This document shows, one piece after another, positions 1 through 64,000 of a stretch of 64,000 bases of DNA (positions are counted from its first letter, which is position 1; the number at the start of each line of letters is the position of its first letter). The stretch covers positions 3,353,501-3,417,500 of the forward strand of contig NZ_CP053708.1 of the NCBI RefSeq assembly GCF_013201075.1. The letters run 5' to 3'. The notes below the pieces were generated by a model. That model did not search any database. It worked only from the letters and a program-made list of their open reading frames with translations, and was not told the origin of the DNA. Source of the DNA: Lichenicola cladoniae (lineage in GTDB: Bacteria; Pseudomonadota; Alphaproteobacteria; Acetobacterales; Acetobacteraceae). Made by a program: the position numbers and the translations under genes.

Positions 1-95
1 GCGCCCCGGGATTCCCGGAGGTATCGCGCTGCTCTAACAATGGGTCACCTTCCCCGGAACACAATGATCCGGCCCGTTAAGCTTGGACATCACCC

Positions 96-3000
96 GTGAA
101 CCAGCCCCGTCACCACCCAGCCCCGGACAGCAGGCCGCTGTTGCTGTCCCGCCGCTTTGCGCCGCTGTTCTGGTGCCAGTTCATGGCCGCGTTCGGTGAC
201 AACCTCCTGCGCAACGCGCTCGGGCTGCTGGCCTTGTGGATGCCCGGTGCGGGCGGCCATGGCTGGATGGTGGCGGCCGCTGCCGGTGCGTTCGTGGCGC
301 CGTCGATCCTGTTCTCCGGCCTGGGCGGCGAACTGGCGGATGGCAGCGACAAGGCGCTGCTGGTCCGGCGCCTGAAGCTCGCCGACGTGCCGGTAGCGCT
401 GGCGGCACTGGTCGCCCTGGCGCTCGGATCGGTGCCGCTGCTGTTCGCCTGCCTGATCGCTGCCGGCATCCTGTCCGCCCTGTTCGGACCGGTGAAATAC
501 GGGATCCTGCCGGACCAGTTCGAACCGGGCCGGCTGCCCGGCGCCAATGCGCTGATCGAGGCCGCGACGTTCGGTGCGATCCTGGCCGGGGCACTCGCCA
601 GCGGCCTGATGCTCGATACCGCAGGAGGGCTCGAGGCACCGGCGCGGATCGCGGTCGGGCTGGCCCTGGTCGCGGCCACCCTGCTGGCATGGGCCTCGTC
701 GCGGCTGATCCCGCATACGCCGCGCGAGGCTCCGGCACTGCGTCCCAATCCCAACATCGTCGGCTCCACCATCTCGCTGCTGCGCGGGCTCGGCAACCGG
801 CCGATCCGTCGCGCGTCGCTGGCCAATGCCTGGTTCTGGATGGTGGGAAGCACGGTGCTGTCGCTGATGCCGGGGCTGGTGCACGGCCGGATGGATGGCA
901 GCCCGGCCCTGGTCTCGCTCTGCCTATGCGTGTTTGCCGCGGGCATCGCCGTCGGCTCCGGCCTCGCCTCTTTCCTGAGCGGCGGGCGCATCATCCTGCT
1001 GATCGCGGTTCCCGGCGCGCTGCTGACCGGGCTTGCCCTGCTCGACCTCGGTCTCGTGTCAGTGACCGGCGTGCATCATGTCGATCCGGCGCTCGGGCAT
1101 GTGCTGGCGGACCTGTTTCTCGCAGCGGCCGGCGGCGGCCTAATGGCAGTGCCGACGCTGGCCGCGGTCCAGGCCTATGCCGCACCGGACCGCCGGGCCC
1201 GTGCGGTCGCCGGCCAGAATGTGCTGTCCGCCCTCGGCATGGCCCTGACCGCGCTGCTGCTGATCGCCGGGCAGAAAGCCGGGATGACCGAGCCCGCCCT
1301 GCTGGGGATCGCCGGCGTGGCCAGCGTCCTGGCCGGGCTCGTGATGCTGGTCCGGCTGAGCCCGAACCCGGCGGCCGAGTTCGTCTGGCTGCTGTTCCGG
1401 CTGTTCTACCGGGTCGAGCTTCGGGGTGCGGAGAACCTTCCCGGAAAGCGGCTGTCGATCGACGGTGCGACACATGCCCCGGTCATCGTCACGCCGAACC
1501 ATGTCAGCTGGCTCGATGCAGCCCTGATGTTCGCGGTCATGGACCGGCCGCTGTTCGCGATCGACGGCGGCGTCAGCCGGCTCTGGTGGGTGCGACCGTT
1601 CCTGCGCGTCGTGGAAGCGGTGCCGGTCGATGCCGCTCACCCGCTATCGATGCGCCGGATGATCGAGCAGATCCGGTCCGGACGCCCCGCGGTGATTTTC
1701 CCGGAAGGCCGCATCACCACCACCGGTGCGATCATGCGGGTGCAGGACGGCGCCGCGATGGCCGCCGACAAGGCCGGTGCGACGATCGTGCCGGTCCGGA
1801 TCGAAGGCCTGGAGGCGACGATATTCTCGCGGCTGAACCGGGCGCAGGTGCGTCGCCGCTGGTTCCCGCATGTGCGGCTGACGGTGCTGCCGGCGCGGCG
1901 GCTGGAGATCCGCCCGGGCCTGACCGGCCGGATGCGCCGGGAGGCGGCGGGCCGGGCACTACAGGACACGCTGTCCGACATGCTGCTGGCAACCACCGAA
2001 ACCGGCCTCACCCTGTTCGAGGCGGTGGCGCGTGCCGCACGCATCCATGGCATGAGCCGGATCGCGGTGCAGGATCCGATTCGCGGCACGCTCAGCTATC
2101 GCAAGCTGCTGGCCGGTGCCGCCGTGTTGGGGCGCAAGCTCGAACCCTATGCGAGTACGGACCGGCGCATCGGGCTGATGCTGCCGAATGCCAATGCCGC
2201 CGCGGCCTCGATCCTGGGGCTCGCCTCCGCCGGTATCGTGCCGGTGCTGCTGAACCCACGCGCCGGCCTTGCCGCCTTGCAGGCGGCGATCGACGCAACC
2301 GGTTTCACCACGCTGGCCACCTCCCGCCGGCTGGTCGACAAGGCAAGGATCGGACCGGTGATCGAGGCGCTCTCGGGACGGGTCGACATCCTCTACCTGG
2401 AGGATCTTCCGGTCGGGTTTCCGGACCGGCTGCGCGGCCTGCTGCAACGCGGCCGGCCGCTGGTGGCGGGCGGCGACCCGGATGCGGCCGCAATCGTGCT
2501 GATGACGTCGGGCACCTCCGGCACGCCCAAGGGCGTGGTGCTCAGCCACCGCAACATCCTCGCCAACATCGCCCAGGTCGGATCGCGGATCGATTTCGGC
2601 CCCGCCGACAAGGTGCTGAACGTACTGCCGGTGTTCCACGCCTTCGGCCTTACCGGCGGCATGATGCTGCCGCTGGTGCACGGCATCCCGGTGTATCTCT
2701 ACCCGTCGCCGCTCGACTACCGCACCATCCCGGCGATCGCCTCGGCGATCGGCGCCACCGCGATGTTCGGCACCAACAGCTTTCTGTCCGGCTATGCCCG
2801 CACCGCGCATGCGACCGATTTCCGCACGTTGCGGCTGGTGGTGGCCGGTGCCGAACCGGTCACCGCCTGGACCCGGCGGATCTGGAACGAGAAGTTCGGC
2901 CTGCGTATCCTCGAAGGCTACGGCGTGACCGAGACGGCGCCGGTGCTGGCGCTGAACACGCCGCTCTCCAGCCGCGACGGCACGGTGGGCCGGTTCCTGC

Positions 3001-3530
3001 CGGGACTGCGAACCAGGCTGGTGCCGGTGGATGGCATCGAGCAGGCCGGACGGCTGCTGGTCTCCGGGCCGAACGTCATGCTGGGCTATCTGCAGCCGGA
3101 CGCGCCGGGACGGCTGCAGACACCGGCCGATGGCTGGCACGATACCGGCGACATCGTGTCGATCGCACCGGCCGACGGGCATGTCACGATACGCGGCCGT
3201 GCCGCCCGCTTTGCCAAGGTCGCCGGCGAGATGGTGTCGCTGGCGCAGATCGAGCGTATCGCCAGCGAATTGTGGCCGGACGCGGTGTCGGTGGCCGTGG
3301 TGTTGGCGGACCCACGCAAGGGCGAGCGCATTTTGCTGGTGACCGACCGGCCGGATGCGACGCGCGCGGAGTTCCTGCATCAGGCCAGGCTGGCACACCT
3401 TCCCGACATCGCGTTGCCATCGGAACTCCGTATCGCCCCGGCGCTGCCGCTGCTGGGCTCCGGCAAGCCCGACATCATCGCTGCGACGAAGCTGGCGACC
3501 GCAGGCCAGCTCGGCGAGCGCGTCGCGTAA
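96..3530 (+). CDS. MFS / PlsC acyltransferase / acyl-ACP synthetase fusion (LplT-Aas type)
   Basis: A 1144-residue three-part membrane protein. Residues about 15-430 form a 12-segment major facilitator domain like the lysophospholipid transporter LplT. Residues about 450-640 are a PlsC-type acyltransferase with the HxxxxD motif (H469, D474 in NHVSWLD) and FPEGR at 535-539. The rest is an AMP-binding synthetase with TSGTSGTPKG at 804-813. In E. coli these roles are split between LplT and Aas, which import lysophospholipids and re-acylate them using acyl-ACP; the same role is inferred here. The GTG start lacks a clear Shine-Dalgarno, but it places the first membrane segment at the usual distance. 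The gene stands alone and converges on the aldo/keto reductase. Confidence 0.88.
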   Translation: MNQPRHHPAPDSRPLLLSRRFAPLFWCQFMAAFGDNLLRNALGLLALWMPGAGGHGWMVAAAAGAFVAPSILFSGLGGELADGSDKALLVRRLKLADVPVALAALVALALGSVPLLFACLIAAGILSALFGPVKYGILPDQFEPGRLPGANALIEAATFGAILAGALASGLMLDTAGGLEAPARIAVGLALVAATLLAWASSRLIPHTPREAPALRPNPNIVGSTISLLRGLGNRPIRRASLANAWFWMVGSTVLSLMPGLVHGRMDGSPALVSLCLCVFAAGIAVGSGLASFLSGGRIILLIAVPGALLTGLALLDLGLVSVTGVHHVDPALGHVLADLFLAAAGGGLMAVPTLAAVQAYAAPDRRARAVAGQNVLSALGMALTALLLIAGQKAGMTEPALLGIAGVASVLAGLVMLVRLSPNPAAEFVWLLFRLFYRVELRGAENLPGKRLSIDGATHAPVIVTPNHVSWLDAALMFAVMDRPLFAIDGGVSRLWWVRPFLRVVEAVPVDAAHPLSMRRMIEQIRSGRPAVIFPEGRITTTGAIMRVQDGAAMAADKAGATIVPVRIEGLEATIFSRLNRAQVRRRWFPHVRLTVLPARRLEIRPGLTGRMRREAAGRALQDTLSDMLLATTETGLTLFEAVARAARIHGMSRIAVQDPIRGTLSYRKLLAGAAVLGRKLEPYASTDRRIGLMLPNANAAAASILGLASAGIVPVLLNPRAGLAALQAAIDATGFTTLATSRRLVDKARIGPVIEALSGRVDILYLEDLPVGFPDRLRGLLQRGRPLVAGGDPDAAAIVLMTSGTSGTPKGVVLSHRNILANIAQVGSRIDFGPADKVLNVLPVFHAFGLTGGMMLPLVHGIPVYLYPSPLDYRTIPAIASAIGATAMFGTNSFLSGYARTAHATDFRTLRLVVAGAEPVTAWTRRIWNEKFGLRILEGYGVTETAPVLALNTPLSSRDGTVGRFLPGLRTRLVPVDGIEQAGRLLVSGPNVMLGYLQPDAPGRLQTPADGWHDTGDIVSIAPADGHVTIRGRAARFAKVAGEMVSLAQIERIASELWPDAVSVAVVLADPRKGERILLVTDRPDATRAEFLHQARLAHLPDIALPSELRIAPALPLLGSGKPDIIAATKLATAGQLGERVA

Positions 3531-3540
3531 GGCGACGCGC
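3518..3540 (+). terminator. Hairpin overlapping the stop codon of the MFS-PlsC-synthetase gene
   Basis: A perfect 9-bp inverted repeat (GCGCGTCGC / GCGACGCGC) with a 5-base loop that contains the TAA stop. No U-tract follows, so intrinsic termination is uncertain. It lies between two convergent genes. Confidence 0.4.
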
Positions 3541-3566
3541 CCGGTCGAGCCGGCCCTTGAGTGTCG

Positions 3567-4595
3567 TCAGGCCACCGGTGACGGATTGCGCTCGGCGAAC
3601 CCGGCCTGGTGCCAGTAGGGATACGGCTTCGGACGGACGCTGGCAGCGTCGAGGGTCGCCACCTGGGCTGCCGTCAGGTTCCAGCCGACCGCGCCGAGGT
3701 TGGCGCGAAGCTGCTCCTCGTTGCGGGCGCCGACGATGACGTTGGCAACCGTCGGCCGCTGCAGCAGCCAGTTGAGCGCCACCTGCGGCACCGTCTTGCC
3801 GACCTCCTCGCCGACCTGCTCCAACGCATCGACGACCTGGTAGAGAAATTCGTCCTCGACCTGCGGACCCTTGTCGCTGGTCTTGTGCAGGCGCGAGCCG
3901 GCGGGGATCGGACGGTTGCGGCCGATCTTTCCGGTCAGGCGACCCCAGCCGAGCGGACTCCACACCACGGCGCTCACGCCCTGGTCGAGACCGAGCGGCA
4001 TCAGCTCCTGCTCGTAGTCGCGGCCGATCAGCGAGTAGTACGCCTGGTGCGCAACATGGCGCGGCAGGTTGTAGCGCTCGGCGGTCGCCAGCGACTTCAT
4101 CAGGTGCCATCCGGAGAAGTTGGAGCAGCCGATGTAGCGGATCTTGCCGGCGCGGATGAGGTCGTCGAGCGCCGAAAGCGTTTCCTCCTGCGGGGTCATC
4201 GCGTCGAACCCGTGCAGCTGGAACAGGTCGATGTAATCAGTCTGCAGCCGGCGCAGTGCCTTCTCGACGGCATCGACCAGGTGGAAGCGCGAGCTGCCGA
4301 CCTCGTTGGCGCCCTCGCCCGAGCGGAAGGTCGCCTTGGTCGAGATCAGGACCTTGTCGCGACGGCCCTTGATCGCCTCGCCCAGCACCTCTTCCGCCGC
4401 ACCGGCCGAGTAGATGTCGGCGCTGTCGAACATGGTCAGGCCGGCCTCCAGGCAGATATCGACGAGACGCGACGCCTCTGCGACATCCGACGAGCCCCAG
4501 GCCTCGAAGAATTCGCCCTTGCCGCCGAACGTGCCGGTTCCGAAGCTGAGCACGGGAACCCGGAAGCCGGATCGGCCGAGTTGTCTGTAGTCCAT
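3567..4595 (-). CDS. Aldo/keto reductase
   Basis: A 342-residue NADPH-dependent aldo/keto reductase of the YajO/Tas-like group, inferred to reduce aldehydes or ketones in the cytosol. The family tetrad is visible: Asp and Tyr in FDSADIYS, Lys in ISTKATF and His in LFQLHGFD. The C-terminal cofactor region includes VIVGARNEEQLRANLG. The reading frame stays open to 5039, but the start at 4595 (MDYRQLGRSG) fits the family N-terminus and follows AGGAGA at good spacing. It is divergent from the zinc alcohol dehydrogenase across 154 bp, so the two may share control. The substrate cannot be read from the sequence. Confidence 0.93.
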   Translation of the reverse strand: MDYRQLGRSGFRVPVLSFGTGTFGGKGEFFEAWGSSDVAEASRLVDICLEAGLTMFDSADIYSAGAAEEVLGEAIKGRRDKVLISTKATFRSGEGANEVGSSRFHLVDAVEKALRRLQTDYIDLFQLHGFDAMTPQEETLSALDDLIRAGKIRYIGCSNFSGWHLMKSLATAERYNLPRHVAHQAYYSLIGRDYEQELMPLGLDQGVSAVVWSPLGWGRLTGKIGRNRPIPAGSRLHKTSDKGPQVEDEFLYQVVDALEQVGEEVGKTVPQVALNWLLQRPTVANVIVGARNEEQLRANLGAVGWNLTAAQVATLDAASVRPKPYPYWHQAGFAERNPSPVA

Positions 4596-4700
4596 GATCG
4601 TCGTCTCCTGTTCGAGCAGGCGCCGACACAACACCCCGGACGCCCGCGATGCAACACGACGCCGGACGCGCCGAAGCGTGATCGCGTCGGCTTGAACCCG

Positions 4701-4723
4701 GATCAACGAAGCCGGCGTTGATC
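4701..4723. promoter_or_regulatory. Inverted repeat in the divergent reductase/dehydrogenase promoter region
   Basis: Perfect 8-bp arms GATCAACG and CGTTGATC separated by 7 bp, lying 26 bp before the dehydrogenase start. The position and symmetry suit a dimeric regulator, but no regulator gene adjoins it. A transcript hairpin is the alternative. Confidence 0.35.
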
Positions 4724-4749
4724 GCTGATCGTCAATGTGGAGAGCGATC

Positions 4750-5922
4750 ATGCGCGCGTTGTGCTGGAACGGACGGAACGACATCCGATGCGAGACGGTA
4801 CCCGATCCATCGATCGAGGATCGGCGCGACGTCATCATAAAGGTCACGAGCTGTGCGATCTGCGGATCCGACCTGCACCTGATGGACGGCCAGATGCCGA
4901 CGATGGAACAGGGCGACATACTCGGGCACGAGTTCATGGGCGAAGTGGTGGAAGTCGGCAGTCCCGACCATGTGCTCAAGAAGGGCGATCGGGTGATTGT
5001 GCCCTTCAACATCAATTGCGGCGAATGCCGCATGTGCAAAATGCAGAATTATGCCTCCTGCCTGCGGTCGAACCGTAACGCGGCGATGGCCGCGAAGGTC
5101 CAGGGCTACGCGACCGCCGGGCTGTTCGGCTATTCGCACCTCACCGGCGGCTACTCGGGCGGCCAGGCCGAATACGTGCGCGTGCCGATGGCAGACGTGG
5201 CGCCGATGAAGGTGCCGGAAGGCATGTCGGACGAGCAGGCGCTGTTCCTGACCGACATCCTGCCGACCGGTTGGCAGGCGCTCGACTACTGCGACCTCAA
5301 GGGCGGCGAGACGGTCGCCATCTGGGGCGCCGGGCCGGTCGGCCTGTTCGCCATCAAGTCCGCTGCCGTCATGAAGGCCGGCCGCATCATCGCCATCGAA
5401 TCGGTGCCCGAGCGCATGTCGCTCGCACGCATCGCCGGCGCCACCGACGTCATCGATCCATCGACCGAGGACGTAATGGAACGGCTCCGGGAACTCACCA
5501 ACGGCGAGGGTCCCGATGCGGTTGTCGACTGCGTAGGCATGGAGGCTTCCGGACATCATGGTCTGCTCGGCGCGCTCAGCAAGGTGCAGGAGAAGCTCAC
5601 CTCGACGCAGCGTCCGTATGCGCTGGAACAGATGATCCAGGCGGTGCGGCCGAGTGGCATCGTGTCGGTTCCCGGCGTGTATGCGGGTCCGGTACCGATC
5701 AACATGGCGGCCGTCGTGCAGAAGGGCCTGACCATGCGCAGCGGCCAGACCCACGTGAAGCGCTATATCGAACCGCTGGCAAAGCTGATCCAGCACGGCA
5801 CGATCGACCCGACCTTCCTCATCACTCACCGAAGCGGCAGCCTCGATGACGGTCCTGAACTGTACAAGACCTTTCGTGACAAGCAGGATGGCTGCGTCAA
5901 GGTGGTGTTCCACCTGGGTTGA
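4750..5922 (+). CDS. Zinc-dependent alcohol dehydrogenase (formaldehyde dehydrogenase-like)
   Basis: A 390-residue medium-chain dehydrogenase. Catalytic zinc ligands are seen in CAICGSDLH and the GHE of ILGHEFMGEV. The structural zinc site has four Cys in NCGECRMCKMQNYASC. The Rossmann glycines are in WGAGPVGLFA. Length and motifs match the COG1063 group that includes glutathione-independent formaldehyde dehydrogenases; the substrate is not certain. An upstream in-frame ATG at 4735 exists, but GGAGAG at 4739-4744 sits correctly for the ATG at 4750, giving the N-terminus MRALCWNGRND. It is divergent from the aldo/keto reductase, so both may handle reactive aldehydes. Confidence 0.9.
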   Translation: MRALCWNGRNDIRCETVPDPSIEDRRDVIIKVTSCAICGSDLHLMDGQMPTMEQGDILGHEFMGEVVEVGSPDHVLKKGDRVIVPFNINCGECRMCKMQNYASCLRSNRNAAMAAKVQGYATAGLFGYSHLTGGYSGGQAEYVRVPMADVAPMKVPEGMSDEQALFLTDILPTGWQALDYCDLKGGETVAIWGAGPVGLFAIKSAAVMKAGRIIAIESVPERMSLARIAGATDVIDPSTEDVMERLRELTNGEGPDAVVDCVGMEASGHHGLLGALSKVQEKLTSTQRPYALEQMIQAVRPSGIVSVPGVYAGPVPINMAAVVQKGLTMRSGQTHVKRYIEPLAKLIQHGTIDPTFLITHRSGSLDDGPELYKTFRDKQDGCVKVVFHLG

Positions 5923-5957
5923 CCATGCGGACCCTCCATCCCGGGGCATTTTCGAGC

Positions 5958-5980
5958 GCGGCACCCTGTCCGGGTGCCGC
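5958..5980 (+). terminator. Hairpin downstream of the zinc alcohol dehydrogenase
   Basis: A perfect 9-bp GC-rich stem (GCGGCACCC / GGGTGCCGC) with a 5-base loop, 36 bp after the stop. No U-tract follows, so it may only stabilise the transcript end. Confidence 0.45.
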
Positions 5981-6095
5981 CTTCGAGCGCACGACACAGC
6001 GAACGGGAAACCACCCGCTGCCGCTTGACCTCGATCGCCTCGACGCGACACCGTAACCGTTCAAACGGCGCAATGAGCCGGGGCATGGAGGCGGA

Positions 6096-8036
6096 ATGAC
6101 GTTACGCAGATCGACCGGGAAGACCCTCATTCCATTCCTGGCTGCCCTCCTGTTGCCGGCTGCGGCCCTGGCAGCAGCGCCCGATCCCCTGCTGGTCGCC
6201 ACCGGCAACGACATTCCCGCCCATGTCGACATGCCCAGATCCGGCTTCGACTACCTCAAGCGCGACGTGATGATCCCGATGCGTGACGGGGTGACGCTAC
6301 ATACGGTCATCGTCATCCCGAAGAACGCCCATGACGCGCCGATCCTGCTGACCCGCACCCCGTATGACGCCACCAAGCGCGCCACCCGCAGCAACAGCCC
6401 GTCGATGCTGGCCACACTACCGCAAGGCGACGACGTGTTCGTGGCCGGCGGCTACATCCGCGTGTTCCAGGACGTGCGCGGCAAGTACGGCTCGAACGGC
6501 GACTACGTCATGACGCGGCCGCCGATCGGGCCGCTGAACCCGTCCAATACCGACGACACCACCGATGCCTGGGACACGATCGACTGGCTGGTGAAGAACC
6601 TGCCGGAAAGCAACGGCCGGGTCGGCATGACCGGCTCCTCCTACGAGGGCTGGACCGTGGTGATGGCGTTGCTGCATCCGCACCCGGCCCTGAAGGTCGC
6701 ATCGCCCGAGAGCCCGATGGTCGATGGCTGGATGGGCGACGACTGGTTCCATTACGGCGCCTTCCGGCAGTCGAGCTTGGACTACCTGCCCAGCCAGATG
6801 ACGGTGAAGGGCGAGGGCGATGAAATTCCCCGCCCCGGCTACGACGACTACGCCAACTTTCTGAAGGCCGGGTCCGCCGGCGAATTCGCCAGGGCGGCCG
6901 GGCTCGAGCAGTTTCCGTTCTGGCGCCGGATGGCGGCGCACCCGGCCTACGACGCGTTCTGGCAGGGGCAGGCGCTCGATCACATGGTGGCGGCGAACCC
7001 GTCGGATGTGCCGACCCTATGGGAGCAGGGCCTGTGGGACCAAGAGGATATGTGGGGTGCGATCCATAGCTGGATGGCGCTGAAGGCGAAGGGCCACGAG
7101 GGCAACAACGTCCTGATCATGGGGCCCTGGCGGCACAGCCAGGTGAACTATGACGGCTCCAGCCTGGGCCGGCTGAACTGGGACGGCGACACCGCCCTCC
7201 AGTATCGCCGGGACATCCTGCGGCCGTTCTTCGACCAGTATCTGAAACCGGGCGCGCCCAAGGCCAACGTGCCGGCCGCCTTCATCTACAATACCGGCGA
7301 AAACCATTGGGACCGGTTCGCACAATGGCCGCTGGCCTGCGACAGCGGCTGCACCTCACCGATGACGCCGCTGTTCCTGCAGTCCGGCTTCTCGCTCTCG
7401 TTCGAGCATCCGGCAGCAAATGCCGGCTCGGACAGCTACGTCTCCGATCCCGCCAAGCCCGTGCCCTACCTGTCGCAGCCGGTCGCTTTCGCCGATGGCG
7501 CACGCTGGAAACCCTGGCTGACCAGCGACCAGCGCAACGCCGCGAACCGGCCGGACGTGCTGGCCTACGAAACCACGCCGCTGACCAAGGAGGTACGCAT
7601 CTCCGGCCAGCCGGCAGCGGACATGTTCGCCGCCACCACCGGCACCGATGCCGACTGGGTGGTGAAGCTGATCGACGTGTTTCCGGACACGGTGCCCTCA
7701 GACCCCACCATGGGCGGCTACCAGCTGCCGATCGCCATGGACATCTTTCGCGGGCGCTACCGGGAGAGCTTCGCCAAGCCGGCGCCGATCCCGGCCGGCC
7801 AGGTCGAGCGTTATCGCTTCACCCTGCCGCCGACCAACCACGTGTTCCTGCCCGGCCACCGGATCATGGTGCAGATCCAGTCGAGCTGGTTTCCGCTCTA
7901 TGACCGCAATCCGCAGCATTATGTGGACAACATCTTCTACGCCAAGCCCGCCGACTACATGACCGCGACGCAGCGGATCATGCATCAGGGTGCCGAGGCG
8001 AGCGCCGTGTGGCTGCCGGTGGTGCCGACCCCCTGA
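6096..8036 (+). CDS. Exported CocE/NonD family (S15-type) acyl hydrolase
   Basis: A 646-residue serine hydrolase with a signal peptide (hydrophobic core around residues 10-27, Ala-rich cleavage site), so it is probably periplasmic. The family motif GxSYxG is seen as GSSYEG at 180-185, making Ser182 the nucleophile. The C-terminal third is the beta-sandwich domain usual for alpha-amino acid ester hydrolases, cocaine esterase and glutaryl-7-ACA acylase. These enzymes cleave esters or amides of amino acids and beta-lactam side chains; the natural substrate here is unknown. A long run of Ala and Pro follows the signal peptide. The gene is monocistronic and ends in a hairpin before the KaiC-like gene. 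Confidence 0.9.
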   Translation: MTLRRSTGKTLIPFLAALLLPAAALAAAPDPLLVATGNDIPAHVDMPRSGFDYLKRDVMIPMRDGVTLHTVIVIPKNAHDAPILLTRTPYDATKRATRSNSPSMLATLPQGDDVFVAGGYIRVFQDVRGKYGSNGDYVMTRPPIGPLNPSNTDDTTDAWDTIDWLVKNLPESNGRVGMTGSSYEGWTVVMALLHPHPALKVASPESPMVDGWMGDDWFHYGAFRQSSLDYLPSQMTVKGEGDEIPRPGYDDYANFLKAGSAGEFARAAGLEQFPFWRRMAAHPAYDAFWQGQALDHMVAANPSDVPTLWEQGLWDQEDMWGAIHSWMALKAKGHEGNNVLIMGPWRHSQVNYDGSSLGRLNWDGDTALQYRRDILRPFFDQYLKPGAPKANVPAAFIYNTGENHWDRFAQWPLACDSGCTSPMTPLFLQSGFSLSFEHPAANAGSDSYVSDPAKPVPYLSQPVAFADGARWKPWLTSDQRNAANRPDVLAYETTPLTKEVRISGQPAADMFAATTGTDADWVVKLIDVFPDTVPSDPTMGGYQLPIAMDIFRGRYRESFAKPAPIPAGQVERYRFTLPPTNHVFLPGHRIMVQIQSSWFPLYDRNPQHYVDNIFYAKPADYMTATQRIMHQGAEASAVWLPVVPTP

Positions 8037-8049
8037 GACCAGGCAGCTT

Positions 8050-8090
8050 GGCCGATCTGACGGAAGCGGTAATACTTCGTCGGATCGGCC
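8050..8090 (+). terminator. Long hairpin between the S15-type hydrolase and the KaiC-like gene
   Basis: Arms of about 16 bases (beginning GGCCGATC and ending GGATCGGCC) pair with one G-T pair and one bulge around an 8-base loop. There is no U-tract. It sits 13 bp after the stop and 35 bp before the next start, so it may insulate the two genes. Confidence 0.5.
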
Positions 8091-8125
8091 CTCCCGTGCG
8101 ACCCTGAGCGGATCTGGAATTCACC

Positions 8126-9574
8126 ATGGACGATCTCGAACGGCTGAAATCCGGTGTTCCGGGTCTCGACCTGATCCTGGGTGGCGGCATGGTCGTCGGC
8201 TCCTCCTACATCGTCCAGGGCCGCCCCGGCTCGGGGAAGACCATCCTTGCCAACCAGATCGCTTTCCATCAGGCGGAGCAGGGCCACAAAATCCTGTTCG
8301 CAACTTTTCTGGCCGAGAGCCACGAACGGCTGTTCCAGTTCCTGTCCACGCTCAGCTTCTTCGACCCCGGGCACGTGGGCACCAATATCCAGTTCGTCAG
8401 CGCACTCGACGCGATCGAGACGGATGGTCTTGCCGAAGTGGTCACTCTGCTGCGCCGGGAGATCGGCCGGCAGAAGTCCACACTGCTGATCGTCGACGGC
8501 ATGACCAACATCCAGCCACGCGACGGGGGGCTGCTCGACGGCAAACGCTTCATCGCCGGGCTCCAGGCCCATGCAAGCTTTGCCGGATGTACCGTGCTGT
8601 TCCTGACCAACTCCCGGATCGGGGAAGACAGTCCCGAACTCACCATGGTCGATGGCATCATCGAGATGGGCGAGGATCTGATCGGCAGCCGCTCGGTGCG
8701 CCGCATCCAGCTCCGCAAGACCCGTGGCAGCGCCGCATTGTCCGGCCTGCACGAGCTCGAGATCACCTCGGATGGGATCACCATCCATCCACGGCTCGAA
8801 GCGGTTTTTAACTACCCCTCCATCGCGGACTCGGTCGTCGGCGGGACGGGAAGGCTCGAAAGCGGCATCCCTACGCTGGATGAGATGGTGGGAGGCGGGC
8901 TGCCGCGCGCGTCGTCCACCCTGATGCTGGGCCCGTCCGGCTGCGGCAAGACGACCATGGGCCTGGCGTTCTTGCAAAGCTGCACGCCTCAGGAACCGGG
9001 CATTCTGTTCGGTCTCTACGAGACGCCCTCGCGTCTGATGCTGAAGGCACGGTCGGTTGGCATGGCATTGCAGCCGCTGGTCGAGAGCGGAGCCCTGCAT
9101 CTGGTCTGGCAGCCGCCCACGGAGCGGCTGCTGGATGCGCTCGGTCATCGGCTGCTCGACGCGGTCCGGACCACCGGGGCCAAGCGGGTGTTCATCGACA
9201 GCCTGAGTGCCATCGCACGCTCGGCGACGATCCCCGGCCGGAGCGTCGCCTTCTTCACCAGCCTGATGAACGAACTCCGGGCTCGCGATGTCCTGGTGCT
9301 GGCAAGCTGGGAGATGCGCGAGTTGTTCGGCGGCGATCTGCAGACACCGACGCCGGAGCTGTCGGGTGTGATGGACAATCTGCTCCTGATGCGGTTCCTG
9401 GAACTCCGGGCTGAACTCCGGCGGGTGGTATCCGTTCTGAAGGTTCGTGACAGCGCGTACGATCCCTCGTTACGCGAACTGGTCATAACCGACACGGGGG
9501 TTGCTCTGACCAAGACACTCGATCAAGTAGCCGCCATCATGTCGGGATCTGCTCAGCCTCCTGGCCATCGCTGA
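8126..9574 (+). CDS. KaiC-like double RecA-domain ATPase
   Basis: A 482-residue protein with two tandem KaiC domains. Walker A motifs are GRPGSGKT (32-39) and GPSGCGKT (269-276). In cyanobacteria KaiC is the hexameric clock ATPase and autokinase; proteobacterial homologues have no settled role. Where KaiC has adjacent phosphosites Ser431 and Thr432, the aligned positions here are Ser413 and Gly414, so the Thr site is missing. The paired Glu of each kinase/ATPase site is only partly kept (FLAESHERL in domain 1, LYETPSRL in domain 2). A CheY-like receiver follows after 18 bp, suggesting a two-gene signalling unit. No kaiA or kaiB is nearby. Confidence 0.9.
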   Translation: MDDLERLKSGVPGLDLILGGGMVVGSSYIVQGRPGSGKTILANQIAFHQAEQGHKILFATFLAESHERLFQFLSTLSFFDPGHVGTNIQFVSALDAIETDGLAEVVTLLRREIGRQKSTLLIVDGMTNIQPRDGGLLDGKRFIAGLQAHASFAGCTVLFLTNSRIGEDSPELTMVDGIIEMGEDLIGSRSVRRIQLRKTRGSAALSGLHELEITSDGITIHPRLEAVFNYPSIADSVVGGTGRLESGIPTLDEMVGGGLPRASSTLMLGPSGCGKTTMGLAFLQSCTPQEPGILFGLYETPSRLMLKARSVGMALQPLVESGALHLVWQPPTERLLDALGHRLLDAVRTTGAKRVFIDSLSAIARSATIPGRSVAFFTSLMNELRARDVLVLASWEMRELFGGDLQTPTPELSGVMDNLLLMRFLELRAELRRVVSVLKVRDSAYDPSLRELVITDTGVALTKTLDQVAAIMSGSAQPPGHR

Positions 9575-9592
9575 TCCTGGTGCTGTCAGGGC

Positions 9593-9964
9593 ATGACGAC
9601 CATACTGGTGGTGGATGACGAGTTCCTTGTGGGGGACGTTGTCGCCTTCGCACTCGAGGATGAGGGTTATCGCGTCGCCCGCGCCGGCAACGGCAGCAAA
9701 GCGTTTGACCTACTAGGCAAGGTGCATCCGGACCTGATCATCACCGACTACATGATGCCGGTGATGAATGGACTGGAACTTGCCGACGCAGTCCGCGCAA
9801 GCCTCGGCAGCGACGCACCCCCGATAATACTCATGAGCGGTGCGCAGGCCCATATCGGCCGTGCCAGGGGTGATCTGTTCGCCGCTGTCTTCGACAAGCC
9901 CTTCAAGATCAGCGATATCCTTGCCAGCGTCCAGGCGATTGTCGGTCCCCCAAGCCTGTCATGA
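9593..9964 (+). CDS. Single-domain response regulator (CheY-like)
   Basis: A 123-residue receiver with no output domain. The acidic pocket is VVDDE (7-10), the phosphoacceptor is Asp52 in IITDYMMP, the switch Ser is in LMSGAQ and the conserved Lys is in FDKPFK. It follows the KaiC-like gene by 18 bp on the same strand, so the two are probably co-transcribed and act together. No histidine kinase adjoins. The 3' end overlaps the convergent LysR gene by 6 bp. Confidence 0.92.
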   Translation: MTTILVVDDEFLVGDVVAFALEDEGYRVARAGNGSKAFDLLGKVHPDLIITDYMMPVMNGLELADAVRASLGSDAPPIILMSGAQAHIGRARGDLFAAVFDKPFKISDILASVQAIVGPPSLS

Positions 9965-10879
9965 CGGTGCCGCAGCCCATGGCGCCTTGATGAGAGCGTC
10001 GTGCAGGAAATCCATCGTTACCGTCACCCGCGCCGGCCGCAATGATGCAGGTGGTGTCACCAGGCTGAGTGGCACGGTCGGCAAGGCCCAATCCGGCAGG
10101 ACCTCGATCAGCCGGCCTTCCTGAAGCTCGCTCCAGATCAGGAAGTCCGGCAGTGCTGCCAGGCCTATCCCGGACAGGAGCGCCGGCTTGATGGAGTCGC
10201 CGTTATTGGATCGAAGCGGGCCCGAAAGATGCACTGTCACCTGCTCCCCCTCCTGTGCGGTAAAAGCCCAACGATTGGCGGTCGGCTGATACGCGTAGCC
10301 GAAGCATGGCCGGTCCTGTAGCTCGAGCGGATGCGCCGGAAGCCCGTGCATCGCGACATAGAGCGGCGAGGCGACCAGCATGAGCCGGACGTTGCAGATC
10401 CGCCGAGCGCGGAGCGACGAATTCTCCAGGCGCGCGATCCGCAACGCGAAATCGAACCCTCCACCGACCAGGTCCACCACCTCGTCACCAAGGTGCAGGT
10501 CGATCGAGATCTGCGGATACTGGAGCAGCAGGCCGGGTAGCAACGGCGCCACCTGCTGCTGCCCGAACGACATCGGCACCGCCATTCGCACCAGCCCCTT
10601 CGGCTGCGCCGTCCGGTCCAGCATGTCGGCCTCGAGCGCCTCGGCATCGGTCAGCAGACGCAGCGCCCGCGTGGCGATCTCGTCGCCGAGCGTTGTCAGG
10701 GCGAGCCGCCGCGAGGTGCGACTCAGCAACGCACCGCCGATCCGTTGCTCCAGCCGTGCGACCGCCTTGGAGACGGTCGCGGTCGAAAGGCCGAGTTCGG
10801 CCGCGGCTACGGCAAACGAGCCGGTCTCGGCGACCCGGGCAAAAATCGCCCAGGCTTCGAGGTCAGGGAGAGTGCTCAT
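9959..10879 (-). CDS. LysR family transcriptional regulator
   Basis: A 306-residue LysR regulator: an N-terminal winged helix (ESGSFAVAAAELGLSTATVS-type helix-turn-helix at about residues 15-40) followed by the periplasmic-binding-like effector domain. It is divergent from the pirin-wrbA-yceI genes, the classical arrangement in which LysR controls the opposite operon and itself. A 28-bp palindrome lies in the 110-bp gap. Regulation of quinone or electrophile stress genes is inferred from the neighbours. The effector is unknown. Confidence 0.92.
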   Translation of the reverse strand: MSTLPDLEAWAIFARVAETGSFAVAAAELGLSTATVSKAVARLEQRIGGALLSRTSRRLALTTLGDEIATRALRLLTDAEALEADMLDRTAQPKGLVRMAVPMSFGQQQVAPLLPGLLLQYPQISIDLHLGDEVVDLVGGGFDFALRIARLENSSLRARRICNVRLMLVASPLYVAMHGLPAHPLELQDRPCFGYAYQPTANRWAFTAQEGEQVTVHLSGPLRSNNGDSIKPALLSGIGLAALPDFLIWSELQEGRLIEVLPDWALPTVPLSLVTPPASLRPARVTVTMDFLHDALIKAPWAAAPS

Positions 10880-10889
10880 GGCTCACATT

Positions 10890-10917
10890 CAGAAACGATG
10901 TCTTTCGAAGGTTTCTG
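10890..10917. promoter_or_regulatory. Palindrome between the LysR gene and the pirin operon, candidate operator
   Basis: Perfect arms CAGAAAC and GTTTCTG are separated by 14 bp and lie 11 bp upstream of the LysR start. The site fits autoregulation and control of the divergent operon. A run of T follows the right arm, so a terminator-like structure is an alternative, but no plus-strand gene lies just upstream for it to serve. Confidence 0.45.
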
Positions 10918-10989
10918 TTTTTAACGGATCGTGCAAGGCTCATCTTGCTGGTCGAGGGGTGCCATGGGGTATCCTTGAGGAACACGACG

Positions 10990-11688
10990 ATGATCGAGCT
11001 TAGACCTTTCCGGACGCTTGGCGGTGCCAACCATGGTTGGCTCAATGCGAAGCATCACTTCTCCTTCGCCAGCTACCACGACCCGGAGCGCAACCAGTGG
11101 GGCGCGCTGCGCGTCTGGAACGATGACGAGATCGCCGGTGGCAGCGGCTTCCCGGCCCATCCGCACCGGGACATGGAGATCATCACCTATATCCGCGAAG
11201 GAGCGATCACCCACAAGGACAGCCTGGGCAACAGCGGCCGGACCGAGGCGGGCGACGTTCAGGTGATGAGTGCGGGCAGCGGCATCCGGCACTCGGAAGC
11301 CAACGACGAGCCCGGCCTGACCCGCATCTTCCAGATCTGGATCATGCCCGACCGCCAGGGTGGCGAGCCGAGCTGGGGTGCGCGGCCGTTTCCCCGCGAT
11401 GCCCGCGCCGGACGCTTCGTGACGCTCGCGAGCGGGTTCGAGCAGGATGCGGACGCGTTGCCGATCCGGGCCGACGCCCGCGTATCCGGCGCCACCCTCA
11501 AGGCAGGAGAGAGCGTGGAGTATGCGGCCGAGGGCACCCGCCACATCTACCTGGTGCCCGCCACCGGGACGATCGAGGTGAACGGGGTCCGTGCGGAAGC
11601 GCGGGACGGCGTCGCGGTCCAGGGCGAGGCCAGCCTCAGGATCACCGCGATCGACGATGCCGAAATCATCCTCGTGGACGCCTCCTGA
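10990..11688 (+). CDS. Pirin family protein (quercetinase-like cupin)
   Basis: A 232-residue bicupin of the YhhW type, known in E. coli to act as a quercetin 2,3-dioxygenase. The metal ligands are visible: HxH in [10 protein letters not shown] and His plus Glu in GIRHSEAN. The open frame extends upstream to 10693, but the ATG at 10990 gives the usual N-terminus ([18 protein letters not shown]) and follows GAGG at 10977-10980. It is the first gene of pirin-wrbA-yceI, divergent from the LysR regulator. The physiological substrate is unknown; electrophile or aromatic stress is inferred. Confidence 0.92.
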
Positions 11689-11731
11689 CATCATTTCCGA
11701 TCCCCTGACAACACACCAAGGAGCAACGAGC

Positions 11732-12331
11732 ATGAGCAAGATCCTGGTTCTCTACTATTCGAGCTATGGCCATATCGAGACGATGGCCGGAGCGATCGCC
11801 GAGGGCGCGCGGACCGCCGGTGCCGACGTCGACATCAAGCGCGTGCCCGAGCTGGTGCCGGAAGAGGTCGCAAAGTCGAGCCACTTCAAGCTGGACCAGA
11901 GCGCCCCGATCGCCGAGCCGGACGAGCTGGTGAATTACGATGCGATCATCGTCGGCACCGGCACCCGCTACGGCCGGATGTCGGCGCAGATGGCGAACTT
12001 CTTCGACCGCACCGGCGGGCTTTGGGCCAAGGGCGCGTTGATCGGCAAGGTCGGCGCCGCCTTCACCTCGACCGCCAGCCAGCATGGCGGCCAGGAGACC
12101 ACGCTGCTCTCGATCCTGACCAACCTCATGCACCATGGCCTGGTCGTCACCGGCCTGCCCTATTCGTTCCAGGGCCAGCTCAGGCTCGACGAGGTCAGCG
12201 GCGGCACCCCTTACGGTGCCAGCACACTCGCCGGTGCCGACGGTTCCAGGCAGGTGAGCCAGAACGAGCTCGATGGCGCACGCTTCCTCGGCGCCCACGT
12301 CGCGGCACTTGCCACCAAGCTGGCGGCCTGA
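11732..12331 (+). CDS. wrbA: NAD(P)H:quinone oxidoreductase WrbA
   Basis: A 199-residue flavodoxin-fold enzyme that reduces quinones by two electrons to avoid semiquinone radicals. The FMN phosphate loop is YYSSYGHIE near residue 8, and family motifs [13 protein letters not shown] and [13 protein letters not shown] are present. The ATG at 11732 is chosen because AAGGAG lies at 11718-11723 and the N-terminus [10 protein letters not shown] matches the family, although the frame is open further upstream. It lies 43 bp after the pirin gene and 36 bp before yceI. Confidence 0.95.
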
Positions 12332-12367
12332 AACACGTTGCATTTCTCAATCGATCGGACAGACCAG

Positions 12368-12982
12368 ATGAAGACCACTCTGATTACTGCGACCGCCGCC
12401 CTGGCACTCACCTTCGGGCTGGGAACGGCATTCGCACAGAGCGCATCGCATGAGCCCTCCGCCGTGAAGTCGGGCACCTACAGCGTGGAGCCGGGCCATA
12501 CCCAGGTCGGTTTCAGCCTGCTGCATCTCGGCTTCAGTTATTATTCGGGTGTGTTCTCGAACGTGTCCGGCACGCTCACCCTGGACGCATCGAATCCGAC
12601 GGCGTCGAAGCTCGACGTCACCATCCCGATCGAGTCGGTCGCGACCACCAGCAGCAAGCTGGACGCCGAGTTGAAGGGTGCGGACTGGTTCGACGCCGCG
12701 AAATATCCGACCGCCACCTTCACCTCGACCAGCGTCGTCACGATGGGCAAGGATGGCGCCAAGATCACCGGCAACCTGACGCTGCATGGCGTGACCAGGC
12801 CGGAGACACTGACCGCACACTTCGTCGGCGCCGGCATCAATCCGCTCGACAAGAAGTATACGGTCGGCTTCGAGGCAACCGGCACCATCAAGCGGAGCGA
12901 GTTCGGGGTGAAGACCTACGTGCCGCTGGTCGGCGACGCCGTGCGCCTCACCATCGCCGGCGCCTTCGAACTGCCGGGCTGA
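12368..12982 (+). CDS. YceI family periplasmic lipid-binding protein
   Basis: A 204-residue exported lipocalin-like protein. The signal peptide is about the first 22 residues (core TAALALTFGLGTAFA). The mature part matches YceI: TYSVEPGHTQVGFSLLHLGF, then SGVFSNVSGTL and the C-terminal VGDAVRLTIAGAFEL. E. coli YceI is a base-induced periplasmic protein, and homologues bind polyisoprenoid quinones. Its place after wrbA supports a quinone-related job. The start at 12368 is chosen to begin at the signal peptide; the Shine-Dalgarno is weak. Confidence 0.92.
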   Translation: MKTTLITATAALALTFGLGTAFAQSASHEPSAVKSGTYSVEPGHTQVGFSLLHLGFSYYSGVFSNVSGTLTLDASNPTASKLDVTIPIESVATTSSKLDAELKGADWFDAAKYPTATFTSTSVVTMGKDGAKITGNLTLHGVTRPETLTAHFVGAGINPLDKKYTVGFEATGTIKRSEFGVKTYVPLVGDAVRLTIAGAFELPG

Positions 12983-13007
12983 CCCCTCCCGCCGACCGGT
13001 ATCATGT

Positions 13008-13033
13008 CGGCCCGGATGGCAACGTCCGGGCCG
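13008..13033 (+). terminator. Hairpin after the pirin-wrbA-yceI operon
   Basis: A perfect 9-bp stem (CGGCCCGGA / TCCGGGCCG) with an 8-base loop, 25 bp after the yceI stop. No U-tract follows. Confidence 0.45.
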
Positions 13034-13151
13034 GTGTGGCCGATCATCCTCACCGTAACCCGAACCTGCGCCGACATGGTTCCTGGAGCGCATCTTTCCG
13101 GATGATGAAGCGTTCGCCTGGCGACACGTTCAGGTTTGGAAGAAGAAACCG

Positions 13152-13331
13152 ATGATCACGATCCTCATCATTATTCTGATCGTCCTGGCCCTTGGCGGCG
13201 GCGGCTACGGCTTCCGGTCGGGCTGGTATGGCGGCTCGCGCGGCACGGGGTTCAACGGGCTGGGCCTGCTCCCGTTGCTGCTTATCATCGTGGTGATCGT
13301 GCTGCTGTTCGGTGGTTTTAATGGCCGCTGA
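13152..13331 (+). CDS. Small two-segment membrane protein (DUF3309-like)
   Basis: A 59-residue ORF: hydrophobic segment 1 at residues 2-16, a glycine-rich polar loop (about 17-38, ending GTGFNGLG), then hydrophobic segment 2 at about 40-54. This layout resembles the small DUF3309 proteins common in alphaproteobacteria. The frame is ATG-initiated, and a purine-rich stretch (GGAAGAAG) lies upstream. It precedes another small exported protein by 21 bp and may be co-transcribed with it. Function unknown. Confidence 0.6.
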   Translation: MITILIIILIVLALGGGGYGFRSGWYGGSRGTGFNGLGLLPLLLIIVVIVLLFGGFNGR

Positions 13332-13352
13332 TCGACAACCAGGAGAATGCTC

Positions 13353-13538
13353 ATGAAGTCACTCGTCCTCGGCGCCACGCTCTTGGCATTCACCCTTGGC
13401 GGCGTGGCGTCAGCAGCACCGTGTCGCGACACGCATGGCAAGTTCGTGACCTGTCCATCGGTCAAGCCGAAGGCGTGCCGCGACGCGAAGGGTAAGTTTG
13501 CGAGCTGCACCACCGCGATGGCGACGACGCCGAAATAG
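13353..13538 (+). CDS. Small exported protein with tandem CRDxxGKFxxC repeats
   Basis: A 61-residue protein with a signal peptide ending near VASAA, so the mature part is about 40 residues. It carries two copies of one motif, CRDTHGKFVTC and CRDAKGKFASC, giving four evenly spaced Cys. Disulfide-bonded hairpins or metal binding are possible; no function is known to me. The ATG at 13353 is preferred over the one at 13347 because AGGAG at 13342-13346 would touch the latter. A strong terminator follows. Confidence 0.65.
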   Translation: MKSLVLGATLLAFTLGGVASAAPCRDTHGKFVTCPSVKPKACRDAKGKFASCTTAMATTPK

Positions 13539-13567
13539 CGATGTCGCGATCGACCGGACGACCCGAA

Positions 13568-13592
13568 AGACCCGCCCACCGGCGGGTCTTTT
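13568..13592 (+). terminator. Intrinsic terminator after the small exported protein
   Basis: A perfect 9-bp stem AGACCCGCC / GGCGGGTCT with a 4-base loop, immediately followed by T residues. This is the clearest rho-independent terminator in the window. Confidence 0.85.
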
Positions 13593-13751
13593 GCGTTGGG
13601 GCATCCGGTCCCGCACGGGATGAACGAACCGCTGTTTTTTGAGACGCGGGGGACGGTGGCCGCATGGCCCGGCAGACAGCGCGTAATTCCTTGCGAAGTC
13701 GTCATGATCGCATTATCGGTCGCCGTTCCACTTCGGCGACTCTCCTGTCAT

Positions 13752-14360
13752 ATGACCGATCCGTTCTTATTCACCGCGACGGTCCTGGCGCTGCTTGCCG
13801 TGCCGGGCCCGACCAACAGCCTGGTCGCGACCAGTGGAGCCGTCGCCGGCATCGGGCGATCGCTGAAGCTGGTACCGGCCGAAGTTGCCGGCTACCTGAT
13901 CGCGGTCATGGTGCTGGGCCTGCTGCTGCGGCCGATCATGACGGAGTTCCCCGGGCTGGCGATGGTCCTGCGCGGAGCCGTCGGCATTTATCTGCTGGGA
14001 CTTGCGGTCAAGCTGTGGCGGCAGGGCCAACGATTGACCGACCGGGACGCCGGCCCGCCCGCAGCCGAAGCGATCGGGATGACCCAGATCTTCGTCACCA
14101 CGCTGCTCAATCCCAAGGCGATCGTCTTCGCGCTCGGAATCATCCCGTTCGGAACCCGCCACCTGCCACTCTACCTGGCGGGATTCGCGGTGCTGATCGC
14201 CATCGTCGCGGCAGGCTGGAGCGTGGCCGGTGCGACGCTTGGCGGCGCGGCACATCGTCGTGGCCGAGGTCGTGTCGTGCCTCGGATCGGTGCCGCGACG
14301 ATCGGCGCGTTCGCCATCGTCATGATGCTGGGTCCGATCGTGGCACGGATGGCGCGGTAA
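13752..14360 (+). CDS. LysE family translocator
   Basis: A 202-residue inner-membrane protein with about six hydrophobic segments, of the LysE/RhtB amino-acid export family. The N-terminus MTDPFLFTATVLALLAVPGP with PGPTNSLV is the family signature, and LLNPKAIVFALG is the conserved central motif. An upstream open frame from 13596 is ignored because the family begins at this MTDPF. The exported compound is unknown. It lies just before the aryl polyene genes, in the same direction, but is separated by 81 bp and is not a usual member of such clusters. Confidence 0.85.
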   Translation: MTDPFLFTATVLALLAVPGPTNSLVATSGAVAGIGRSLKLVPAEVAGYLIAVMVLGLLLRPIMTEFPGLAMVLRGAVGIYLLGLAVKLWRQGQRLTDRDAGPPAAEAIGMTQIFVTTLLNPKAIVFALGIIPFGTRHLPLYLAGFAVLIAIVAAGWSVAGATLGGAAHRRGRGRVVPRIGAATIGAFAIVMMLGPIVARMAR

Positions 14361-14441
14361 CATCTCCGCCGGCCTGCAGGTCGTCGTTGCGGTAACACTC
14401 GATTGGACGATCCCATACGCCTGGACCAAGGTTTGCTCGAC

Positions 14442-15305
14442 ATGCGAATTCCGATCGGGCTTGCCAAAGGTCTGCCCACCACACGCCTGCACGCCTCGGG
14501 AACCAGCCCGGCAAGGTCCGGTCCGCGGTGGAGCGGCCTCCATCACGTGCGAGTATGGCATCTTCGTCTGGCGTTTGCCGTCACCGCGATCGTCGCTGCG
14601 GTCCTGGTGGTCGTGGGCAGCGTCGCCGCGCTGGCGTTGAACCAGGTGCTGGCGGATCGGCGCGGCTCGGTTGGCCGCTGGATGCTTCGGTTCGGCGCAC
14701 GGCTGGTGCTTCGGGTGGCGACGCTGACCGGTCTGCTCCGGTGCGACCTGCCGGCACTCGCGGAACTGTCCGGCCCGCACCGGCGCACCGGACTGCTGCT
14801 GGTCGCGAACCATCCATCGCGGCTCGACGCGCTGTTCATGATCGCGTCCGTGCCCGGGCTCGTCTGCGTTACAAAGGCGTCGATCTGGGACCGCACGCTG
14901 GTCGGCGCGGCCATCCGGATGTCCGGCTACCCACGGGCCGGCGACAACCGGCACCTCGCCACCGCCGCCACGGCGCTGCTCGAAGGCCGTCCGGTCCTGG
15001 TGTTTCCGGAAGGAACCCGGAGCCCGCCCGGCGGCCCCGGCCGCTTCCACCCGGGGTTCGCGTGTCTGGCGCGACAGGCACAGGTGCCGATCCAGGCGGT
15101 CATGATCGAAACCGACCCCGATTTTCTTGGGCAGAACCAGCCCCTCCTGCGCGTGCCGGCACGGCCCGTACGCATCGTCCTGCATGCCGGAGCGCGCTTC
15201 GATCCGCCGGGTAACCGGCCGGGCGATATGCGGCGGCTGGCCCTCGCGGTCGAACGGGCTTTCCATGACACGCCGGCCAGTCCGCTTCTGGAGATGGCGG
15301 CGTGA
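14442..15305 (+). CDS. PlsC-type acyltransferase at the start of the aryl polyene cluster
   Basis: A 287-residue 1-acylglycerol-3-phosphate acyltransferase-like protein with one N-terminal membrane segment. The catalytic motif HxxxxD is seen in NHPSRLD, and the acceptor-binding motif in FPEGTRS. A TTG at 14403 would add 13 residues; ATG at 14442 is used here. It overlaps the following glycosyltransferase by 4 bp. Aryl polyene loci often encode a glycosyltransferase-acyltransferase fusion (ApeJ); here the two activities appear as adjacent separate genes. Attachment of the polyene to a lipid anchor is inferred. Confidence 0.82.
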   Translation: MRIPIGLAKGLPTTRLHASGTSPARSGPRWSGLHHVRVWHLRLAFAVTAIVAAVLVVVGSVAALALNQVLADRRGSVGRWMLRFGARLVLRVATLTGLLRCDLPALAELSGPHRRTGLLLVANHPSRLDALFMIASVPGLVCVTKASIWDRTLVGAAIRMSGYPRAGDNRHLATAATALLEGRPVLVFPEGTRSPPGGPGRFHPGFACLARQAQVPIQAVMIETDPDFLGQNQPLLRVPARPVRIVLHAGARFDPPGNRPGDMRRLALAVERAFHDTPASPLLEMAA

Positions 15306-16057
15306 CCGCATCACCGACCCACCTGGTACTGATCCCGTCCTACAATACCGGGGCCCGCCTGATCGAGACGGTTCGCGAGGCCACGGCTCACTGGTCCAGT
15401 GTCTGGGTGGTGATCGACGGCAGTACCGACGGCAGCGAACGGGGGCTGGACGACGCGGCCGCTCGGCTTCCGGGCCTGCGCGTGCTCGCACTCGACCAGA
15501 ACCGGGGCAAGGGCGCGGCGATCCTGCACGGGCTGAAGCTGGCGGCGACCGCCGGCTTCACCCACGTGCTGACCATGGATGCCGACGGGCAGCATCCGGC
15601 GAACCATATCGGCCGCTTCATGGCAGCATCCCGTGCCGATCCGGCCGCGATGATCCTGGGACGCCCGGTATTCGACGAGCATGCGCCGGCGCTGCGGGTA
15701 CAGGGACGACGTATTTCCAACTGGTGGGCCAATGTCGAGACTCCCGGTTGCTCGATCGAAGACTCGCTGTTCGGCTTTCGCGTCTATCCGATCGCCGATC
15801 TCGTCGCCGTCATGGACGGTACGCGCTGGATGCGTCGTTTTGATTTCGATCCGGAGGCAGCGGTACGCCTGTGCTGGCGCGGCCTACGCTCCATCAATCT
15901 AGCGGCGCCGGTACGTTATCTGCGCGCAGATGAGGGCGGGGTCTCGCATTTTCATTATGGAAGGGACAATCTTCTGCTGGCCTGGATGCATCTTCGTCTC
16001 GTGCTCGGAGCGTTGTCACGTCTCATGAGACGCCCGCGCGGCTCCGGAATACACTGA
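15302..16057 (+). CDS. Family 2 glycosyltransferase
   Basis: A 251-residue GT-A fold glycosyltransferase. The nucleotide-sugar binding start LVLIPSYNTGARLIETV and the DxD-type motif in LTMDADGQHP are visible, as is the dolichol-phosphate-sugar-synthase-like stretch EDSLFGFRVYP. The GTG start overlaps the acyltransferase stop (GTGA), indicating translational coupling. In aryl polyene clusters a related enzyme is thought to glycosylate the lipid-linked pigment; that role is inferred. The 3' end overlaps the convergent membrane-protein gene by 35 bp. Confidence 0.88.
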   Translation: MTASPTHLVLIPSYNTGARLIETVREATAHWSSVWVVIDGSTDGSERGLDDAAARLPGLRVLALDQNRGKGAAILHGLKLAATAGFTHVLTMDADGQHPANHIGRFMAASRADPAAMILGRPVFDEHAPALRVQGRRISNWWANVETPGCSIEDSLFGFRVYPIADLVAVMDGTRWMRRFDFDPEAAVRLCWRGLRSINLAAPVRYLRADEGGVSHFHYGRDNLLLAWMHLRLVLGALSRLMRRPRGSGIH

Positions 16058-16790
16058 TTGCGACACGAAACCCGACATGCTCGAAATCGGTGATCAACCA
16101 ACGCCTGATTATATATTCGACGACGAAGATTACGATCGTGGCAGGCAGGCAGCTATCGGGCACCACGACCCACCACCAGCGGATCGGCAGCCATCCGGTT
16201 AACCCGGCACCGAGCAGGCCCACCGACAAGCAGAGCTCAGCCGCGAAGAACAGGCACCAGGCCAGAGTGACGCACCACGTGTAGGCGACGATGTCCGGGC
16301 GCAGGGAGCCGTGGATCCGGCGCGCCATTTCCGTTGCCAGCGGTTCATGGTCCGGCCGCATCGACCGTGCGAACAGCAGCAGCAGGCTCGCCTGTATCAC
16401 CGCGTGGAACAACGCTGCGTCGAGCAGGAGCACCAGCCTCGGCGGCGCCTGCGCGACGGCAAGCCAGAGCAGGATCGCCGGCAGCATCCATAGCCGGGTG
16501 CGGACCCAGCGTTCGAACGGTGCCTGAGTCGAGCCGGACCAGGCAGTGAACAGGAAAAAGAGGCCGGCCAGCTGCAGCAGGGCCAGCGCCTCGACTGCTA
16601 GCTGCGCGTAGCCGAACGCCATCGCCAGGTGGGCTGATGCGGGGGCTGCGACGAGGCAGGTTGCTCCAGCGAAACGTCGGCTCGCAATCATCCAGCCCTC
16701 GTAAGGCATTTCCAAGGCAAAGCGGTAATTCGCACCGCATACCATGTCTTTCCGAATGCCGGAATAATTGCTAGGTTCATGACGGTTCAA
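16023..16790 (-). CDS. Multispanning membrane protein of the aryl polyene cluster (COG4648-like)
   Basis: A 255-residue hydrophobic protein with about five or six membrane segments. Its composition and its place between a cluster glycosyltransferase and an ACP suggest the COG4648 membrane protein frequently found in aryl polyene loci. It is on the opposite strand, overlapping the glycosyltransferase tail by 35 bp and the ACP start by 12 bp. The start is uncertain: ATG codons at 16745, 16709 or 16691 would shorten it and remove the overlap with the ACP gene. Function unknown. Confidence 0.65.
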   Translation of the reverse strand: MNRHEPSNYSGIRKDMVCGANYRFALEMPYEGWMIASRRFAGATCLVAAPASAHLAMAFGYAQLAVEALALLQLAGLFFLFTAWSGSTQAPFERWVRTRLWMLPAILLWLAVAQAPPRLVLLLDAALFHAVIQASLLLLFARSMRPDHEPLATEMARRIHGSLRPDIVAYTWCVTLAWCLFFAAELCLSVGLLGAGLTGWLPIRWWWVVVPDSCLPATIVIFVVEYIIRRWLITDFEHVGFRVAISVFRSRAGVS

Positions 16791-17090
16791 AGACGTGAGA
16801 TAGCCTTGGATACGTCCTTCCCGACTGACCGACAGAGTTCATTCGAGCGCGAGTTGGCGGAGCTTACCGTACAGACGCTGCAGCTTGAGATCGGTGCGGA
16901 CGAGATCGACGCCATCGCTCCCCTGTTCGGAGAGGGACTGGGGCTCGACTCGATCGACGCGCTGGAGCTGTCCCTGGCCATATCCCGCCGTTATGGCGTC
17001 GAACTGAAGTCCGACGACGAACGCAACGGGGAAATCTTTTCGTCTCTTCGAAACCTCAGCGCGCATATCGCTGCCAGCCGGACCTGCTGA
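16779..17090 (+). CDS. Acyl carrier protein
   Basis: A 103-residue carrier protein with the phosphopantetheine site at Ser58 in GLGLDSIDALELS. It has about 20 extra N-terminal residues compared with a housekeeping ACP. It is the first plus-strand gene of the polyene-building operon and is followed by the ligase after 6 bp. Only this one ACP is seen in the cluster, whereas the E. coli aryl polyene cluster has two. It presumably carries the hydroxybenzoyl starter and the growing polyene. Confidence 0.9.
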   Translation: MTVQRREIALDTSFPTDRQSSFERELAELTVQTLQLEIGADEIDAIAPLFGEGLGLDSIDALELSLAISRRYGVELKSDDERNGEIFSSLRNLSAHIAASRTC

Positions 17091-17096
17091 GCCGCA

Positions 17097-18458
17097 ATGA
17101 CCGGCATCAAGCTCGTTGCCCGACCGGAGACCGTGCTGTTCCGCACCCACGCCGGCCCTTTGACCGGGTATGACCTGCTGCGGGCAGCGCATCGGCTGGC
17201 GGTCTCTATTCCGGCTGGTCCCGTCATCAATCTTTGCCGTGACCGGAGCCGTTTTACCGTTGCCCTGCTGGCCGCATTGCTACGCAATGAGACCAGCCTG
17301 CTGGTCAGCGACCGGTCACCGGAGCGATTGCGCTGGCTGCTGAACGAGCATCCGGGCGCGATCATCGTGACCGACACAGGGGAATTCGAAAGCAGGTTTC
17401 CGCACCACAGGCTCTCCGAAATTCCTTGCGATTTCCCGGGAAACGAGAACAATCCAGAAATCCCGTTGGATCGTTTGGTCGCGATCGTGTTCACGTCCGG
17501 CAGCACCGGCGCCCCGGTCGCGCACGAAAAGCGCTGGGGCGAACTCGTGCAACGCAGCCGGGCCGCCATCGCGCAGTTCGGCCTGCTGCAGGAGGACCAG
17601 CCGGAAACGATCGTGGGGACCATACCGCCGCAGCATATGTACGGGTTCGAGACCACGGTCCTGCTGCCGCTGCATACCGGCGTCGCCAGCATGTCGGTCG
17701 ATGGGTTCTACCCGGCCGACATTCGACAGGCGCTGACCGCCGCACCGGCGCCGCGGGTCCTGGTGACCACGCCGCTGCAGCTGCGGGCGCTGGTCGAAAG
17801 CGGAATCACGCTGTCGCCGCTGCGCATGGTCATTTCCGCGACCGCGCCGCTCGCCGTCGAGCTCGCGTCGCAGGCAGAGACACGCTGGAACAGTCGCGTG
17901 CAGGAAATCTACGGTGCCACCGAGATCGGCTCGATCGCCAGCCGGCGTACGGTATCCGGCGACATCTGGACGCTCTATCCGGGCATTGCCTTCCGTCCCG
18001 GCAGCGACGGCCGCACCGAAGTGGTGGCGCCGCCGGCCACGCCGCATCCGATCAGCGACATGATCGAGACCACCGGCCTCGATGGGGCCGATCTCGGTGG
18101 CTTCCGGTTGCTCGGTCGTCCCGGCGACCTGCTCAAGTTCGGTGGCAAGCGTGCTTCCCTGGCCGGGCTGAACGCCATCCTCAACAGCATCCCGGGGATC
18201 CTCGACGGCGTGTTCCATGCGCCGGACGATACCGGCCTGCGCCTCGCCCGGCGGATGCAGGTGTTCGTGGTGTCGCCCACGCGGTCGGCGGACGACCTGC
18301 TCGCCGAGCTGCGGTCGCGAATCGACCCGGCTTTCCTGCCGCGTCGCGTGGTGATGCTGGACGCCCTGCCCCGCAACGAAGTCGGCAAGATCACGCGCGA
18401 GGCGCTGGTCGGGCTGCACGAGGCGGCGGCACAACCGGCTTGCTCCCAGGCATCATGA
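17097..18458 (+). CDS. AMP-dependent ligase (aryl/acyl-ACP synthetase, ApeH-like)
   Basis: A 453-residue adenylate-forming enzyme. The P-loop is TSGSTG at 133-138, with the usual PKG replaced by PVAHEKRW. The motif EIYGATEIGSIASRR carries the YGxTE core, and the C-terminal domain ends with NEVGKITREAL, which supplies the catalytic Lys. It is inferred to activate the hydroxybenzoate made by the XanB2-like enzyme and load it on the ACP. The ATG follows the ACP stop by 6 bp, and the stop overlaps the dehydratase start (ATGA). Confidence 0.87.
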   Translation: MTGIKLVARPETVLFRTHAGPLTGYDLLRAAHRLAVSIPAGPVINLCRDRSRFTVALLAALLRNETSLLVSDRSPERLRWLLNEHPGAIIVTDTGEFESRFPHHRLSEIPCDFPGNENNPEIPLDRLVAIVFTSGSTGAPVAHEKRWGELVQRSRAAIAQFGLLQEDQPETIVGTIPPQHMYGFETTVLLPLHTGVASMSVDGFYPADIRQALTAAPAPRVLVTTPLQLRALVESGITLSPLRMVISATAPLAVELASQAETRWNSRVQEIYGATEIGSIASRRTVSGDIWTLYPGIAFRPGSDGRTEVVAPPATPHPISDMIETTGLDGADLGGFRLLGRPGDLLKFGGKRASLAGLNAILNSIPGILDGVFHAPDDTGLRLARRMQVFVVSPTRSADDLLAELRSRIDPAFLPRRVVMLDALPRNEVGKITREALVGLHEAAAQPACSQAS

Positions 18459-18769
18459 GCGGCCGCGAGCTCGGCTCGTTCGTGATCGCCGCCGATCATC
18501 CATGCCTGCCTGGACATTTCCCTGGCCGTCCCCTGGTTCCGGGCGTCGTGCTGCTGGACGAGGTGTTCGCGCTGGTCGCGGCCGATCCCGGGATGACGGG
18601 CCGCGTCGTCGGTGGCCTTGCCAACGCGAAGTTCCTCAACCCGGTCAGGGCGGACCAGCGCGTCATGGTGCGGATCGACCGGACGGTGCCGAACCGGCTC
18701 GGCTTCAGCTGCAGCGTCGCGGAGGCCGAGGTACTGACCGGCGTTCTCCTGCTGGGTGAGCCGGCGTGA
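18455..18769 (+). CDS. Hotdog 3-hydroxyacyl-ACP dehydratase (FabZ/ApeI-like)
   Basis: A 104-residue short hotdog domain. The FabA/FabZ active-site motif is H15-PCLPGHFPG (15-24), followed by RPLVPGVVLLDE. It would dehydrate 3-hydroxyacyl-ACP to make the conjugated double bonds. The catalytic Glu/Asp helix is present as the LLDE segment. The open frame runs far upstream, but the ATG at 18455 overlapping the ligase stop is the natural start. The stop overlaps the next GTG start. Confidence 0.88.
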   Translation: MSGRELGSFVIAADHPCLPGHFPGRPLVPGVVLLDEVFALVAADPGMTGRVVGGLANAKFLNPVRADQRVMVRIDRTVPNRLGFSCSVAEAEVLTGVLLLGEPA

Positions 18770-19683
18770 GCCAGGCGATCGTGTCCGGCTGGATGCGCCC
18801 GGAACGCGGTGGGCCATCGCTGTGCCGCCTGATGCTGTGGGTGACGCTGCGATTCGGCTGGCCGGTCGGGCAGGCGCTGTTGCCGTTGATCACCGCTTAT
18901 TTCCTGGCCACCGGATCGGACGCGCGTGCGGCGTCGCGCAGCTATCTCGGCCGCGCTCTCGGGCGCCGGCCTAACCTCTTTGACGTGGCGCGGCACTTCC
19001 ACAGTTTCGCCAGCACCACCCTCGATCGCGTGTTCCTGCTGTCCGACCGGAGCGACCGATACCGGATCACCATCGAGGGCAAGGACGTGCTCGCGCAGGC
19101 CCTGTCGCTGGGCCGCGGCTGCATCCTGCTCGGAGCCCATGTCGGTTCGTTCGAGGTTCTGCGCAGCATCGGACGGCACTCGCCGATGACGGTGAAGGTG
19201 CTGATGTTCCGGGGCAATGCCGGCGCCGCGAGCGCGCTGCTGGAACAGCTCGATCCGGGCTTCCTGGACAGCGTGATCGAGATCGGCACGCCGGGCGCCA
19301 TGCTGCAGGTCGGCGAGAGCCTGGCGCGTGGCGAACTGGTCGGCATGCTGGGCGACCGTGCGCCGCGCGGCGAGAAGACCATCCCGGTCGAGTTCCTGGG
19401 CGCTCCGGCGCTGCTTCCCGCGGGGCCCTTGCTGGTCGCGGCGATGCTGCACGCGCCGGTGGTGCTGTTCCATGGCGTGCGCACCGGTCGGCGCCGGTAC
19501 GTGGTCGGATTCGAGCCGTTCGCCGACGAGATCGTGCTGCCGCGCGGCCGGCGCGACGCCGCGTTGCAGGGCTGGGTCCAGCTCTATGCCGGCCGGATCG
19601 AGGCGCTGTGTCGCGCCTATCCGTTCAGCTGGTTCAATTTCCATGATGTCTGGGCGCCGATCCCGTCGAGTACGCGACCATGA
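18766..19683 (+). CDS. LpxL/HtrB-like acyltransferase (COG4261 type)
   Basis: A 305-residue acyltransferase of the lauroyl/myristoyl transferase superfamily with the HxxxxE catalytic motif at H125-VGSF-E130. An N-terminal hydrophobic segment at about 33-50 anchors it to the inner membrane. COG4261 acyltransferases are standard members of aryl polyene clusters, where they are thought to help attach the polyene or a fatty acid to the lipid anchor. The GTG start overlaps the dehydratase stop, and its own stop overlaps the next ATG. Confidence 0.87.
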   Translation: MSQAIVSGWMRPERGGPSLCRLMLWVTLRFGWPVGQALLPLITAYFLATGSDARAASRSYLGRALGRRPNLFDVARHFHSFASTTLDRVFLLSDRSDRYRITIEGKDVLAQALSLGRGCILLGAHVGSFEVLRSIGRHSPMTVKVLMFRGNAGAASALLEQLDPGFLDSVIEIGTPGAMLQVGESLARGELVGMLGDRAPRGEKTIPVEFLGAPALLPAGPLLVAAMLHAPVVLFHGVRTGRRRYVVGFEPFADEIVLPRGRRDAALQGWVQLYAGRIEALCRAYPFSWFNFHDVWAPIPSSTRP

Positions 19684-20249
19684 GGCACGTCCTGTTCGCG
19701 GTCGCTCTGCTGCTTGCCGGCGCTTCGGCCCCTGCCCTGGCGGACGATCTTGCCGACAGCGTGCTGCAGCGGCTGGCGCAGGTCACCTCGCGGCACGCCA
19801 CGTTCCACGAGGAGAAGCATCTGGCGGCCCTCACCACCGTGCTCCGCTCATCCGGCACTTTGGCGTATGCGCAGCCAGCCTATCTCGAAAAGATCACCCT
19901 CGAGCCGAAGCCGGAACGGCTGGTGATCAACGGCGCCTCGCTCAGCATCACCGAGGGCAGTGCAGCTCCGCGAACGTTCGACATCGACAGCCATCCCGCC
20001 CTGCGCGCCCTGGTCGATACCATCCGTGCGCCGCTCGACGGCGACGTCGAGACGCTGCGCCGCAGCTACACGATCCAGGCGCAGGGCGATCTCGGGGCGT
20101 GGCGGCTGACGCTGCTGCCGAGCCATCCGGAGCTCGCACGCTTCGTGCGCAGCGTCATGCTCGACGGCGCCAACAACGGCCTGCGCACCATCCGCATCGA
20201 GCGGCCGAATGGCGACGTACAGACGACGACCATCGACCCGGTGCCGTGA
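19680..20249 (+). CDS. LolA-like outer-membrane carrier protein
   Basis: A 189-residue periplasmic protein with a signal peptide (VALLLAGASAPALA). The mature part has the LolA-type start (QRLAQVTSRHATFHEEKHL) expected for a half-barrel lipid carrier. Aryl polyene clusters encode such a protein next to the MMPL exporter, probably to move the pigment lipid across the periplasm. It is translationally coupled on both sides (ATGA upstream, GTGA downstream). Confidence 0.87.
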   Translation: MRHVLFAVALLLAGASAPALADDLADSVLQRLAQVTSRHATFHEEKHLAALTTVLRSSGTLAYAQPAYLEKITLEPKPERLVINGASLSITEGSAAPRTFDIDSHPALRALVDTIRAPLDGDVETLRRSYTIQAQGDLGAWRLTLLPSHPELARFVRSVMLDGANNGLRTIRIERPNGDVQTTTIDPVP

Positions 20250-22576
20250 GCGCCGGGTCCGGCCGGCGCCCCTGGCCGATCGCGGTGATGCTGGCCCTGT
20301 CAGGGCTGATCGCGATCCTGGTGTTCCGCGCCGTGCCGCTGCGCACCGACATGGCGGACTTCCTGCCGCAAGGCCGCACCGAGGCCGCGCGCTTCATGCT
20401 CGACGAGTTGCACGGCGGGGCGGCGTCGAGCCTGATCCTGGTCGGCATCGAGAACGCGCCGGCGGCCACGCTCGCCCGGATCAGCAGCGCCGTGACCGGC
20501 ACGCTGCAAGGCTCGGGCCTGTTCAGCCTGGCCAGCAATGGCACGCAGGCGCTGGACGGTCCGGACCAGGCGCTGTTGTTTCGCAACCGCTACCTGCTCT
20601 CGCCGGCCGCGGTGCCCGGCGCATTCACCGCACCTGCCCTGAATGCCGACCTGTCGGCGCTGCTCGACCAGATGCAATCCTCGGCCGAACCGCTGGCACA
20701 GGCCTATGGCCTGGCCGATCCGACCGGGGCATTCCTGGGGCTGGTCCGCGCATGGGGTAGCGGCACGCGGCTGCGCACCGAGAACGGCGTCTGGTTCGCA
20801 GCCGGCCGCGATCGGGCGATGATCCTGCTGCGAACCCGCGCCGGCGGGATGGATATCGCGGCACAGACCGAGGTCGACCGGACCATCCGCACCGCGTTCG
20901 CGGCGGCATCGCCCGGGCAGGCCAGGCTGCTGGCATCCGGCCCGGCCGTGTTCGCACGTGCCGCCGCGCATTCGATCCGCGGCGATATCGAGATGCTGTC
21001 GATCGTGTCGACGGTGCTGGTCGCACTGGTGCTGGTCTGGCGATTCCGGTCGCCGTGGGTGCTGGCCACGATCGCGATCCCGGTGCTGCTGTCGCTGAGT
21101 GCGGCGATGCTGGTGGTGCAGGCGGTGTTCGGCTTCGTGCATGGGGTGGCGTTCGGGTTCGGCATGACCATGCTGGGGGTGACGCTGGATTATCCGGTGC
21201 TGCTGATCGGCCATCGCGACCGGGGCGAGGCCGCGACCGGCACGTTGCGCCGGATCGGCCCGACCCTCAGGCTTGCAGTGCTCACTGCAGCGCTCGGCCT
21301 GACCGGGATGATTTTCTCGGGCTTTCCGGGGCTGGCGCAGCTCGGCCTGTTCTCGGCGGTCGGAATCGTCACGGCGGCCGCGGTGACGCTGTGGCTGCTG
21401 CCGAGGCTGATCGTGGCTGCCGACCTGGCACCACTACCACCCGGTGATCCGGGCCGGCTGCTCCGTGTGGAGGCGCTGCGCCGCGGCCGGGCCTGGGCGA
21501 TCGTTCCGGTGGCGGGCGCCGTCGCCCTTCTGGTCCTGAGACCGCCGCATGGCGAGACCGACCTGGCGGCGATGAGCCCGGTGCCGAAAGCCGACCGGAT
21601 GCTCGACGCCGAGCTGCGCGCCGACCTGGGTGCGCCGGATGCCGGACAGGTGGTGATCGTGCGTGCCCCGACCGCCGACGCCGTGCTGGTCCGCGAGGAG
21701 ACGCTGATCCCGGTCCTGGACCGGCTGCAAGCGAAGGGCGCGATCGGCGGCACGGAGCTGGCGGCACGGATCATCCCGAGCCTCGCCACCCAGCGCCGCC
21801 GCCAGCAGGCGCTTCCCGATTCTGCGAGCCTGCGGGCGCGGTTGACCGAGGCACAGGCGGGGCTGCCGTTCCAACCGGACGCATTCGCGCCGTTCCTGGC
21901 CGACATCGAACGCTCCCGGTCGATGCAGCCGATGATGCAAGCCAGCCTCGACACGCCGATGCTGGCCGCCCGGCTGCAGCCGCTGCTGTTCGCCCGCGAC
22001 GGCGGCTGGGTCGGGCTGGTCCTGCCGACCGGAGTGGCCGATCCGGCGGCGCTCGCCGGCGCCATGCACGGACAGGAGGGCGTGATGCTGCTCGACATGC
22101 ATCGCGAAGCCAGCGCCCTGGTGCTGGCGGACACGCGGCGGGCCTGGCACTGGCTGGCCTATGGCGGGATGCTGGCATTCGCCGCGCTGGCGTTCGGACT
22201 GCGCGACCTGCGCCGGCTGGCCCGGGTGCTCGGCGCGGTCTCGGCTGCCCTGCTGGTCACCCTGGCGGCGCTGTCGGCGAGCGGGGTCGGGCTGTCGCTG
22301 ATCCACATCGTCTCGCTGCAGTTCGTGGCGGGGATCGGGCTCGACTACGCGCTGTTCTTCGCCCGGCCCCAGCTCGACCGGGCCGAGCGCGCCCGCACCT
22401 TGCGGACGCTGGTGACCTGCAACACCATGACGCTGCTGACCTTCGGCCTGCTGGCGTTCTGCCGAACGCCGATCCTGCACGATATCGGCTTCACCGTTGC
22501 CATCGGGGCGATCCTGGCCATGGGCTTCAGCTTCCTGCTTGCCGCACCACCCCGCACCCGGTCGGATCCCGCCTGA
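20246..22576 (+). CDS. MMPL/RND-type exporter
   Basis: A 776-residue membrane exporter. It has the two-fold RND pattern: one N-terminal segment, a large periplasmic loop (about 30-240) and a bundle of segments (about 250-400), repeated in the second half. Charged residues near segment 4 suit proton-driven transport. Homologues in aryl polyene clusters (ApeM) are thought to flip or export the lipid-linked pigment. The GTG at 20246 overlapping the LolA-like stop is chosen; the frame is open far upstream but that part lies inside the previous genes. The ketosynthase follows without a gap. Confidence 0.9.
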   Translation: MSAGSGRRPWPIAVMLALSGLIAILVFRAVPLRTDMADFLPQGRTEAARFMLDELHGGAASSLILVGIENAPAATLARISSAVTGTLQGSGLFSLASNGTQALDGPDQALLFRNRYLLSPAAVPGAFTAPALNADLSALLDQMQSSAEPLAQAYGLADPTGAFLGLVRAWGSGTRLRTENGVWFAAGRDRAMILLRTRAGGMDIAAQTEVDRTIRTAFAAASPGQARLLASGPAVFARAAAHSIRGDIEMLSIVSTVLVALVLVWRFRSPWVLATIAIPVLLSLSAAMLVVQAVFGFVHGVAFGFGMTMLGVTLDYPVLLIGHRDRGEAATGTLRRIGPTLRLAVLTAALGLTGMIFSGFPGLAQLGLFSAVGIVTAAAVTLWLLPRLIVAADLAPLPPGDPGRLLRVEALRRGRAWAIVPVAGAVALLVLRPPHGETDLAAMSPVPKADRMLDAELRADLGAPDAGQVVIVRAPTADAVLVREETLIPVLDRLQAKGAIGGTELAARIIPSLATQRRRQQALPDSASLRARLTEAQAGLPFQPDAFAPFLADIERSRSMQPMMQASLDTPMLAARLQPLLFARDGGWVGLVLPTGVADPAALAGAMHGQEGVMLLDMHREASALVLADTRRAWHWLAYGGMLAFAALAFGLRDLRRLARVLGAVSAALLVTLAALSASGVGLSLIHIVSLQFVAGIGLDYALFFARPQLDRAERARTLRTLVTCNTMTLLTFGLLAFCRTPILHDIGFTVAIGAILAMGFSFLLAAPPRTRSDPA

Positions 22577-23779
22577 ATGCAGCCGCTCGAGATCACCGCC
22601 GGAACCGCGATCAGCGCCATGGGTCGCGGCGTCGACGCGACACTGGACGCGCTCCGCACCCGCCGCTCCGGTCTGCGGCCGACCGATTTCGGCGGTATTG
22701 CCGAGGGCCATATCGGCCGGGTCGATGGCGTAGAGGCGCATGCGCTGCCGGCCGCCCTGGCCAAATACGACTGCCGCAACAACCGGCTCGCGGACATGGC
22801 CCTAAATACGGATGGCTTTTCCTCGGCCGTTGCCGAGGCGCGCGCGCATTACGGCGCCGATCGCGTGGCGGTGGTGCTCGGCACCAGCACGTCCGGCATC
22901 CTTTCCGGCGAGGATGCCTATCGCGATCGCGACCCGGACACCGGCCGGCTGCCGGCCGGCTTCGACCACGAGCACACGCAAGACCTGTTCTCGCTGGCGC
23001 GCTACGTCCGCGCGGTTCTCGACCTGCGTGGTCCGGCTTTCGTGGTATCGACCGCCTGCGCGTCGGCTTCCAAAAGCTTCATCGACGCACACCATCTGAT
23101 CGAGGCCGGCGTGTGCGACGCGGCCGTGGTCGGCGGTGCCGACAGCCTGTGCCGCATGACGATGCGCGGCTTCGCGGCGCTGGAACTGATCTCGCCCTCG
23201 CCCTGCCGCCCGTGCGACGCGGCCCGCACCGGCATTTCCATCGGCGAAGCGGCTGGTTTCGCACTGCTGGAGAGATCCGGCGCAAGACCGGCCGGTTCGC
23301 AATCCGGGATCCGTGCCAGCATGCTCGGCCATGGCGCCAGCAGCGACGGGCACCACATGTCGTCGCCGCATCCGCGCGGGGAAGGCGCGATCCTGGCGAT
23401 GCGGCAGGCGCTCGCCCGCGCCGGACTGGAGCCGGGCGCGATCGACTACATCAACCTGCACGGCACCGGCACGCGCGCCAACGATGCGATGGAGGATGTC
23501 GCGGTGACGGAGCTGTTCGGGGCTGCCACGGACTGCTCGTCGACCAAGGGCTGGACCGGCCACACGCTCGGCGCATCCGGGATCCTGGAAACGATGATTG
23601 CCGCCCTGTGCATCACCCACGGCTTCAAGCCGGGCTGTCTCGGCGTGTCCCAAGTCGACCCGGCATTCCGGTCCAAGGTCCTGTTCGATAACCTGGAAGG
23701 GCCGGTGCACCGGGTCATGAGCAACTCGTTCGGCTTCGGCGGCATCAACTGCAGCCTGATCTTCGGGCCGGCCGCATGA
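22577..23779 (+). CDS. Beta-ketoacyl-ACP synthase
   Basis: A 400-residue ketosynthase of the FabF type with a complete active site: Cys161 in STACASA, His295 in NLHGTGT, Lys324 and His329 in TKGWTGHTLGASG. It extends the polyene with malonyl-ACP units. It begins directly after the exporter stop and overlaps the next gene by 4 bp. It is the only catalytic ketosynthase seen in the cluster, so it probably does all the elongation together with its partner. Confidence 0.93.
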   Translation: MQPLEITAGTAISAMGRGVDATLDALRTRRSGLRPTDFGGIAEGHIGRVDGVEAHALPAALAKYDCRNNRLADMALNTDGFSSAVAEARAHYGADRVAVVLGTSTSGILSGEDAYRDRDPDTGRLPAGFDHEHTQDLFSLARYVRAVLDLRGPAFVVSTACASASKSFIDAHHLIEAGVCDAAVVGGADSLCRMTMRGFAALELISPSPCRPCDAARTGISIGEAAGFALLERSGARPAGSQSGIRASMLGHGASSDGHHMSSPHPRGEGAILAMRQALARAGLEPGAIDYINLHGTGTRANDAMEDVAVTELFGAATDCSSTKGWTGHTLGASGILETMIAALCITHGFKPGCLGVSQVDPAFRSKVLFDNLEGPVHRVMSNSFGFGGINCSLIFGPAA

Positions 23780-24594
23780 TGCGGGTGTTCGTGTCCGGCG
23801 TGTCGGTCTGGGGGCCGGGCCTTGCCGGCTGGGAGATGGCGCGGACGGTGCTGCGCGGCGCGCAGCCCTGGACCGAAGAGGAGACGATGCCACCGGCGCC
23901 GTCGATTCTGGCCGCCAACGAGCGCCGGCGCACGAGCCCGGTGGTTCGGCTGGCGCTTGCCGTGGCGCAGGAGGCGACAGCCATGTCCGGGCATGAGCCG
24001 GCAAGCCTGCACAGCGTGTTCGGCAGCTCGAACGGCGACGGCGTGGTGGTCAACGACATCCTGCAGGCACTGGCCGAACCCGGCCGCGACGTGTCGCCGA
24101 CGCAGTTCCACAACTCGGTGCACAACGCCGCCGCCGGCTACTGGACCATCGGCGCCGGCACCCGTCAGCCGGCGAGCTGCCTCGGCTGCCACGATGCGAC
24201 CATGGGGTTATCCCTGCTGAAGGCCGCCGCCGAGGTGCATGTCGAGCAGGTGTCGGTGTTGCTGTGCGTCTATGACCGGCCGCTGCCCGAGCCGATGGCG
24301 GAGAAGCGCCCGACCACCAGCGCCTTCGCCTGCGCTCTGGTGCTGACCCCGGAGCAGGAACCGGGCAGCATCGCCTCGCTCGCCGTACGCTATCGCCCCG
24401 ATCTTGCCGATCCAGCTCTCGAGGCTCCGAGACGGGAGGCGTTGCAGGCGCTTTATGTCGGTAACGCCGCTGCCCGCGCGCTGCGGCTGCTGGAGAGCCT
24501 GGCGACGCAGCGTCCCGACCGGATCGAGCTGTCCTGCCTCGACCAGAGTATCGAAATCATCGTGACGCCATGCTCGACCGCGCCGGCATCCTGA
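23776..24594 (+). CDS. Beta-ketoacyl synthase-like protein without catalytic Cys (chain-length factor-like)
   Basis: A 272-residue protein matching the N-terminal ketosynthase-like family (PF13723 type): FVSGVSVWGPGLAGWEMA at the start and the conserved SPTQFHNSVHNAAAGYW. The Cys-His-His set of a working ketosynthase is not seen; a Cys is present in CLGCHDATMG, but not in the usual context. Such proteins pair with the catalytic ketosynthase in aryl polyene clusters. The start overlaps the ketosynthase stop by 4 bp, and the 3' end overlaps the dehydratase by 25 bp. Confidence 0.83.
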   Translation: MMRVFVSGVSVWGPGLAGWEMARTVLRGAQPWTEEETMPPAPSILAANERRRTSPVVRLALAVAQEATAMSGHEPASLHSVFGSSNGDGVVVNDILQALAEPGRDVSPTQFHNSVHNAAAGYWTIGAGTRQPASCLGCHDATMGLSLLKAAAEVHVEQVSVLLCVYDRPLPEPMAEKRPTTSAFACALVLTPEQEPGSIASLAVRYRPDLADPALEAPRREALQALYVGNAAARALRLLESLATQRPDRIELSCLDQSIEIIVTPCSTAPAS

Positions 24595-25004
24595 GCCTGA
24601 TCCCGCACGGGGGCGCAAGCTGCCTGCTGGACCGGGTCGAGGCGTGGTCGCCCGGCATGGTTCGCTGCACGACCCTGGCACATCTCGATCCCGGCAACGT
24701 GCTGCGCCGGGCCGGCCGCCTCGGCACGATCTGCGGCGTCGAGATGGGGCTGCAGGCCGCAGCCCTGCATGGTGCGATGTGCGGCGGCAAGGCCCCGAGC
24801 CGGCCGGGCTACCTGGCGTCGCTCCGCGCGGTGCAGTTCGCAACCGGGCGGCTCGACGATCCCGGCCACGGCATGCTGACCGTCACCGCGATTCTCGAGC
24901 ACGGCGACGAACGTGCGCTGGCCTACGGTTTCGACGTGCAGTCGGCTACCGGGGCATCGCTGGTCAGCGGCCGCGCGATCGTGGTCCTGCAGGCCGGATC
25001 ATGA
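24570..25004 (+). CDS. Hotdog dehydratase (ApeP-like)
   Basis: A 144-residue hotdog protein of the COG4706 (3-hydroxydecanoyl-ACP dehydratase-like) group. LIPHGGASCLLDRVEAW resembles the FabZ/ApeP active-site strand, with His13 as the likely catalytic base. It is the second dehydratase of the cluster, so the two may act as a heterodimer as in described aryl polyene systems. It starts 25 bp inside the previous gene and overlaps the ketoreductase by 4 bp. Confidence 0.82.
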   Translation: MLDRAGILSLIPHGGASCLLDRVEAWSPGMVRCTTLAHLDPGNVLRRAGRLGTICGVEMGLQAAALHGAMCGGKAPSRPGYLASLRAVQFATGRLDDPGHGMLTVTAILEHGDERALAYGFDVQSATGASLVSGRAIVVLQAGS

Positions 25005-25720
25005 GGCGCGCGCTGGTGACCGGCGGATCGAGCCCGCTCGGCCACGCGATCTGCGAGCGCTTCGCCGGCGACGGGCTGCACGTGATCGTCCATGCGAATA
25101 CGTCCCTGGCCCGGGCGGACGAAGTCGTTGCCGGGATCCGGGCCGCGGGCGGTTCGGCCGAGGCGTTCGGCTGCGACCTGACCGACATCGCCGGCACCGA
25201 GATCGCGCTGGCGCCGGTACTGGCGGCCGGCGTACCGCACGTGATCGTTCATAATGCGGGCACGCACGACGATGTGCCGCTTGCCGGCATGTCCGAGCAG
25301 CAATGGCGCCAGGTGCTGGCGGTGTCGCTGGACGGGTTCTTTGCGATCACCCGGCCGCTGCTGCTGCCGATGATGGCCACCCGGTCGGGCCGGATCATCG
25401 CGATCTCGTCGGTGTCCGCGCTGATGGGCAACCGCGGCCAGGTCAATTACGCCGCCGCCAAGGCGGGGCTGATCGGGGCGGTGAAATCGCTGGCGCGCGA
25501 GGTCGCCAGCCGCGGCATCACCGTGAACACGGTGGCGCCGGGGGTCATCGCGTCGCCCGCGGTGAGCGCGGTGATGGATGCGAAACAGATCGCGCAGATC
25601 GTGCCGATGAAGCGGGCCGGACGGCCGGAAGAGGTGGCCGATCTGGTCGCGTTCCTGGCCTCCGACCAGGCCGGCTATATCACCGGACAGACCATTTCGA
25701 TCAACGGCGGAATGGCGTAG
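25001..25720 (+). CDS. 3-oxoacyl-ACP reductase (FabG/ApeQ-like)
   Basis: A 239-residue short-chain dehydrogenase. The NADPH glycine motif is TGGSSPLGHAI, the catalytic Ser is in ISSVSAL, and Tyr and Lys are in NYAAAKAG. The family C-terminus GYITGQTISINGGMA is intact. It reduces the 3-keto group in each round of polyene extension. The ATG at 25001 overlaps the dehydratase stop. It is the last gene of the tightly coupled run; the halogenase follows after 54 bp. Confidence 0.93.
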   Translation: MRRALVTGGSSPLGHAICERFAGDGLHVIVHANTSLARADEVVAGIRAAGGSAEAFGCDLTDIAGTEIALAPVLAAGVPHVIVHNAGTHDDVPLAGMSEQQWRQVLAVSLDGFFAITRPLLLPMMATRSGRIIAISSVSALMGNRGQVNYAAAKAGLIGAVKSLAREVASRGITVNTVAPGVIASPAVSAVMDAKQIAQIVPMKRAGRPEEVADLVAFLASDQAGYITGQTISINGGMA

Positions 25721-25774
25721 CCGGCCGCTGCCTGATATCGTTTCATCGATGTCCGGACCTCGAAGGACCGATCG

Positions 25775-27094
25775 ATGAGCCACATGACCCAGCATCGGGA
25801 GAACCTGCCTTCCATGCAGGTCGAGCCGTGCGACGTGCTGGTGATCGGTGGCGGACCGGCCGGTGCGACGGCGGCGGCGCTGCTGGCGGAACAAGGCCGC
25901 GACGTGGTCATGCTGGAAAAGGATGCGCATCCCCGCTTCCATATCGGCGAAAGCCTGCTGCCGCGTAACGTGCCGATTCTGGAACGTCTCGGCGTTGCCG
26001 ATGCCGTGCACGAGGTCGGGGTGTTCAAGCGCGGCGCCGAGTTCGTGTCCGATGCATGCGGGCGTACGGTCGCGTTCCCGTTCGCGCTCGGGCTGAACAA
26101 GGACTATGTGCACAGCTACCAAGTGAAGCGCGCCGATTTCGACACGATCCTGTTCCGGAACGCCGAGCAGAAAGGCGCCCGTGCGTTTGAAAATGCGCGC
26201 GTGACCGACATTGGATTCGCCGAGAACGGGTGCGGCACGCGTGTGACGGTGCAGGGTCCCGATGGCGAGACCAGGGTATTCGCGCCTCGCTTCGTGCTCG
26301 ACGCCTCCGGGCGCGACACGTTCCTGGCCAGCCGTTTCGGGGCCAAGGAAAGCGACAAGCAGAACTCCACTGCGGCGGTGTTCGCGCATTATCGGGGTGC
26401 CGCGTTCCGCACCGGCGACACCGAGGGCTACATCACCGTGCATCTGGTCGATGATGGCTGGTTCTGGATGATCCCGTTGCCGGGCGACATCATGAGCGTC
26501 GGCTTCGTCGGCAACCAGTCAGCCTTCAGGAACCGCATCGGCAGCCCGCAGGACCTGCTGATGGCGCGGATCGAGGCCAGTCCGAGCGTCAGTGCGCGCA
26601 TGCGGAACGCCGAACGCGTGTCCGAGGTCAGCACCACCGGCAACTACTCGTATCGGGCCGGCGCATCCTGGGGGGAAGGATATGTCATGATCGGCGACTC
26701 GTTCGCCTTCCTGGACCCGGTTTTTTCCTCCGGCGTGCTGCTGGCGATGACGGCGGCGGAACGTGGCGTCGACGTCGCGACAGCCTGGCTCGATAACCCG
26801 AAGGCGGGCCGCCTGGCTGCGCGCCGGATGGAGCGGCGCACGCGTCGCGAGTTGAACAACATCGCGTGGCTGATCTATCGTATCAACACGCCCGTCATGC
26901 GCGAAATGTTCATGAACCCGCAGAACATGTTCCGCATGCGCGACGGCCTGATCTCGATCCTCGCCGGCAATCTGGGTGGCGGGATACGGGCACGGTTGCC
27001 TGTGCTCGCGTTCAAGACCGCCTTCACCGCCCTGTCGTTTAAACATCGCGCCCGCGCACGCCGCGATGCACCGGTGCCGGTCGCCGCCGAATAG
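25775..27094 (+). CDS. Flavin-dependent halogenase
   Basis: A 439-residue FAD enzyme. The FAD-binding motif is GGGPAGAT (25-32). The two halogenase signatures are present: WxWxIP as WFWMIP (229-234) and FxxPxxSSG as FLDPVFSSG (312-320). Lys85 in VFKRGAEF is a good candidate for the catalytic Lys that forms the chloramine. It probably halogenates the phenolic head of the aryl polyene on the carrier protein, as in xanthomonadins, which are brominated. AAGGA lies upstream of the ATG. It converges on the lipoprotein gene with a 1-bp gap. Confidence 0.88.
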   Translation: MSHMTQHRENLPSMQVEPCDVLVIGGGPAGATAAALLAEQGRDVVMLEKDAHPRFHIGESLLPRNVPILERLGVADAVHEVGVFKRGAEFVSDACGRTVAFPFALGLNKDYVHSYQVKRADFDTILFRNAEQKGARAFENARVTDIGFAENGCGTRVTVQGPDGETRVFAPRFVLDASGRDTFLASRFGAKESDKQNSTAAVFAHYRGAAFRTGDTEGYITVHLVDDGWFWMIPLPGDIMSVGFVGNQSAFRNRIGSPQDLLMARIEASPSVSARMRNAERVSEVSTTGNYSYRAGASWGEGYVMIGDSFAFLDPVFSSGVLLAMTAAERGVDVATAWLDNPKAGRLAARRMERRTRRELNNIAWLIYRINTPVMREMFMNPQNMFRMRDGLISILAGNLGGGIRARLPVLAFKTAFTALSFKHRARARRDAPVPVAAE

Positions 27095-27095
27095 A

Positions 27096-28403
27096 TCAGC
27101 CGTTCGGCGATGGCGGCGTTGCAAGGCCCGCCGCGACCCGCGCACTTTGAGCATCGATGTATGCATAGAATTGCCGGTAGAAGGCCGGGAAATCATTCGG
27201 TGACCGCGCGAGTACCGGATGATGGACCCGCCACCAGTCCAGCGGCTTCCGCTCGGCCTGGATGCGTGCGTAGAGCGACGCGAAATAGGCGAGGTTCGTC
27301 CTGAGGTCGTGATAACGCGGCTGGCTCTGGAACCGATCGAAATTGGGCCGGTAGGAGCCAAGGATCGGATCGTCGTAGAAGATCAGTTGCAGGCTGGTAT
27401 TGTAGATATCGTTGTCCCGCCGGGGACCTTCGGACTCGGTGATAGAGCCCGGCTGCGTGGCAAGCCAGTCGCTCCGCATCAGGGTCCGCCGTGCACCGGC
27501 GTCATGGAACAGCGCCGCCAGGTCGGTCAGGGGCAGTTCGTTGGTCCGCTGCATCAGGTTGACGTATTCGTTCTTCGGGACCGGGAAACTGAATGCCGAG
27601 ATCAGAAGCGGACGGTTTATCTTCCACTCGTTCCACACCCCGGCCGCCGCCAGCGCATTATGGGTCAGGTGGGTGCAATTATCCTTCAGCACGTTCCATA
27701 CGAACGGTGTCCGGCCATCGCGATAGACCGCGTTGCGGTCATTGAGAAACCCGACCATCCGCGTCATCTGGTCCTGAGTCAGCGGAACCCGCGAGCAGTA
27801 TCGCCCCCGCCCGAAATCGACCGCATAATCGGTCGAGACCGACATCTCGTACATCCAGTCGCGACGCGAGATCGCCGCCGGCTTGCCCTCGAAGACCCGG
27901 TCATGGAACACGACGCCGTCGAGAATGCCGAGCGCTTCCGCCTGCTTCTGGGTTTCGGTATAGACCGCGCGCGTCAGGCGCTGGCCGGGCTTCAGGGTGC
28001 CGTCGAAAAAGAACGCACTGCGTTCGGTGGCGATCCAGTTGGCGTTGCGGTAATGCGCGTTGACACTCAGCCCGACCCCGTCGGGATGATCCGCGATGCT
28101 GGTGTCGCACATTTTCAGGACCGGATAATGCGCGTCGTGCTCCAGGCAGACGCCACTCAGGAACAGGACCGAGTGCCCGCCGGGGCCGCCGCTGATGTCG
28201 GGCCCGAACCCGGGCTTCTTGCGGATCTGCGACACCGCGCACAACTCGGCATAAAGTGGAAACATCGACTGGTACAACGGCTTCGCCGTGATCGGTCCCG
28301 GCGTATCGAAGTTCGATGCGCTGCAGGCCGACAGAAAGGACAGGGCAAGCGCACCCGCCAGCCGAGTTCTCATCGCGCGCCGCATCGTCTCCGGCCGGGT
28401 CAT
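27096..28403 (-). CDS. Exported lipoprotein, NlpC/LRAT-like or DUF4105-like, coupled to the chorismatase
   Basis: A 435-residue protein with a lipoprotein signal: a basic N-terminus, then LALSFLSAC with lipobox LSAC near residues 24-27. The mature part contains GGHSVLFLSGVCLE and WNVLKDNCTHLTHNALA. Such His- and Cys-containing motifs are seen in papain-like or DUF4105-type periplasmic proteins, so a Cys peptidase or acyltransferase activity is possible. Its ATG overlaps the stop of the chorismatase (ATGA), so the two are co-translated. ATG codons at 28385 or 28373 are alternative starts. I do not recognise its exact function. Confidence 0.65.
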   Translation of the reverse strand: MTRPETMRRAMRTRLAGALALSFLSACSASNFDTPGPITAKPLYQSMFPLYAELCAVSQIRKKPGFGPDISGGPGGHSVLFLSGVCLEHDAHYPVLKMCDTSIADHPDGVGLSVNAHYRNANWIATERSAFFFDGTLKPGQRLTRAVYTETQKQAEALGILDGVVFHDRVFEGKPAAISRRDWMYEMSVSTDYAVDFGRGRYCSRVPLTQDQMTRMVGFLNDRNAVYRDGRTPFVWNVLKDNCTHLTHNALAAAGVWNEWKINRPLLISAFSFPVPKNEYVNLMQRTNELPLTDLAALFHDAGARRTLMRSDWLATQPGSITESEGPRRDNDIYNTSLQLIFYDDPILGSYRPNFDRFQSQPRYHDLRTNLAYFASLYARIQAERKPLDWWRVHHPVLARSPNDFPAFYRQFYAYIDAQSARVAAGLATPPSPNG

Positions 28404-29374
28404 GCCGGCTGTCGTCGTCGCTTGAGCCGGCAGACCGCCTCTATCTCCACCAGCAGCTCCGGCCGGCAGATATCCGCCTCCAGCCAGACCATCCGGTCCG
28501 GCGCAGCCATCGTCTCGAGGCGCTCCGCGACGGCAGCGCGATCGAGGCCGCGGCGCAGGTAGATCTTGAGTTGTCGCACCTCGTCCATCTCGAAGCCCTG
28601 GGCGCCGCACTCGCCGAAGATGGCGTGCAGGTTGCGCATGACCTCGTCGGTCTGCGCCGCCACGTCGCCGGGATGCAGGCTTTCGTGCGACACGATGCTT
28701 GCGGTGCCGGACACCAGCAGGACCGGCTGGCCGGCCTCCGGATCGGCGATCGTGGCCCGGGCGAACAGGGGCGGAGCCGCGCCGTAGGCTTGCGGATAAT
28801 GGTAGGCGCTGACCTGCCGAGGATTCTCGATGCGCAGAGAACCGGTCGAGGAAGCCAGGAAATAGACGCGCAGCTTCGAGCCGCCGGTCCCGAGCGCCGA
28901 GGCGGCCGGGGCCGATCGCGGGTCGATGCCGGCGGCGGCGAAGGCGGTTCCCCGGCCGGCATTGAAAAGCCGGTATCGTTCCTCGCCTGCCTGCAGCGCG
29001 GTGATGTCCGGAACGTAGTTGTACAGCCGGATCAGGTTCGGGCATCCGGCCCGGCCGATGACGCTGAACAGGCACGTATACAGGTCACGCGTGATCGCTT
29101 CGATTTCGGGTCCGGCCTCGACCGAGATCGCGCCGAACAGCAATCCATCACCCGCCGCCAGCGAGAAACCCTGTTCCTCGTATAGGGTCACAGGACCGGT
29201 GCACGTCCAGGCCTCGAAGCAGGACGGCCGGTCGGTGGCCAGCGACCGGAGCGGCAAGTCGAGGCGGACGGCGCGCAGCCCGACCGGCAGCTCATGTCCG
29301 AAGGCGATCACGCCGAGAAGCGGATCGGCCACGCCGGCCAGATCGGCCTCGCTCAGGAACTGCACTGCAAACAT
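28400..29374 (-). CDS. xanB2: XanB2-like chorismatase (hydroxybenzoate synthase)
   Basis: A 324-residue protein resembling XanB2/FkbO-type chorismatases, which cleave chorismate to 3- or 4-hydroxybenzoate plus pyruvate. Two related halves with a RidA-like fold are suggested: the middle has ITRDLYTCLFSVIGRAGCPN and the C-terminus has QTDEVMRNLHAIFGECG and VRQLKIYLRRG. The frame is open to 29635, but the ATG at 29374 (MFAVQFLSEADL) gives the family length. No aromatic ammonia-lyase is seen in the cluster, so this enzyme is the likely source of the aryl starter. It is minus-strand, coupled to the downstream lipoprotein. Confidence 0.83.
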   Translation of the reverse strand: MFAVQFLSEADLAGVADPLLGVIAFGHELPVGLRAVRLDLPLRSLATDRPSCFEAWTCTGPVTLYEEQGFSLAAGDGLLFGAISVEAGPEIEAITRDLYTCLFSVIGRAGCPNLIRLYNYVPDITALQAGEERYRLFNAGRGTAFAAAGIDPRSAPAASALGTGGSKLRVYFLASSTGSLRIENPRQVSAYHYPQAYGAAPPLFARATIADPEAGQPVLLVSGTASIVSHESLHPGDVAAQTDEVMRNLHAIFGECGAQGFEMDEVRQLKIYLRRGLDRAAVAERLETMAAPDRMVWLEADICRPELLVEIEAVCRLKRRRQPA

Positions 29375-29467
29375 GGCGCTCACCCCGGATGGCCGCGGCG
29401 GGAGCGCCAACCGTCCCACTGCTGTAACAGACTTCGTCACCCTTGGCGCCACGGGGGACGGGCGGAA

Positions 29468-29503
29468 CGGCCTGCAAACACCATGTAGGGAGACTGCAGG
29501 CCG
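29468..29503. repeat. Inverted repeat upstream of the chorismatase gene
   Basis: Perfect 9-bp arms CGGCCTGCA and TGCAGGCCG separated by 18 bp, in the 158-bp gap between the chorismatase and a small plus-strand gene. It may be an operator for the divergent promoters or a transcript hairpin. Confidence 0.35.
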
Positions 29504-29532
29504 GAACGGGGCGATGCCGGGGGTTTTGCACG

Positions 29533-29865
29533 ATGGCCGATCCTTGTGTGCTGGTTGGAAGAGCTGGCGGAGACCCGGACCGCCAAGCCCTGCTCGAGCG
29601 TTGGCTGGAGCTGACCAGAACGCGCCTGCCGGCACTCGCGACGCAGCATGGATGGCCGATCCAGCTCGACCACTGCTTCATGCGCGTGTGCCTGGACGTA
29701 TCGCTCGGTGCCCGGTGGGACAGCGTCGTGCCGCGTCCGGCGATCCGCACGCTGAGCACGGCGCAACTTGCCAAGGCCATCGCGCAGGCGGAGGCGATCA
29801 TCGCCGACCCGGCATCGCTGCCGGATCTGAACCGGGCCAGCTTGCGGATGCGGCACAAGGCCTAA
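29533..29865 (+). CDS. Conserved hypothetical protein
   Basis: A 110-residue soluble protein starting MADPCVLVGRAGGD. It has the stretch LDHCFMRVCLD followed by RTLSTAQLAKAIAQAEAI and ends NRASLRMRHKA. This pattern occurs in small alphaproteobacterial proteins, sometimes labelled acetyltransferase-related, but no catalytic motif is visible and I cannot assign a function. It converges on the ArsB-like transporter with a 6-bp gap. The frame is open upstream; the ATG at 29533 is the simplest start. Confidence 0.6.
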   Translation: MADPCVLVGRAGGDPDRQALLERWLELTRTRLPALATQHGWPIQLDHCFMRVCLDVSLGARWDSVVPRPAIRTLSTAQLAKAIAQAEAIIADPASLPDLNRASLRMRHKA

Positions 29866-29871
29866 GCCCAC

Positions 29872-31140
29872 CTACCGCGTCAGCAGCAGGCCCGCCAACG
29901 CCAGCAGCAATGCCGGTGGCATCACCAGCGCACCCCGCGCCAGGAACTGGCCGAACGACACGCCGAGCCCTTCGCGCCGGAGGGCGGTCAGCCACAGGAT
30001 GGTGGCGAGCGAGCCGGTGATCGACAAGTTCGGTCCGAGATCCACCCCGATCAGCATCGCGTTCACCACCGGCAGCGGCAGGTGGCCCTGCACCACCGCC
30101 TGGCCGGCGATCAGCCCGGCCGGCAGGTTGTTCATCACGTTGCCGATCAATCCTGTCGCGATCCCGGCGACCCATGCGGTCAGCCCGGTATCGGACTGCG
30201 ACGCATGGTGCAGCGCCCGCGTCAGGGTCCCGAGCACGCCGGTCGTGTCGAGGCCTTCCACCAGCACGAACAGTCCGGCGACCAGCGGCAGCACCGTCCA
30301 TGAGACCCCGCGCAACGTCGCCCACGGTGCCTCACGCTTGACCAGCAGGACAACGGCGGCGGTGCCGATGCCGGCGAGACAGGTCGGCAGGCCGAGCGGG
30401 GCGTCGAGTGCGGACGCCGCCAGCAGCACGCCTGCCGTGACCACGATGCCGGCCAAGGCCACCATGCCGCCCGGCGGCAGGTGCGGCTGCGCGATCTCCG
30501 AGGTGATCGGCTGGGATAGCCGCCGCCGTTCCACCAGCAGCATCACCACGAAGGTCACGGCGATGGCCAGCACCGACGGAAACAGGAACGTGCCGAGCCA
30601 GCGCAGCAGCGGTGGCAGATGATGCCCGTAGAGCACCAGGTTGGCCGGGTTCGAGATCGGCAGCACGAACGAGGCGGCATTGGCGATGAACGCGCATGCC
30701 AGCAGGTAGGGCATCGGTTCGGCCTTCGCGGCGCGGGCCGCCGCAAGCACCGCCGGTGTGAGGACCACCGCCGTCGCATCGTTGGACAGGAACACCGTCA
30801 CCATGATGCCGACTGCATAGACCAGCACGAACAGCCGGCGCGCGCTGCCGCGGGACCGGCGCACCGCGATGGAGGCGAGCCAGTCGAACAAGGTTTCCCG
30901 CCGCGCGACCTCGGACAGCAGCATCATGCCGATCAGGAACAGATAGACGTCCGTCCCGCGGCCGATCGCCTTCAGCGCGCCGCCCATTGGCAGCAAACCC
31001 GACACCACCAGAAGCAGCGCGCCGGCGATCGCCCAAATGAACTCCGGCAGCTTCCACGGCCGGACGATCACCCCCGCGGTGGCCACGAAGGCGATAATCC
31101 ACACGGCGAGATGCGCGCCGTTCAAAGCATCCGGCATCAT
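29872..31140 (-). CDS. ArsB/NhaD-type ion transporter
   Basis: A 422-residue inner-membrane protein with about 11-12 segments of the arsenite/anion transporter superfamily. Signature stretches are VFLSNDATAVVLTPAVL and LPISNPANLVLYG, the inverted-repeat core loops of this fold. ArsB extrudes arsenite, but no arsR or arsC is nearby, so arsenic resistance is not certain. Its ATG overlaps the stop of the MFS gene (ATGA), so the two are translationally coupled. Confidence 0.82.
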   Translation of the reverse strand: MMPDALNGAHLAVWIIAFVATAGVIVRPWKLPEFIWAIAGALLLVVSGLLPMGGALKAIGRGTDVYLFLIGMMLLSEVARRETLFDWLASIAVRRSRGSARRLFVLVYAVGIMVTVFLSNDATAVVLTPAVLAAARAAKAEPMPYLLACAFIANAASFVLPISNPANLVLYGHHLPPLLRWLGTFLFPSVLAIAVTFVVMLLVERRRLSQPITSEIAQPHLPPGGMVALAGIVVTAGVLLAASALDAPLGLPTCLAGIGTAAVVLLVKREAPWATLRGVSWTVLPLVAGLFVLVEGLDTTGVLGTLTRALHHASQSDTGLTAWVAGIATGLIGNVMNNLPAGLIAGQAVVQGHLPLPVVNAMLIGVDLGPNLSITGSLATILWLTALRREGLGVSFGQFLARGALVMPPALLLALAGLLLTR

Positions 31141-32387
31141 CCGGCCTCCATGCCGCTCGGGTCGCCGCTCTCCGTGTCGGCATCCGGCAGGGTTTCAGGC
31201 ATGAGCAGCAGAAACACCAGCAATGCACCGACGGCGATCGCGGCAAGGCTGAGGAAGCCGACCGGGTAGCCGAATGCCTGCACCACGTACCCGCCGACCA
31301 CGTTGCTCAGCGCGCCGCCGACCCCCACCGCGAGGGCGACCAATCCCTGCATGAGATTGAACCGGCCGGTCCCGCTGGTGAGATCGGACGCCATGATGAC
31401 CGCGATCACCCCGAATATGCCGGCCGCGACGCCGTCGAGCAGCTGGATCGCGACGACGCCGTAGGCCGTGGTGGTGAAGGAGAACAGGACGCCACGGATC
31501 GGTAGAACCGCAAAGGCCAGCAGGAAGATCCGCTTGCGGCCGATCCCCGCCTTCATCGCCCGGCCCACCGCCCAGGCCACGCCCACCATCACCAATTGTG
31601 CGCAGATGATGCAGGCGCTCAGCGCCACGGTATCCTCGCCCGGATGGTCGTGGGCCAGCACCTGGCCCGCGAACGGCAGCATCGCCGCGTTCCCGAAATG
31701 GAACAGCGTGACCGAGACCAGGAAGACGATCACCTCGCGCCGACGCAGCAACGCGCGGAACGGGACCGGCTTCCCGGCATTGCCCTGGCTCTCGCCGCCG
31801 CGCGCGAGATCATGGTCGATCTCGGCCGGCTTGATCAGGGTCACGGCGATCGCGCTGGCGACCGCGAAGCCGCAGACCAGATAGAAGATCCAGTTCAGGC
31901 CAAGATAATGCCCAAACCCGCCGGCGAGGCCGGCGGCGGCGAACGAGCCGGCATGGTTGAAGCTCTCGTTGCGGCTGATCCGGGCCGGCATCAGTCGCCG
32001 CCCGACGATGCCGAGCGAAAGCGCCGCGATCGCCGGCGGAATGATCGCCGACGCGGCACCCAGCATCGCCTGCGCCGCCAGCACCGGCCAGAAGCCGCGG
32101 AACATCACGATCGCCAGGCAGCCGAGCCCGACGATGATGCCGGAGACGGCGATCATGAGCCGCTTCCAGCGCGATCCGTCGACGATCAGCCCGGCCGGGA
32201 TCTGACAGATCGCGGCCGCGACCGAGCTGGCAGCCAGGGCGATGCCGATCGGCCCCGGCTGCCAGTGACGCGACCCGGCGAGGAACACCGAGAGGTAGGG
32301 ACCGACGCCATCGCGGACGTCGGCCATCAGCAGGTTGACGCTGTCGAGACCGAGCAGGCTGCGAGGCGATGGTCGTGAAGTCTGCAT
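31137..32387 (-). CDS. MFS transporter
   Basis: A 416-residue major facilitator protein with 12 predicted membrane segments and a cytoplasmic loop rich in charged residues near residues 195-220. The MFS pattern is seen in the segment 2/3 loop (DGSRWKRLMIAVSG) and in the second half (GRAMKAGIGRKRIFLLAF). The substrate is unknown. It lies 12 bp after the duplicated-domain exported protein and overlaps the ArsB-like gene, so the three are probably one transcript. Confidence 0.88.
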   Translation of the reverse strand: MQTSRPSPRSLLGLDSVNLLMADVRDGVGPYLSVFLAGSRHWQPGPIGIALAASSVAAAICQIPAGLIVDGSRWKRLMIAVSGIIVGLGCLAIVMFRGFWPVLAAQAMLGAASAIIPPAIAALSLGIVGRRLMPARISRNESFNHAGSFAAAGLAGGFGHYLGLNWIFYLVCGFAVASAIAVTLIKPAEIDHDLARGGESQGNAGKPVPFRALLRRREVIVFLVSVTLFHFGNAAMLPFAGQVLAHDHPGEDTVALSACIICAQLVMVGVAWAVGRAMKAGIGRKRIFLLAFAVLPIRGVLFSFTTTAYGVVAIQLLDGVAAGIFGVIAVIMASDLTSGTGRFNLMQGLVALAVGVGGALSNVVGGYVVQAFGYPVGFLSLAAIAVGALLVFLLLMPETLPDADTESGDPSGMEAG

Positions 32388-32399
32388 CGGCCCCGGCCC

Positions 32400-33176
32400 C
32401 TACTGAGGGGGGTTGGGAGCGTTGTCGGGGCCGGGCGCAGCATCGAGCGCGGGACCGGGGGGCGGCGGAACCGGGCCCCCCGGCGCATCCGGACCACGCG
32501 GCGGACGCGGCGGGCGCGGCAGGGCGATCCGGGTCAGATGCGCGTCATCCGGACCGATCGCCTCTGCGGCGATCACGTGCCCGAGCGCATTCTGCAATCC
32601 GCTGCCCTGCACGGTGATCGTCTTTCCCGCCGTGAGCTGCGTGGCCAGGCGACTGGCCTCCGGCGGCGGCAGGTGCACCATGGTGCCGTCCTCGAGCAGG
32701 ACCCCGTTCAGGTCGCCGCGCGGGCCATGCAGCTGCATCTTGATTACGCCCTTCGCCTGCATCGGCTGGTCGTCGCCCGGCTCATGGCGCGGCGGGGGCG
32801 GCGGACGACGTCCGGCCACGGACGGGCCTTCGTCGGTGACCGTCTTGCCGCCGGCGTCATTGGTCACCGACATCGCCTGCACCAGCTTCAGCACGCGTGC
32901 CTTCAATCCGTGGATCGTCACCGCCTCGCCCGGCCGCACGATCGCCACGACCTGCAACCCGAGATCGGGACGGAAATGGACCTCGGTGCCGTCGTCGAGG
33001 ATCAGCCCGTCCACGTCGCCGCGCGGGGTCAGGTCGTACTGCGCAACCTTGCCGTGAATGGTCGGCAACTGGCTGGTGTCGTAGGTGCCGCTCGCGTCCT
33101 GCGCCACGGCAACGGCCCCGGCGCCCGCCAAGATGGTCGCGGTCAGCAGCAGGACCTGTTTCGTACGTCGTATCAT
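32400..33176 (-). CDS. Exported protein with a duplicated OB-like domain and Pro-rich tail
   Basis: A 258-residue protein with a signal peptide (core VLLLTATILAGAGAVAVA). It contains two copies of one domain: the first has TPRGDVDGLILDDGTEVHF, the second GPRGDLNGVLLEDGTMVHL, each followed by a GxxVTIxG-type strand. A Pro-rich linker separates them and the C-terminus is very rich in Pro and Gly. Function unknown; a beta-barrel ligand-binding role is possible. The ATG at 33176 follows GGAG at good spacing; the frame is open upstream to 33275. It lies between a sigma-54 activator and an MFS gene. Confidence 0.75.
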   Translation of the reverse strand: MIRRTKQVLLLTATILAGAGAVAVAQDASGTYDTSQLPTIHGKVAQYDLTPRGDVDGLILDDGTEVHFRPDLGLQVVAIVRPGEAVTIHGLKARVLKLVQAMSVTNDAGGKTVTDEGPSVAGRRPPPPPRHEPGDDQPMQAKGVIKMQLHGPRGDLNGVLLEDGTMVHLPPPEASRLATQLTAGKTITVQGSGLQNALGHVIAAEAIGPDDAHLTRIALPRPPRPPRGPDAPGGPVPPPPGPALDAAPGPDNAPNPPQ

Positions 33177-33271
33177 CGAGAGTCTCCATCGCTTCGGATC
33201 GGGTGATCCTTGCAGTGTCAATCGCAAGCGATGTGCCAGCCTCCAAGCTACTGAAATATATAGGTTTCCGG

Positions 33272-34657
<1,386 letters not shown>

Positions 34658-34659
34658 GA

Positions 34660-36111
34660 TCAGCCCTGCCCCAGTTCGAGGATGAAGCACGTGCCGGGTT
34701 CCCGGCCCGGCAGCGGTTCCGCAAGCACCAGGCTGCCGCCATGCGCCTCGGCCATCTCGCGGGCGATCGCCAGGCCAAGCCCGGTGCCATCCGGACGGCC
34801 GGTGGCGAACGGCTCGAACAACCGGCCCCGCATCGACGGGTCGATGCCCGGCCCGGTATCGCTGACCGTGAACCGCACATGATCGGAAGTTCGCGTCGCC
34901 GTCAGCATGACCGTTCCATCGGCGGGCGTGTGCCGGAGCGCGTTCGACAGCAGGTTGTCGAGCGCCCGGCCGATCAGTTCGGGATCGAACCGGGCGGTGG
35001 CGTCGTCGCTCCGTATGTCCAGCCGCGGGCCCGCGGACGGAAGATGCAGGGCGACCCGCGCCTGCAGGAACGGTTGCAGCCGGACCTCCTCGACATGCAG
35101 TTCCCGGCGCTGGGTCATCGCCAGGAGCTCGGTGACCAGGCGCTCCACCCGGGCAATCTGCGGCAGGCTGGACTCCAGGGCTCCGCGATGACGCGACCCA
35201 TCGCCGGCCAACGCGTTTTCCGCACGGAGACGCATGGCGCCGATCGGGTTGCGGATTTCGTGCGCCACCCCGGCCGCCACGCGTCCGAGCGCTGCGAGGC
35301 GCTCGGACATCGACGCCCTCGCCGCAAGATCCTGCGCGCGTGCCCGCGCTTCGGAGAGCCGTGTCCCGGCCTCGTTCAATGCCGCCACGATCCGGTCGAG
35401 TTCGCGTTCGCCGGTCGGAGCAAGCTCGGGCAGCGTCTCCAGCGTGTGCGTCGCCAGCGCCGTCTCGATGGCGCGGACATGGCCGCCCCAGGCGGTGGTC
35501 AGCCAGGTCATCCAGGCCGCCACGGCCAGCAGCAGCAGCAGCAGCACGCCGAGACCCAACCGCAAGGTGTCGTAGCCGGCGGTCCGGACGTCGATCATGG
35601 TCCAGGCCGCCAGTCCCGGATACGGCCCCGGCAAAGGGCACGCCGCGATCAGGATCAGCTGGCCATCGACGGTCCGTCGCTGCAGGACGCTCTGCTCGCC
35701 GTCGGTCGCCTGTGCGGCAATGGCGGCGACCAGTTCGCGCCGGCCAGCCGGAAGTGCCTCGGCTTGTGCCGATGCAGCCGCGGTCGGGAACGCCGTCGCC
35801 AGCGATCCGGCGTGGTCGGACCAGATGCCGCCACGAACTCCTTCGTGGCTCGAAAGAGCGGCGATCAGCACCGGCCCGAGCGCCTGGCCGAATTCCGTGC
35901 CCGGCACCGCGCCGGAGCCATCCCAGCCGGTGACGTAGAAGCCGTAGCGGCTGCGGATGGTTTCGCAGGCCTGGGTCACGACCGCCTCCGCCCGCCCGGC
36001 CTGGGCGAGCGTCGACGACCGGTACAGCTGGACCAGGAGCAGGCCGATCGCCACGGAGGCCGCGAGCGTCAGGCCCCACAGGATCCAGAGACGGAAGCGC
36101 AGCGACAGCAT
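34660..36111 (-). CDS. Membrane sensor histidine kinase
   Basis: A 483-residue kinase: a membrane segment at about 8-30, a periplasmic sensor of about 150 residues, a second segment at about 187-205, a HAMP-like linker, then the kinase core. The phosphorylated His is H284 in GVAHEIRNPIGAM, and the ATP-binding lid has DTGPGID and GTGLGLAIAREM. It is followed by the sigma-54 regulator after 2 bp, forming an NtrB/NtrC-like pair with a periplasmic sensor. The signal is not known. Confidence 0.93.
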   Translation of the reverse strand: MLSLRFRLWILWGLTLAASVAIGLLLVQLYRSSTLAQAGRAEAVVTQACETIRSRYGFYVTGWDGSGAVPGTEFGQALGPVLIAALSSHEGVRGGIWSDHAGSLATAFPTAAASAQAEALPAGRRELVAAIAAQATDGEQSVLQRRTVDGQLILIAACPLPGPYPGLAAWTMIDVRTAGYDTLRLGLGVLLLLLLAVAAWMTWLTTAWGGHVRAIETALATHTLETLPELAPTGERELDRIVAALNEAGTRLSEARARAQDLAARASMSERLAALGRVAAGVAHEIRNPIGAMRLRAENALAGDGSRHRGALESSLPQIARVERLVTELLAMTQRRELHVEEVRLQPFLQARVALHLPSAGPRLDIRSDDATARFDPELIGRALDNLLSNALRHTPADGTVMLTATRTSDHVRFTVSDTGPGIDPSMRGRLFEPFATGRPDGTGLGLAIAREMAEAHGGSLVLAEPLPGREPGTCFILELGQG

Positions 36112-36133
36112 CAGCTTCGAGTGCGAACGATGA

Positions 36134-36523
36134 TCAGGCCAGGCTGATCAGGACCAGCACGAGCCCGACGACGCTGACCGCCCAGACGATCGTGCGCCAC
36201 GGCACCAGGCCAAGCGCGTAGGTCGGGATATAGATGAGCCGTGCCCAGAAATAGAGGCCGGCGCCCCAGGCGGTCAGGCTGGTGTCGCGGCCGACCATGT
36301 GCGCCAGCAGTACGGCGCCGATGAACAGCGGCAGCGACTCGTAGAAGTTGCCCTGCGCACGATCCATGCGGGCGGCGAGGCCGGTGTAGGCAGGTTGCTT
36401 GTCCTCGCGGTTGCCGGTCGCCCACTGCACGCCGTCCTGGGGGCGCTTCGCCGCTGCAGCGATGGCGACCTGCACGACCGCGAGGACGAGTGTCCAGGCA
36501 AGATAGGACAAGGATGTGGTCAT
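36134..36523 (-). CDS. MAPEG family membrane protein
   Basis: A 129-residue, four-segment inner-membrane protein of the MAPEG family (membrane glutathione S-transferase-like). Typical features are the opening helix LAWTLVLAVVQVAIAAAA, the loop with ARMDRAQGNFYESLP and the segment TAWGAGLYFWARLIYIPTYA. Its stop lies 22 bp upstream of the sensor kinase start, so it may share that transcript. The role is unclear. Confidence 0.88.
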   Translation of the reverse strand: MTTSLSYLAWTLVLAVVQVAIAAAAKRPQDGVQWATGNREDKQPAYTGLAARMDRAQGNFYESLPLFIGAVLLAHMVGRDTSLTAWGAGLYFWARLIYIPTYALGLVPWRTIVWAVSVVGLVLVLISLA

Positions 36524-36626
36524 GGCAGCGGCAACTCCTGTCGGACCCTACCGGGACAGGAATTCCGACGGGCGCCAAGCTTATCGCTGCGCGACCGGAC
36601 CGGTTCGTGGCCGTCTCCAAGATCCG

Positions 36627-37472
36627 TTACGTCACCCCGTGCTGGCGGAACCAGGCGATGGCGCGGTTCCAGCCATCCTCCGCATCGGCGCGGCGATAGC
36701 TCGGGCGGTAATCCGCGTGGAAGCCGTGCGGGGCATCCGGATAGACGACAATATCAACCACCTGGCCCGCTGCCCTGGCGCGGGCCTGCGCCGCCTGGAC
36801 ATCGGACTGCGCGATGCTGGTGTCCTGGCCGCCGTACAGGCCGAGCAGCGGGCATTTGAGGCCGGCTGCCAGATCGAGCGGGCTGCGCGGCTGGATCGGC
36901 GTGTCGTCGGTCTTCACCGGACCGTAGAACGCGACCGCTGCCTTCAGCATCGGGTTGTGTTCGGCATACAGCCAGCTGTCGCGGCCACCACGACAGAAGC
37001 CGACCACGCCCATCCGGTGCAGGTCGCCCTGGTGCTGGCCGGCCCAAGACGCGGTGGCGTCGAGATCGGCGATCACCGTCGCATCCGGCGCCTTGCTGAT
37101 GACGTCGCGGATGATCTGGTGCGGGTCGGTCATGGTCGAGAGGTCGGCCAGCCGCGCATAGAGCTCCGGGGCGACGCCGAGATACCCGAGATGGGCGAGC
37201 CGGCGGCAGATATCCTTGATGTACTCATGGACCCCGAAGATTTCCTCGATCACCAGAACGATCGGGAACGGCCCTGCTCCGGCGGGACGTGCGACATAGG
37301 CCGGGAGGCTGCCGTCCGAGACCGGGATGCGCACTTCGGCAGCGACGATGCCGCTGCTGCCGGTGTGGATCTCCTGTGCCTCGACCCGCGAGACCGCCAG
37401 GGTGAAGCCGGTGATCAGGCTGCTCATGACGAATCCGCGTCGTCCAAGCGGATTGTTTCTCGTGTCGGCCAT
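36627..37472 (-). CDS. Dienelactone hydrolase family protein with Tat signal
   Basis: A 281-residue alpha/beta hydrolase. The N-terminus has a twin-arginine motif in GRRGFVMSS followed by a hydrophobic stretch ending VEAQE, so it is probably exported folded. The dienelactone hydrolase triad is visible: Cys in GFCRGGR, Asp in YGGQDTSI and His in DAPHGFHADYR. The ATG at 37472 is preceded by GGGAGA; the frame is open to 37544 but that part lacks family similarity. The substrate is unknown. It is divergent from the S9 peptidase. Confidence 0.88.
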   Translation of the reverse strand: MADTRNNPLGRRGFVMSSLITGFTLAVSRVEAQEIHTGSSGIVAAEVRIPVSDGSLPAYVARPAGAGPFPIVLVIEEIFGVHEYIKDICRRLAHLGYLGVAPELYARLADLSTMTDPHQIIRDVISKAPDATVIADLDATASWAGQHQGDLHRMGVVGFCRGGRDSWLYAEHNPMLKAAVAFYGPVKTDDTPIQPRSPLDLAAGLKCPLLGLYGGQDTSIAQSDVQAAQARARAAGQVVDIVVYPDAPHGFHADYRPSYRRADAEDGWNRAIAWFRQHGVT

Positions 37473-37621
37473 GACCCGTCTCCCGAACTGTAGCGACCGG
37501 CGTGTCGCCGCACAGATAACCGGACGGATCCGGCGACGGGTCAATGCTCCCGGCGGCCCCGGCTTGCCCGATCGGGCGTGCGACCGTCACACTCCCGGCC
37601 AGCCTATCGCATCGGAGTCCC

Positions 37622-39847
37622 ATGACCGGCTTTTCCAGGCGCCCAGCCGCCCTCCTGCTCGCGGCCGGTTTATCGGCGGCGTCGTCCGCCCAGGCTGCGG
37701 AAGGATGCTTCGAGCAGCTGGCGGCAACGCGCAACGACACGCTCGGCCAGCCGATCCATGCCCGGCCGACACCGGACGGGCGGTCGGTGCTGTTCCTGCG
37801 CAGCGGCCCCCGCGACACCCATCTCCGGCTGTTCCGCGTCGACATGGCCACGCGCACCGAAACCGAGCTGGCCCGTCCGGCCGACGCACCCGAACAGCTT
37901 TCGATCGAGGAGAAGGCGCGTCGCGAGCGTGCGCGGATGACGCTGACCGGCATCACCGATTTCAGCCTGTCGCGCGACGGCGGCACGGTGCTGGCGACCC
38001 AGGCGGACCGGCTGGTGCGAATCCTGCTGCCGGGCGGCCAGAACAGCCCGGTCCCGGGCACCGGCTGGATCGCGCCGCGCCTGTCGCCGGACGGCGGCTT
38101 CGTAGCCGCAGTCAGGAACAACGACCTGCATGTGGTGGACCTGTCCAGCGGCCAGGACCGGCAGATCACCTCGGGCGGGACCGATACGCTGACGCGCGGG
38201 CTTCCAGAATTCGCGGCCTCCGAGGAACTCGACCGCGAGGACGGTACCTGGTGGTCGCCGGACGGGGGCACGCTGCTCTACGAGGAAGCCGACACTTCCG
38301 GCGTCGAGCGCCACTATATCGGCGATCCGGAACATCCGTCGGTCGCACCGGTCGAGTTCCGCTATCCGCGCGCCGGCACCGCGAACGCGCGGGTGCGGCT
38401 CGGGCTGGTTTCGCGTGCGGGCGGCGCCACGCGGTGGGTCGACTGGGACAGCGCGGCGTTCCCCTACCTGGTGCGCGTGGTGTGGCCGCAGCACGGACAG
38501 CTGTCGCTGGTGGTGCTGAACCGGGCACAGACCGAGGAACGGGTGCTGGCGGTCGATCCGGCGACCGGACATGCCACCACTCTGCTCGCCGAGACCGATC
38601 CGGCCTGGGTCAACAGCACGACCGAGCTTGGTCGGAACGGGCTCGCCTTGCCGCACTGGCTGCCTGATGGCACCGGTTTCCTGTGGGCGGCGGAACGCGA
38701 CGGCGCCTGGCGCCTCGAACTGCGCCATGCCGACGGCACGCCCGACCATGCGGTGACCGGGCCGAAAATGCCGTTCCTGTCGCTCGAGGATGTGGATGCG
38801 GACGCCGGGACGGTCACGCTCAAGGCCAACCCGGACCGTCTCGGCTCGGCGCTGTACCGGGTTTCGCTCACGACCGGCGCCGTCGTGCCGGTCGCCGTCG
38901 AGCCCGGCCTGCATGAGGCCGCGTTTGCCGAGGACGCGCATGCGAAGGGTGGGCGCACGATCTTTACCGATGCCGTCGCCGGTGCCGACGGAAGTGCCGC
39001 CACGCTGGTACGGGATGCGGCCGGGCACATCCTGGCCACCCTGCCGAGCCACGCGGAAACACCCGCTTCGATCCCCAGGGTGGAATTCACCCGGGCGGGG
39101 GCACACGCGCTCGATGCCCTGGTGATCCGGCCGGCCGGGTTCAGGACCGGACAGCATTATCCGGTCGTTCTCTCGGTCTATGGCGGACCCGGCTTCAAGA
39201 TGGTGTTCCGCACGCCGCGCCTCTATCTCGAGGACCAGTGCATGGCCGATCGCGGCTTCGTCGTCGTCAGCCTGGACGGGCGCGGCACGCCCGGGCGCGG
39301 CCATGACTGGGAGCGGGCGACCAAGGACAACCTGATCGACCTGCCGCTCACCGACCAGGTCGACGGGGTGAGAGCCCTGGGCAAGCGCTATCCGGAGATG
39401 GACCTGTCGCGGGTCGGGGTGACCGGCTGGTCGTTCGGCGGCTACTTCACGGCGATGGCGACGATCCGCCGGCCCGACCTGTTCAAGGCCGGAGTGGCAG
39501 GCGCGCCGGTTGTCGATTTCGCGGACTACGACACCGCCTATACCGAGCGCTACCTGGGCACGCCGCAGGACGATCCGGCCGGCTACCGGGCCAGCAACGT
39601 GCTCACCTATGCGCCCTCGCTGTCACTTCCGCTGCTGCTGATGCACGGGCTGACCGACGACAACGTCTATTTCGAGAACACGGTGAAGCTCACCCAGGCC
39701 CTGATCGCGGCCGGGCGGCCGTACGACCTGCTGCTGCTGCCCGGCACGCACCTGCTGCCGGATCCGCTGCTGCGGGCCCGGGTATCGGAGGCGCGGGCAG
39801 CGTTCCTGATGGAGAAGCTGAAAAACAACGGTCCCGCGCGGCCCTGA
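37622..39847 (+). CDS. Exported S9 family prolyl peptidase (DPP IV-like)
   Basis: A 741-residue serine peptidase with a signal peptide (core LLLAAGLSAASSAQA). Residues about 30-470 form the beta-propeller, and the rest is the alpha/beta hydrolase domain. The triad is Ser604 in GWSFGGY, Asp679 in LTDDN and His710 in GTHLLP. In dipeptidyl peptidase IV such enzymes remove X-Pro dipeptides; the propeller Glu pair is suggested by EFAASEELDRE. The ATG at 37622 follows GGAG. Its stop codon lies inside a hairpin that probably serves the convergent aldolase. Confidence 0.92.
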   Translation: MTGFSRRPAALLLAAGLSAASSAQAAEGCFEQLAATRNDTLGQPIHARPTPDGRSVLFLRSGPRDTHLRLFRVDMATRTETELARPADAPEQLSIEEKARRERARMTLTGITDFSLSRDGGTVLATQADRLVRILLPGGQNSPVPGTGWIAPRLSPDGGFVAAVRNNDLHVVDLSSGQDRQITSGGTDTLTRGLPEFAASEELDREDGTWWSPDGGTLLYEEADTSGVERHYIGDPEHPSVAPVEFRYPRAGTANARVRLGLVSRAGGATRWVDWDSAAFPYLVRVVWPQHGQLSLVVLNRAQTEERVLAVDPATGHATTLLAETDPAWVNSTTELGRNGLALPHWLPDGTGFLWAAERDGAWRLELRHADGTPDHAVTGPKMPFLSLEDVDADAGTVTLKANPDRLGSALYRVSLTTGAVVPVAVEPGLHEAAFAEDAHAKGGRTIFTDAVAGADGSAATLVRDAAGHILATLPSHAETPASIPRVEFTRAGAHALDALVIRPAGFRTGQHYPVVLSVYGGPGFKMVFRTPRLYLEDQCMADRGFVVVSLDGRGTPGRGHDWERATKDNLIDLPLTDQVDGVRALGKRYPEMDLSRVGVTGWSFGGYFTAMATIRRPDLFKAGVAGAPVVDFADYDTAYTERYLGTPQDDPAGYRASNVLTYAPSLSLPLLLMHGLTDDNVYFENTVKLTQALIAAGRPYDLLLLPGTHLLPDPLLRARVSEARAAFLMEKLKNNGPARP

Positions 39848-39864
39848 CGGGCCGCCGGGACCGT
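39821..39864 (-). terminator. Terminator of the aldolase gene, overlapping the peptidase stop
   Basis: Long arms (ACGGTCCCG/CGGGACCGT outer, CGGCCC/GGGCCG inner) close a 4-base loop at 39845-39848 that holds the peptidase TGA. Read on the minus strand, the stem is followed by GTTGTTTTT, a good U-tract, so it terminates the aldolase transcript. The plus strand lacks a U-tract. Confidence 0.75.
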
Positions 39865-39871
39865 GCCGGGC

Positions 39872-40768
39872 TCAGACCTTGACGGTCGAGGCCTGGTAGA
39901 TCGCCTCGATCGATTTCGCCAGCGCCTCGTTGAACTCCGCGTCGCTCATCGAGTGGGTGAGGTTCTCGGTCAGCGCACGCGAGAAGCTGGCGATCATGCC
40001 GTGGTTCTTCGCGAGGCGCTGACAGGCGTCCGCCTGCGGATAGCCGCCCGACAATGCCACGACGCGGGTGACCCGCTTGTGGCCCATCAGCGGTGCATAG
40101 AGATCCGGAACATCGGGGATGGTCAGCTTGAGCATGACCTTGTAGCCGTCGGGCTGCGCGTCGAGCGCCTTGGTCAGCTCTGCCAGGAGGATGGCTTCGG
40201 CTGCCGCCTTGTCCGCACTCTTGATCGACACTTCCGGCTCGATGATCGGCAGCAGCCCGTGGCCGTCGATCTGTGCCGCGATCTCGAACTGCTGGGCCAC
40301 GATGGCGGCGATGCCCTTCTGCGACGCAAGGTTGATGACCGAGCGCATCTTGGTGCCGAATACCCCGAGCTTTATGGCCCGCTCCAGCAGCGCATCGAGC
40401 CCGGGCATCGGCTTCATCAGGCTGACACCGTCGGCCTCGGCCTCGACGCCCTTGTCCATCTTCAGGAACGGCACGATACCGCAATCGTCCCACAGGAAGC
40501 TCGGCACGGGCTTGCCGTGCGCCTGCCCGTCCATCGTCGCCTCGAACAGGATGGCGGCGATGACCTTGTCGCCGCTGAAGGCCGGCGCGGTCATGATGCG
40601 CACCCGCATCTCGTGCATGAGCTTGAACATCTCGGCATCGCCATTATAGGCGTCGTCCGGGATGCCGTAGAGCCGCAGGGCTCCCGGGGTCGAGCCGCCG
40701 CTCTGGTCGAGAGCCGCGATGAAGCCGCCCTTGCTCGAGACCTGCTCCAGCATCTGGTCGTTCGCCAT
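39872..40768 (-). CDS. Class I fructose-bisphosphate aldolase
   Basis: A 298-residue Schiff-base aldolase of the bacterial class I type, a cytosolic enzyme of glycolysis and gluconeogenesis. Family stretches include FIAALDQSGGSTPGALRLYG, LWDDCGIVPFLKMDKG with a conserved Lys, LLPIIEPEVSIK and KVMLKLTIPD, which supplies a candidate Schiff-base Lys. The ATG at 40768 follows AAGGA; the frame is open to 40807 but the family starts with MANDQML. It is convergent with the peptidase and ends in a terminator. Confidence 0.92.
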   Translation of the reverse strand: MANDQMLEQVSSKGGFIAALDQSGGSTPGALRLYGIPDDAYNGDAEMFKLMHEMRVRIMTAPAFSGDKVIAAILFEATMDGQAHGKPVPSFLWDDCGIVPFLKMDKGVEAEADGVSLMKPMPGLDALLERAIKLGVFGTKMRSVINLASQKGIAAIVAQQFEIAAQIDGHGLLPIIEPEVSIKSADKAAAEAILLAELTKALDAQPDGYKVMLKLTIPDVPDLYAPLMGHKRVTRVVALSGGYPQADACQRLAKNHGMIASFSRALTENLTHSMSDAEFNEALAKSIEAIYQASTVKV

Positions 40769-41164
40769 GATCGTGTTCCTTACCCGCAGCCGAATACGTT
40801 CGGGCAAAGCGCATCCGGCTCTGACCGATTGTTCGCGGGCTAGATTGGCATGGGGCCAGAGAGTGACGCAATCGCCACACCAGACGAGGCCGGGCGTGCC
40901 TGCGGGCTCATGAGCCTCCAGGGACCGGTTCCGGCGCCCTGATCAAGACCACCGGCATAGCACTAGATACGATAACGTAATTTATTGTGCCGCATAGCGA
41001 AACGATGATTTACCTCTCATGAAGCATACGATATCAGCCTTATAGAACGACCGAACCGATCAACTATTGATTGCACCGTCAAAAGACCATCAAACAACAA
41101 GCGGCTCGGTTTCCAATTGCTATTGGCGCTCGCAGCTTCTTATTGTTTTCAGAATCAAGAAACG
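40769..41164. other. Intergenic region between the aldolase and the winged-helix gene
   Basis: About 400 bp without a supportable gene. The part from about 40960 to 41160 is clearly richer in A and T than its surroundings and probably holds the promoters of both divergent genes. No clear hairpin, operator or RNA was found. Confidence 0.5.
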
Positions 41165-41737
41165 ATGTTCATGTCTATTCAGCGGGGGATCCAACGAATG
41201 TTTTTACCTGACCGGACCGAGCAGGCAATGTCGTTGCCTCCCGCTGCAGAGGTCAACATCGAGTTGGCGATCAAATCGGTTGTCAGGGCAAGCGACGATG
41301 AGGCAACGAGCGGCCCGGACAGTACAAGCCGGCGCAGAGACCAGGGCGAGGGCAGGTTTCCGATCAACCCTGCGCAGATCCGCAGAATGCTCCGCGCGCG
41401 AAGCCTGCGACGCAAATCGGACCTTGCGTTCGTGCTGGACTGGCCGTCCTGGGACATGCTTCTCGATCTGATCGCCACGAAACTCGAAGGGCAACACGTT
41501 TCCGTGTCGTCTCTCTGCCTGTCGAGCGGCGCACCGCAGAGTACGGCCCTGCGCAAGCTATCGGTGCTCGAAGGCAACGGCCTGGTGATCCGCTATGTGG
41601 ATGGCAACGATCGCAGACGCATCTGCCTGACCCTGACCGACGAGGCGGTGGCGATCGTTGCGTCCATGGTGCAGGAGGATATGGCCCTGCTCGACCCGCG
41701 CCCCGAAAGCCCGCGGCCGGCCGCAAGAGGCCGCTGA
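41165..41737 (+). CDS. Winged-helix (MarR-like) DNA-binding protein
   Basis: A protein of about 190 residues with an N-terminal extension of about 90 residues and a winged helix: HVSVSSLCLSSGAPQSTALR (recognition helix region), then the wing VIRYVDGNDRRRICLTLTDE. It resembles MarR regulators lacking the usual dimerisation helices. The start is uncertain; ATG codons at 41165, 41171 and 41198 are all possible, and the frame is open from 41117. It follows an AT-rich promoter region and converges on tenA with a 7-bp gap. Target genes are unknown. Confidence 0.7.
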   Translation: MFMSIQRGIQRMFLPDRTEQAMSLPPAAEVNIELAIKSVVRASDDEATSGPDSTSRRRDQGEGRFPINPAQIRRMLRARSLRRKSDLAFVLDWPSWDMLLDLIATKLEGQHVSVSSLCLSSGAPQSTALRKLSVLEGNGLVIRYVDGNDRRRICLTLTDEAVAIVASMVQEDMALLDPRPESPRPAARGR

Positions 41738-41744
41738 ATTCTCG

Positions 41745-42383
41745 CTACGCATAAGCTGCGTCGAGAAACTCCTTTTCGAGCGTAATGGCGCGGCAGAAAA
41801 ACTCGCTGGCGACGTTGGCGGCGCGTGGGCCTACCCGGTCGAGCTCGCTACGCAGGAATGCGACGAACACCCGGAAATCCGGATTGTCATGCAGCGTGAT
41901 CCACTCGTGGTGGACGAAGTTCGGCGGCAATGGCTGTACCGCCTGCGAAGCCCAGTCCAGATAGAGCCATTCGGCGACACACAGGACTGCCAGGACCGCC
42001 GCATAGCTGCCGCTCGCGGCCGCTTCCTGCATGAGATGCTTGAAACCGGCGGTCGGCGCCGCGTCCGGGGCGCCATCGCGTTCCGCTTCGTCCAACTCCA
42101 GCGCTGTGAAGGCGCGAAGGAAGTAGGTGTTCTCCTCGCCGGAGACGAAGCCCGCCGACCGACCGAGCCGCAGTCGGGCCTGTAGGGTATCCGCCGTCGC
42201 CATTGCCGCACCGAGCAGCATGAGAAAGCTGTCGAGAAATCGATGATCCTGGATCAGGTAGCGTGCCATCACCCGGTTGGCGATGGAGCCGTCGCACAAT
42301 TCGCGCACGAAGCGATGCTGCACGGAAGCCGACCACGCCGGCTGGTTCTCGCAGCGCAGCATCTCGCTGAAGGTCTCGCTCAC
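41745..42383 (-). CDS. TenA family protein (thiaminase II-like)
   Basis: A 212-residue all-helical protein of the TenA family, which salvages thiamin pyrimidines. Typical stretches are YLIQDHRFLDSFLMLLGAAM and VLAVLCVAEWLYLDWA. In B. subtilis TenA the catalytic Cys lies two residues before a Trp; here that place is Ala-Glu, so this looks like the TenA_E branch with Glu in the active site. That alignment is by eye. Its start overlaps the stop of the helicase (ATGA), so the two are co-translated. Confidence 0.85.
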   Translation of the reverse strand: MSETFSEMLRCENQPAWSASVQHRFVRELCDGSIANRVMARYLIQDHRFLDSFLMLLGAAMATADTLQARLRLGRSAGFVSGEENTYFLRAFTALELDEAERDGAPDAAPTAGFKHLMQEAAASGSYAAVLAVLCVAEWLYLDWASQAVQPLPPNFVHHEWITLHDNPDFRVFVAFLRSELDRVGPRAANVASEFFCRAITLEKEFLDAAYA

Positions 42384-44704
42384 CGCTGCACCTGCTTGCT
42401 CTTGCGGGTGGCGACTGCACGATGCTGCTGCCGCAGCACCGCCTCGATCCAGTCGTTGAGCCGGTCGGTCAGCGCTTCCGCTTCCTCATGCTCCGGATAG
42501 GCCTCGGGGAAGCGCAGGGCCAGCCAGCGCCATGCCACCAGGCGCTTGTGGCGCTTCTCCGCGCGATCGAGCTCCTCGTGCGACGCACGGTCCGGTGGCG
42601 GCAGTCGGCTCACCGACGGCGGCGCCACCGTGCGGCCGGCGCCATGCTCGGCCGCCCAGCCGGCAAGCCGGGGGATGCCGCTGTCGCGCTCGTCCACCGG
42701 GCACATCGCGTACGCCCAGCGCTGCTGCAGGTCGAGCCCGGCCACGCCCTCGAGTGCCGTGGCGACGGCGAAAGCCTGGCTCATGTCGGCGAGCCTGTAG
42801 TTCGGGTCGTCGCGCCTCAGCACCGCGCGACGAATGCGGGCCAGCACGCCGAACAGGCTGTCGGACCCGATCTCGGCCGCGACGGCGCGCACGATGTCGG
42901 AGTCCGGCTGCACGATCGGTCGCAGGTCGGGCGGCTCCACCCAGGGTGCGGCCAGCATGTTGCGCACGAAGGACGGGCTCCCTGCCCCGGCCAGCACCGC
43001 GACCACGCCGCTCTCGTGCCGGCCGTAGCGCCCGGCCCGGCCGCCGATCTGCTTGATCTCCTGCGGCAGCAGGTCGCGGCTCTGGGTGCCGTCGAACTTG
43101 CGGAGTGCCGCGAACACCACGCGACGGATGTTCAGGTTGAGCCCCATGCCGATCGCATCGGTCGCGACCAGGATATCCGCCTGGCCGCTGTTGAAGCGCG
43201 CCGCCTCGGCCCGTCGCACCTCCGGGCTCAGCGCGCCGTACACCACGGCCACGCGTCGCCCGGCCGCCTGCAATGTCGCCCGCATGTCCAGCACGTCGCG
43301 CCGCGAGAACGCGATCACCGCGTCGCCGGCCTGGAGCGATCCGAGCGCCACCGCTTCCGACGCCGCCACCAGCGGGCCCTTGCGTTCGAGGCTGATCTCG
43401 TCGAGCGGGTCGCCACACAGGGCGGCGATGCGCCGGACCATCGGCACGCAGTCCGGGGCGCCGAGGACGAACACATGGCGGGCCGGGGCGCCCATGATCG
43501 CGGCGGTCCAGGCGGCGCCGCGATCGGGGTCGTAGAGCATCTGCGCCTCGTCGATGATCGCGACCTCGACCGGGTTGTGCAGCGGGCACATCTCCACGGT
43601 CGCGGCCAGGTGCCGGCTGCCCGGCTCGACGATCCGCTCCTCGCCCGTCGCCAGCGACGCCACCACGCCGCGCGCAGCCAGCGCCTCGCGGAATTCGTGG
43701 GCCAGCAGCCGCAACGGAGCCAGCGCCATGCCGCTCGGTGCATCGGACAGCCGGTCCAGCGCCAGATGCGACTTGCCGCTGTTGGTCGGCCCGGTGACCA
43801 GGGTGATCTGCCGGTCGAGCGCACGGGCGGTGGAGAAATGCGCGGCATACCGATCCAGCGCCGCCACCCGTGCGATCGCCGCGTTTCCGCTCCGGTTCTT
43901 GCGGCCGGGAGGAACGCCGATCTCCAGTGGTGCCCCGGCATCGTCGGCACGGCGCCATTCCGCAACCTCGGGCCGGAGCCGGGCCAGTTCGACCGGATCG
44001 AACTCCCAGCGCTCGCCGCCCTTGCCGGGGATGCGACGGGCGACCGGCAGATGTCCGGCCGCGACCCAGCGCAGTACCTCCTTGATCGTGCAGCCGAGCA
44101 GCGCCGGGATCTCGCGGAACTCGACCAGGCTGCGTTCCCACTCGCGCAGCCGTTGCAGTTCCTCGCGCCGGCCGGTGCGGGCGGCGCCCTCCGCCGCCCG
44201 GCGTTCCCGCCGACGCTGATCCTCCTGGGCCACCGCCACCGCCACGAACGGTGCGTCCGCGGGCAGGCCGAAGGCGCGGGCGACAGCCTGTGCCAGTTCC
44301 GCGTGCTGGGATGCCGACAGCACCCGCCCGCCCGCCTCGAACAGCTCCTCGATGGCGACGTCCAGCGCCCGTGCGGGGTCGGCCGCCAGCGTGCGCAGCC
44401 GCGCCAGAACGACACGGTCGAGTGCCTCGCGCAGTGCCAGCTCATCCGCTGCCGGATCAGCGATGCGGGAAGCGGCTTCGGCCGCATCCACACGCAACAC
44501 CCAGATCTGGCCATCGCGCTGCGACAGGTCGACCAGTCGCGATGCCCAGCCCTTCGCGCGGACTTCGCACAGGGCTGCGGATACCGCCTCTGGATCCGCC
44601 GGCAGCCGCCGCGCGACCAGCCGGACCAGCCGCGGCATCTCCTGGGTTTCGACGGCGAGCCCCGCCGCCTCGATCGCGGCTTCAGCCGGTGAGAATATCG
44701 TCAT
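42380..44704 (-). CDS. Suv3-like DExH RNA helicase
   Basis: A 774-residue helicase resembling the mitochondrial RNA helicase SUPV3L1/Suv3, common in alphaproteobacteria. Motif I is GPTNSGKS, motif II is IIDEAQMLYD, and motif VI is QIGGRAGRYGR. The roughly 280 residues before motif I are a distinct N-terminal region. The family works in RNA turnover; a degradosome-type role is inferred. The start at 44704 overlaps nothing upstream, and the stop overlaps tenA by 4 bp, an unusual pairing. Confidence 0.9.
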   Translation of the reverse strand: MTIFSPAEAAIEAAGLAVETQEMPRLVRLVARRLPADPEAVSAALCEVRAKGWASRLVDLSQRDGQIWVLRVDAAEAASRIADPAADELALREALDRVVLARLRTLAADPARALDVAIEELFEAGGRVLSASQHAELAQAVARAFGLPADAPFVAVAVAQEDQRRRERRAAEGAARTGRREELQRLREWERSLVEFREIPALLGCTIKEVLRWVAAGHLPVARRIPGKGGERWEFDPVELARLRPEVAEWRRADDAGAPLEIGVPPGRKNRSGNAAIARVAALDRYAAHFSTARALDRQITLVTGPTNSGKSHLALDRLSDAPSGMALAPLRLLAHEFREALAARGVVASLATGEERIVEPGSRHLAATVEMCPLHNPVEVAIIDEAQMLYDPDRGAAWTAAIMGAPARHVFVLGAPDCVPMVRRIAALCGDPLDEISLERKGPLVAASEAVALGSLQAGDAVIAFSRRDVLDMRATLQAAGRRVAVVYGALSPEVRRAEAARFNSGQADILVATDAIGMGLNLNIRRVVFAALRKFDGTQSRDLLPQEIKQIGGRAGRYGRHESGVVAVLAGAGSPSFVRNMLAAPWVEPPDLRPIVQPDSDIVRAVAAEIGSDSLFGVLARIRRAVLRRDDPNYRLADMSQAFAVATALEGVAGLDLQQRWAYAMCPVDERDSGIPRLAGWAAEHGAGRTVAPPSVSRLPPPDRASHEELDRAEKRHKRLVAWRWLALRFPEAYPEHEEAEALTDRLNDWIEAVLRQQHRAVATRKSKQVQR

Positions 44705-44841
44705 GACCGCCGCTTAAAGCATGATTGTGCCGGGAGCGCGTGTTCCGCCGCGACTCCCGGATGCCCGCATGGGCCCGAGGCTGTCGCGATGGCTGGGGCA
44801 CAGCAGCTCGACCGGACCGCGGCACCGCTTCGCGCAGTATC

Positions 44842-45411
44842 TTAGGGACTGATCCAGGCTGCGGTGATCCCGGACGCCGTGAAGCGCCCAGAGGCCCGGG
44901 TCTGCTGGCCTCCGGGCCCGAGGCGCAGGACATCGATGGTTGCGAGCGAAACCAGGATCACCGTGAACTGGCGGAACTGTTCGTCGGGAGGCAGGTGCGC
45001 CTGCTCGTCCGGATCGGCGATCGGGGTTCCCGGTATGGCCACGTGACCATAGGTATTGCGGGCGTTCGGCGACAGCGTGTCCCACCGTCTGCGAGCGATC
45101 TCGTCGTCGCAGTGCAGGCGGGCGGTTCCTTCGAGCCGGAGCTGCAGGTGTTCGGCACCGGACCAGGCCAGGAGGGTGACCTGGCCGGCCTGCGCGATGT
45201 CGCGCACCTTGTCGGCGCGCGTGTCCGAATGCATCTCGGCACAGGGTGGCGACCGCTCGAAGCTTCGCAGGACCAGCGTCCTCAGGCCCGGATGCAGATC
45301 CGGGGACAGTGTGGCGAGCTGGATGTTGCGGAGCTCGCCGTCATGATCGCGCACCGAACGCTCGAGTGCCACGAGGCCTGCTTCGATGAACTCGAGTGCT
45401 GATGTCTGCAT
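44842..45411 (-). CDS. Pyridoxamine 5'-phosphate oxidase family protein
   Basis: A 189-residue split-barrel FMN-binding protein. The start MQTSALEFIEAGLVALERSV is followed by IQLATLSPDLHPGLRTLVLR and the FMN-phosphate stretch ADKVRDIAQAGQVTLLAWSG. It is shorter than PdxH and lacks its full C-terminal signature, so a flavin reductase or stress role is as likely as vitamin B6 synthesis. The frame is open to 45558, but the ATG at 45411 gives the family N-terminus. It is divergent from the uronate-type dehydrogenase across 216 bp. Confidence 0.8.
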   Translation of the reverse strand: MQTSALEFIEAGLVALERSVRDHDGELRNIQLATLSPDLHPGLRTLVLRSFERSPPCAEMHSDTRADKVRDIAQAGQVTLLAWSGAEHLQLRLEGTARLHCDDEIARRRWDTLSPNARNTYGHVAIPGTPIADPDEQAHLPPDEQFRQFTVILVSLATIDVLRLGPGGQQTRASGRFTASGITAAWISP

Positions 45412-45627
45412 GCGGTAGCAAGTCTCCACGATGATGGAGGTTGCCTTGCCGGCTGTACCGGATTGGACAACCGGATCGTTACCGGCGTCATACTCGCCGG
45501 CAGACGTCGATCGACCTTGCCCGAGATGGGACCCCAGCATGAGCGCTATCCGCCGCACCGTTTCCGCAATTTCGGAGCCGGCCGAGCCCCCGCTCCCGGA
45601 TCCGACCCCGACATCGATCGAAGCGCC

Positions 45628-46764
45628 ATGACGATCGTCTCACCGATCCTGCAGTTCGGAACCAGCCGGTTCCTGCAGGCGCACGTCGATCTCTTTGTTT
45701 CCGAGGCGCTGGAACGTGGCGAGGCGATCGGCACGATCCTCGTCGTGCAGACCACCGGGAGTGCTGCCAGTGCCGCCCGGATTGCAGCCATGGCCGGGGG
45801 TGGCGGCTATCCCGTACGGATCAGAGGCCTGCGCGATGGAAAATCCATCGACGAATTCACGCAGGTGCAATCCATCCGGCGTGGGCTGCAGGCGGATCGG
45901 GACTGGCCGGAAATCCGCCGATCCTTCGTCGAGGACGCGATGGTGATCGTGTCCAACACCGGCGAGCAGGGCTACGAACTCGACCCGCGTGACCAGGCTG
46001 ATTGCCTGACACGCTTCGAGACCCCGCCCCACAGCTTTCCGGCCAAACTCGCGGTGCTGCTGCATGGGCGATGGCAGGCGAGGCCGGATGCACCGCTGTC
46101 CCTGTTTCCGTGCGAGCTGATCACGAGAAACGGCGACAGGCTGCGCAGCCTGGTTGCCGCGCTTGCGGCGGACTGGGGCCTGGATGCACGGTTCGCCACC
46201 TATCTCCACGCAGAATGCCGCTGGGCCAACAGCCTGGTCGACCGGATCGTATCGGAGCCGATCCTCCCGGTCGGCGCGATCGGCGAGCCCTATGCATTGT
46301 GGGCAATCGAGCAGCAGGACGGGCTGGTCCTGCCCTGCCGCCACGACGCGATCGTGCTGACCGACGATCTGGCGCGCTACGAGCGACTGAAACTGCACCT
46401 GCTCAATCTGGGCCACACGATACTGGCCGAGACCTGGCAACGGTCGGGCCAGTTCCCGGACATGATCGTCGTAGACGCGATGAAGATGCCCTCCCTGCGC
46501 GACGAGCTCGAACTCGTCTGGACCGAGGAAGTGCTCCCGGTGTTCGACGCCGACGGGATGGGAGAACAGGCGCGTGCGTATCTCGACGAGGTGCGCGAGC
46601 GTTTCCTGAATCCGTTCCTCGCACACCGGCTCTCCGATATCGCGCAGAACCACCAGGAAAAGAAGCGGCGGCGGCTGGCGCCGGTGATCGCCGCGGCGGA
46701 GCGGCAGGGATTGCCGATCGCGCAGGCCCGTCTGCGGGCGGCCCTGGAAGACAGGCCTGGATGA
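45628..46764 (+). CDS. Mannitol dehydrogenase family protein (tagaturonate reductase-like)
   Basis: A 378-residue NAD-dependent polyol dehydrogenase of the mannitol/altronate group. The Rossmann start is ILQFGTSRFLQAHVDLF, family stretches include VIVSNTGEQGY and HAECRWANSLVDRI, and the catalytic region is LKLHLLNLGHTILAET with Lys as the general base. The length and the tagaturonate-like N-terminus suggest hexuronate metabolism, but mannitol or another polyol is possible. The ATG at 45628 is chosen by family start; the frame is open to 45463. A sugar-binding protein follows after 81 bp. Confidence 0.85.
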   Translation: MTIVSPILQFGTSRFLQAHVDLFVSEALERGEAIGTILVVQTTGSAASAARIAAMAGGGGYPVRIRGLRDGKSIDEFTQVQSIRRGLQADRDWPEIRRSFVEDAMVIVSNTGEQGYELDPRDQADCLTRFETPPHSFPAKLAVLLHGRWQARPDAPLSLFPCELITRNGDRLRSLVAALAADWGLDARFATYLHAECRWANSLVDRIVSEPILPVGAIGEPYALWAIEQQDGLVLPCRHDAIVLTDDLARYERLKLHLLNLGHTILAETWQRSGQFPDMIVVDAMKMPSLRDELELVWTEEVLPVFDADGMGEQARAYLDEVRERFLNPFLAHRLSDIAQNHQEKKRRRLAPVIAAAERQGLPIAQARLRAALEDRPG

Positions 46765-46845
46765 TGTTTCACTGGTGATCCAAGCGTGACGACGACCGCC
46801 CGACGCGTCGCGCCCTGCCATAACGGGCATAGGGAAACGTACACG

Positions 46846-47778
46846 ATGTTCAGGACTTTTCTTCTTGCAGGCATGACCGCTCTCGCTACGGTTCCGGCCG
46901 CGATGGCCGCGGGCAAGCCGATCGGCACTATAGGAATTACCGTCGGCTCTCTGGGCAACCCCTATTATGTCGCGCTGGCGAAAGGGGCGACCGCGAAGGC
47001 ACGGATGATCGACCCCAACGTGAAGGTCATCTCGGTATCCGCGGATTACGACCTGAACAAGCAATTTACCCAGATCGATAACTTCATTGCAGCCGGCGTG
47101 AAGGTGATCCTGGTGACCGCAATCGACAAGGACGCTGTGCTGCCCGCCATAAAGCGTGCGCAACAGGCGGGCATCGTCGTGGTCGGCGTGGATGTTCTGG
47201 CCAACGGTGCCGATGCGGTCGTGCAGACGGACAACGTCGCCGCCGGAAGCATTTCATGCGGCTACCTCGCCGAGAAGATCGGCCACAAGGGCAACGTCAT
47301 CATCGAGAACGGCGAGCAGGTTTCGGCGGTCGTCGATCGCGTGAAGGGCTGCAAGACCGAACTGGCGAAGTTCCCGGACATCAAGATCCTGGACAGCAGC
47401 CAGAACGGCAAAGGCTCGCGCGAAGGCGCCATGGCGGTCGCACAGGGCTACTTCGTTCGTTATCCGGACATCGCCGGCATCTTCGCGGTGAACGACCCGC
47501 AGGGCCTGGGCACCGACCTCGCGGCGAAGCAGGCGCACCGGACCGGCATCGTCATCACGTCGGTGGATGGTGCGCCGGACATCGTGGCGGCGCTGAAGGG
47601 CGACACCTCGATCCAGGGATCGGCGTCGCAGGACCCGTTCGCCATGGGCGGGATCGCGGTGACGCAGGCCGACGCGATCATGAACGGTCATCCGCCGGCA
47701 CAGAAACTCACGTTGATGACGCCGAAGCTGATCGATCGCAGCAACGTGGGCAGCTATGTCGGGTGGACCCAGCATTAG
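46846..47778 (+). CDS. Sugar ABC transporter substrate-binding protein
   Basis: A 310-residue periplasmic binding protein (RbsB-type, peripla_BP_4) with a signal peptide ending near AAMAA. Mature-domain stretches are GITVGSLGNPYYVALAKGA, QFTQIDNFIAAGVKVILV and GIFAVNDPQGLGTDLAAKQA. Its ATPase and permease are not adjacent; a fused ATPase-permease of the right family starts at 61800, some 14 kb away. Following a uronate-type dehydrogenase, it may bind a sugar acid or polyol. A hairpin follows the stop. Confidence 0.92.
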   Translation: MFRTFLLAGMTALATVPAAMAAGKPIGTIGITVGSLGNPYYVALAKGATAKARMIDPNVKVISVSADYDLNKQFTQIDNFIAAGVKVILVTAIDKDAVLPAIKRAQQAGIVVVGVDVLANGADAVVQTDNVAAGSISCGYLAEKIGHKGNVIIENGEQVSAVVDRVKGCKTELAKFPDIKILDSSQNGKGSREGAMAVAQGYFVRYPDIAGIFAVNDPQGLGTDLAAKQAHRTGIVITSVDGAPDIVAALKGDTSIQGSASQDPFAMGGIAVTQADAIMNGHPPAQKLTLMTPKLIDRSNVGSYVGWTQH

Positions 47779-48131
47779 CCGGGTTCGCCAATCAACTTGC
47801 GCACGATCCATCCGGACTGCTGTTCCGGATGGAGACAATCACGCAGGATGATCGTCCCAGGTCGTGATGTGCTCGCGGTGCGTAGTTAATCTCGAGCCGC
47901 CGGTGCGGTCCGGCTCGAGCGCACCGTCCGCGACATCGGGACCGACCGGCCGGGGAGCATCGATGCCTAGTCCTCCAGGCAGAGTTCCGATCGGCGCAAT
48001 CGTGGTCTCGCCATCGGATCGGCACGCTCGGTCTTCATCAACGAAGCCGCTGCAACACTACAAGTTGTTCATTTCGTCTGATCGCCGGTTCGGGTGGCTC
48101 AACTCGCTGGAGATCGCGGCGTTCACGGGGC
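47779..48131. other. Intergenic region after the sugar-binding protein
   Basis: About 350 bp without a supportable gene. It holds the hairpin at 47807-47833 and presumably the promoter of the cupin gene. Short open frames here lack family features. Confidence 0.5.
47807..47833 (+). terminator. Hairpin after the sugar-binding protein gene
   Basis: A perfect 10-bp stem (TCCATCCGGA / TCCGGATGGA) with a 7-base loop, 28 bp after the stop. No U-tract is present. Confidence 0.5.
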
Positions 48132-48725
48132 ATGAACCTTGATCGCCGCCAGTTCCAAGCCCTCCTCGCCGGCCTCGGCATCGAGATGACGACCGGAGGT
48201 GCGCGTGCGTCCGGCAGGCACGCCCAGGTCTCGTCGTTCGTGCTGCCTGCAAACGGCTGGGTCCCGAACAACCAGCATCTCCCGGTCATTCTCTACCAGG
48301 CAGCCGTTCCGATCGCCGGCGACGACCCCGCATCGGCGTTCGAGGCGCTGTTCACCCATAATGGTTGGCCGCCGCAATGGCGGAACGGCGTCTACTCGTT
48401 CCACCATTTCCATTCGACGGCTCATGAGGTGCTGGGCTTCGCCGGTGGGTCCGCCGACCTCGTGCTCGGTGGTCCGAACGGTCGACCGATCACGGTGCAG
48501 GCCGGTGATGTGGTGGTGCTTCCAGCCGGCACGGGTCACTGCAGGATCAAAGCGACAGACGACTTCCTGGTCGTGGGCGCCTATCCCCCGGGACAGCATT
48601 GGGACATCTGCCGCAATGCCATTTCAGCTGAAGCAGAGGCCGGGATGACGCACCTGGCGTTTCCGTCAAGCGATCCGCTGGGCGGTGCGACCGGGCCGTT
48701 GCAAAGCCTCTGGACGAAAACCTGA
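48132..48725 (+). CDS. Cupin domain protein (YjlB-like)
   Basis: A 197-residue single-cupin protein. The metal-binding half is [19 protein letters not shown], with several His and a Glu, and the second motif has [12 protein letters not shown]. It resembles the YjlB family of unknown function. The N-terminus [14 protein letters not shown] looks like a weak Tat-type start, but no hydrophobic core follows, so export is doubtful. It precedes the Tm-1-like pair by about 160 bp on the same strand and may belong to the same unit. Confidence 0.8.
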
Positions 48726-48883
48726 GGGCTCGGATAGCCACATCGCTGTGTGAACGGACGGTTCCTTGCAGATGAGTTCGCCAATCGAAACGACGGCGGA
48801 GGCGATCAGCAGCGACGACACGCTGCGACGCCGTTACCTTGGCGCGAGCACGCATGCGCATTGATCCAGACGGGAGGCCGAGC

Positions 48884-50107
48884 GTGACCGCGGGACGCAT
48901 CTACGTGGCCGGGACCTGCGACACCAAGGGCGACGAACTCGGCTACGTCCGCGAGCTCATCGAGGCCGACGGCGTACCGGCCTGCCTGGTCGACGTGTCC
49001 ACCAGGCAGGCGGACGCGGTGCGCGGGGTCGATGTCTCGGCAAGCGAAGTCGCGAGCCATCATCCCGAGGGGCCGCAGGCCGTCTTCACCGACGACCGCG
49101 GCGCCTCGGTCGGCGCAATGGCGATTGCATTCAGGCGGTTCATGACGAGCCGGAACGACGTCGCCGGGGTGATCGGCCTCGGCGGCTCCGGCGGCACGAC
49201 GCTCGTTGCCACGGCACTGCGCGCGCTGCCGATCGGGATGCCGAAGCTGATCGTGTCCACTGTCGCCTCCGGAAACGTCGCGCCCTATGTCGGCCCGAGC
49301 GATATCACCATGATGTACTCGGTCACCGACATCGCCGGACTGAACCGCATCTCCCGGGTGATCCTCGGCAATGCGGCGCACGCCATCGCCGGAATGGCGC
49401 GCCAGAGAATGCCGCCCGCCATCGACGGCGTCGCACCGCGCGTCGAGGACAAGCCCGCCATCGGGCTCTCGATGTTCGGCGTCACTACCAGCTGCATCGG
49501 CAAGCTCGTGGACATGCTGCAGCCGGATTACGACTGCCTCGTCTTCCATGCGACCGGCACCGGTGGGGAGTCGATGGAAAAGCTGGCGGAGTCCGGCCTG
49601 GTCACCGGCCTGCTCGACATCACCACCACCGAGGTCTGCGACCTGCTCGTCGGTGGCGTGTTCGCCTGCACGGAGGATCGTTTCGGCGCAGTAGCCCGGA
49701 CCGGCCTGCCCTATGTCGGCTCCTGCGGCGCGCTCGACATGGTCAATTTCGGCGGCCGGGACACCGTGCCGGCGGCCTTTGCAAGCCGCAACCTCTACGT
49801 CCACAACGCCTCGGTGACGCTGATGCGGACGACCGTGGAGGAGACCGTACAGATCGGGCGCTGGATCGGCGAGCGGCTGAACCGCTGCAACGGGCCGGTG
49901 CGTTTCCTGCTGCCCGAAGGCGGCGTGTCGGCGCTCGATGCACCCGGCCAGCCGTTCCACGATCCGGAGGCTGATGCCGCGCTGTTCGCAACGCTGGAAG
50001 CAACGGTTGAGCAGACCGAGCACCGGCGTCTCATCCGCCTGCCGCACCACATCAACGACGCAGCGTTCGCGACCGCGGCTGCGTCCCACTTCCGTGCCAT
50101 CATCTGA
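48884..50107 (+). CDS. Tm-1-like ATP-binding protein (UPF0261)
   Basis: A 407-residue protein matching the UPF0261 family, equivalent to the N-terminal half of the tomato virus-resistance protein Tm-1. Characteristic stretches are [20 protein letters not shown] at the start, [20 protein letters not shown] and [19 protein letters not shown]. The GTG at 48884 is chosen because GGGAGG lies at 48872-48877 and the family begins there; an ATG at 48854 and TTG at 48839 are less likely. The next gene is equivalent to the C-terminal half of Tm-1. The metabolic role in bacteria is unknown. Confidence 0.88.
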
Positions 50108-50117
50108 AAGCAGCAGC

Positions 50118-50990
50118 ATGCCCGCGATCCCCCGCCAACATCTCCTCGAGCGCTTCCACGCCATGGTCCGCGACGGTCGCCCGATCGTGGGCGGCGGCGC
50201 CGGAACCGGCCTCTCGGCCAGGTGCGAGGAGGAAGGCGGGATCGACCTGATCGTCATCTACAATTCCGGCCGCTACCGGATGGCCGGGCGTGGCTCGCTG
50301 GCCGGCCTCCTTGCCTACGGCAATGCCAACGACGTGGTGATGGAGATGGCGCGGGAGGTCCTGCCGGTCGTGCGCCACACGCCGGTGCTCGCGGGTATCA
50401 ACGGGACCGACCCGTTCTGCCATTTCGACCGGTTCCTCGACGAGGTGAAGGCCGTCGGCTTCTCCGGCATCCAGAACTTCCCCACGGTCGGGCTGATCGA
50501 CGGTAAGTTCCGGGCTAATCTCGAGGAGACCGGCATGAGCTATGGGCAGGAGGTGGACCTCATCCGCCTCGCCCGTGCCAAGGACCTGCTGACCACGCCC
50601 TACGTGTTCGATCCGGGCGAGGCCATCGCCATGACCGAGGCCGGTGCCGACATCGTCGTGGCGCATATGGGCCTCACCACGGGAGGCAATATCGGTGCCG
50701 CGACCGCACTGACCCTCGATGACTGCGTGGCACGGATCAACGCGATCTCCGAGGCCGCGCGGACCGTGCAATCGGACGTGATCCTGCTGTGCCATGGCGG
50801 TCCCATCGCAATGCCCGACGACGCCGAGTACGTCCTCGCCCGTTGCCCCGACTGTCATGGGTTCTACGGAGCGAGCAGCATGGAACGGCTGCCGGCCGAG
50901 CAGGCGCTCGTCGCGCAGACCCGTGCCTTCAAGAGCATCGCGCGAGGCGGCAGTTCCATCGGCGTCACGCAGAACGCACCTTCGTCGTAA
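50118..50990 (+). CDS. PEP hydrolase-like TIM-barrel protein (Tm-1 C-terminal domain homologue)
   Basis: A 290-residue TIM-barrel protein of the phosphoenolpyruvate hydrolase-like family, which forms the C-terminal half of plant Tm-1. Stretches include [54 protein letters not shown] and [10 protein letters not shown]. It starts 10 bp after the UPF0261 gene, so the two are almost certainly co-expressed and may form a complex. The frame is open upstream over the previous gene; ATG 50118 is the natural start. Confidence 0.9.
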
Positions 50991-51004
50991 GCCGGAGAAC
51001 GACC

Positions 51005-51445
51005 ATGGCCCACGTGTATGTCAGTGCTGTCATCGACGCCCCGATCGAGCGCGTCTGGGCGATCGCCCGGGACTTCAACGGCCACGCCGCGTGGCATCCG
51101 TTCATTGCGGAAAGCCATGTCGAGGACGGTTTCGCCCCGGACACCGTCGGCTGCGTGCGTAACTTCGTGCTCGGCAACGGCGGACACCTGCGCGAGCGCT
51201 TGCTGGCGCTGAGCGACGTCGACCACAGCTTCACCTATTGCATCCTCGAATCACCGATGCCGATCAGCGACTATAACGCGACGTTCCGGCTGACCTCGAT
51301 CACCGAAGGCGGCGGCACCTTCGTCGAATGGCAGGCCCGCTTCGACGTTGCCCCCGAGGACGAGGCCCGTATCAAGGAGCAGGTCGGCCGCGCAACGTTT
51401 GCTGAAGGGATCGTCGCACTCGAGGCATACGTCGCGACTACATAG
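51005..51445 (+). CDS. SRPBCC family protein
   Basis: A 146-residue START-like hydrophobic-ligand binding protein (polyketide cyclase/dehydrase 2 type). It opens AHVYVSAVIDAPIERVWAI and has the typical RDFNGHAAWHPFI and DYNATFRLTSITEGGGTFV strands. The ATG at 51005 follows GGAG at 50994-50997 and lies 14 bp after the PEP hydrolase-like gene, so it is the third gene of the Tm-1-like operon. It may hold the operon's ligand or product. No catalytic motif is evident. Confidence 0.87.
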   Translation: MAHVYVSAVIDAPIERVWAIARDFNGHAAWHPFIAESHVEDGFAPDTVGCVRNFVLGNGGHLRERLLALSDVDHSFTYCILESPMPISDYNATFRLTSITEGGGTFVEWQARFDVAPEDEARIKEQVGRATFAEGIVALEAYVATT

Positions 51446-51489
51446 GCGTCCTGCGCCGGGTATTGCTTTATTGGAGACTTCTGCAGCTG

Positions 51490-51521
51490 AACCGGCCGAC
51501 GCATTAACGCTTCGGCCGGTT
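51490..51521 (+). terminator. Hairpin downstream of the Tm-1-like operon
   Basis: Perfect 10-bp arms AACCGGCCGA and TCGGCCGGTT around a 12-base loop, 44 bp after the SRPBCC stop. No U-tract, so its strength as a terminator is uncertain. Confidence 0.45.
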
Positions 51522-51654
51522 GAAGCACTGGCGCCGCGTAGCAATCCACGATGATCGAAGCGCACATCCCGTTCTGGCTGCGCGATGACTTCGGGCTTGG
51601 CGACCACCCTCGATACGGTGCGGGGTGCGAGGCCGCCAAAACGCCCGGCGCCGC

Positions 51655-52179
51655 TCAGTGCTCGATGAACGGTCCCGGCTGGATAACATGGTGAGCGTCA
51701 GAAGAGATTGTAGCATCCAGACCACACTGCTTGCTGGAGACGGTCTTTCCGTTTTTCTGCACGACCAAGCCACTGGTGAAACCCGGATCATTGCGGCCAT
51801 CTGCAGCGAAGGACGTGCGGGTGATCTTGTCATAGACAATGTAGCTGTATGCCCCATGGCTGACGGAGATCTGTGTTTCGCCTCCTCCAGAGAACATGTG
51901 ATCGGCAATCGACAAAGCTTGTGACGACAGCTCTATCCGGTTGGACGTACCGAAATAATAGGTCGCCTTCGTGCCGTCAGAACAGACAGAGACGAGCTTG
52001 TGACCAATGGGGCAAGTAAAGAGAGATGTCTCGCCGGATTTACATAAGGACGGATCGGAGGTGGCGGCGGTTGCATCCGACATCGTCATCACACCGAGCA
52101 GGACAGCCACCATGATCGGGATCAGCGTCCTAACCTCGACTGCAGAAGCACGTTGATTGCCCGTCCGTATGCCGCCCAT
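51655..52179 (-). CDS. Exported hypothetical protein of atypical composition
   Basis: A 174-residue protein with a signal peptide after an 18-residue polar start (core LIPIMVAVLLGVMTMSDATA). The mature part has four Cys (SLCKSG, FTCPIG, SVCSDG, KQCGLD) and otherwise beta-rich, Ser-rich sequence; disulfides are likely. I do not recognise a family. GGGAG precedes the ATG at good spacing. The gene and its surroundings are noticeably richer in A and T than neighbouring genes, and it lies on the 3' side of a tRNA gene, which suggests recent transfer. Confidence 0.65.
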   Translation of the reverse strand: MGGIRTGNQRASAVEVRTLIPIMVAVLLGVMTMSDATAATSDPSLCKSGETSLFTCPIGHKLVSVCSDGTKATYYFGTSNRIELSSQALSIADHMFSGGGETQISVSHGAYSYIVYDKITRTSFAADGRNDPGFTSGLVVQKNGKTVSSKQCGLDATISSDAHHVIQPGPFIEH

Positions 52180-52625
52180 CGCTCGTTGCTCCCATTCGGC
52201 CCGGCATCAAGGTGCATCAGCGCGGACAACCGGCGATTGCCTGCAATGTGGCTGCATGGCTGTGTGCGATCTTGAACAAGTTTCCCCAGTCGAACGATAT
52301 GCCTTTCCATGGTGATCCTCTACGAACGCGAACGCTGCTATCGACGATCCAACCCAGATTATCGCAACAGGTGGCAGCCACGGCACGAGGTCGAGCAGGC
52401 GTGCTAGGCCGGACGCCTACAGTAATCAGGACTGGCCTAGGCCAGCAAAGCTAGTCGTTTCTTTACGAGGTAATCGGAAGTAATGGAGATTACGTTCGTG
52501 CACAGTCAAAATATCAACGAGTGCTATATAGGAGGCGCTAAGCATCGTCGGCTCATCGCACTATGTTGGAGGCAGCCGTAAAAGCCGCCGCATCTCCCCA
52601 GCCCATTGATTTGCATCATTGTTGC
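52180..52625. other. AT-rich intergenic region next to tRNA-Ser
   Basis: About 445 bp with lower GC than the rest of the window and no convincing gene. The small open frames lack signals or family features. No copy of the tRNA 3' end, which would mark an attachment site, was found by eye. Confidence 0.45.
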
Positions 52626-52715
52626 TGGCGGATTGGGTGGGATTCGAACCCACGGTACGCTTTCACGCACACACGCTTTCCAAGCGTGCGCCTTAAACCA
52701 CTCGGCCACCGATCC
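52626..52715 (-). tRNA. tRNA-Ser (anticodon GGA)
   Basis: A 90-nt class II tRNA with encoded CCA (52626-52628), D-loop motif TGGCCGAGTGGTT, anticodon GGA at 52679-52681 in CTTGGAAA, a long variable arm and T-loop GTTCGAAT. It reads UCC and UCU Ser codons. The acceptor stem GGATCGG/CCAATCC has a C-A mismatch at pair 5-68; all other pairs are standard. LepA lies 87 bp away on the same strand. Confidence 0.95.
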
Positions 52716-52802
52716 TGCAGCCTGGGCAAGCCTACCTACCCAGGGCGGCGGAACATACCAATTTTCCGTTCCGAATCAAGAGCCGGAAGAGGCGATCCGG
52801 CC

Positions 52803-54608
52803 TCAGCTCTCCATCTTGAGGGCAGCCAGGAAGGCGCTCTGCGGGATTTCGACCTTGCCGAACTGCCGCATGCGCTTCTTGCCCTCTTTCTGCTTGTCCA
52901 GCAGCTTGCGCTTGCGGCTGATGTCGCCGCCGTAGCACTTCGCCGTCACGTCCTTGGACAGGGCGCCGATGGTCTCGCGGGCGATTACCCGGCTGCCGAT
53001 CGCCGCCTGGATGGCGATCTTGAACAGCTGGCGCGGGATCAGCTCCTTGAGCTTGGCGCAGATCGAACGGCCCCGCAGTTCGGCCGCACCCTTGTGGGCG
53101 ATGAACGACAGCGCATCCACCGGCTCCAGATTGACCAGGATGGAGATGCGCACGAGGTCGCTCTCCTCGTAGCCGTCGATCGAGTAGTCGAAGCTGGCAT
53201 AGCCGCGGCTGACCGACTTCAGCCGGTCGTAGAAGTCGAACACCACCTCGTTGAGCGGCAGGCGATACACCGCCATCGCCCGGTTGCCGACATAGGTGAG
53301 GTCCTCCTGGCGGCCGCGCCGGTCGTTGCACAGGGTCAGCACGGCGCCGAGATACTCGTCCGGCACCAGGATGGTCGCCTTGATCCAGGGCTCCTCCATC
53401 TTGGCGATGACCGACCCGTCCGGCATGTCGGAGGGGTTGTGCAGCTCTTCCATCTCGCCGTTGGTCCTGTAGAGCCGGTAGACCACCGACGGCGCGGTGG
53501 CGATCAGGTCCAGGTCGAACTCGCGGGACAGCCGCTCCTGGATGATCTCCAGGTGCAGCAGGCCCAGGAAGCCGCAGCGGAAGCCGAACCCGAGTGCCGC
53601 CGACGTCTCCGCCTCGTAATGGAAGCTCGCATCGTTCAGGCGCAGGCGGGACAGGCTCTCGCGCAGCTTCTCGAAATCGTCGGCGTCGATCGGATACAGG
53701 CCGCACCAGACCACCGGCACGGACGGCTTGAAGCCCGGTAGTGCCTCGGTGGCGGGACGGCGATCCTCGGTGATGGTGTCGCCGACGTTGCAGTCGGCCA
53801 CCGTCTTGATGGCGGCGGTGATGTAACCCATCTCGCCTGGCCCGAGATCGTCGACCGGCTTCATCGTGGGGGTGAACACGCCCACCTGCTCGACGCTGTG
53901 CACCGAGCCCTTGGCCATCATGCGGATCTTGGCGTGCCGCTTTAGCCTTCCGTCCTTGATCCGCACCAGGATGACCACGCCGAGATAGGCGTCGTACCAG
54001 CTATCGACCAGCAGCGCCTTCAGGGGGGCGTCGGGATCGCCGGTCGGGGCCGGCAGCCTGGTGACCAGTGCCTCGAGCACGCCGCCGATGTTGATGCCGG
54101 TTTTCGCCGAGATCTCGACCGCATGATCGGCGGGGATGCCGACCACGTCCTCGATCTGCTGGCGCACCCGCTCGGGCTCCGCGGCCGGCAGGTCGATCTT
54201 GTTCAGGATCGGCACGATCTCGTGGTTGGCGTCCAGCGCCTGGTACACGTTGGCCAGCGTCTGCGCCTCGACCCCCTGGGAGGCATCGACCACCAGCAGC
54301 GAGCCCTCGCAGGCTGCCAGCGAGCGGCTGACCTCATAGGCGAAGTCGACGTGCCCGGGCGTGTCCATCAGGTTGAGCACGTAGGTCTTGCCGTCCTGCG
54401 CCTTGTAGTCGAGGCGGACGGTCTGGGCCTTGATGGTGATGCCCCGCTCGCGCTCGATGTCCATGTTGTCGAGGACCTGGTTGGTCATCTCGCGTTCGGT
54501 CAGCCCGCCGCAGACCTGGATCAGCCGGTCGGCGAGGGTGGACTTGCCATGGTCGATATGGGCGATGATCGAGAAATTGCGGATCAGCGAGAGCGGCGTG
54601 TCGGTCAT
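52803..54608 (-). CDS. lepA: Elongation factor 4 (LepA)
   Basis: A 601-residue translational GTPase that acts on the ribosome, promoting back-translocation and initiation-complex maturation. It has the G1 loop [10 protein letters not shown], effector region [21 protein letters not shown]3 DTPGHVDF and G4 NKID. The unique C-terminal domain is intact and rich in Lys and Arg ([20 protein letters not shown]), ending in MES. Length is normal for the family. It follows a 45-bp gap from the DUF2075 gene, on the same strand. Confidence 0.98.
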
Positions 54609-54653
54609 GCGCGCACAGATAAGCGAAACCGCGGGGAAAGTCAGTAAGCGGGC

Positions 54654-56687
54654 TCAGGCGAACAGGCGTTCCGTGTCGGCCGTGACGGCGACCGGGCGGG
54701 CGGGCGCCCCGGCCAGGGGCCTGATGCCGCACGCGGCGAGGAAGCCGGCGATTTGGTCGAACACCGCGGGGTCCCGGCTGGGATCGTCCGCATCGCCGCG
54801 CGGCACCCAGATGATGGTGTCGAAGCGGGCCCGGGTCAGCAGCACCCGGTAGGTGTTGAGCCGCCAGGCGATCTTGTCGGCATCGCGCGACTGCTGCCAC
54901 CGCGTGCCCCGGAACGAGCGCGCCTGCCACGCGTTCGTGCCGTCACCGGCCCGCACCAGGTCGCCGTCCCAGCACAGCCCGACCTGGTCGAGCTCAAGCC
55001 CCTGGATCGAGAATTGGGTGGCCACCAGCTCGAGCGCGTCGGACGCGCGAACGTCCCGGTCACGCAGCCAGCTATCGAGAAACCAGCGCGCCACCGCGCC
55101 GGGGTCCATATGCTCGAGCTCGCATCCGAGTCCCTCCGCACGCAGCCGACGGGCACCGGCACTCGCCACCAGGCCGGCGCGATGGACGTCCCGTGCAGCG
55201 GCCCGCAACCCGGCCCGCAACGATACGAGATCCCGGGTCAGGCGGAACGGCACTTCGCCCTCCGCGGCGATGATCGAGCGGGCGGATGCCGCGTCGCCAC
55301 GCAGTACCGCATCGACCCAGAGCGGCGTCGCATCGTGCCGCAGCGAGCGGACCGGTACCGTCAGGTGCAAGGCGGGTTCGATCGTCAGACCCGGCAGGGG
55401 CGGCAGCCGGTTCCGTGGTTCGGGATGCTCCAGCGAGGCGCTCGACACGAACACCCGCCACTCCGGCCGCTGCTCCAGCGCCAGTCCCCAGGCGGCAAGA
55501 CCGCCCTCCCCGTCATGGATCTCCTGCCCGTTGCCGATCAGGCAGACGATGCCGGCGAAACCCTCGTGCCGCGCCATGATGTCCAGCACATGCGCCGGCT
55601 CCGACCGGTCGAGCTGCACGGGCCGGTCGCGCGTCCGGGCGACGGCGTGCGCCTCGGTCCAGCTCCGTTGCGCCTCGTCGATCACCACCACCCGCTCGGG
55701 CGGGGCCTTGCCCAGGCGCACGCCGTCGTCGCGAAACCGCGGCAGCGCCTGGATCACGCCCTTCATGCGGTGCGCCGCGACATCCCGCCTGGTGTCCGAG
55801 TTGGCGACGATGTTGCGCACCAGCGCTTCGCGCAGCACATGAACCAGCGTCGGATTGCCGGTCAGGAAAACCGCCTCCGGTTCCTCGGACGTCCTGGCGA
55901 ACGCGGCGTTCAGCCCGCACAGGGTCTTGCCGGCGCCCGGGATGCCGGTGACGAACAGGATAGCCTTGGCTTCGGCGGCACGGCTGTCGCCCAGGATCGA
56001 CGCGATCCGGCTGGCGGTCAGGGTCAGGTTGACGGCATCGGCACGGGCGCTGGCGATTTCCGCCACATCGTTACGGTCATAGAGTTTGCAGGCTGCCTCG
56101 ATCACGTTCGGCACCGCCTGATAAGCTGATCGTTCCCAGGCCGCGCAATCCAGCGCCTGTCCCACCGTGGTCATCTGGGCGTCGAGCGCCTGCAACAGGT
56201 CACCGAGACTGGATGCGCTGGCGTTCAGCACCGGCGCCCGCCCGGGATACATGAACGGCAGCATCGGGAACGGGGCCGGTGCGTCGGTCGCCACCAGGAT
56301 CGGCAGAATCGGATGGCGACGGGAGCCGGCATGGAAGTCCTGCAGGTCGAGCGCGTAACCCTCGAGCTGATCGTGCGCGGCCGCGTCGAACCGCTCGGCA
56401 CCGACCTTGAACTCGAGGACATGGATCGCCTTGGGTGACAGCAGGACCACGTCGATCCGGCCGCCAAGCCGCGGGATCTCGAACTCCAGCAACACGCGCC
56501 ACTGGCCGATATCGGAAAGTCGGCATAGCGCGTCACGCAGAATTGCCGCCTGTGCGTCCCATGCCCGAAGCTGCTGCACCTCGTTGACACGGAACTGCCG
56601 GATCGCCCGTTCCGATAGGATTGCCACAAGCTGATGGTCGGCCAGTTCGAGAAATGACCGGGCGTCGCCGGACCACCAGGCTGTCAT
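54654..56687 (-). CDS. PD-(D/E)XK nuclease-like / DUF2075 helicase fusion
   Basis: A 677-residue protein. The N-terminal part carries a nuclease-type pattern: Glu70, Asp79 in GGRIDVVLL and Glu92-Phe-Lys94 in VLEFKVG, matching the D...ExK core of PD-(D/E)XK nucleases. Residues about 240-660 are a DUF2075 (Schlafen-like) helicase with Walker A GIPGAGKT (248-255) and Walker B VVIDEAQ (334-340). Such fusions occur in defence-related loci; a DNA/RNA-processing defence role is inferred, not shown. ATG 56687 is used; a GTG at 56693 is also possible. It follows the Mrr-like gene by 63 bp on the same strand. Confidence 0.85.
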   Translation of the reverse strand: MTAWWSGDARSFLELADHQLVAILSERAIRQFRVNEVQQLRAWDAQAAILRDALCRLSDIGQWRVLLEFEIPRLGGRIDVVLLSPKAIHVLEFKVGAERFDAAAHDQLEGYALDLQDFHAGSRRHPILPILVATDAPAPFPMLPFMYPGRAPVLNASASSLGDLLQALDAQMTTVGQALDCAAWERSAYQAVPNVIEAACKLYDRNDVAEIASARADAVNLTLTASRIASILGDSRAAEAKAILFVTGIPGAGKTLCGLNAAFARTSEEPEAVFLTGNPTLVHVLREALVRNIVANSDTRRDVAAHRMKGVIQALPRFRDDGVRLGKAPPERVVVIDEAQRSWTEAHAVARTRDRPVQLDRSEPAHVLDIMARHEGFAGIVCLIGNGQEIHDGEGGLAAWGLALEQRPEWRVFVSSASLEHPEPRNRLPPLPGLTIEPALHLTVPVRSLRHDATPLWVDAVLRGDAASARSIIAAEGEVPFRLTRDLVSLRAGLRAAARDVHRAGLVASAGARRLRAEGLGCELEHMDPGAVARWFLDSWLRDRDVRASDALELVATQFSIQGLELDQVGLCWDGDLVRAGDGTNAWQARSFRGTRWQQSRDADKIAWRLNTYRVLLTRARFDTIIWVPRGDADDPSRDPAVFDQIAGFLAACGIRPLAGAPARPVAVTADTERLFA

Positions 56688-56750
56688 GCACACGGAACCT
56701 AGATCATTACGGTCCTAGAATGGCATGCGTCGGGATGACGGACCAGGTGT

Positions 56751-57860
56751 TCAGCCGACGAAAGCCGCCAGCTCGGTGTCGCGCAGCAGATGCACGCCAA
56801 GACGGATCGCCTCGTCGCGGGCGCGCTGCGAGAACGGCGCGTTCGAGGCGAGCGCGGTGATGGCGGCCTCCTGGCGCGAGCCCATGATTGCGGCCTCGTC
56901 CACCATCTCGCCGGTAATCGCCGTCGGCGATACACGGCAGCGCACCACGAGGACGGCATCGGGACGCCGGCCGATAATGTCCGGACCGGCGCCGCCGTCG
57001 TTGAAGCCCAGTTGCGTCGTCCACCCTGCGGCCTCGAGTTCGGTCGCGCAGAGCTTGCGGAAATCCTGCGGCGTCGGCATCGCGCCGGGCTTCGGCGCGA
57101 TCACCACCGGTTCGGTCGGGGTCCCGTCCTCGTGCGGCGGCCAGCCTGCATCCTCGACATGCGCGAAATGCCGTCGCCGCCGGGCGACGAGCAGCGCGCC
57201 GCCTACGAAAACCAGCAGCAGCAGCGTCACCAGGATACTCGTCAACAATGCGTGGCCCTGGTGCGAGGTCGCCCCCGTCGCCGTCTGCGGCGGCCATGCC
57301 GGGGCAGCGACCGGTGGGACAACGGGGACCGCGCTGGCGGGCGCCGAAGTGGGGATCGGAGATGGGAGCGGCACCAGGTCCGACGAGGCAGGCGCCGGGC
57401 TGGCCGATGAAGCAGGTGCACCGGCATGCTGCCGGATCTGCCCGATGCTGGATGTGAACACCGGAGCCGCCTGCGCCTTGGGTGGCGCGATCGAGGATGT
57501 AAACACCGGTTGCCCGACGACCGCCGGATCCAGCGGCCTCGCCGGCCTTATGTCACGCGCAAGCACGAACAATGGCGGCACGCCCACATGGGGCGGCGCC
57601 AGCCGAAGCAGCACCAGCCCGGGCCGATGCAGGATGATCTCCAGCTGCTGCGCCGGCGTCAGCACGAAGCAGCGGCCGCGGCGACGCACGCGAAGGCCCC
57701 AGCGCGCCTGCGCCGCGTCGGCATGGGCGCTCAGCGCAGTGGTCGCGCGCGGATCGACGCAGCCATAGACGGCGTGGCCAACCTGATAGCGTGGCGCGGC
57801 CATCCCTGCCGAGGCCGAGCCCAGCAGAAGCAGAAGCGCCGTCGTCATGCGACGGGTCAT
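56751..57860 (-). CDS. Membrane-anchored protein with degenerate Mrr-type endonuclease domain
   Basis: A 369-residue protein with a signal peptide (about 1-22), a periplasmic part of about 180 residues that becomes Pro/Ala-rich and holds two copies of PVFTSSI (118-124, 133-139), one membrane segment (204-226) followed by RRRR, and a cytoplasmic Mrr-like domain (about 264-369). In Mrr nucleases the catalytic core is D...QxK; here Asp294 is kept but the second half reads VRCR (306-309), so Gln and Lys are both replaced by Arg. The domain is probably binding-only. It is next to the nuclease-like/DUF2075 gene on the same strand. Confidence 0.75.
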   Translation of the reverse strand: MTRRMTTALLLLLGSASAGMAAPRYQVGHAVYGCVDPRATTALSAHADAAQARWGLRVRRRGRCFVLTPAQQLEIILHRPGLVLLRLAPPHVGVPPLFVLARDIRPARPLDPAVVGQPVFTSSIAPPKAQAAPVFTSSIGQIRQHAGAPASSASPAPASSDLVPLPSPIPTSAPASAVPVVPPVAAPAWPPQTATGATSHQGHALLTSILVTLLLLVFVGGALLVARRRRHFAHVEDAGWPPHEDGTPTEPVVIAPKPGAMPTPQDFRKLCATELEAAGWTTQLGFNDGGAGPDIIGRRPDAVLVVRCRVSPTAITGEMVDEAAIMGSRQEAAITALASNAPFSQRARDEAIRLGVHLLRDTELAAFVG

Positions 57861-57927
57861 CGTAATTCCTCTGCGCCCTCGAATTCGGGACGATATCCTC
57901 GTTCAGGGTGCACCCGTTAAACCCGCA

Positions 57928-60411
57928 TCAGGTTCGCAATGTGGCGCCGGTCGCCTTGGTCACCGCGGCGACCACCTTGGCCGAAGCCGCCTCAAGCTCC
58001 GCGTCGGTTGGCGTGCGATCGCGCGGCTGGAACACCACCTCGATCGCCAGCGACTTCATGCCGTCCGGCACCTTCTCGCCTTCGTAAACATCGAACAGGC
58101 TCACCCCGGCGATCAACGTCCGTTCCGCACCGCGGGCTGCCCGCAGCAAAGCTTCCGCCGTCACCCGGCTCTCCGCCAGGAAGGCGAAATCGCGACGCAC
58201 CGGCTGCAGCGACGGCAGATCCGGGGCGCCCTTGCGACGACGCTTCGGATCGGCGACCGCATCCAGGAACAGCTCGAACCCGATCGCCGTGCCGCCCTGG
58301 CCGAGTGCCTGCCACAGGCCTGGATGCAGTTGCCCGAAATAGCCGAGCACGATCTTCGGGCCCTGGCGCAGCACGCCGGACCGGCCCGGATGATAATGCG
58401 CCGGCGCATCGGCCGTGACCGACACCGCTTCGGACGGTACCCCGAGTGCCGCCAGCAAAGCCGTTGCGTCCGCCTTGGCGTCCCACACCGAAACATCCTG
58501 CGCCGGACGACCGGGATGGCGGGGTGTGCGGCCGGCGCGCAGGCCGGATGCGATCAGGCGCTGCCCGTCCAGGCCGAGCCCGCTCTCCTCGAAGCCGGCG
58601 CCGATCTCGAACAACGACAGGTCGGTCAGGCCTCGTGCGGTATTGCGTGCAGCCGCCTGCACCAGCGTCGCCAGCGGGGTCGGCCGCATCTGGTCGAGGT
58701 CGGCGGCGATCGGGTTGAGCAAGTGCAGGCTGTCGGGCACGCCGCCGAACCGTGCCGCATGCGACCGTGCGGTGAAGCTGAAGCCGATGCATTCGGCCAT
58801 TCCCCGCGATGCCAGTACACGGCGCGCGATGGCGCCGCGCACCTGCCGCGGCGAGAGCGACGGCAGCGGTACAGCACCCAGCAAGGGCAGCGTCACCGGC
58901 GGCACGGCATCGAGCCCACGCAGGCGCAGCACCTCCTCGATCAGGTCGCATTCCGCCTCGACCGCCGCCACGCCGGCGATCGCCGCCGCCTCGTCGCGGG
59001 TCGAGCCCGGCTGCGGCGCCAGCGTGATCGGTGCCGCGATGTCGTTGCGCCACGAAGGGACATCGAACACCGCCCGGGTCTCGTCGCGCGATCGTAGCGC
59101 GAACCCGAGTGCTTCCAGCGAGCGCACCGCCAGGTCGGGTTCCACGTCCAGCCCGCCCAGTTCCGCGATCCGCGAGAAGCGCAGCGCCGCCTCGCGCCGC
59201 CAGTCCGGTTCCTCGCCGGCCCACACCACTTCGCTGGCCTCGCCGCCGCACAGCTCGATGATCATGCGGGTGGCCGCCTCGAGGGCCGCCACCGGCAGCG
59301 CCGGGTCGATCCCGCGTTCGAACCGCTGGCGCGCGTCGCTGTTCAGCCCATGCCGGCGCCCGGACAAGGCGATCCGGACCGGCTCGAACAGCGCGCACTC
59401 GACGAACACGGAGGTGGTGGTGTCCGACGCCCCGGTGGCGCCGCCGCCCATCAACCCGGCGAACGATTGCACTCCGGCGGCATCCGCGATCACGCAATCC
59501 TCGGCGTCGGCCGCGTAGGTCCGGCCATCCAGCGCCACCAGGCTGTCGTTCTCGCCACGACGGATCGTCAGCACGCCGCCCGACACCGTGTCGGCGTCGA
59601 ACACATGCAGGGGACGCCCGAGATCGAGTGCGAAGAAATTGGTCACGTCGACCAGCGCGCTGATCGGACGCAGGCCGACGGCGATCAGCCGCTCCTGCAG
59701 CCAGGCCGGGCTCGGCCCGTTGGTCACGCCGCGGATGGTGCGGCCGAGCACGTACGGGCAGGCCTCTGGGAAGGCGTTCTCCCAGACGATCGGGCTGTCG
59801 AACGTGCCCTCCACCGTCTGCGCCAGCCAGGGCCGCAAATGTCCCATCCCCGCCGCCGCCAGGTCGCGGGCGACGCCACGCACAGCCAGCGCGTCGCCGC
59901 GGTTCGGGGTGATGGCGATCTCGATCACCGGATCGTCGAGGCCGGCGAAGTTGGCATAGGACTGGCCCGGCGTGGTGTTCTCGGGCAGCTCGGCGATGCC
60001 GTCATGCTCGGTGCCGAGGCCCAGTTCGCGCAACGAGCACAGCATGCCGTCGCTCTTCTGGCCGCGGATCTCGCCGGCCTTGATGGTGATCTCGCTGCCG
60101 GGAATGAACGTACCGGGGCTTGCGAAAATTACCGAGATTCCGGCCCGTGCGTTCGGTGCGCCGCACACCACCTGCACCGGCGCATTGGCGCCATCCTCCA
60201 GTCCGACATCGACCATGCACACGCGCAGGCGGTCCGCATTCGGATGCTGCTCGGTGGACAGGATGCGCGCGGTGCGGAACGGTGCCAGTGCGGCGCCACG
60301 GTTCTCGACGCCTTCGACCTCGAGGCCGATCTGGTTCAGCCGGGCGGTCAGTTCGTCGAGCGTGGCCTCGGTGTCGAGATGGTCGCGCAGCCAGGACAGG
60401 GTGAACTTCAT
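57928..60411 (-). CDS. pheT: Phenylalanyl-tRNA synthetase beta subunit
   Basis: An 827-residue subunit of the alpha2-beta2 PheRS. The N-terminal EMAP/tRNA-binding domain contains VVCGAPNARAGISVIFASPG, the B3/B4 editing domain includes LVDVTNFFALDLGRPLHVFD, and the C-terminal ferredoxin-like anticodon domain ends with RDRTPTDAELEA. Full length for bacteria. It lies 3 bp downstream of pheS and is surely co-transcribed. Confidence 0.98.
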   Translation of the reverse strand: MKFTLSWLRDHLDTEATLDELTARLNQIGLEVEGVENRGAALAPFRTARILSTEQHPNADRLRVCMVDVGLEDGANAPVQVVCGAPNARAGISVIFASPGTFIPGSEITIKAGEIRGQKSDGMLCSLRELGLGTEHDGIAELPENTTPGQSYANFAGLDDPVIEIAITPNRGDALAVRGVARDLAAAGMGHLRPWLAQTVEGTFDSPIVWENAFPEACPYVLGRTIRGVTNGPSPAWLQERLIAVGLRPISALVDVTNFFALDLGRPLHVFDADTVSGGVLTIRRGENDSLVALDGRTYAADAEDCVIADAAGVQSFAGLMGGGATGASDTTTSVFVECALFEPVRIALSGRRHGLNSDARQRFERGIDPALPVAALEAATRMIIELCGGEASEVVWAGEEPDWRREAALRFSRIAELGGLDVEPDLAVRSLEALGFALRSRDETRAVFDVPSWRNDIAAPITLAPQPGSTRDEAAAIAGVAAVEAECDLIEEVLRLRGLDAVPPVTLPLLGAVPLPSLSPRQVRGAIARRVLASRGMAECIGFSFTARSHAARFGGVPDSLHLLNPIAADLDQMRPTPLATLVQAAARNTARGLTDLSLFEIGAGFEESGLGLDGQRLIASGLRAGRTPRHPGRPAQDVSVWDAKADATALLAALGVPSEAVSVTADAPAHYHPGRSGVLRQGPKIVLGYFGQLHPGLWQALGQGGTAIGFELFLDAVADPKRRRKGAPDLPSLQPVRRDFAFLAESRVTAEALLRAARGAERTLIAGVSLFDVYEGEKVPDGMKSLAIEVVFQPRDRTPTDAELEAASAKVVAAVTKATGATLRT

Positions 60412-60414
60412 GAC

Positions 60415-61503
60415 TCAGATCCCCTCATGCAGCATCGAGGGAGCCAGCGGACTCGAGCCATAGTGACGCAGCCAGCGCAGGTCGCTCTCATACAGCGAGC
60501 GCAGGTCCGGAATACCGTGCTTGAGCATGGTCAGGCGCTCGATCCCCATCCCGAACGCAAACCCCTGCCACTCGCGTGGGTCGAGCCCACAGTTGGCCAG
60601 CACCCGCGGATGCACCATTCCCGAGCCCAGCACCTCCAGCCAGTCCGCGCCGCCGCCGATCTCGCCGGTACGGCGGCTCCAGCCGATATCGACCTCCATC
60701 GAGGGCTCGGTGAAAGGGAAATACGATGCGCGGAACCGCACCGGCAGCGACGGCTGCCCGAAGAACGCGCGCAGGAACTCGATCACCGTGCCTTTCAGAT
60801 GGCCGAGCGTGATCGCGCCTTCACCCGTCGCCGGCCCGATCACCAGGCCTTCGCACTGGTGGAACATCGGCGAATGCGTTGCGTCGTGGTCGGCACGATA
60901 GGTGCGGCCCGGCACGATGATGCGGATTGGAGGCGGGGACGACAGCATCGTCCGGATCTGCACGCCCGACGTCTGCGTGCGCAGCACCCGGCTCGCCGGC
61001 CCCTCGCCCGCCAGCGACGGCAGGTAGAAGGTGTCGTGGTCGGTGCGTGCCGGATGATGCGCCGGCGTGTTGAGCGCCGAGAAATTATGCCACTCGGTCT
61101 CGATGTCCGGCCCCTCGGCCACCGAGAACCCCATCGCGCCGAAAATCGCCACCATCTCCTCGATGGTCCGGCTCAACGGATGGATCAGGCCCGGCACCTC
61201 GGGGAACGCCGGCAGCGTGACATCGACCCTCTCGGACGCCAGGCGCGCATCCAGGGCGGCACTCTCCAGCTCGTTCCCACGCGCTTCGATCGCCACGCCC
61301 AGCTCGTCCCGCAGCGCATTCAGGGCGGCCCCGCGCGCCCGGCGCTCGTCGGGAGCGGCCTTGCCCAGCTCCTTCAGCAGCGCGGTCAGGCGACCCGACT
61401 TGCCAAGCGTGCCGACGCGCACCGTGTCCCACGCGCGCTGGTCCGAGGCGGCAGCCAGGGCCGCCAGGGTGTCCTGCTTGAGGGTGTCGAGATCGTCTTG
61501 CAT
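60415..61503 (-). CDS. pheS: Phenylalanyl-tRNA synthetase alpha subunit
   Basis: A 362-residue class II synthetase subunit carrying the catalytic site for Phe-tRNA synthesis. Motif 2 region is HQCEGLVIG, the FRASYFPFTEPSMEVD stretch is the Phe pocket, and motif 3 is GFAFGMGIERLTML. The N-terminal coiled coil (about 1-90) is normal. The upstream region has no obvious Phe-rich leader peptide, so attenuation is not seen. Confidence 0.98.
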   Translation of the reverse strand: MQDDLDTLKQDTLAALAAASDQRAWDTVRVGTLGKSGRLTALLKELGKAAPDERRARGAALNALRDELGVAIEARGNELESAALDARLASERVDVTLPAFPEVPGLIHPLSRTIEEMVAIFGAMGFSVAEGPDIETEWHNFSALNTPAHHPARTDHDTFYLPSLAGEGPASRVLRTQTSGVQIRTMLSSPPPIRIIVPGRTYRADHDATHSPMFHQCEGLVIGPATGEGAITLGHLKGTVIEFLRAFFGQPSLPVRFRASYFPFTEPSMEVDIGWSRRTGEIGGGADWLEVLGSGMVHPRVLANCGLDPREWQGFAFGMGIERLTMLKHGIPDLRSLYESDLRWLRHYGSSPLAPSMLHEGI

Positions 61504-61540
61504 CGGGAGGTCCTTGGGGCGCGCGCCGTGAGCAGTGAGG

Positions 61541-61580
61541 CCAGGGCGCTGCCCTGGACCCGCAAAGGGCCGAGGGCCCT
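61541..61580. repeat. Tandem double-hairpin intergenic repeat
   Basis: Two perfect small hairpins in a row, CCAGGGCgctGCCCTGG at 61541-61557 and AGGGCCgagGGCCCT at 61566-61580, in the region between pheS and the ABC transporter. From memory, similar repeats (GCTGCCCTGGACCCGC-like) are scattered in Acetobacteraceae intergenic regions; only this copy was noted here. Confidence 0.5.
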
Positions 61581-61700
61581 CCGATCCCGATAGGCCGGGA
61601 CAGGAATTGGGTTAGCCGATTCGGGGCGGGGCAGCCAGCTTGGGGTCTGGGTCCGGGCATCGATACGACCGCCGAAACAAAATTTGGACGTGGTATATCG

Positions 61701-61720
61701 AAGCGCTTGCGCGAGCGCTT
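61701..61720. promoter_or_regulatory. LacI-like palindromic operator candidate upstream of the sugar ABC gene
   Basis: Arms AAGCGCT and AGCGCTT separated by 6 bp, about 80 bp before the ABC gene start. AAGCGCTT itself is a palindrome of the sort bound by LacI/GalR-family sugar regulators. No regulator gene is present in the window next to it. Confidence 0.4.
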
Positions 61721-61799
61721 GGGCCGGGCCTAGGCTTCATCTTGAGGAACGAAAGAACGCAGATGCCGACAGGCAATCATGCGCGGCCTCGGAGGAAAC

Positions 61800-64000
61800 A
61801 TGTTGGACGGTCTGCAACAGGCAGCCGGAGCCGGTCACGTGCGTGACGGTGCCGGCGCGGCGTCCCTGGCAAATGTCAGGAAGGTGTTCGGTGGCGTCGT
61901 GGCCCTGGCCCACGCCGACTTCGAACTACGCCCGGGCGAAGTCCTGGCGCTTCTCGGTGAGAACGGCGCCGGCAAAAGCACCTGTGTGAAGATGCTGGCG
62001 GGCGTGCATCGCCCCGACGAGGGCAGCGTCCGTCTCGACGGCAAGGACGTCGTGCTTCGCAGCCCGCACGATGCCCTGGCCAACGGCATCGCCGTCATGC
62101 ACCAGCACCCAGGCCTGTTTCCCGATCTCACCGTGGCCGAGAACATCGCCATCGGCCACATGCCGCTGACCCGGCTGAAACAGCTCGACCAGCGACGGAT
62201 CGAAGCCGACGCCGCGCGGCTGCTGCAGGTGGTGGGGCTCGATTGCGCACCGCGCCGGTCGCTCGGCCTGCTGCGCAGTTCCGAACAGCAGCTGGTCGAA
62301 GTGGCGCGTGCCCTGTCGGTCGATGCGCGCGTGCTGATCATGGACGAACCGACCGCGGCCCTGTCGCGCGGCGAGGTCGAGCGGCTGTTCGCCGTCGTCG
62401 AGCAGCTGAAGAAGCGTGGCGTGGCGATGATGTTCGTCGGCCACCGCATGGAGGAGATCTACCGCATCGCGGATCGCGTGGTGGTGCTCCGCGATGGCCG
62501 CCAGGTCGGAATGGCGCCGATCGGCGACCTCAGTCCGGCGGACGCGGTCACCATGATGGTCGGGCGCGAGCTCGGCACGCTGTATCCGACCCTCGACCCG
62601 CCCCGCGACACAATCGTGCTGCAGGCAGACGGCCTGTCGCGGCGCGGCGCCTTCACCGACGTCTCGTTCGATCTGCATGCAGGCCAGATCCTGGGGTTCG
62701 GCGGCTTGGTCGGCAGCGGCCGGACCGAGGTGGCCCGCGTGCTGTTCGGCATCGACCAGCCCACCGCCGGCACGATCGCGATCGACGGGGTGCGGCACGC
62801 CTTCCGGTCCGCCGGCGCCGCCATGCAGGCGGGCGTCGGCTACGTGTCGGAAGACCGGCTGGGCCAGAGCCTGGTGATGGATTTCAGCATCCTGGACAAT
62901 GCGTCGCTCACCGTGCTGCGGCAGGCGGCGCGACACGGACTGATCAGCCGGGATCGCGAGCTGGCCCTGGTCGAGCAGCCGCTGGACCGGATGAACCTGC
63001 GCTTCAGCAGCTACGACCAGCCGGTCAGCACCCTGTCCGGCGGCAACCAGCAGAAGGTGGTGCTGGCGAAGTGGCTGGCGACCGCGCCGAGGGTGCTCAT
63101 CCTGGACGAGCCGACCCAGGGCATCGACGTCAACGCCAAGGCGGAAGTGCACGCCATCATCGCCGACCTCGCACGAGGCGGCATGGCGATCATCCTGATC
63201 TCGTCCGAGATGCCGGAGCTGCTCGGCATGTGCCACGACATCCTGGTGTTCCGCGAAGGGCACGTGTCGGCGCGCATGCAAGGCAAGGACGCGACCCAGC
63301 AATCGGTGTTGCTGGCGGCGACAGATGCGGCGGGAGCCGCCAGGAAGACGAGCGCCGCCGACGCGGTGGCGGGTGCGACGGACGCGGTGCAGGCAGCGCG
63401 GCACGATCCGGCTGTCCGCCCGCCGGCACCGCGCCGCAGCCTGTTCCGGCGCGAATTCGGCCTGGTGGCGGCGATCGTCGCGATGATCGTGCCGGCGACC
63501 CTGATCAATCCGCGCATGCTGAGCCTGGCCAACATCGATGCGGTGGCGATGGACCTGGCGCTGCTGATCATCGTCGCGGCCGGCCAGATGCTGGTGATGA
63601 TCACCCGCAACATCGACCTGTCGGTGGCCTCGGTGATCGGGCTCTCGGCCTATCTCTGCGCGGACGCGCTGCACCGGTTCCCGGGACTTCCGCTCGCCGG
63701 TGCGGTGGCGATCGCCGGCCTGGTCGGGCTGGGCTGCGGCATCGTGAACGGGCTGGTGGTCACCCGCGGCCGGGTGCCGTCGATCGTGGTGACGCTCGGC
63801 ACGCTGTCCCTCTACCGAGGCCTGTGCAGCATGATCGCCGGCGGTCGCCAGATCAGCACCGAGCAGGTGCCGCAGGCCTGGCTCGACATGACCGCGATCC
63901 ACGTCCTCGGCATCCCGGTCATCCTGATCGCCGCGGCGGTCGCGCTGGCGCTGCTGGCGGCGATCCTGCAACGCCTGCCGCAGGGGCGGGAATTGTTCGC
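61800..64000 (+). CDS. Sugar ABC transporter ATPase-permease fusion (RbsA-RbsC type), partial
   Basis: At least 733 residues, running off the window end. Residues about 20-500 are a double ATP-binding protein of the RbsA type: Walker A GENGAGKS (53-60), Walker B LIMDEPTAAL, then a second cassette with the degenerate loop GGLVGSGRTEVAR and the canonical signature LSGGNQQK. A linker of about 45 residues rich in Ala follows. From about residue 548 the frame continues, without a stop, into an RbsC-type permease: FGLVAAIVAMIVPATLINP and GQMLVMITRNIDLSVASVIG. ATPase and permease are normally separate genes. The ATG at 61800 follows GGAGG. The transported sugar is unknown. Confidence 0.9.
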   Translation, partial: MLDGLQQAAGAGHVRDGAGAASLANVRKVFGGVVALAHADFELRPGEVLALLGENGAGKSTCVKMLAGVHRPDEGSVRLDGKDVVLRSPHDALANGIAVMHQHPGLFPDLTVAENIAIGHMPLTRLKQLDQRRIEADAARLLQVVGLDCAPRRSLGLLRSSEQQLVEVARALSVDARVLIMDEPTAALSRGEVERLFAVVEQLKKRGVAMMFVGHRMEEIYRIADRVVVLRDGRQVGMAPIGDLSPADAVTMMVGRELGTLYPTLDPPRDTIVLQADGLSRRGAFTDVSFDLHAGQILGFGGLVGSGRTEVARVLFGIDQPTAGTIAIDGVRHAFRSAGAAMQAGVGYVSEDRLGQSLVMDFSILDNASLTVLRQAARHGLISRDRELALVEQPLDRMNLRFSSYDQPVSTLSGGNQQKVVLAKWLATAPRVLILDEPTQGIDVNAKAEVHAIIADLARGGMAIILISSEMPELLGMCHDILVFREGHVSARMQGKDATQQSVLLAATDAAGAARKTSAADAVAGATDAVQAARHDPAVRPPAPRRSLFRREFGLVAAIVAMIVPATLINPRMLSLANIDAVAMDLALLIIVAAGQMLVMITRNIDLSVASVIGLSAYLCADALHRFPGLPLAGAVAIAGLVGLGCGIVNGLVVTRGRVPSIVVTLGTLSLYRGLCSMIAGGRQISTEQVPQAWLDMTAIHVLGIPVILIAAAVALALLAAILQRLPQGRELF

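Follow-up and report, generated by a model that had tools for sequence, protein, structure and literature searches.

The window analysed here is a 64,000-nucleotide stretch of the Lichenicola cladoniae genome. Positions 14442-29374 within it hold a complete aryl polyene (APE) gene set together with a flavin halogenase homologue and a chorismatase (Table 1). The left edge is the ATG of the first acyltransferase gene and the right edge is the likely start of the chorismatase gene. All the genes named in a first-pass annotation of this DNA are found where it had placed them, though it had overlooked two genes on the minus strand, one for a COG4648-like membrane protein and one for a lipoprotein.

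Table 1. Genes of the aryl polyene cluster, with positions in the window and the basis of each assignment
Gene product	Position	Strand	Basis
Acyltransferase 1, PlsC-like	14442-15305	+	PF01553, 61 bits (cut-off 23); linked in other APE clusters
Glycosyltransferase family 2 (GT2)	15302-16057	+	PF00535, 72.6 bits
COG4648/ApeG-like membrane protein	16023-16745	-	Start inferred; divergent from ACP; named by place
Acyl carrier protein (ACP)	16779-17090	+	NF006617, 114 bits (cut-off 70)
AMP-ligase, predicted to load aryl starter onto ACP	17097-18458	+	PF00501, 67.5 bits (cut-off 29.9)
Dehydratase 1, FabA/FabZ-like	18455-18769	+	PF07977, 25.3 bits (cut-off 23)
Acyltransferase 2, LpxL-like	18766-19683	+	PF03279, 35.9 bits (cut-off 22.3)
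LolA-like periplasmic carrier	19680-20249	+	PF19574, 70 bits (cut-off 23)
MMPL/RND exporter	20246-22576	+	PF03176, 54 bits (cut-off 20.5); GTG start overlaps LolA stop
APE ketosynthase	22577-23779	+	NF006618, 510.5 bits (cut-off 407)
Ketosynthase partner, chain-length-factor-like	23776-24594	+	PF13723, 100.6 bits (cut-off 25)
Second dehydratase	24570-25004	+	Inferred from conserved place only
Ketoreductase	25001-25720	+	NF004200, 328 bits (cut-off 273)
Flavin-dependent halogenase homologue, APE-linked clade	25775-27094	+	PF04820, 107.8 bits (cut-off 21)
Lipoprotein with His...Asn-Cys pattern	27096-28403	-	ATG overlaps chorismatase stop
Chorismatase, FkbO/Hyg5/XanB2 superfamily	28400-29374	-	PF21168, 103 bits (cut-off 27); TIGR04444, 222 bits (cut-off 325)

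The core consists of the ketosynthase and its partner, the ACP, the AMP-ligase, the ketoreductase and the dehydratases, the second of these by place only, and it is accompanied by the LolA-like carrier and the MMPL exporter. The second dehydratase, unmatched by any Pfam or NCBIfam model at E 0.001, is kept at 39-55% in the APE clusters of the family. The GT2 is 59-69% identical to its counterparts in most of the APE loci carrying one, and less so in a few. The COG4648-like protein gave no Pfam or NCBIfam match; a partial homologue adjoins the ACP in five family loci, and the name is an analogy with ApeG as described in the available part of PMC8253772.

Relation to known aryl polyene clusters

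We read the region, with considerable confidence in the explanation as a whole, as an aryl polyene cluster of the xanthomonadin/arcuflavin type, through which a yellow, membrane-bound pigment would be made and exported. The xanthomonadin-like character proposed in the first-pass annotation is borne out by the family matches and the linked chorismatase, and its guess of an alphaproteobacterial host was right, the order being Acetobacterales as judged through two named members of the host's family. Its view of the gene combination as an oddity did not hold: chorismatase and halogenase together are the arcuflavin gene set, as the accessible part of PMC3949708 describes it, and the pair recurs in other genomes. 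Clusters of this type have been described before, and the combination of genes is not rare. Among the best 80 named chorismatase loci, 22 have both the halogenase and the APE ketosynthase near the chorismatase. Ketosynthase, halogenase and chorismatase also occur together in four alphaproteobacterial genomes from two families other than the host's, one of which (G345) is also among the 80 named loci. Acidisoma sp. L85 and Lichenicoccus roseus carry nearly the whole set, chorismatase included. Chance is of no concern here, because homologous clusters with largely the same gene order are found in many genomes. Three congeners in the 200-genome sample of the family gave no match for the ketosynthase, the halogenase, the chorismatase or the lipoprotein.

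The closest likeness in gene content is worth setting out. In the sections of PMC3949708 available to us, the arcuflavin clusters of Azoarcus sp. BH72 include the halogenase arcA and the chorismatase arcB, and the gene table has in common with the present cluster the AMP-ligase, ACP, beta-ketoacyl synthase, reductase, dehydratases, LolA, acyltransferases, glycosyltransferase and exporter. The arcuflavin genes lie in two unlinked clusters, whereas those described here lie in one, and, unlike in the arcuflavin clusters, no methyltransferase or dialkylresorcinol genes were recognised in 14442-29374, a region inspected without a dedicated search for them. The Xanthomonas xanthomonadin cluster (with xanB2 and a halogenase) likewise has type II PKS genes, a chorismatase and a halogenase, going by portions of PMC3691225 and PMC3949708; Xanthomonas belongs to another bacterial class, and the comparison is one of gene content. 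APE clusters with a "probable halogenase" have been reported from Acetobacteraceae (PMC8776678), the same kind of cluster in the same or a neighbouring family, although the available text of that paper mentions neither a chorismatase nor the lipoprotein. The E. coli APE cluster shares the core and the ApeG-, LolA- and exporter-like genes, but its gene table, as far as PMC8253772 was available, has neither the halogenase nor the chorismatase found here. In the open-licence PMC literature, no paper paired "aryl polyene", in that spelling, with "chorismatase" or "Acidisoma".

The halogenase homologue and the aryl starter

The flavin halogenase homologue named in the first-pass annotation is confirmed by its PF04820 score. 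The protein also has the GxGxxG and WxWxIP motifs and the conserved Lys, which we take to be the motifs of flavin-dependent halogenases, and it is 30-35% identical to the five solved proteins compared. Of the 200 genomes of the host's family, 72 have the APE ketosynthase, 68 have the halogenase and 65 have both (these co-occurrence statistics were computed without regard to kinship among the genomes). In the three genomes with the halogenase only, the ketosynthase is cut by a contig end (G017) or the assembly is a fragmented draft, of 1240 contigs in G039 and 600 in G163; the halogenase was not found at the threshold used in seven of the 72 ketosynthase genomes (G002, G015, G019, G082, G113, G161 and G167). 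Some genomes have the two genes far apart, for example by about 850 kb in G062. Since 65 of the 68 halogenase genomes have the ketosynthase, even when the genes are apart, the homologue probably serves the APE pathway.

Whether the product would be halogenated is uncertain, because arcuflavin was judged to be a nonbrominated aryl-heptaene despite the presence of arcA in its cluster (PMC3949708, in the part available). The homologue could instead be a flavin oxygenase, such as a hydroxylase of the head group, or else a halogenase idle without bromide, the product in either case being non-halogenated; we give this reading somewhat less than an even chance. The arcuflavin case speaks for it, as does the midpoint-rooted tree, where the APE-linked clade (52 sequences, support 0.83) leaves the five solved proteins outside, and flavin monooxygenase and reductase models match the protein too, below their cut-offs. 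Against it, Lys85, W229, W231 and P234 are kept in all 58 aligned rows (52 after removing exact repeats), the lysine aligning with one in the five solved proteins. Moreover, in the accessible portions of PMC3691225, Xanthomonas has both the halogenase gene and a brominated pigment, and Lysobacter has neither the gene nor the bromine pattern.

The linked chorismatase, also claimed in the first-pass annotation, is upheld by its PF21168 score and by the same linkage in named relatives. It falls short of the TIGR04444 cut-off, which is non-discriminating here since none of the 200 family and 385 class genomes sampled attains it. At the places of Hyg5 residues 240, 327 and 334 the protein carries Gly, Cys and Glu, compared with Ala, Ala and Glu in FkbO, and these residues speak against an FkbO-type enzyme. 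The position of Hyg5 residue 173 is Ala in 78 of the 88 sequences compared, which include that of the window and leave out XanB2 itself, and Gly in Hyg5 and FkbO; the XanB2 type, making 3- and 4-hydroxybenzoate, cannot be read off a chorismatase sequence, according to the part of PMC3949708 at hand.

A strong chorismatase match was found in only eight of the 72 ketosynthase genomes of the family and UbiC in none, and therefore most relatives obtain the starter otherwise; the chorismatase may be an addition to the cluster. Judged by these two enzyme families, most of the family's APE-bearing genomes have no recognised source of the aryl starter. Two of the ten strong-chorismatase genomes (G032 and G081) gave no APE ketosynthase match. 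Divergent chorismatase-like matches of 31-66 bits occur in 18 of the 200 family genomes, and 15 further genomes have weaker ones of 20-27 bits. The idea that the divergent proteins are the family's general starter enzyme was not supported, 10 of the 18 genomes having the APE ketosynthase (Fisher p 0.06).

Two other readings bear on the starter. The chorismatase might mainly supply 4-hydroxybenzoate for ubiquinone, its position beside the APE genes being secondary; XanB2 also does so in Xanthomonas (PMC5069965, available in part), and neither UbiC (PF04345) nor PF01947 was matched in the host genome. We consider this unlikely, as the three congeners have no match for either chorismatase or UbiC, and the chorismatase gene shares 4 bases with the gene of the APE-tracking lipoprotein. 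Far less probable still is a flexirubin-like cluster starting from tyrosine. The first-pass annotation had set the lack of an aromatic ammonia-lyase against the E. coli cluster, a misplaced contrast: such a lyase is a feature of flexirubin clusters (FlxA in NCBIfam), and for the E. coli cluster the predicted starter is 4-hydroxybenzoate (PMC8253772, in the text available). The LolA-like carrier and the ketoreductase do match flexirubin models below cut-off (for the carrier LolA2, NF053544). The sole lyase homologue in the genome lies about 1 Mb away; it passes the PF00221 cut-off (384.5 bits against 27.3) and falls under those of all eight NCBIfam models matched, among them histidine ammonia-lyase (336 against 524) and FlxA (152 against 700). 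It carries GSLGEADL at the position of the canonical ammonia-lyase motif, Ala-Ser-Gly. As a tyrosine ammonia-lyase of the FlxA type was not found, the flexirubin reading was rejected.

The lipoprotein and the probable route to the outer membrane

No Pfam or NCBIfam model matched the lipoprotein at E 0.001. Among the 200 family genomes, 29 carry it, and 28 of these have the APE ketosynthase. In some relatives its gene directly precedes that of the ketosynthase, which is the slot of apeN in E. coli, and its His...Asn-Cys pattern is invariant in 25 of 25 sequences. Counting residues from base 28382, the conserved His is His70 and the conserved Cys is Cys236. Its score against Lnb_N (PF13387) is 13.2 bits, below the cut-off of 22.2. 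Three of 18 members of the lipoprotein family match that model at E up to 1, and hhalign against four Lnb_N proteins returned a probability of 30%. A profile of the family searched against the PDB sequences gave one chance-level match (E 0.97), and structure prediction from three input sequences had a mean pLDDT of 38. The E. coli cluster, in the part of PMC8253772 available, has a LolB-like ApeN (DUF3261) and the lipoprotein ApeA; no paper in the open-licence PMC literature paired "aryl polyene", so spelled, with "DUF4105". Very tentatively, and with real doubt, we suggest that the lipoprotein may be a new dedicated APE component, namely a thiol acyltransferase or hydrolase of the outer membrane that is a distant relative of Lnb and whose His...Asn-Cys site is papain-like but permuted. 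Such a protein would accept the polyene lipid delivered by the LolA-like carrier and fix or release the acyl chain, filling with a different fold the role of the E. coli ApeN.

Gene content, homology, order and co-occurrence are direct results of this analysis; the enzymatic steps, the product and its role are drawn by analogy from characterised relatives. For XanB2/ArcB, ArcT and the APE core, work in Azoarcus, Lysobacter and E. coli has demonstrated or suggested the roles (available parts of PMC3949708, PMC3691225 and PMC8253772). The chorismatase would convert chorismate to 3-hydroxybenzoate, and perhaps 4-hydroxybenzoate too, which the AMP-ligase would put on the ACP. The ketosynthase and its partner, the ketoreductase and the two dehydratases would then extend this starter into an aryl polyene, to be joined to a lipid by the acyltransferases and the GT2. 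The halogenase homologue would act in the pathway, its most likely target being the aryl head. The MMPL exporter and the LolA-like carrier, probably together with the lipoprotein, would move the product to the outer membrane, and the pigment there would give protection from light and oxidants.

With this cluster, a known pathway of pigment synthesis is extended to members of the Acetobacterales. The conserved APE "halogenase" tracks this pathway across the family, and Acidisoma sp. L85 and Lichenicoccus roseus are named relatives in which to ask whether halogenation occurs. The cluster and these relatives also bear on how aryl polyene lipids reach the outer membrane and become fixed there.

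Layout of the cluster

The window corresponds to G000:C1:3353501-3417500 of the organism's own 6.06 Mb genome. Gene calling relied on open frames and start codons, and naming on Pfam and NCBIfam; the gene set listed in the first-pass annotation, aryl polyene (APE) genes together with a halogenase homologue and a chorismatase, was confirmed by these means. The plus-strand run encodes, in order, acyltransferase 1, a GT2 protein, ACP, AMP-ligase, dehydratase 1, an LpxL-like acyltransferase, LolA, the MMPL exporter, the ketosynthase, its partner, the second dehydratase, the ketoreductase and the halogenase homologue, with overlaps of a few bases between many of the genes.

Features in and around the APE cluster (window coordinates)
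Feature	Position	Strand	Remark
LysE-type gene	13683-14357		counted as outside the cluster
Plus-strand run	14442-27094	+	ends with the halogenase homologue
COG4648-like membrane protein	16023-16745	-	
Second dehydratase		+	between ketosynthase partner and ketoreductase; named by place only
Halogenase homologue	25775-27094	+	
Lipoprotein gene	27096-28403	-	its ATG overlapped by the chorismatase stop
Chorismatase	28400-29374	-	faces the halogenase homologue
ArsB-like gene	29872-31140		counted as outside the cluster
Long frame	33272-36079	-	C-terminal half a sigma-54 response regulator; no Pfam match in the first 470 residues, where coding as drawn may be doubtful

Occurrence of the gene combination

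Nearly the same cluster is found in Acidisoma sp. L85 (G130) and Lichenicoccus roseus (G086). Of 39 100-mers sampled for each, 30 and 25, respectively, recurred unchanged in the named records, with partial overlap of the two stretches. In the NCBI taxonomy both belong to Acetobacterales, where Acidisoma falls in Acidocellaceae and Lichenicoccus in Acetobacteraceae; the genome tool groups them with the window in one family, which is the family meant below. At the thresholds used, the ketosynthase, halogenase, chorismatase and lipoprotein had no match in three sampled congeners (G056, G132, G181).

Of 200 family genomes surveyed, 72 have the APE ketosynthase (E<=1e-80), 68 the halogenase (E<=1e-60) and 65 both; no halogenase was found at that threshold in 7 of the 72 genomes with the ketosynthase. 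A strong chorismatase match (>130 bits) is present in 10 of the 200, eight of which have the APE ketosynthase. The class survey (385 genomes including the window's own; ketosynthase E<=1e-110, chorismatase E<=1e-25) found the ketosynthase in 28 genomes and the chorismatase in six, five of which have both. Four of these five lie outside the family, three in one family (G213, G345, G443) and one in another (G243), and all four carry the halogenase and GT2 genes beside the chorismatase; in G345 and G243 the ketosynthase is on a different contig from the chorismatase.

Of 306 chorismatase relatives found in the named collection, the best 80 were analysed with flanks of up to 10 kb on each side, often shorter, counting the APE ketosynthase above 42% identity and the halogenase above 35%. 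Within these flanks 36 loci have the ketosynthase, 38 the halogenase and 22 both; for the 51 loci flanked by 6 kb or more on each side the numbers are 29, 25 and 18, and six of the 51 contain at most one APE gene. L066 and L076, both among the 80, are the Acidisoma and Lichenicoccus loci again, and L075 duplicates a contig of G345. In many loci with betaproteobacterial titles the halogenase, chorismatase, acyltransferase and GT2 genes are contiguous.

Related clusters have also been published: that of arcuflavin (PMC3949708), those of Lysobacter and Xanthomonas (PMC3691225), and APE clusters of Acetobacteraceae for which a probable halogenase is described (PMC8776678). Taken with the survey counts, the window cluster therefore belongs to a kind already known. 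The first-pass interpretation of a xanthomonadin-like cluster with a XanB2-type chorismatase and a halogenated product is supported in part.

Chorismatase, starter supply and halogenase homologue

Gly223, Cys303 and Glu310 of the window chorismatase correspond to G240, C327 and E334 of Hyg5, where FkbO has Ala, Ala and Glu; the Gly/Cys/Glu trio is common to all 88 compared sequences. The marks of the Hyg5 subfamily are given as Gly164, Gly231 and Cys318 of Nat-hyg5 (PMC7170507), or Hyg5 positions 173, 240 and 327 by the match of Glu325 to Glu334 stated there. Position 173 is Gly in Hyg5 and FkbO, and Ala in the window protein as in 78 of the 88. In this comparison with Hyg5 and FkbO the window chorismatase carries two of the three marks, and it may group with XanB2. 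The predicted product is 3-hydroxybenzoate; that 4-hydroxybenzoate is formed as well is uncertain. Divergent chorismatase-like proteins of about 400 residues (L012-L029) occur in 18 of the 200 family genomes with no clear tie to APE genes; the three that were read (L012, L016, L018) contain SGTAS and CRPxWLVEVEG.

Only four of the 200 family genomes gave a UbiC hit, and not one of the 72 that carry the APE ketosynthase is among them, leaving their aryl starter and 4-hydroxybenzoate without an evident source. Elsewhere in the window's genome, an ammonia-lyase-like protein (L042, G000:C1:4368003-4369328) has GSLGEADL at the expected Ala-Ser-Gly motif; its gene adjoins an ornithine-cyclodeaminase-like gene, named by eye.

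The best evidence that the halogenase homologue belongs to the APE pathway is its co-occurrence with the APE ketosynthase. Five solved relatives share 30-35% identity with it, the top-scoring being 8zop ('Halogenase'), 3nix ('Flavoprotein/dehydrogenase') and 3e1t ('Halogenase'). After five of 62 collected sequences were dropped for want of a clear N-terminal motif and the window's was added, Lys85, W229, W231 and P234 are identical in all 58 aligned rows. The 52 sequences left once exact repeats were removed form one clade (support 0.83) separate from the solved proteins in a midpoint-rooted FastTree tree, with the window's in a clade of its own family (n=19, support 0.998); one sequence each from Acidocella, Elstera and a Rhodospirillales metagenome groups with the other, mainly betaproteobacterial, sequences. 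Xanthomonas is reported to have a halogenase gene and a brominated pigment, and Lysobacter neither the gene nor bromine (PMC3691225). Azoarcus has the gene, yet its pigment was judged non-brominated (PMC3949708); by these precedents the window's homologue may or may not halogenate. One APE cluster (L043:3357-6010) has a tandem pair of homologues that share 49% and 55% identity with the window's; at L049, L054, L055 and L060, homologues 57-63% identical lie remote from the APE ketosynthase of the same genome.

The lipoprotein

The protein encoded between the halogenase homologue and the chorismatase has a lipobox-like LSAC at its N-terminus and matched no Pfam or NCBIfam model at E 0.001. Its homologues (E<=1e-15) occur in 29 of the 200 family genomes, 28 of which have the APE ketosynthase (Fisher p 1.4e-13, kinship ignored); in the 29th, G017, the ketosynthase is truncated by the contig end. 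Of the 29 genes, 15 share a contig with the ketosynthase or halogenase and are at most 12 kb away from it; the remaining 14 are placed elsewhere or on separate contigs. The lipoprotein gene is directly upstream of the ketosynthase in six family genomes (G010, G018, G019, G053, G105, G167). In alphaproteobacteria of other families, it stands between the MMPL and ketosynthase genes in three genomes and adjoins MMPL at a contig end in a fourth. The published description of the E. coli cluster puts ApeN in this slot, between ApeM and ApeO, and the lipoprotein ApeA first (PMC8253772); the likeness of ApeN to the lipoprotein of several relatives is one of gene position.

Counting residues from base 28382, Cys48, His70, Cys92, Asn235-Cys236, His238 and His241 are kept in all 25 distinct aligned homologues. 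Homologues lie at loci L147-L165, L075, L134, L175, L176 and L180. Profile comparison gave just two hints, a match to Lnb_N below threshold and a weak profile alignment, at 30% probability, that spans the Asn-Cys residues. We read the lipoprotein as a putative permuted papain-like thiol enzyme, the structure model being of poor quality.
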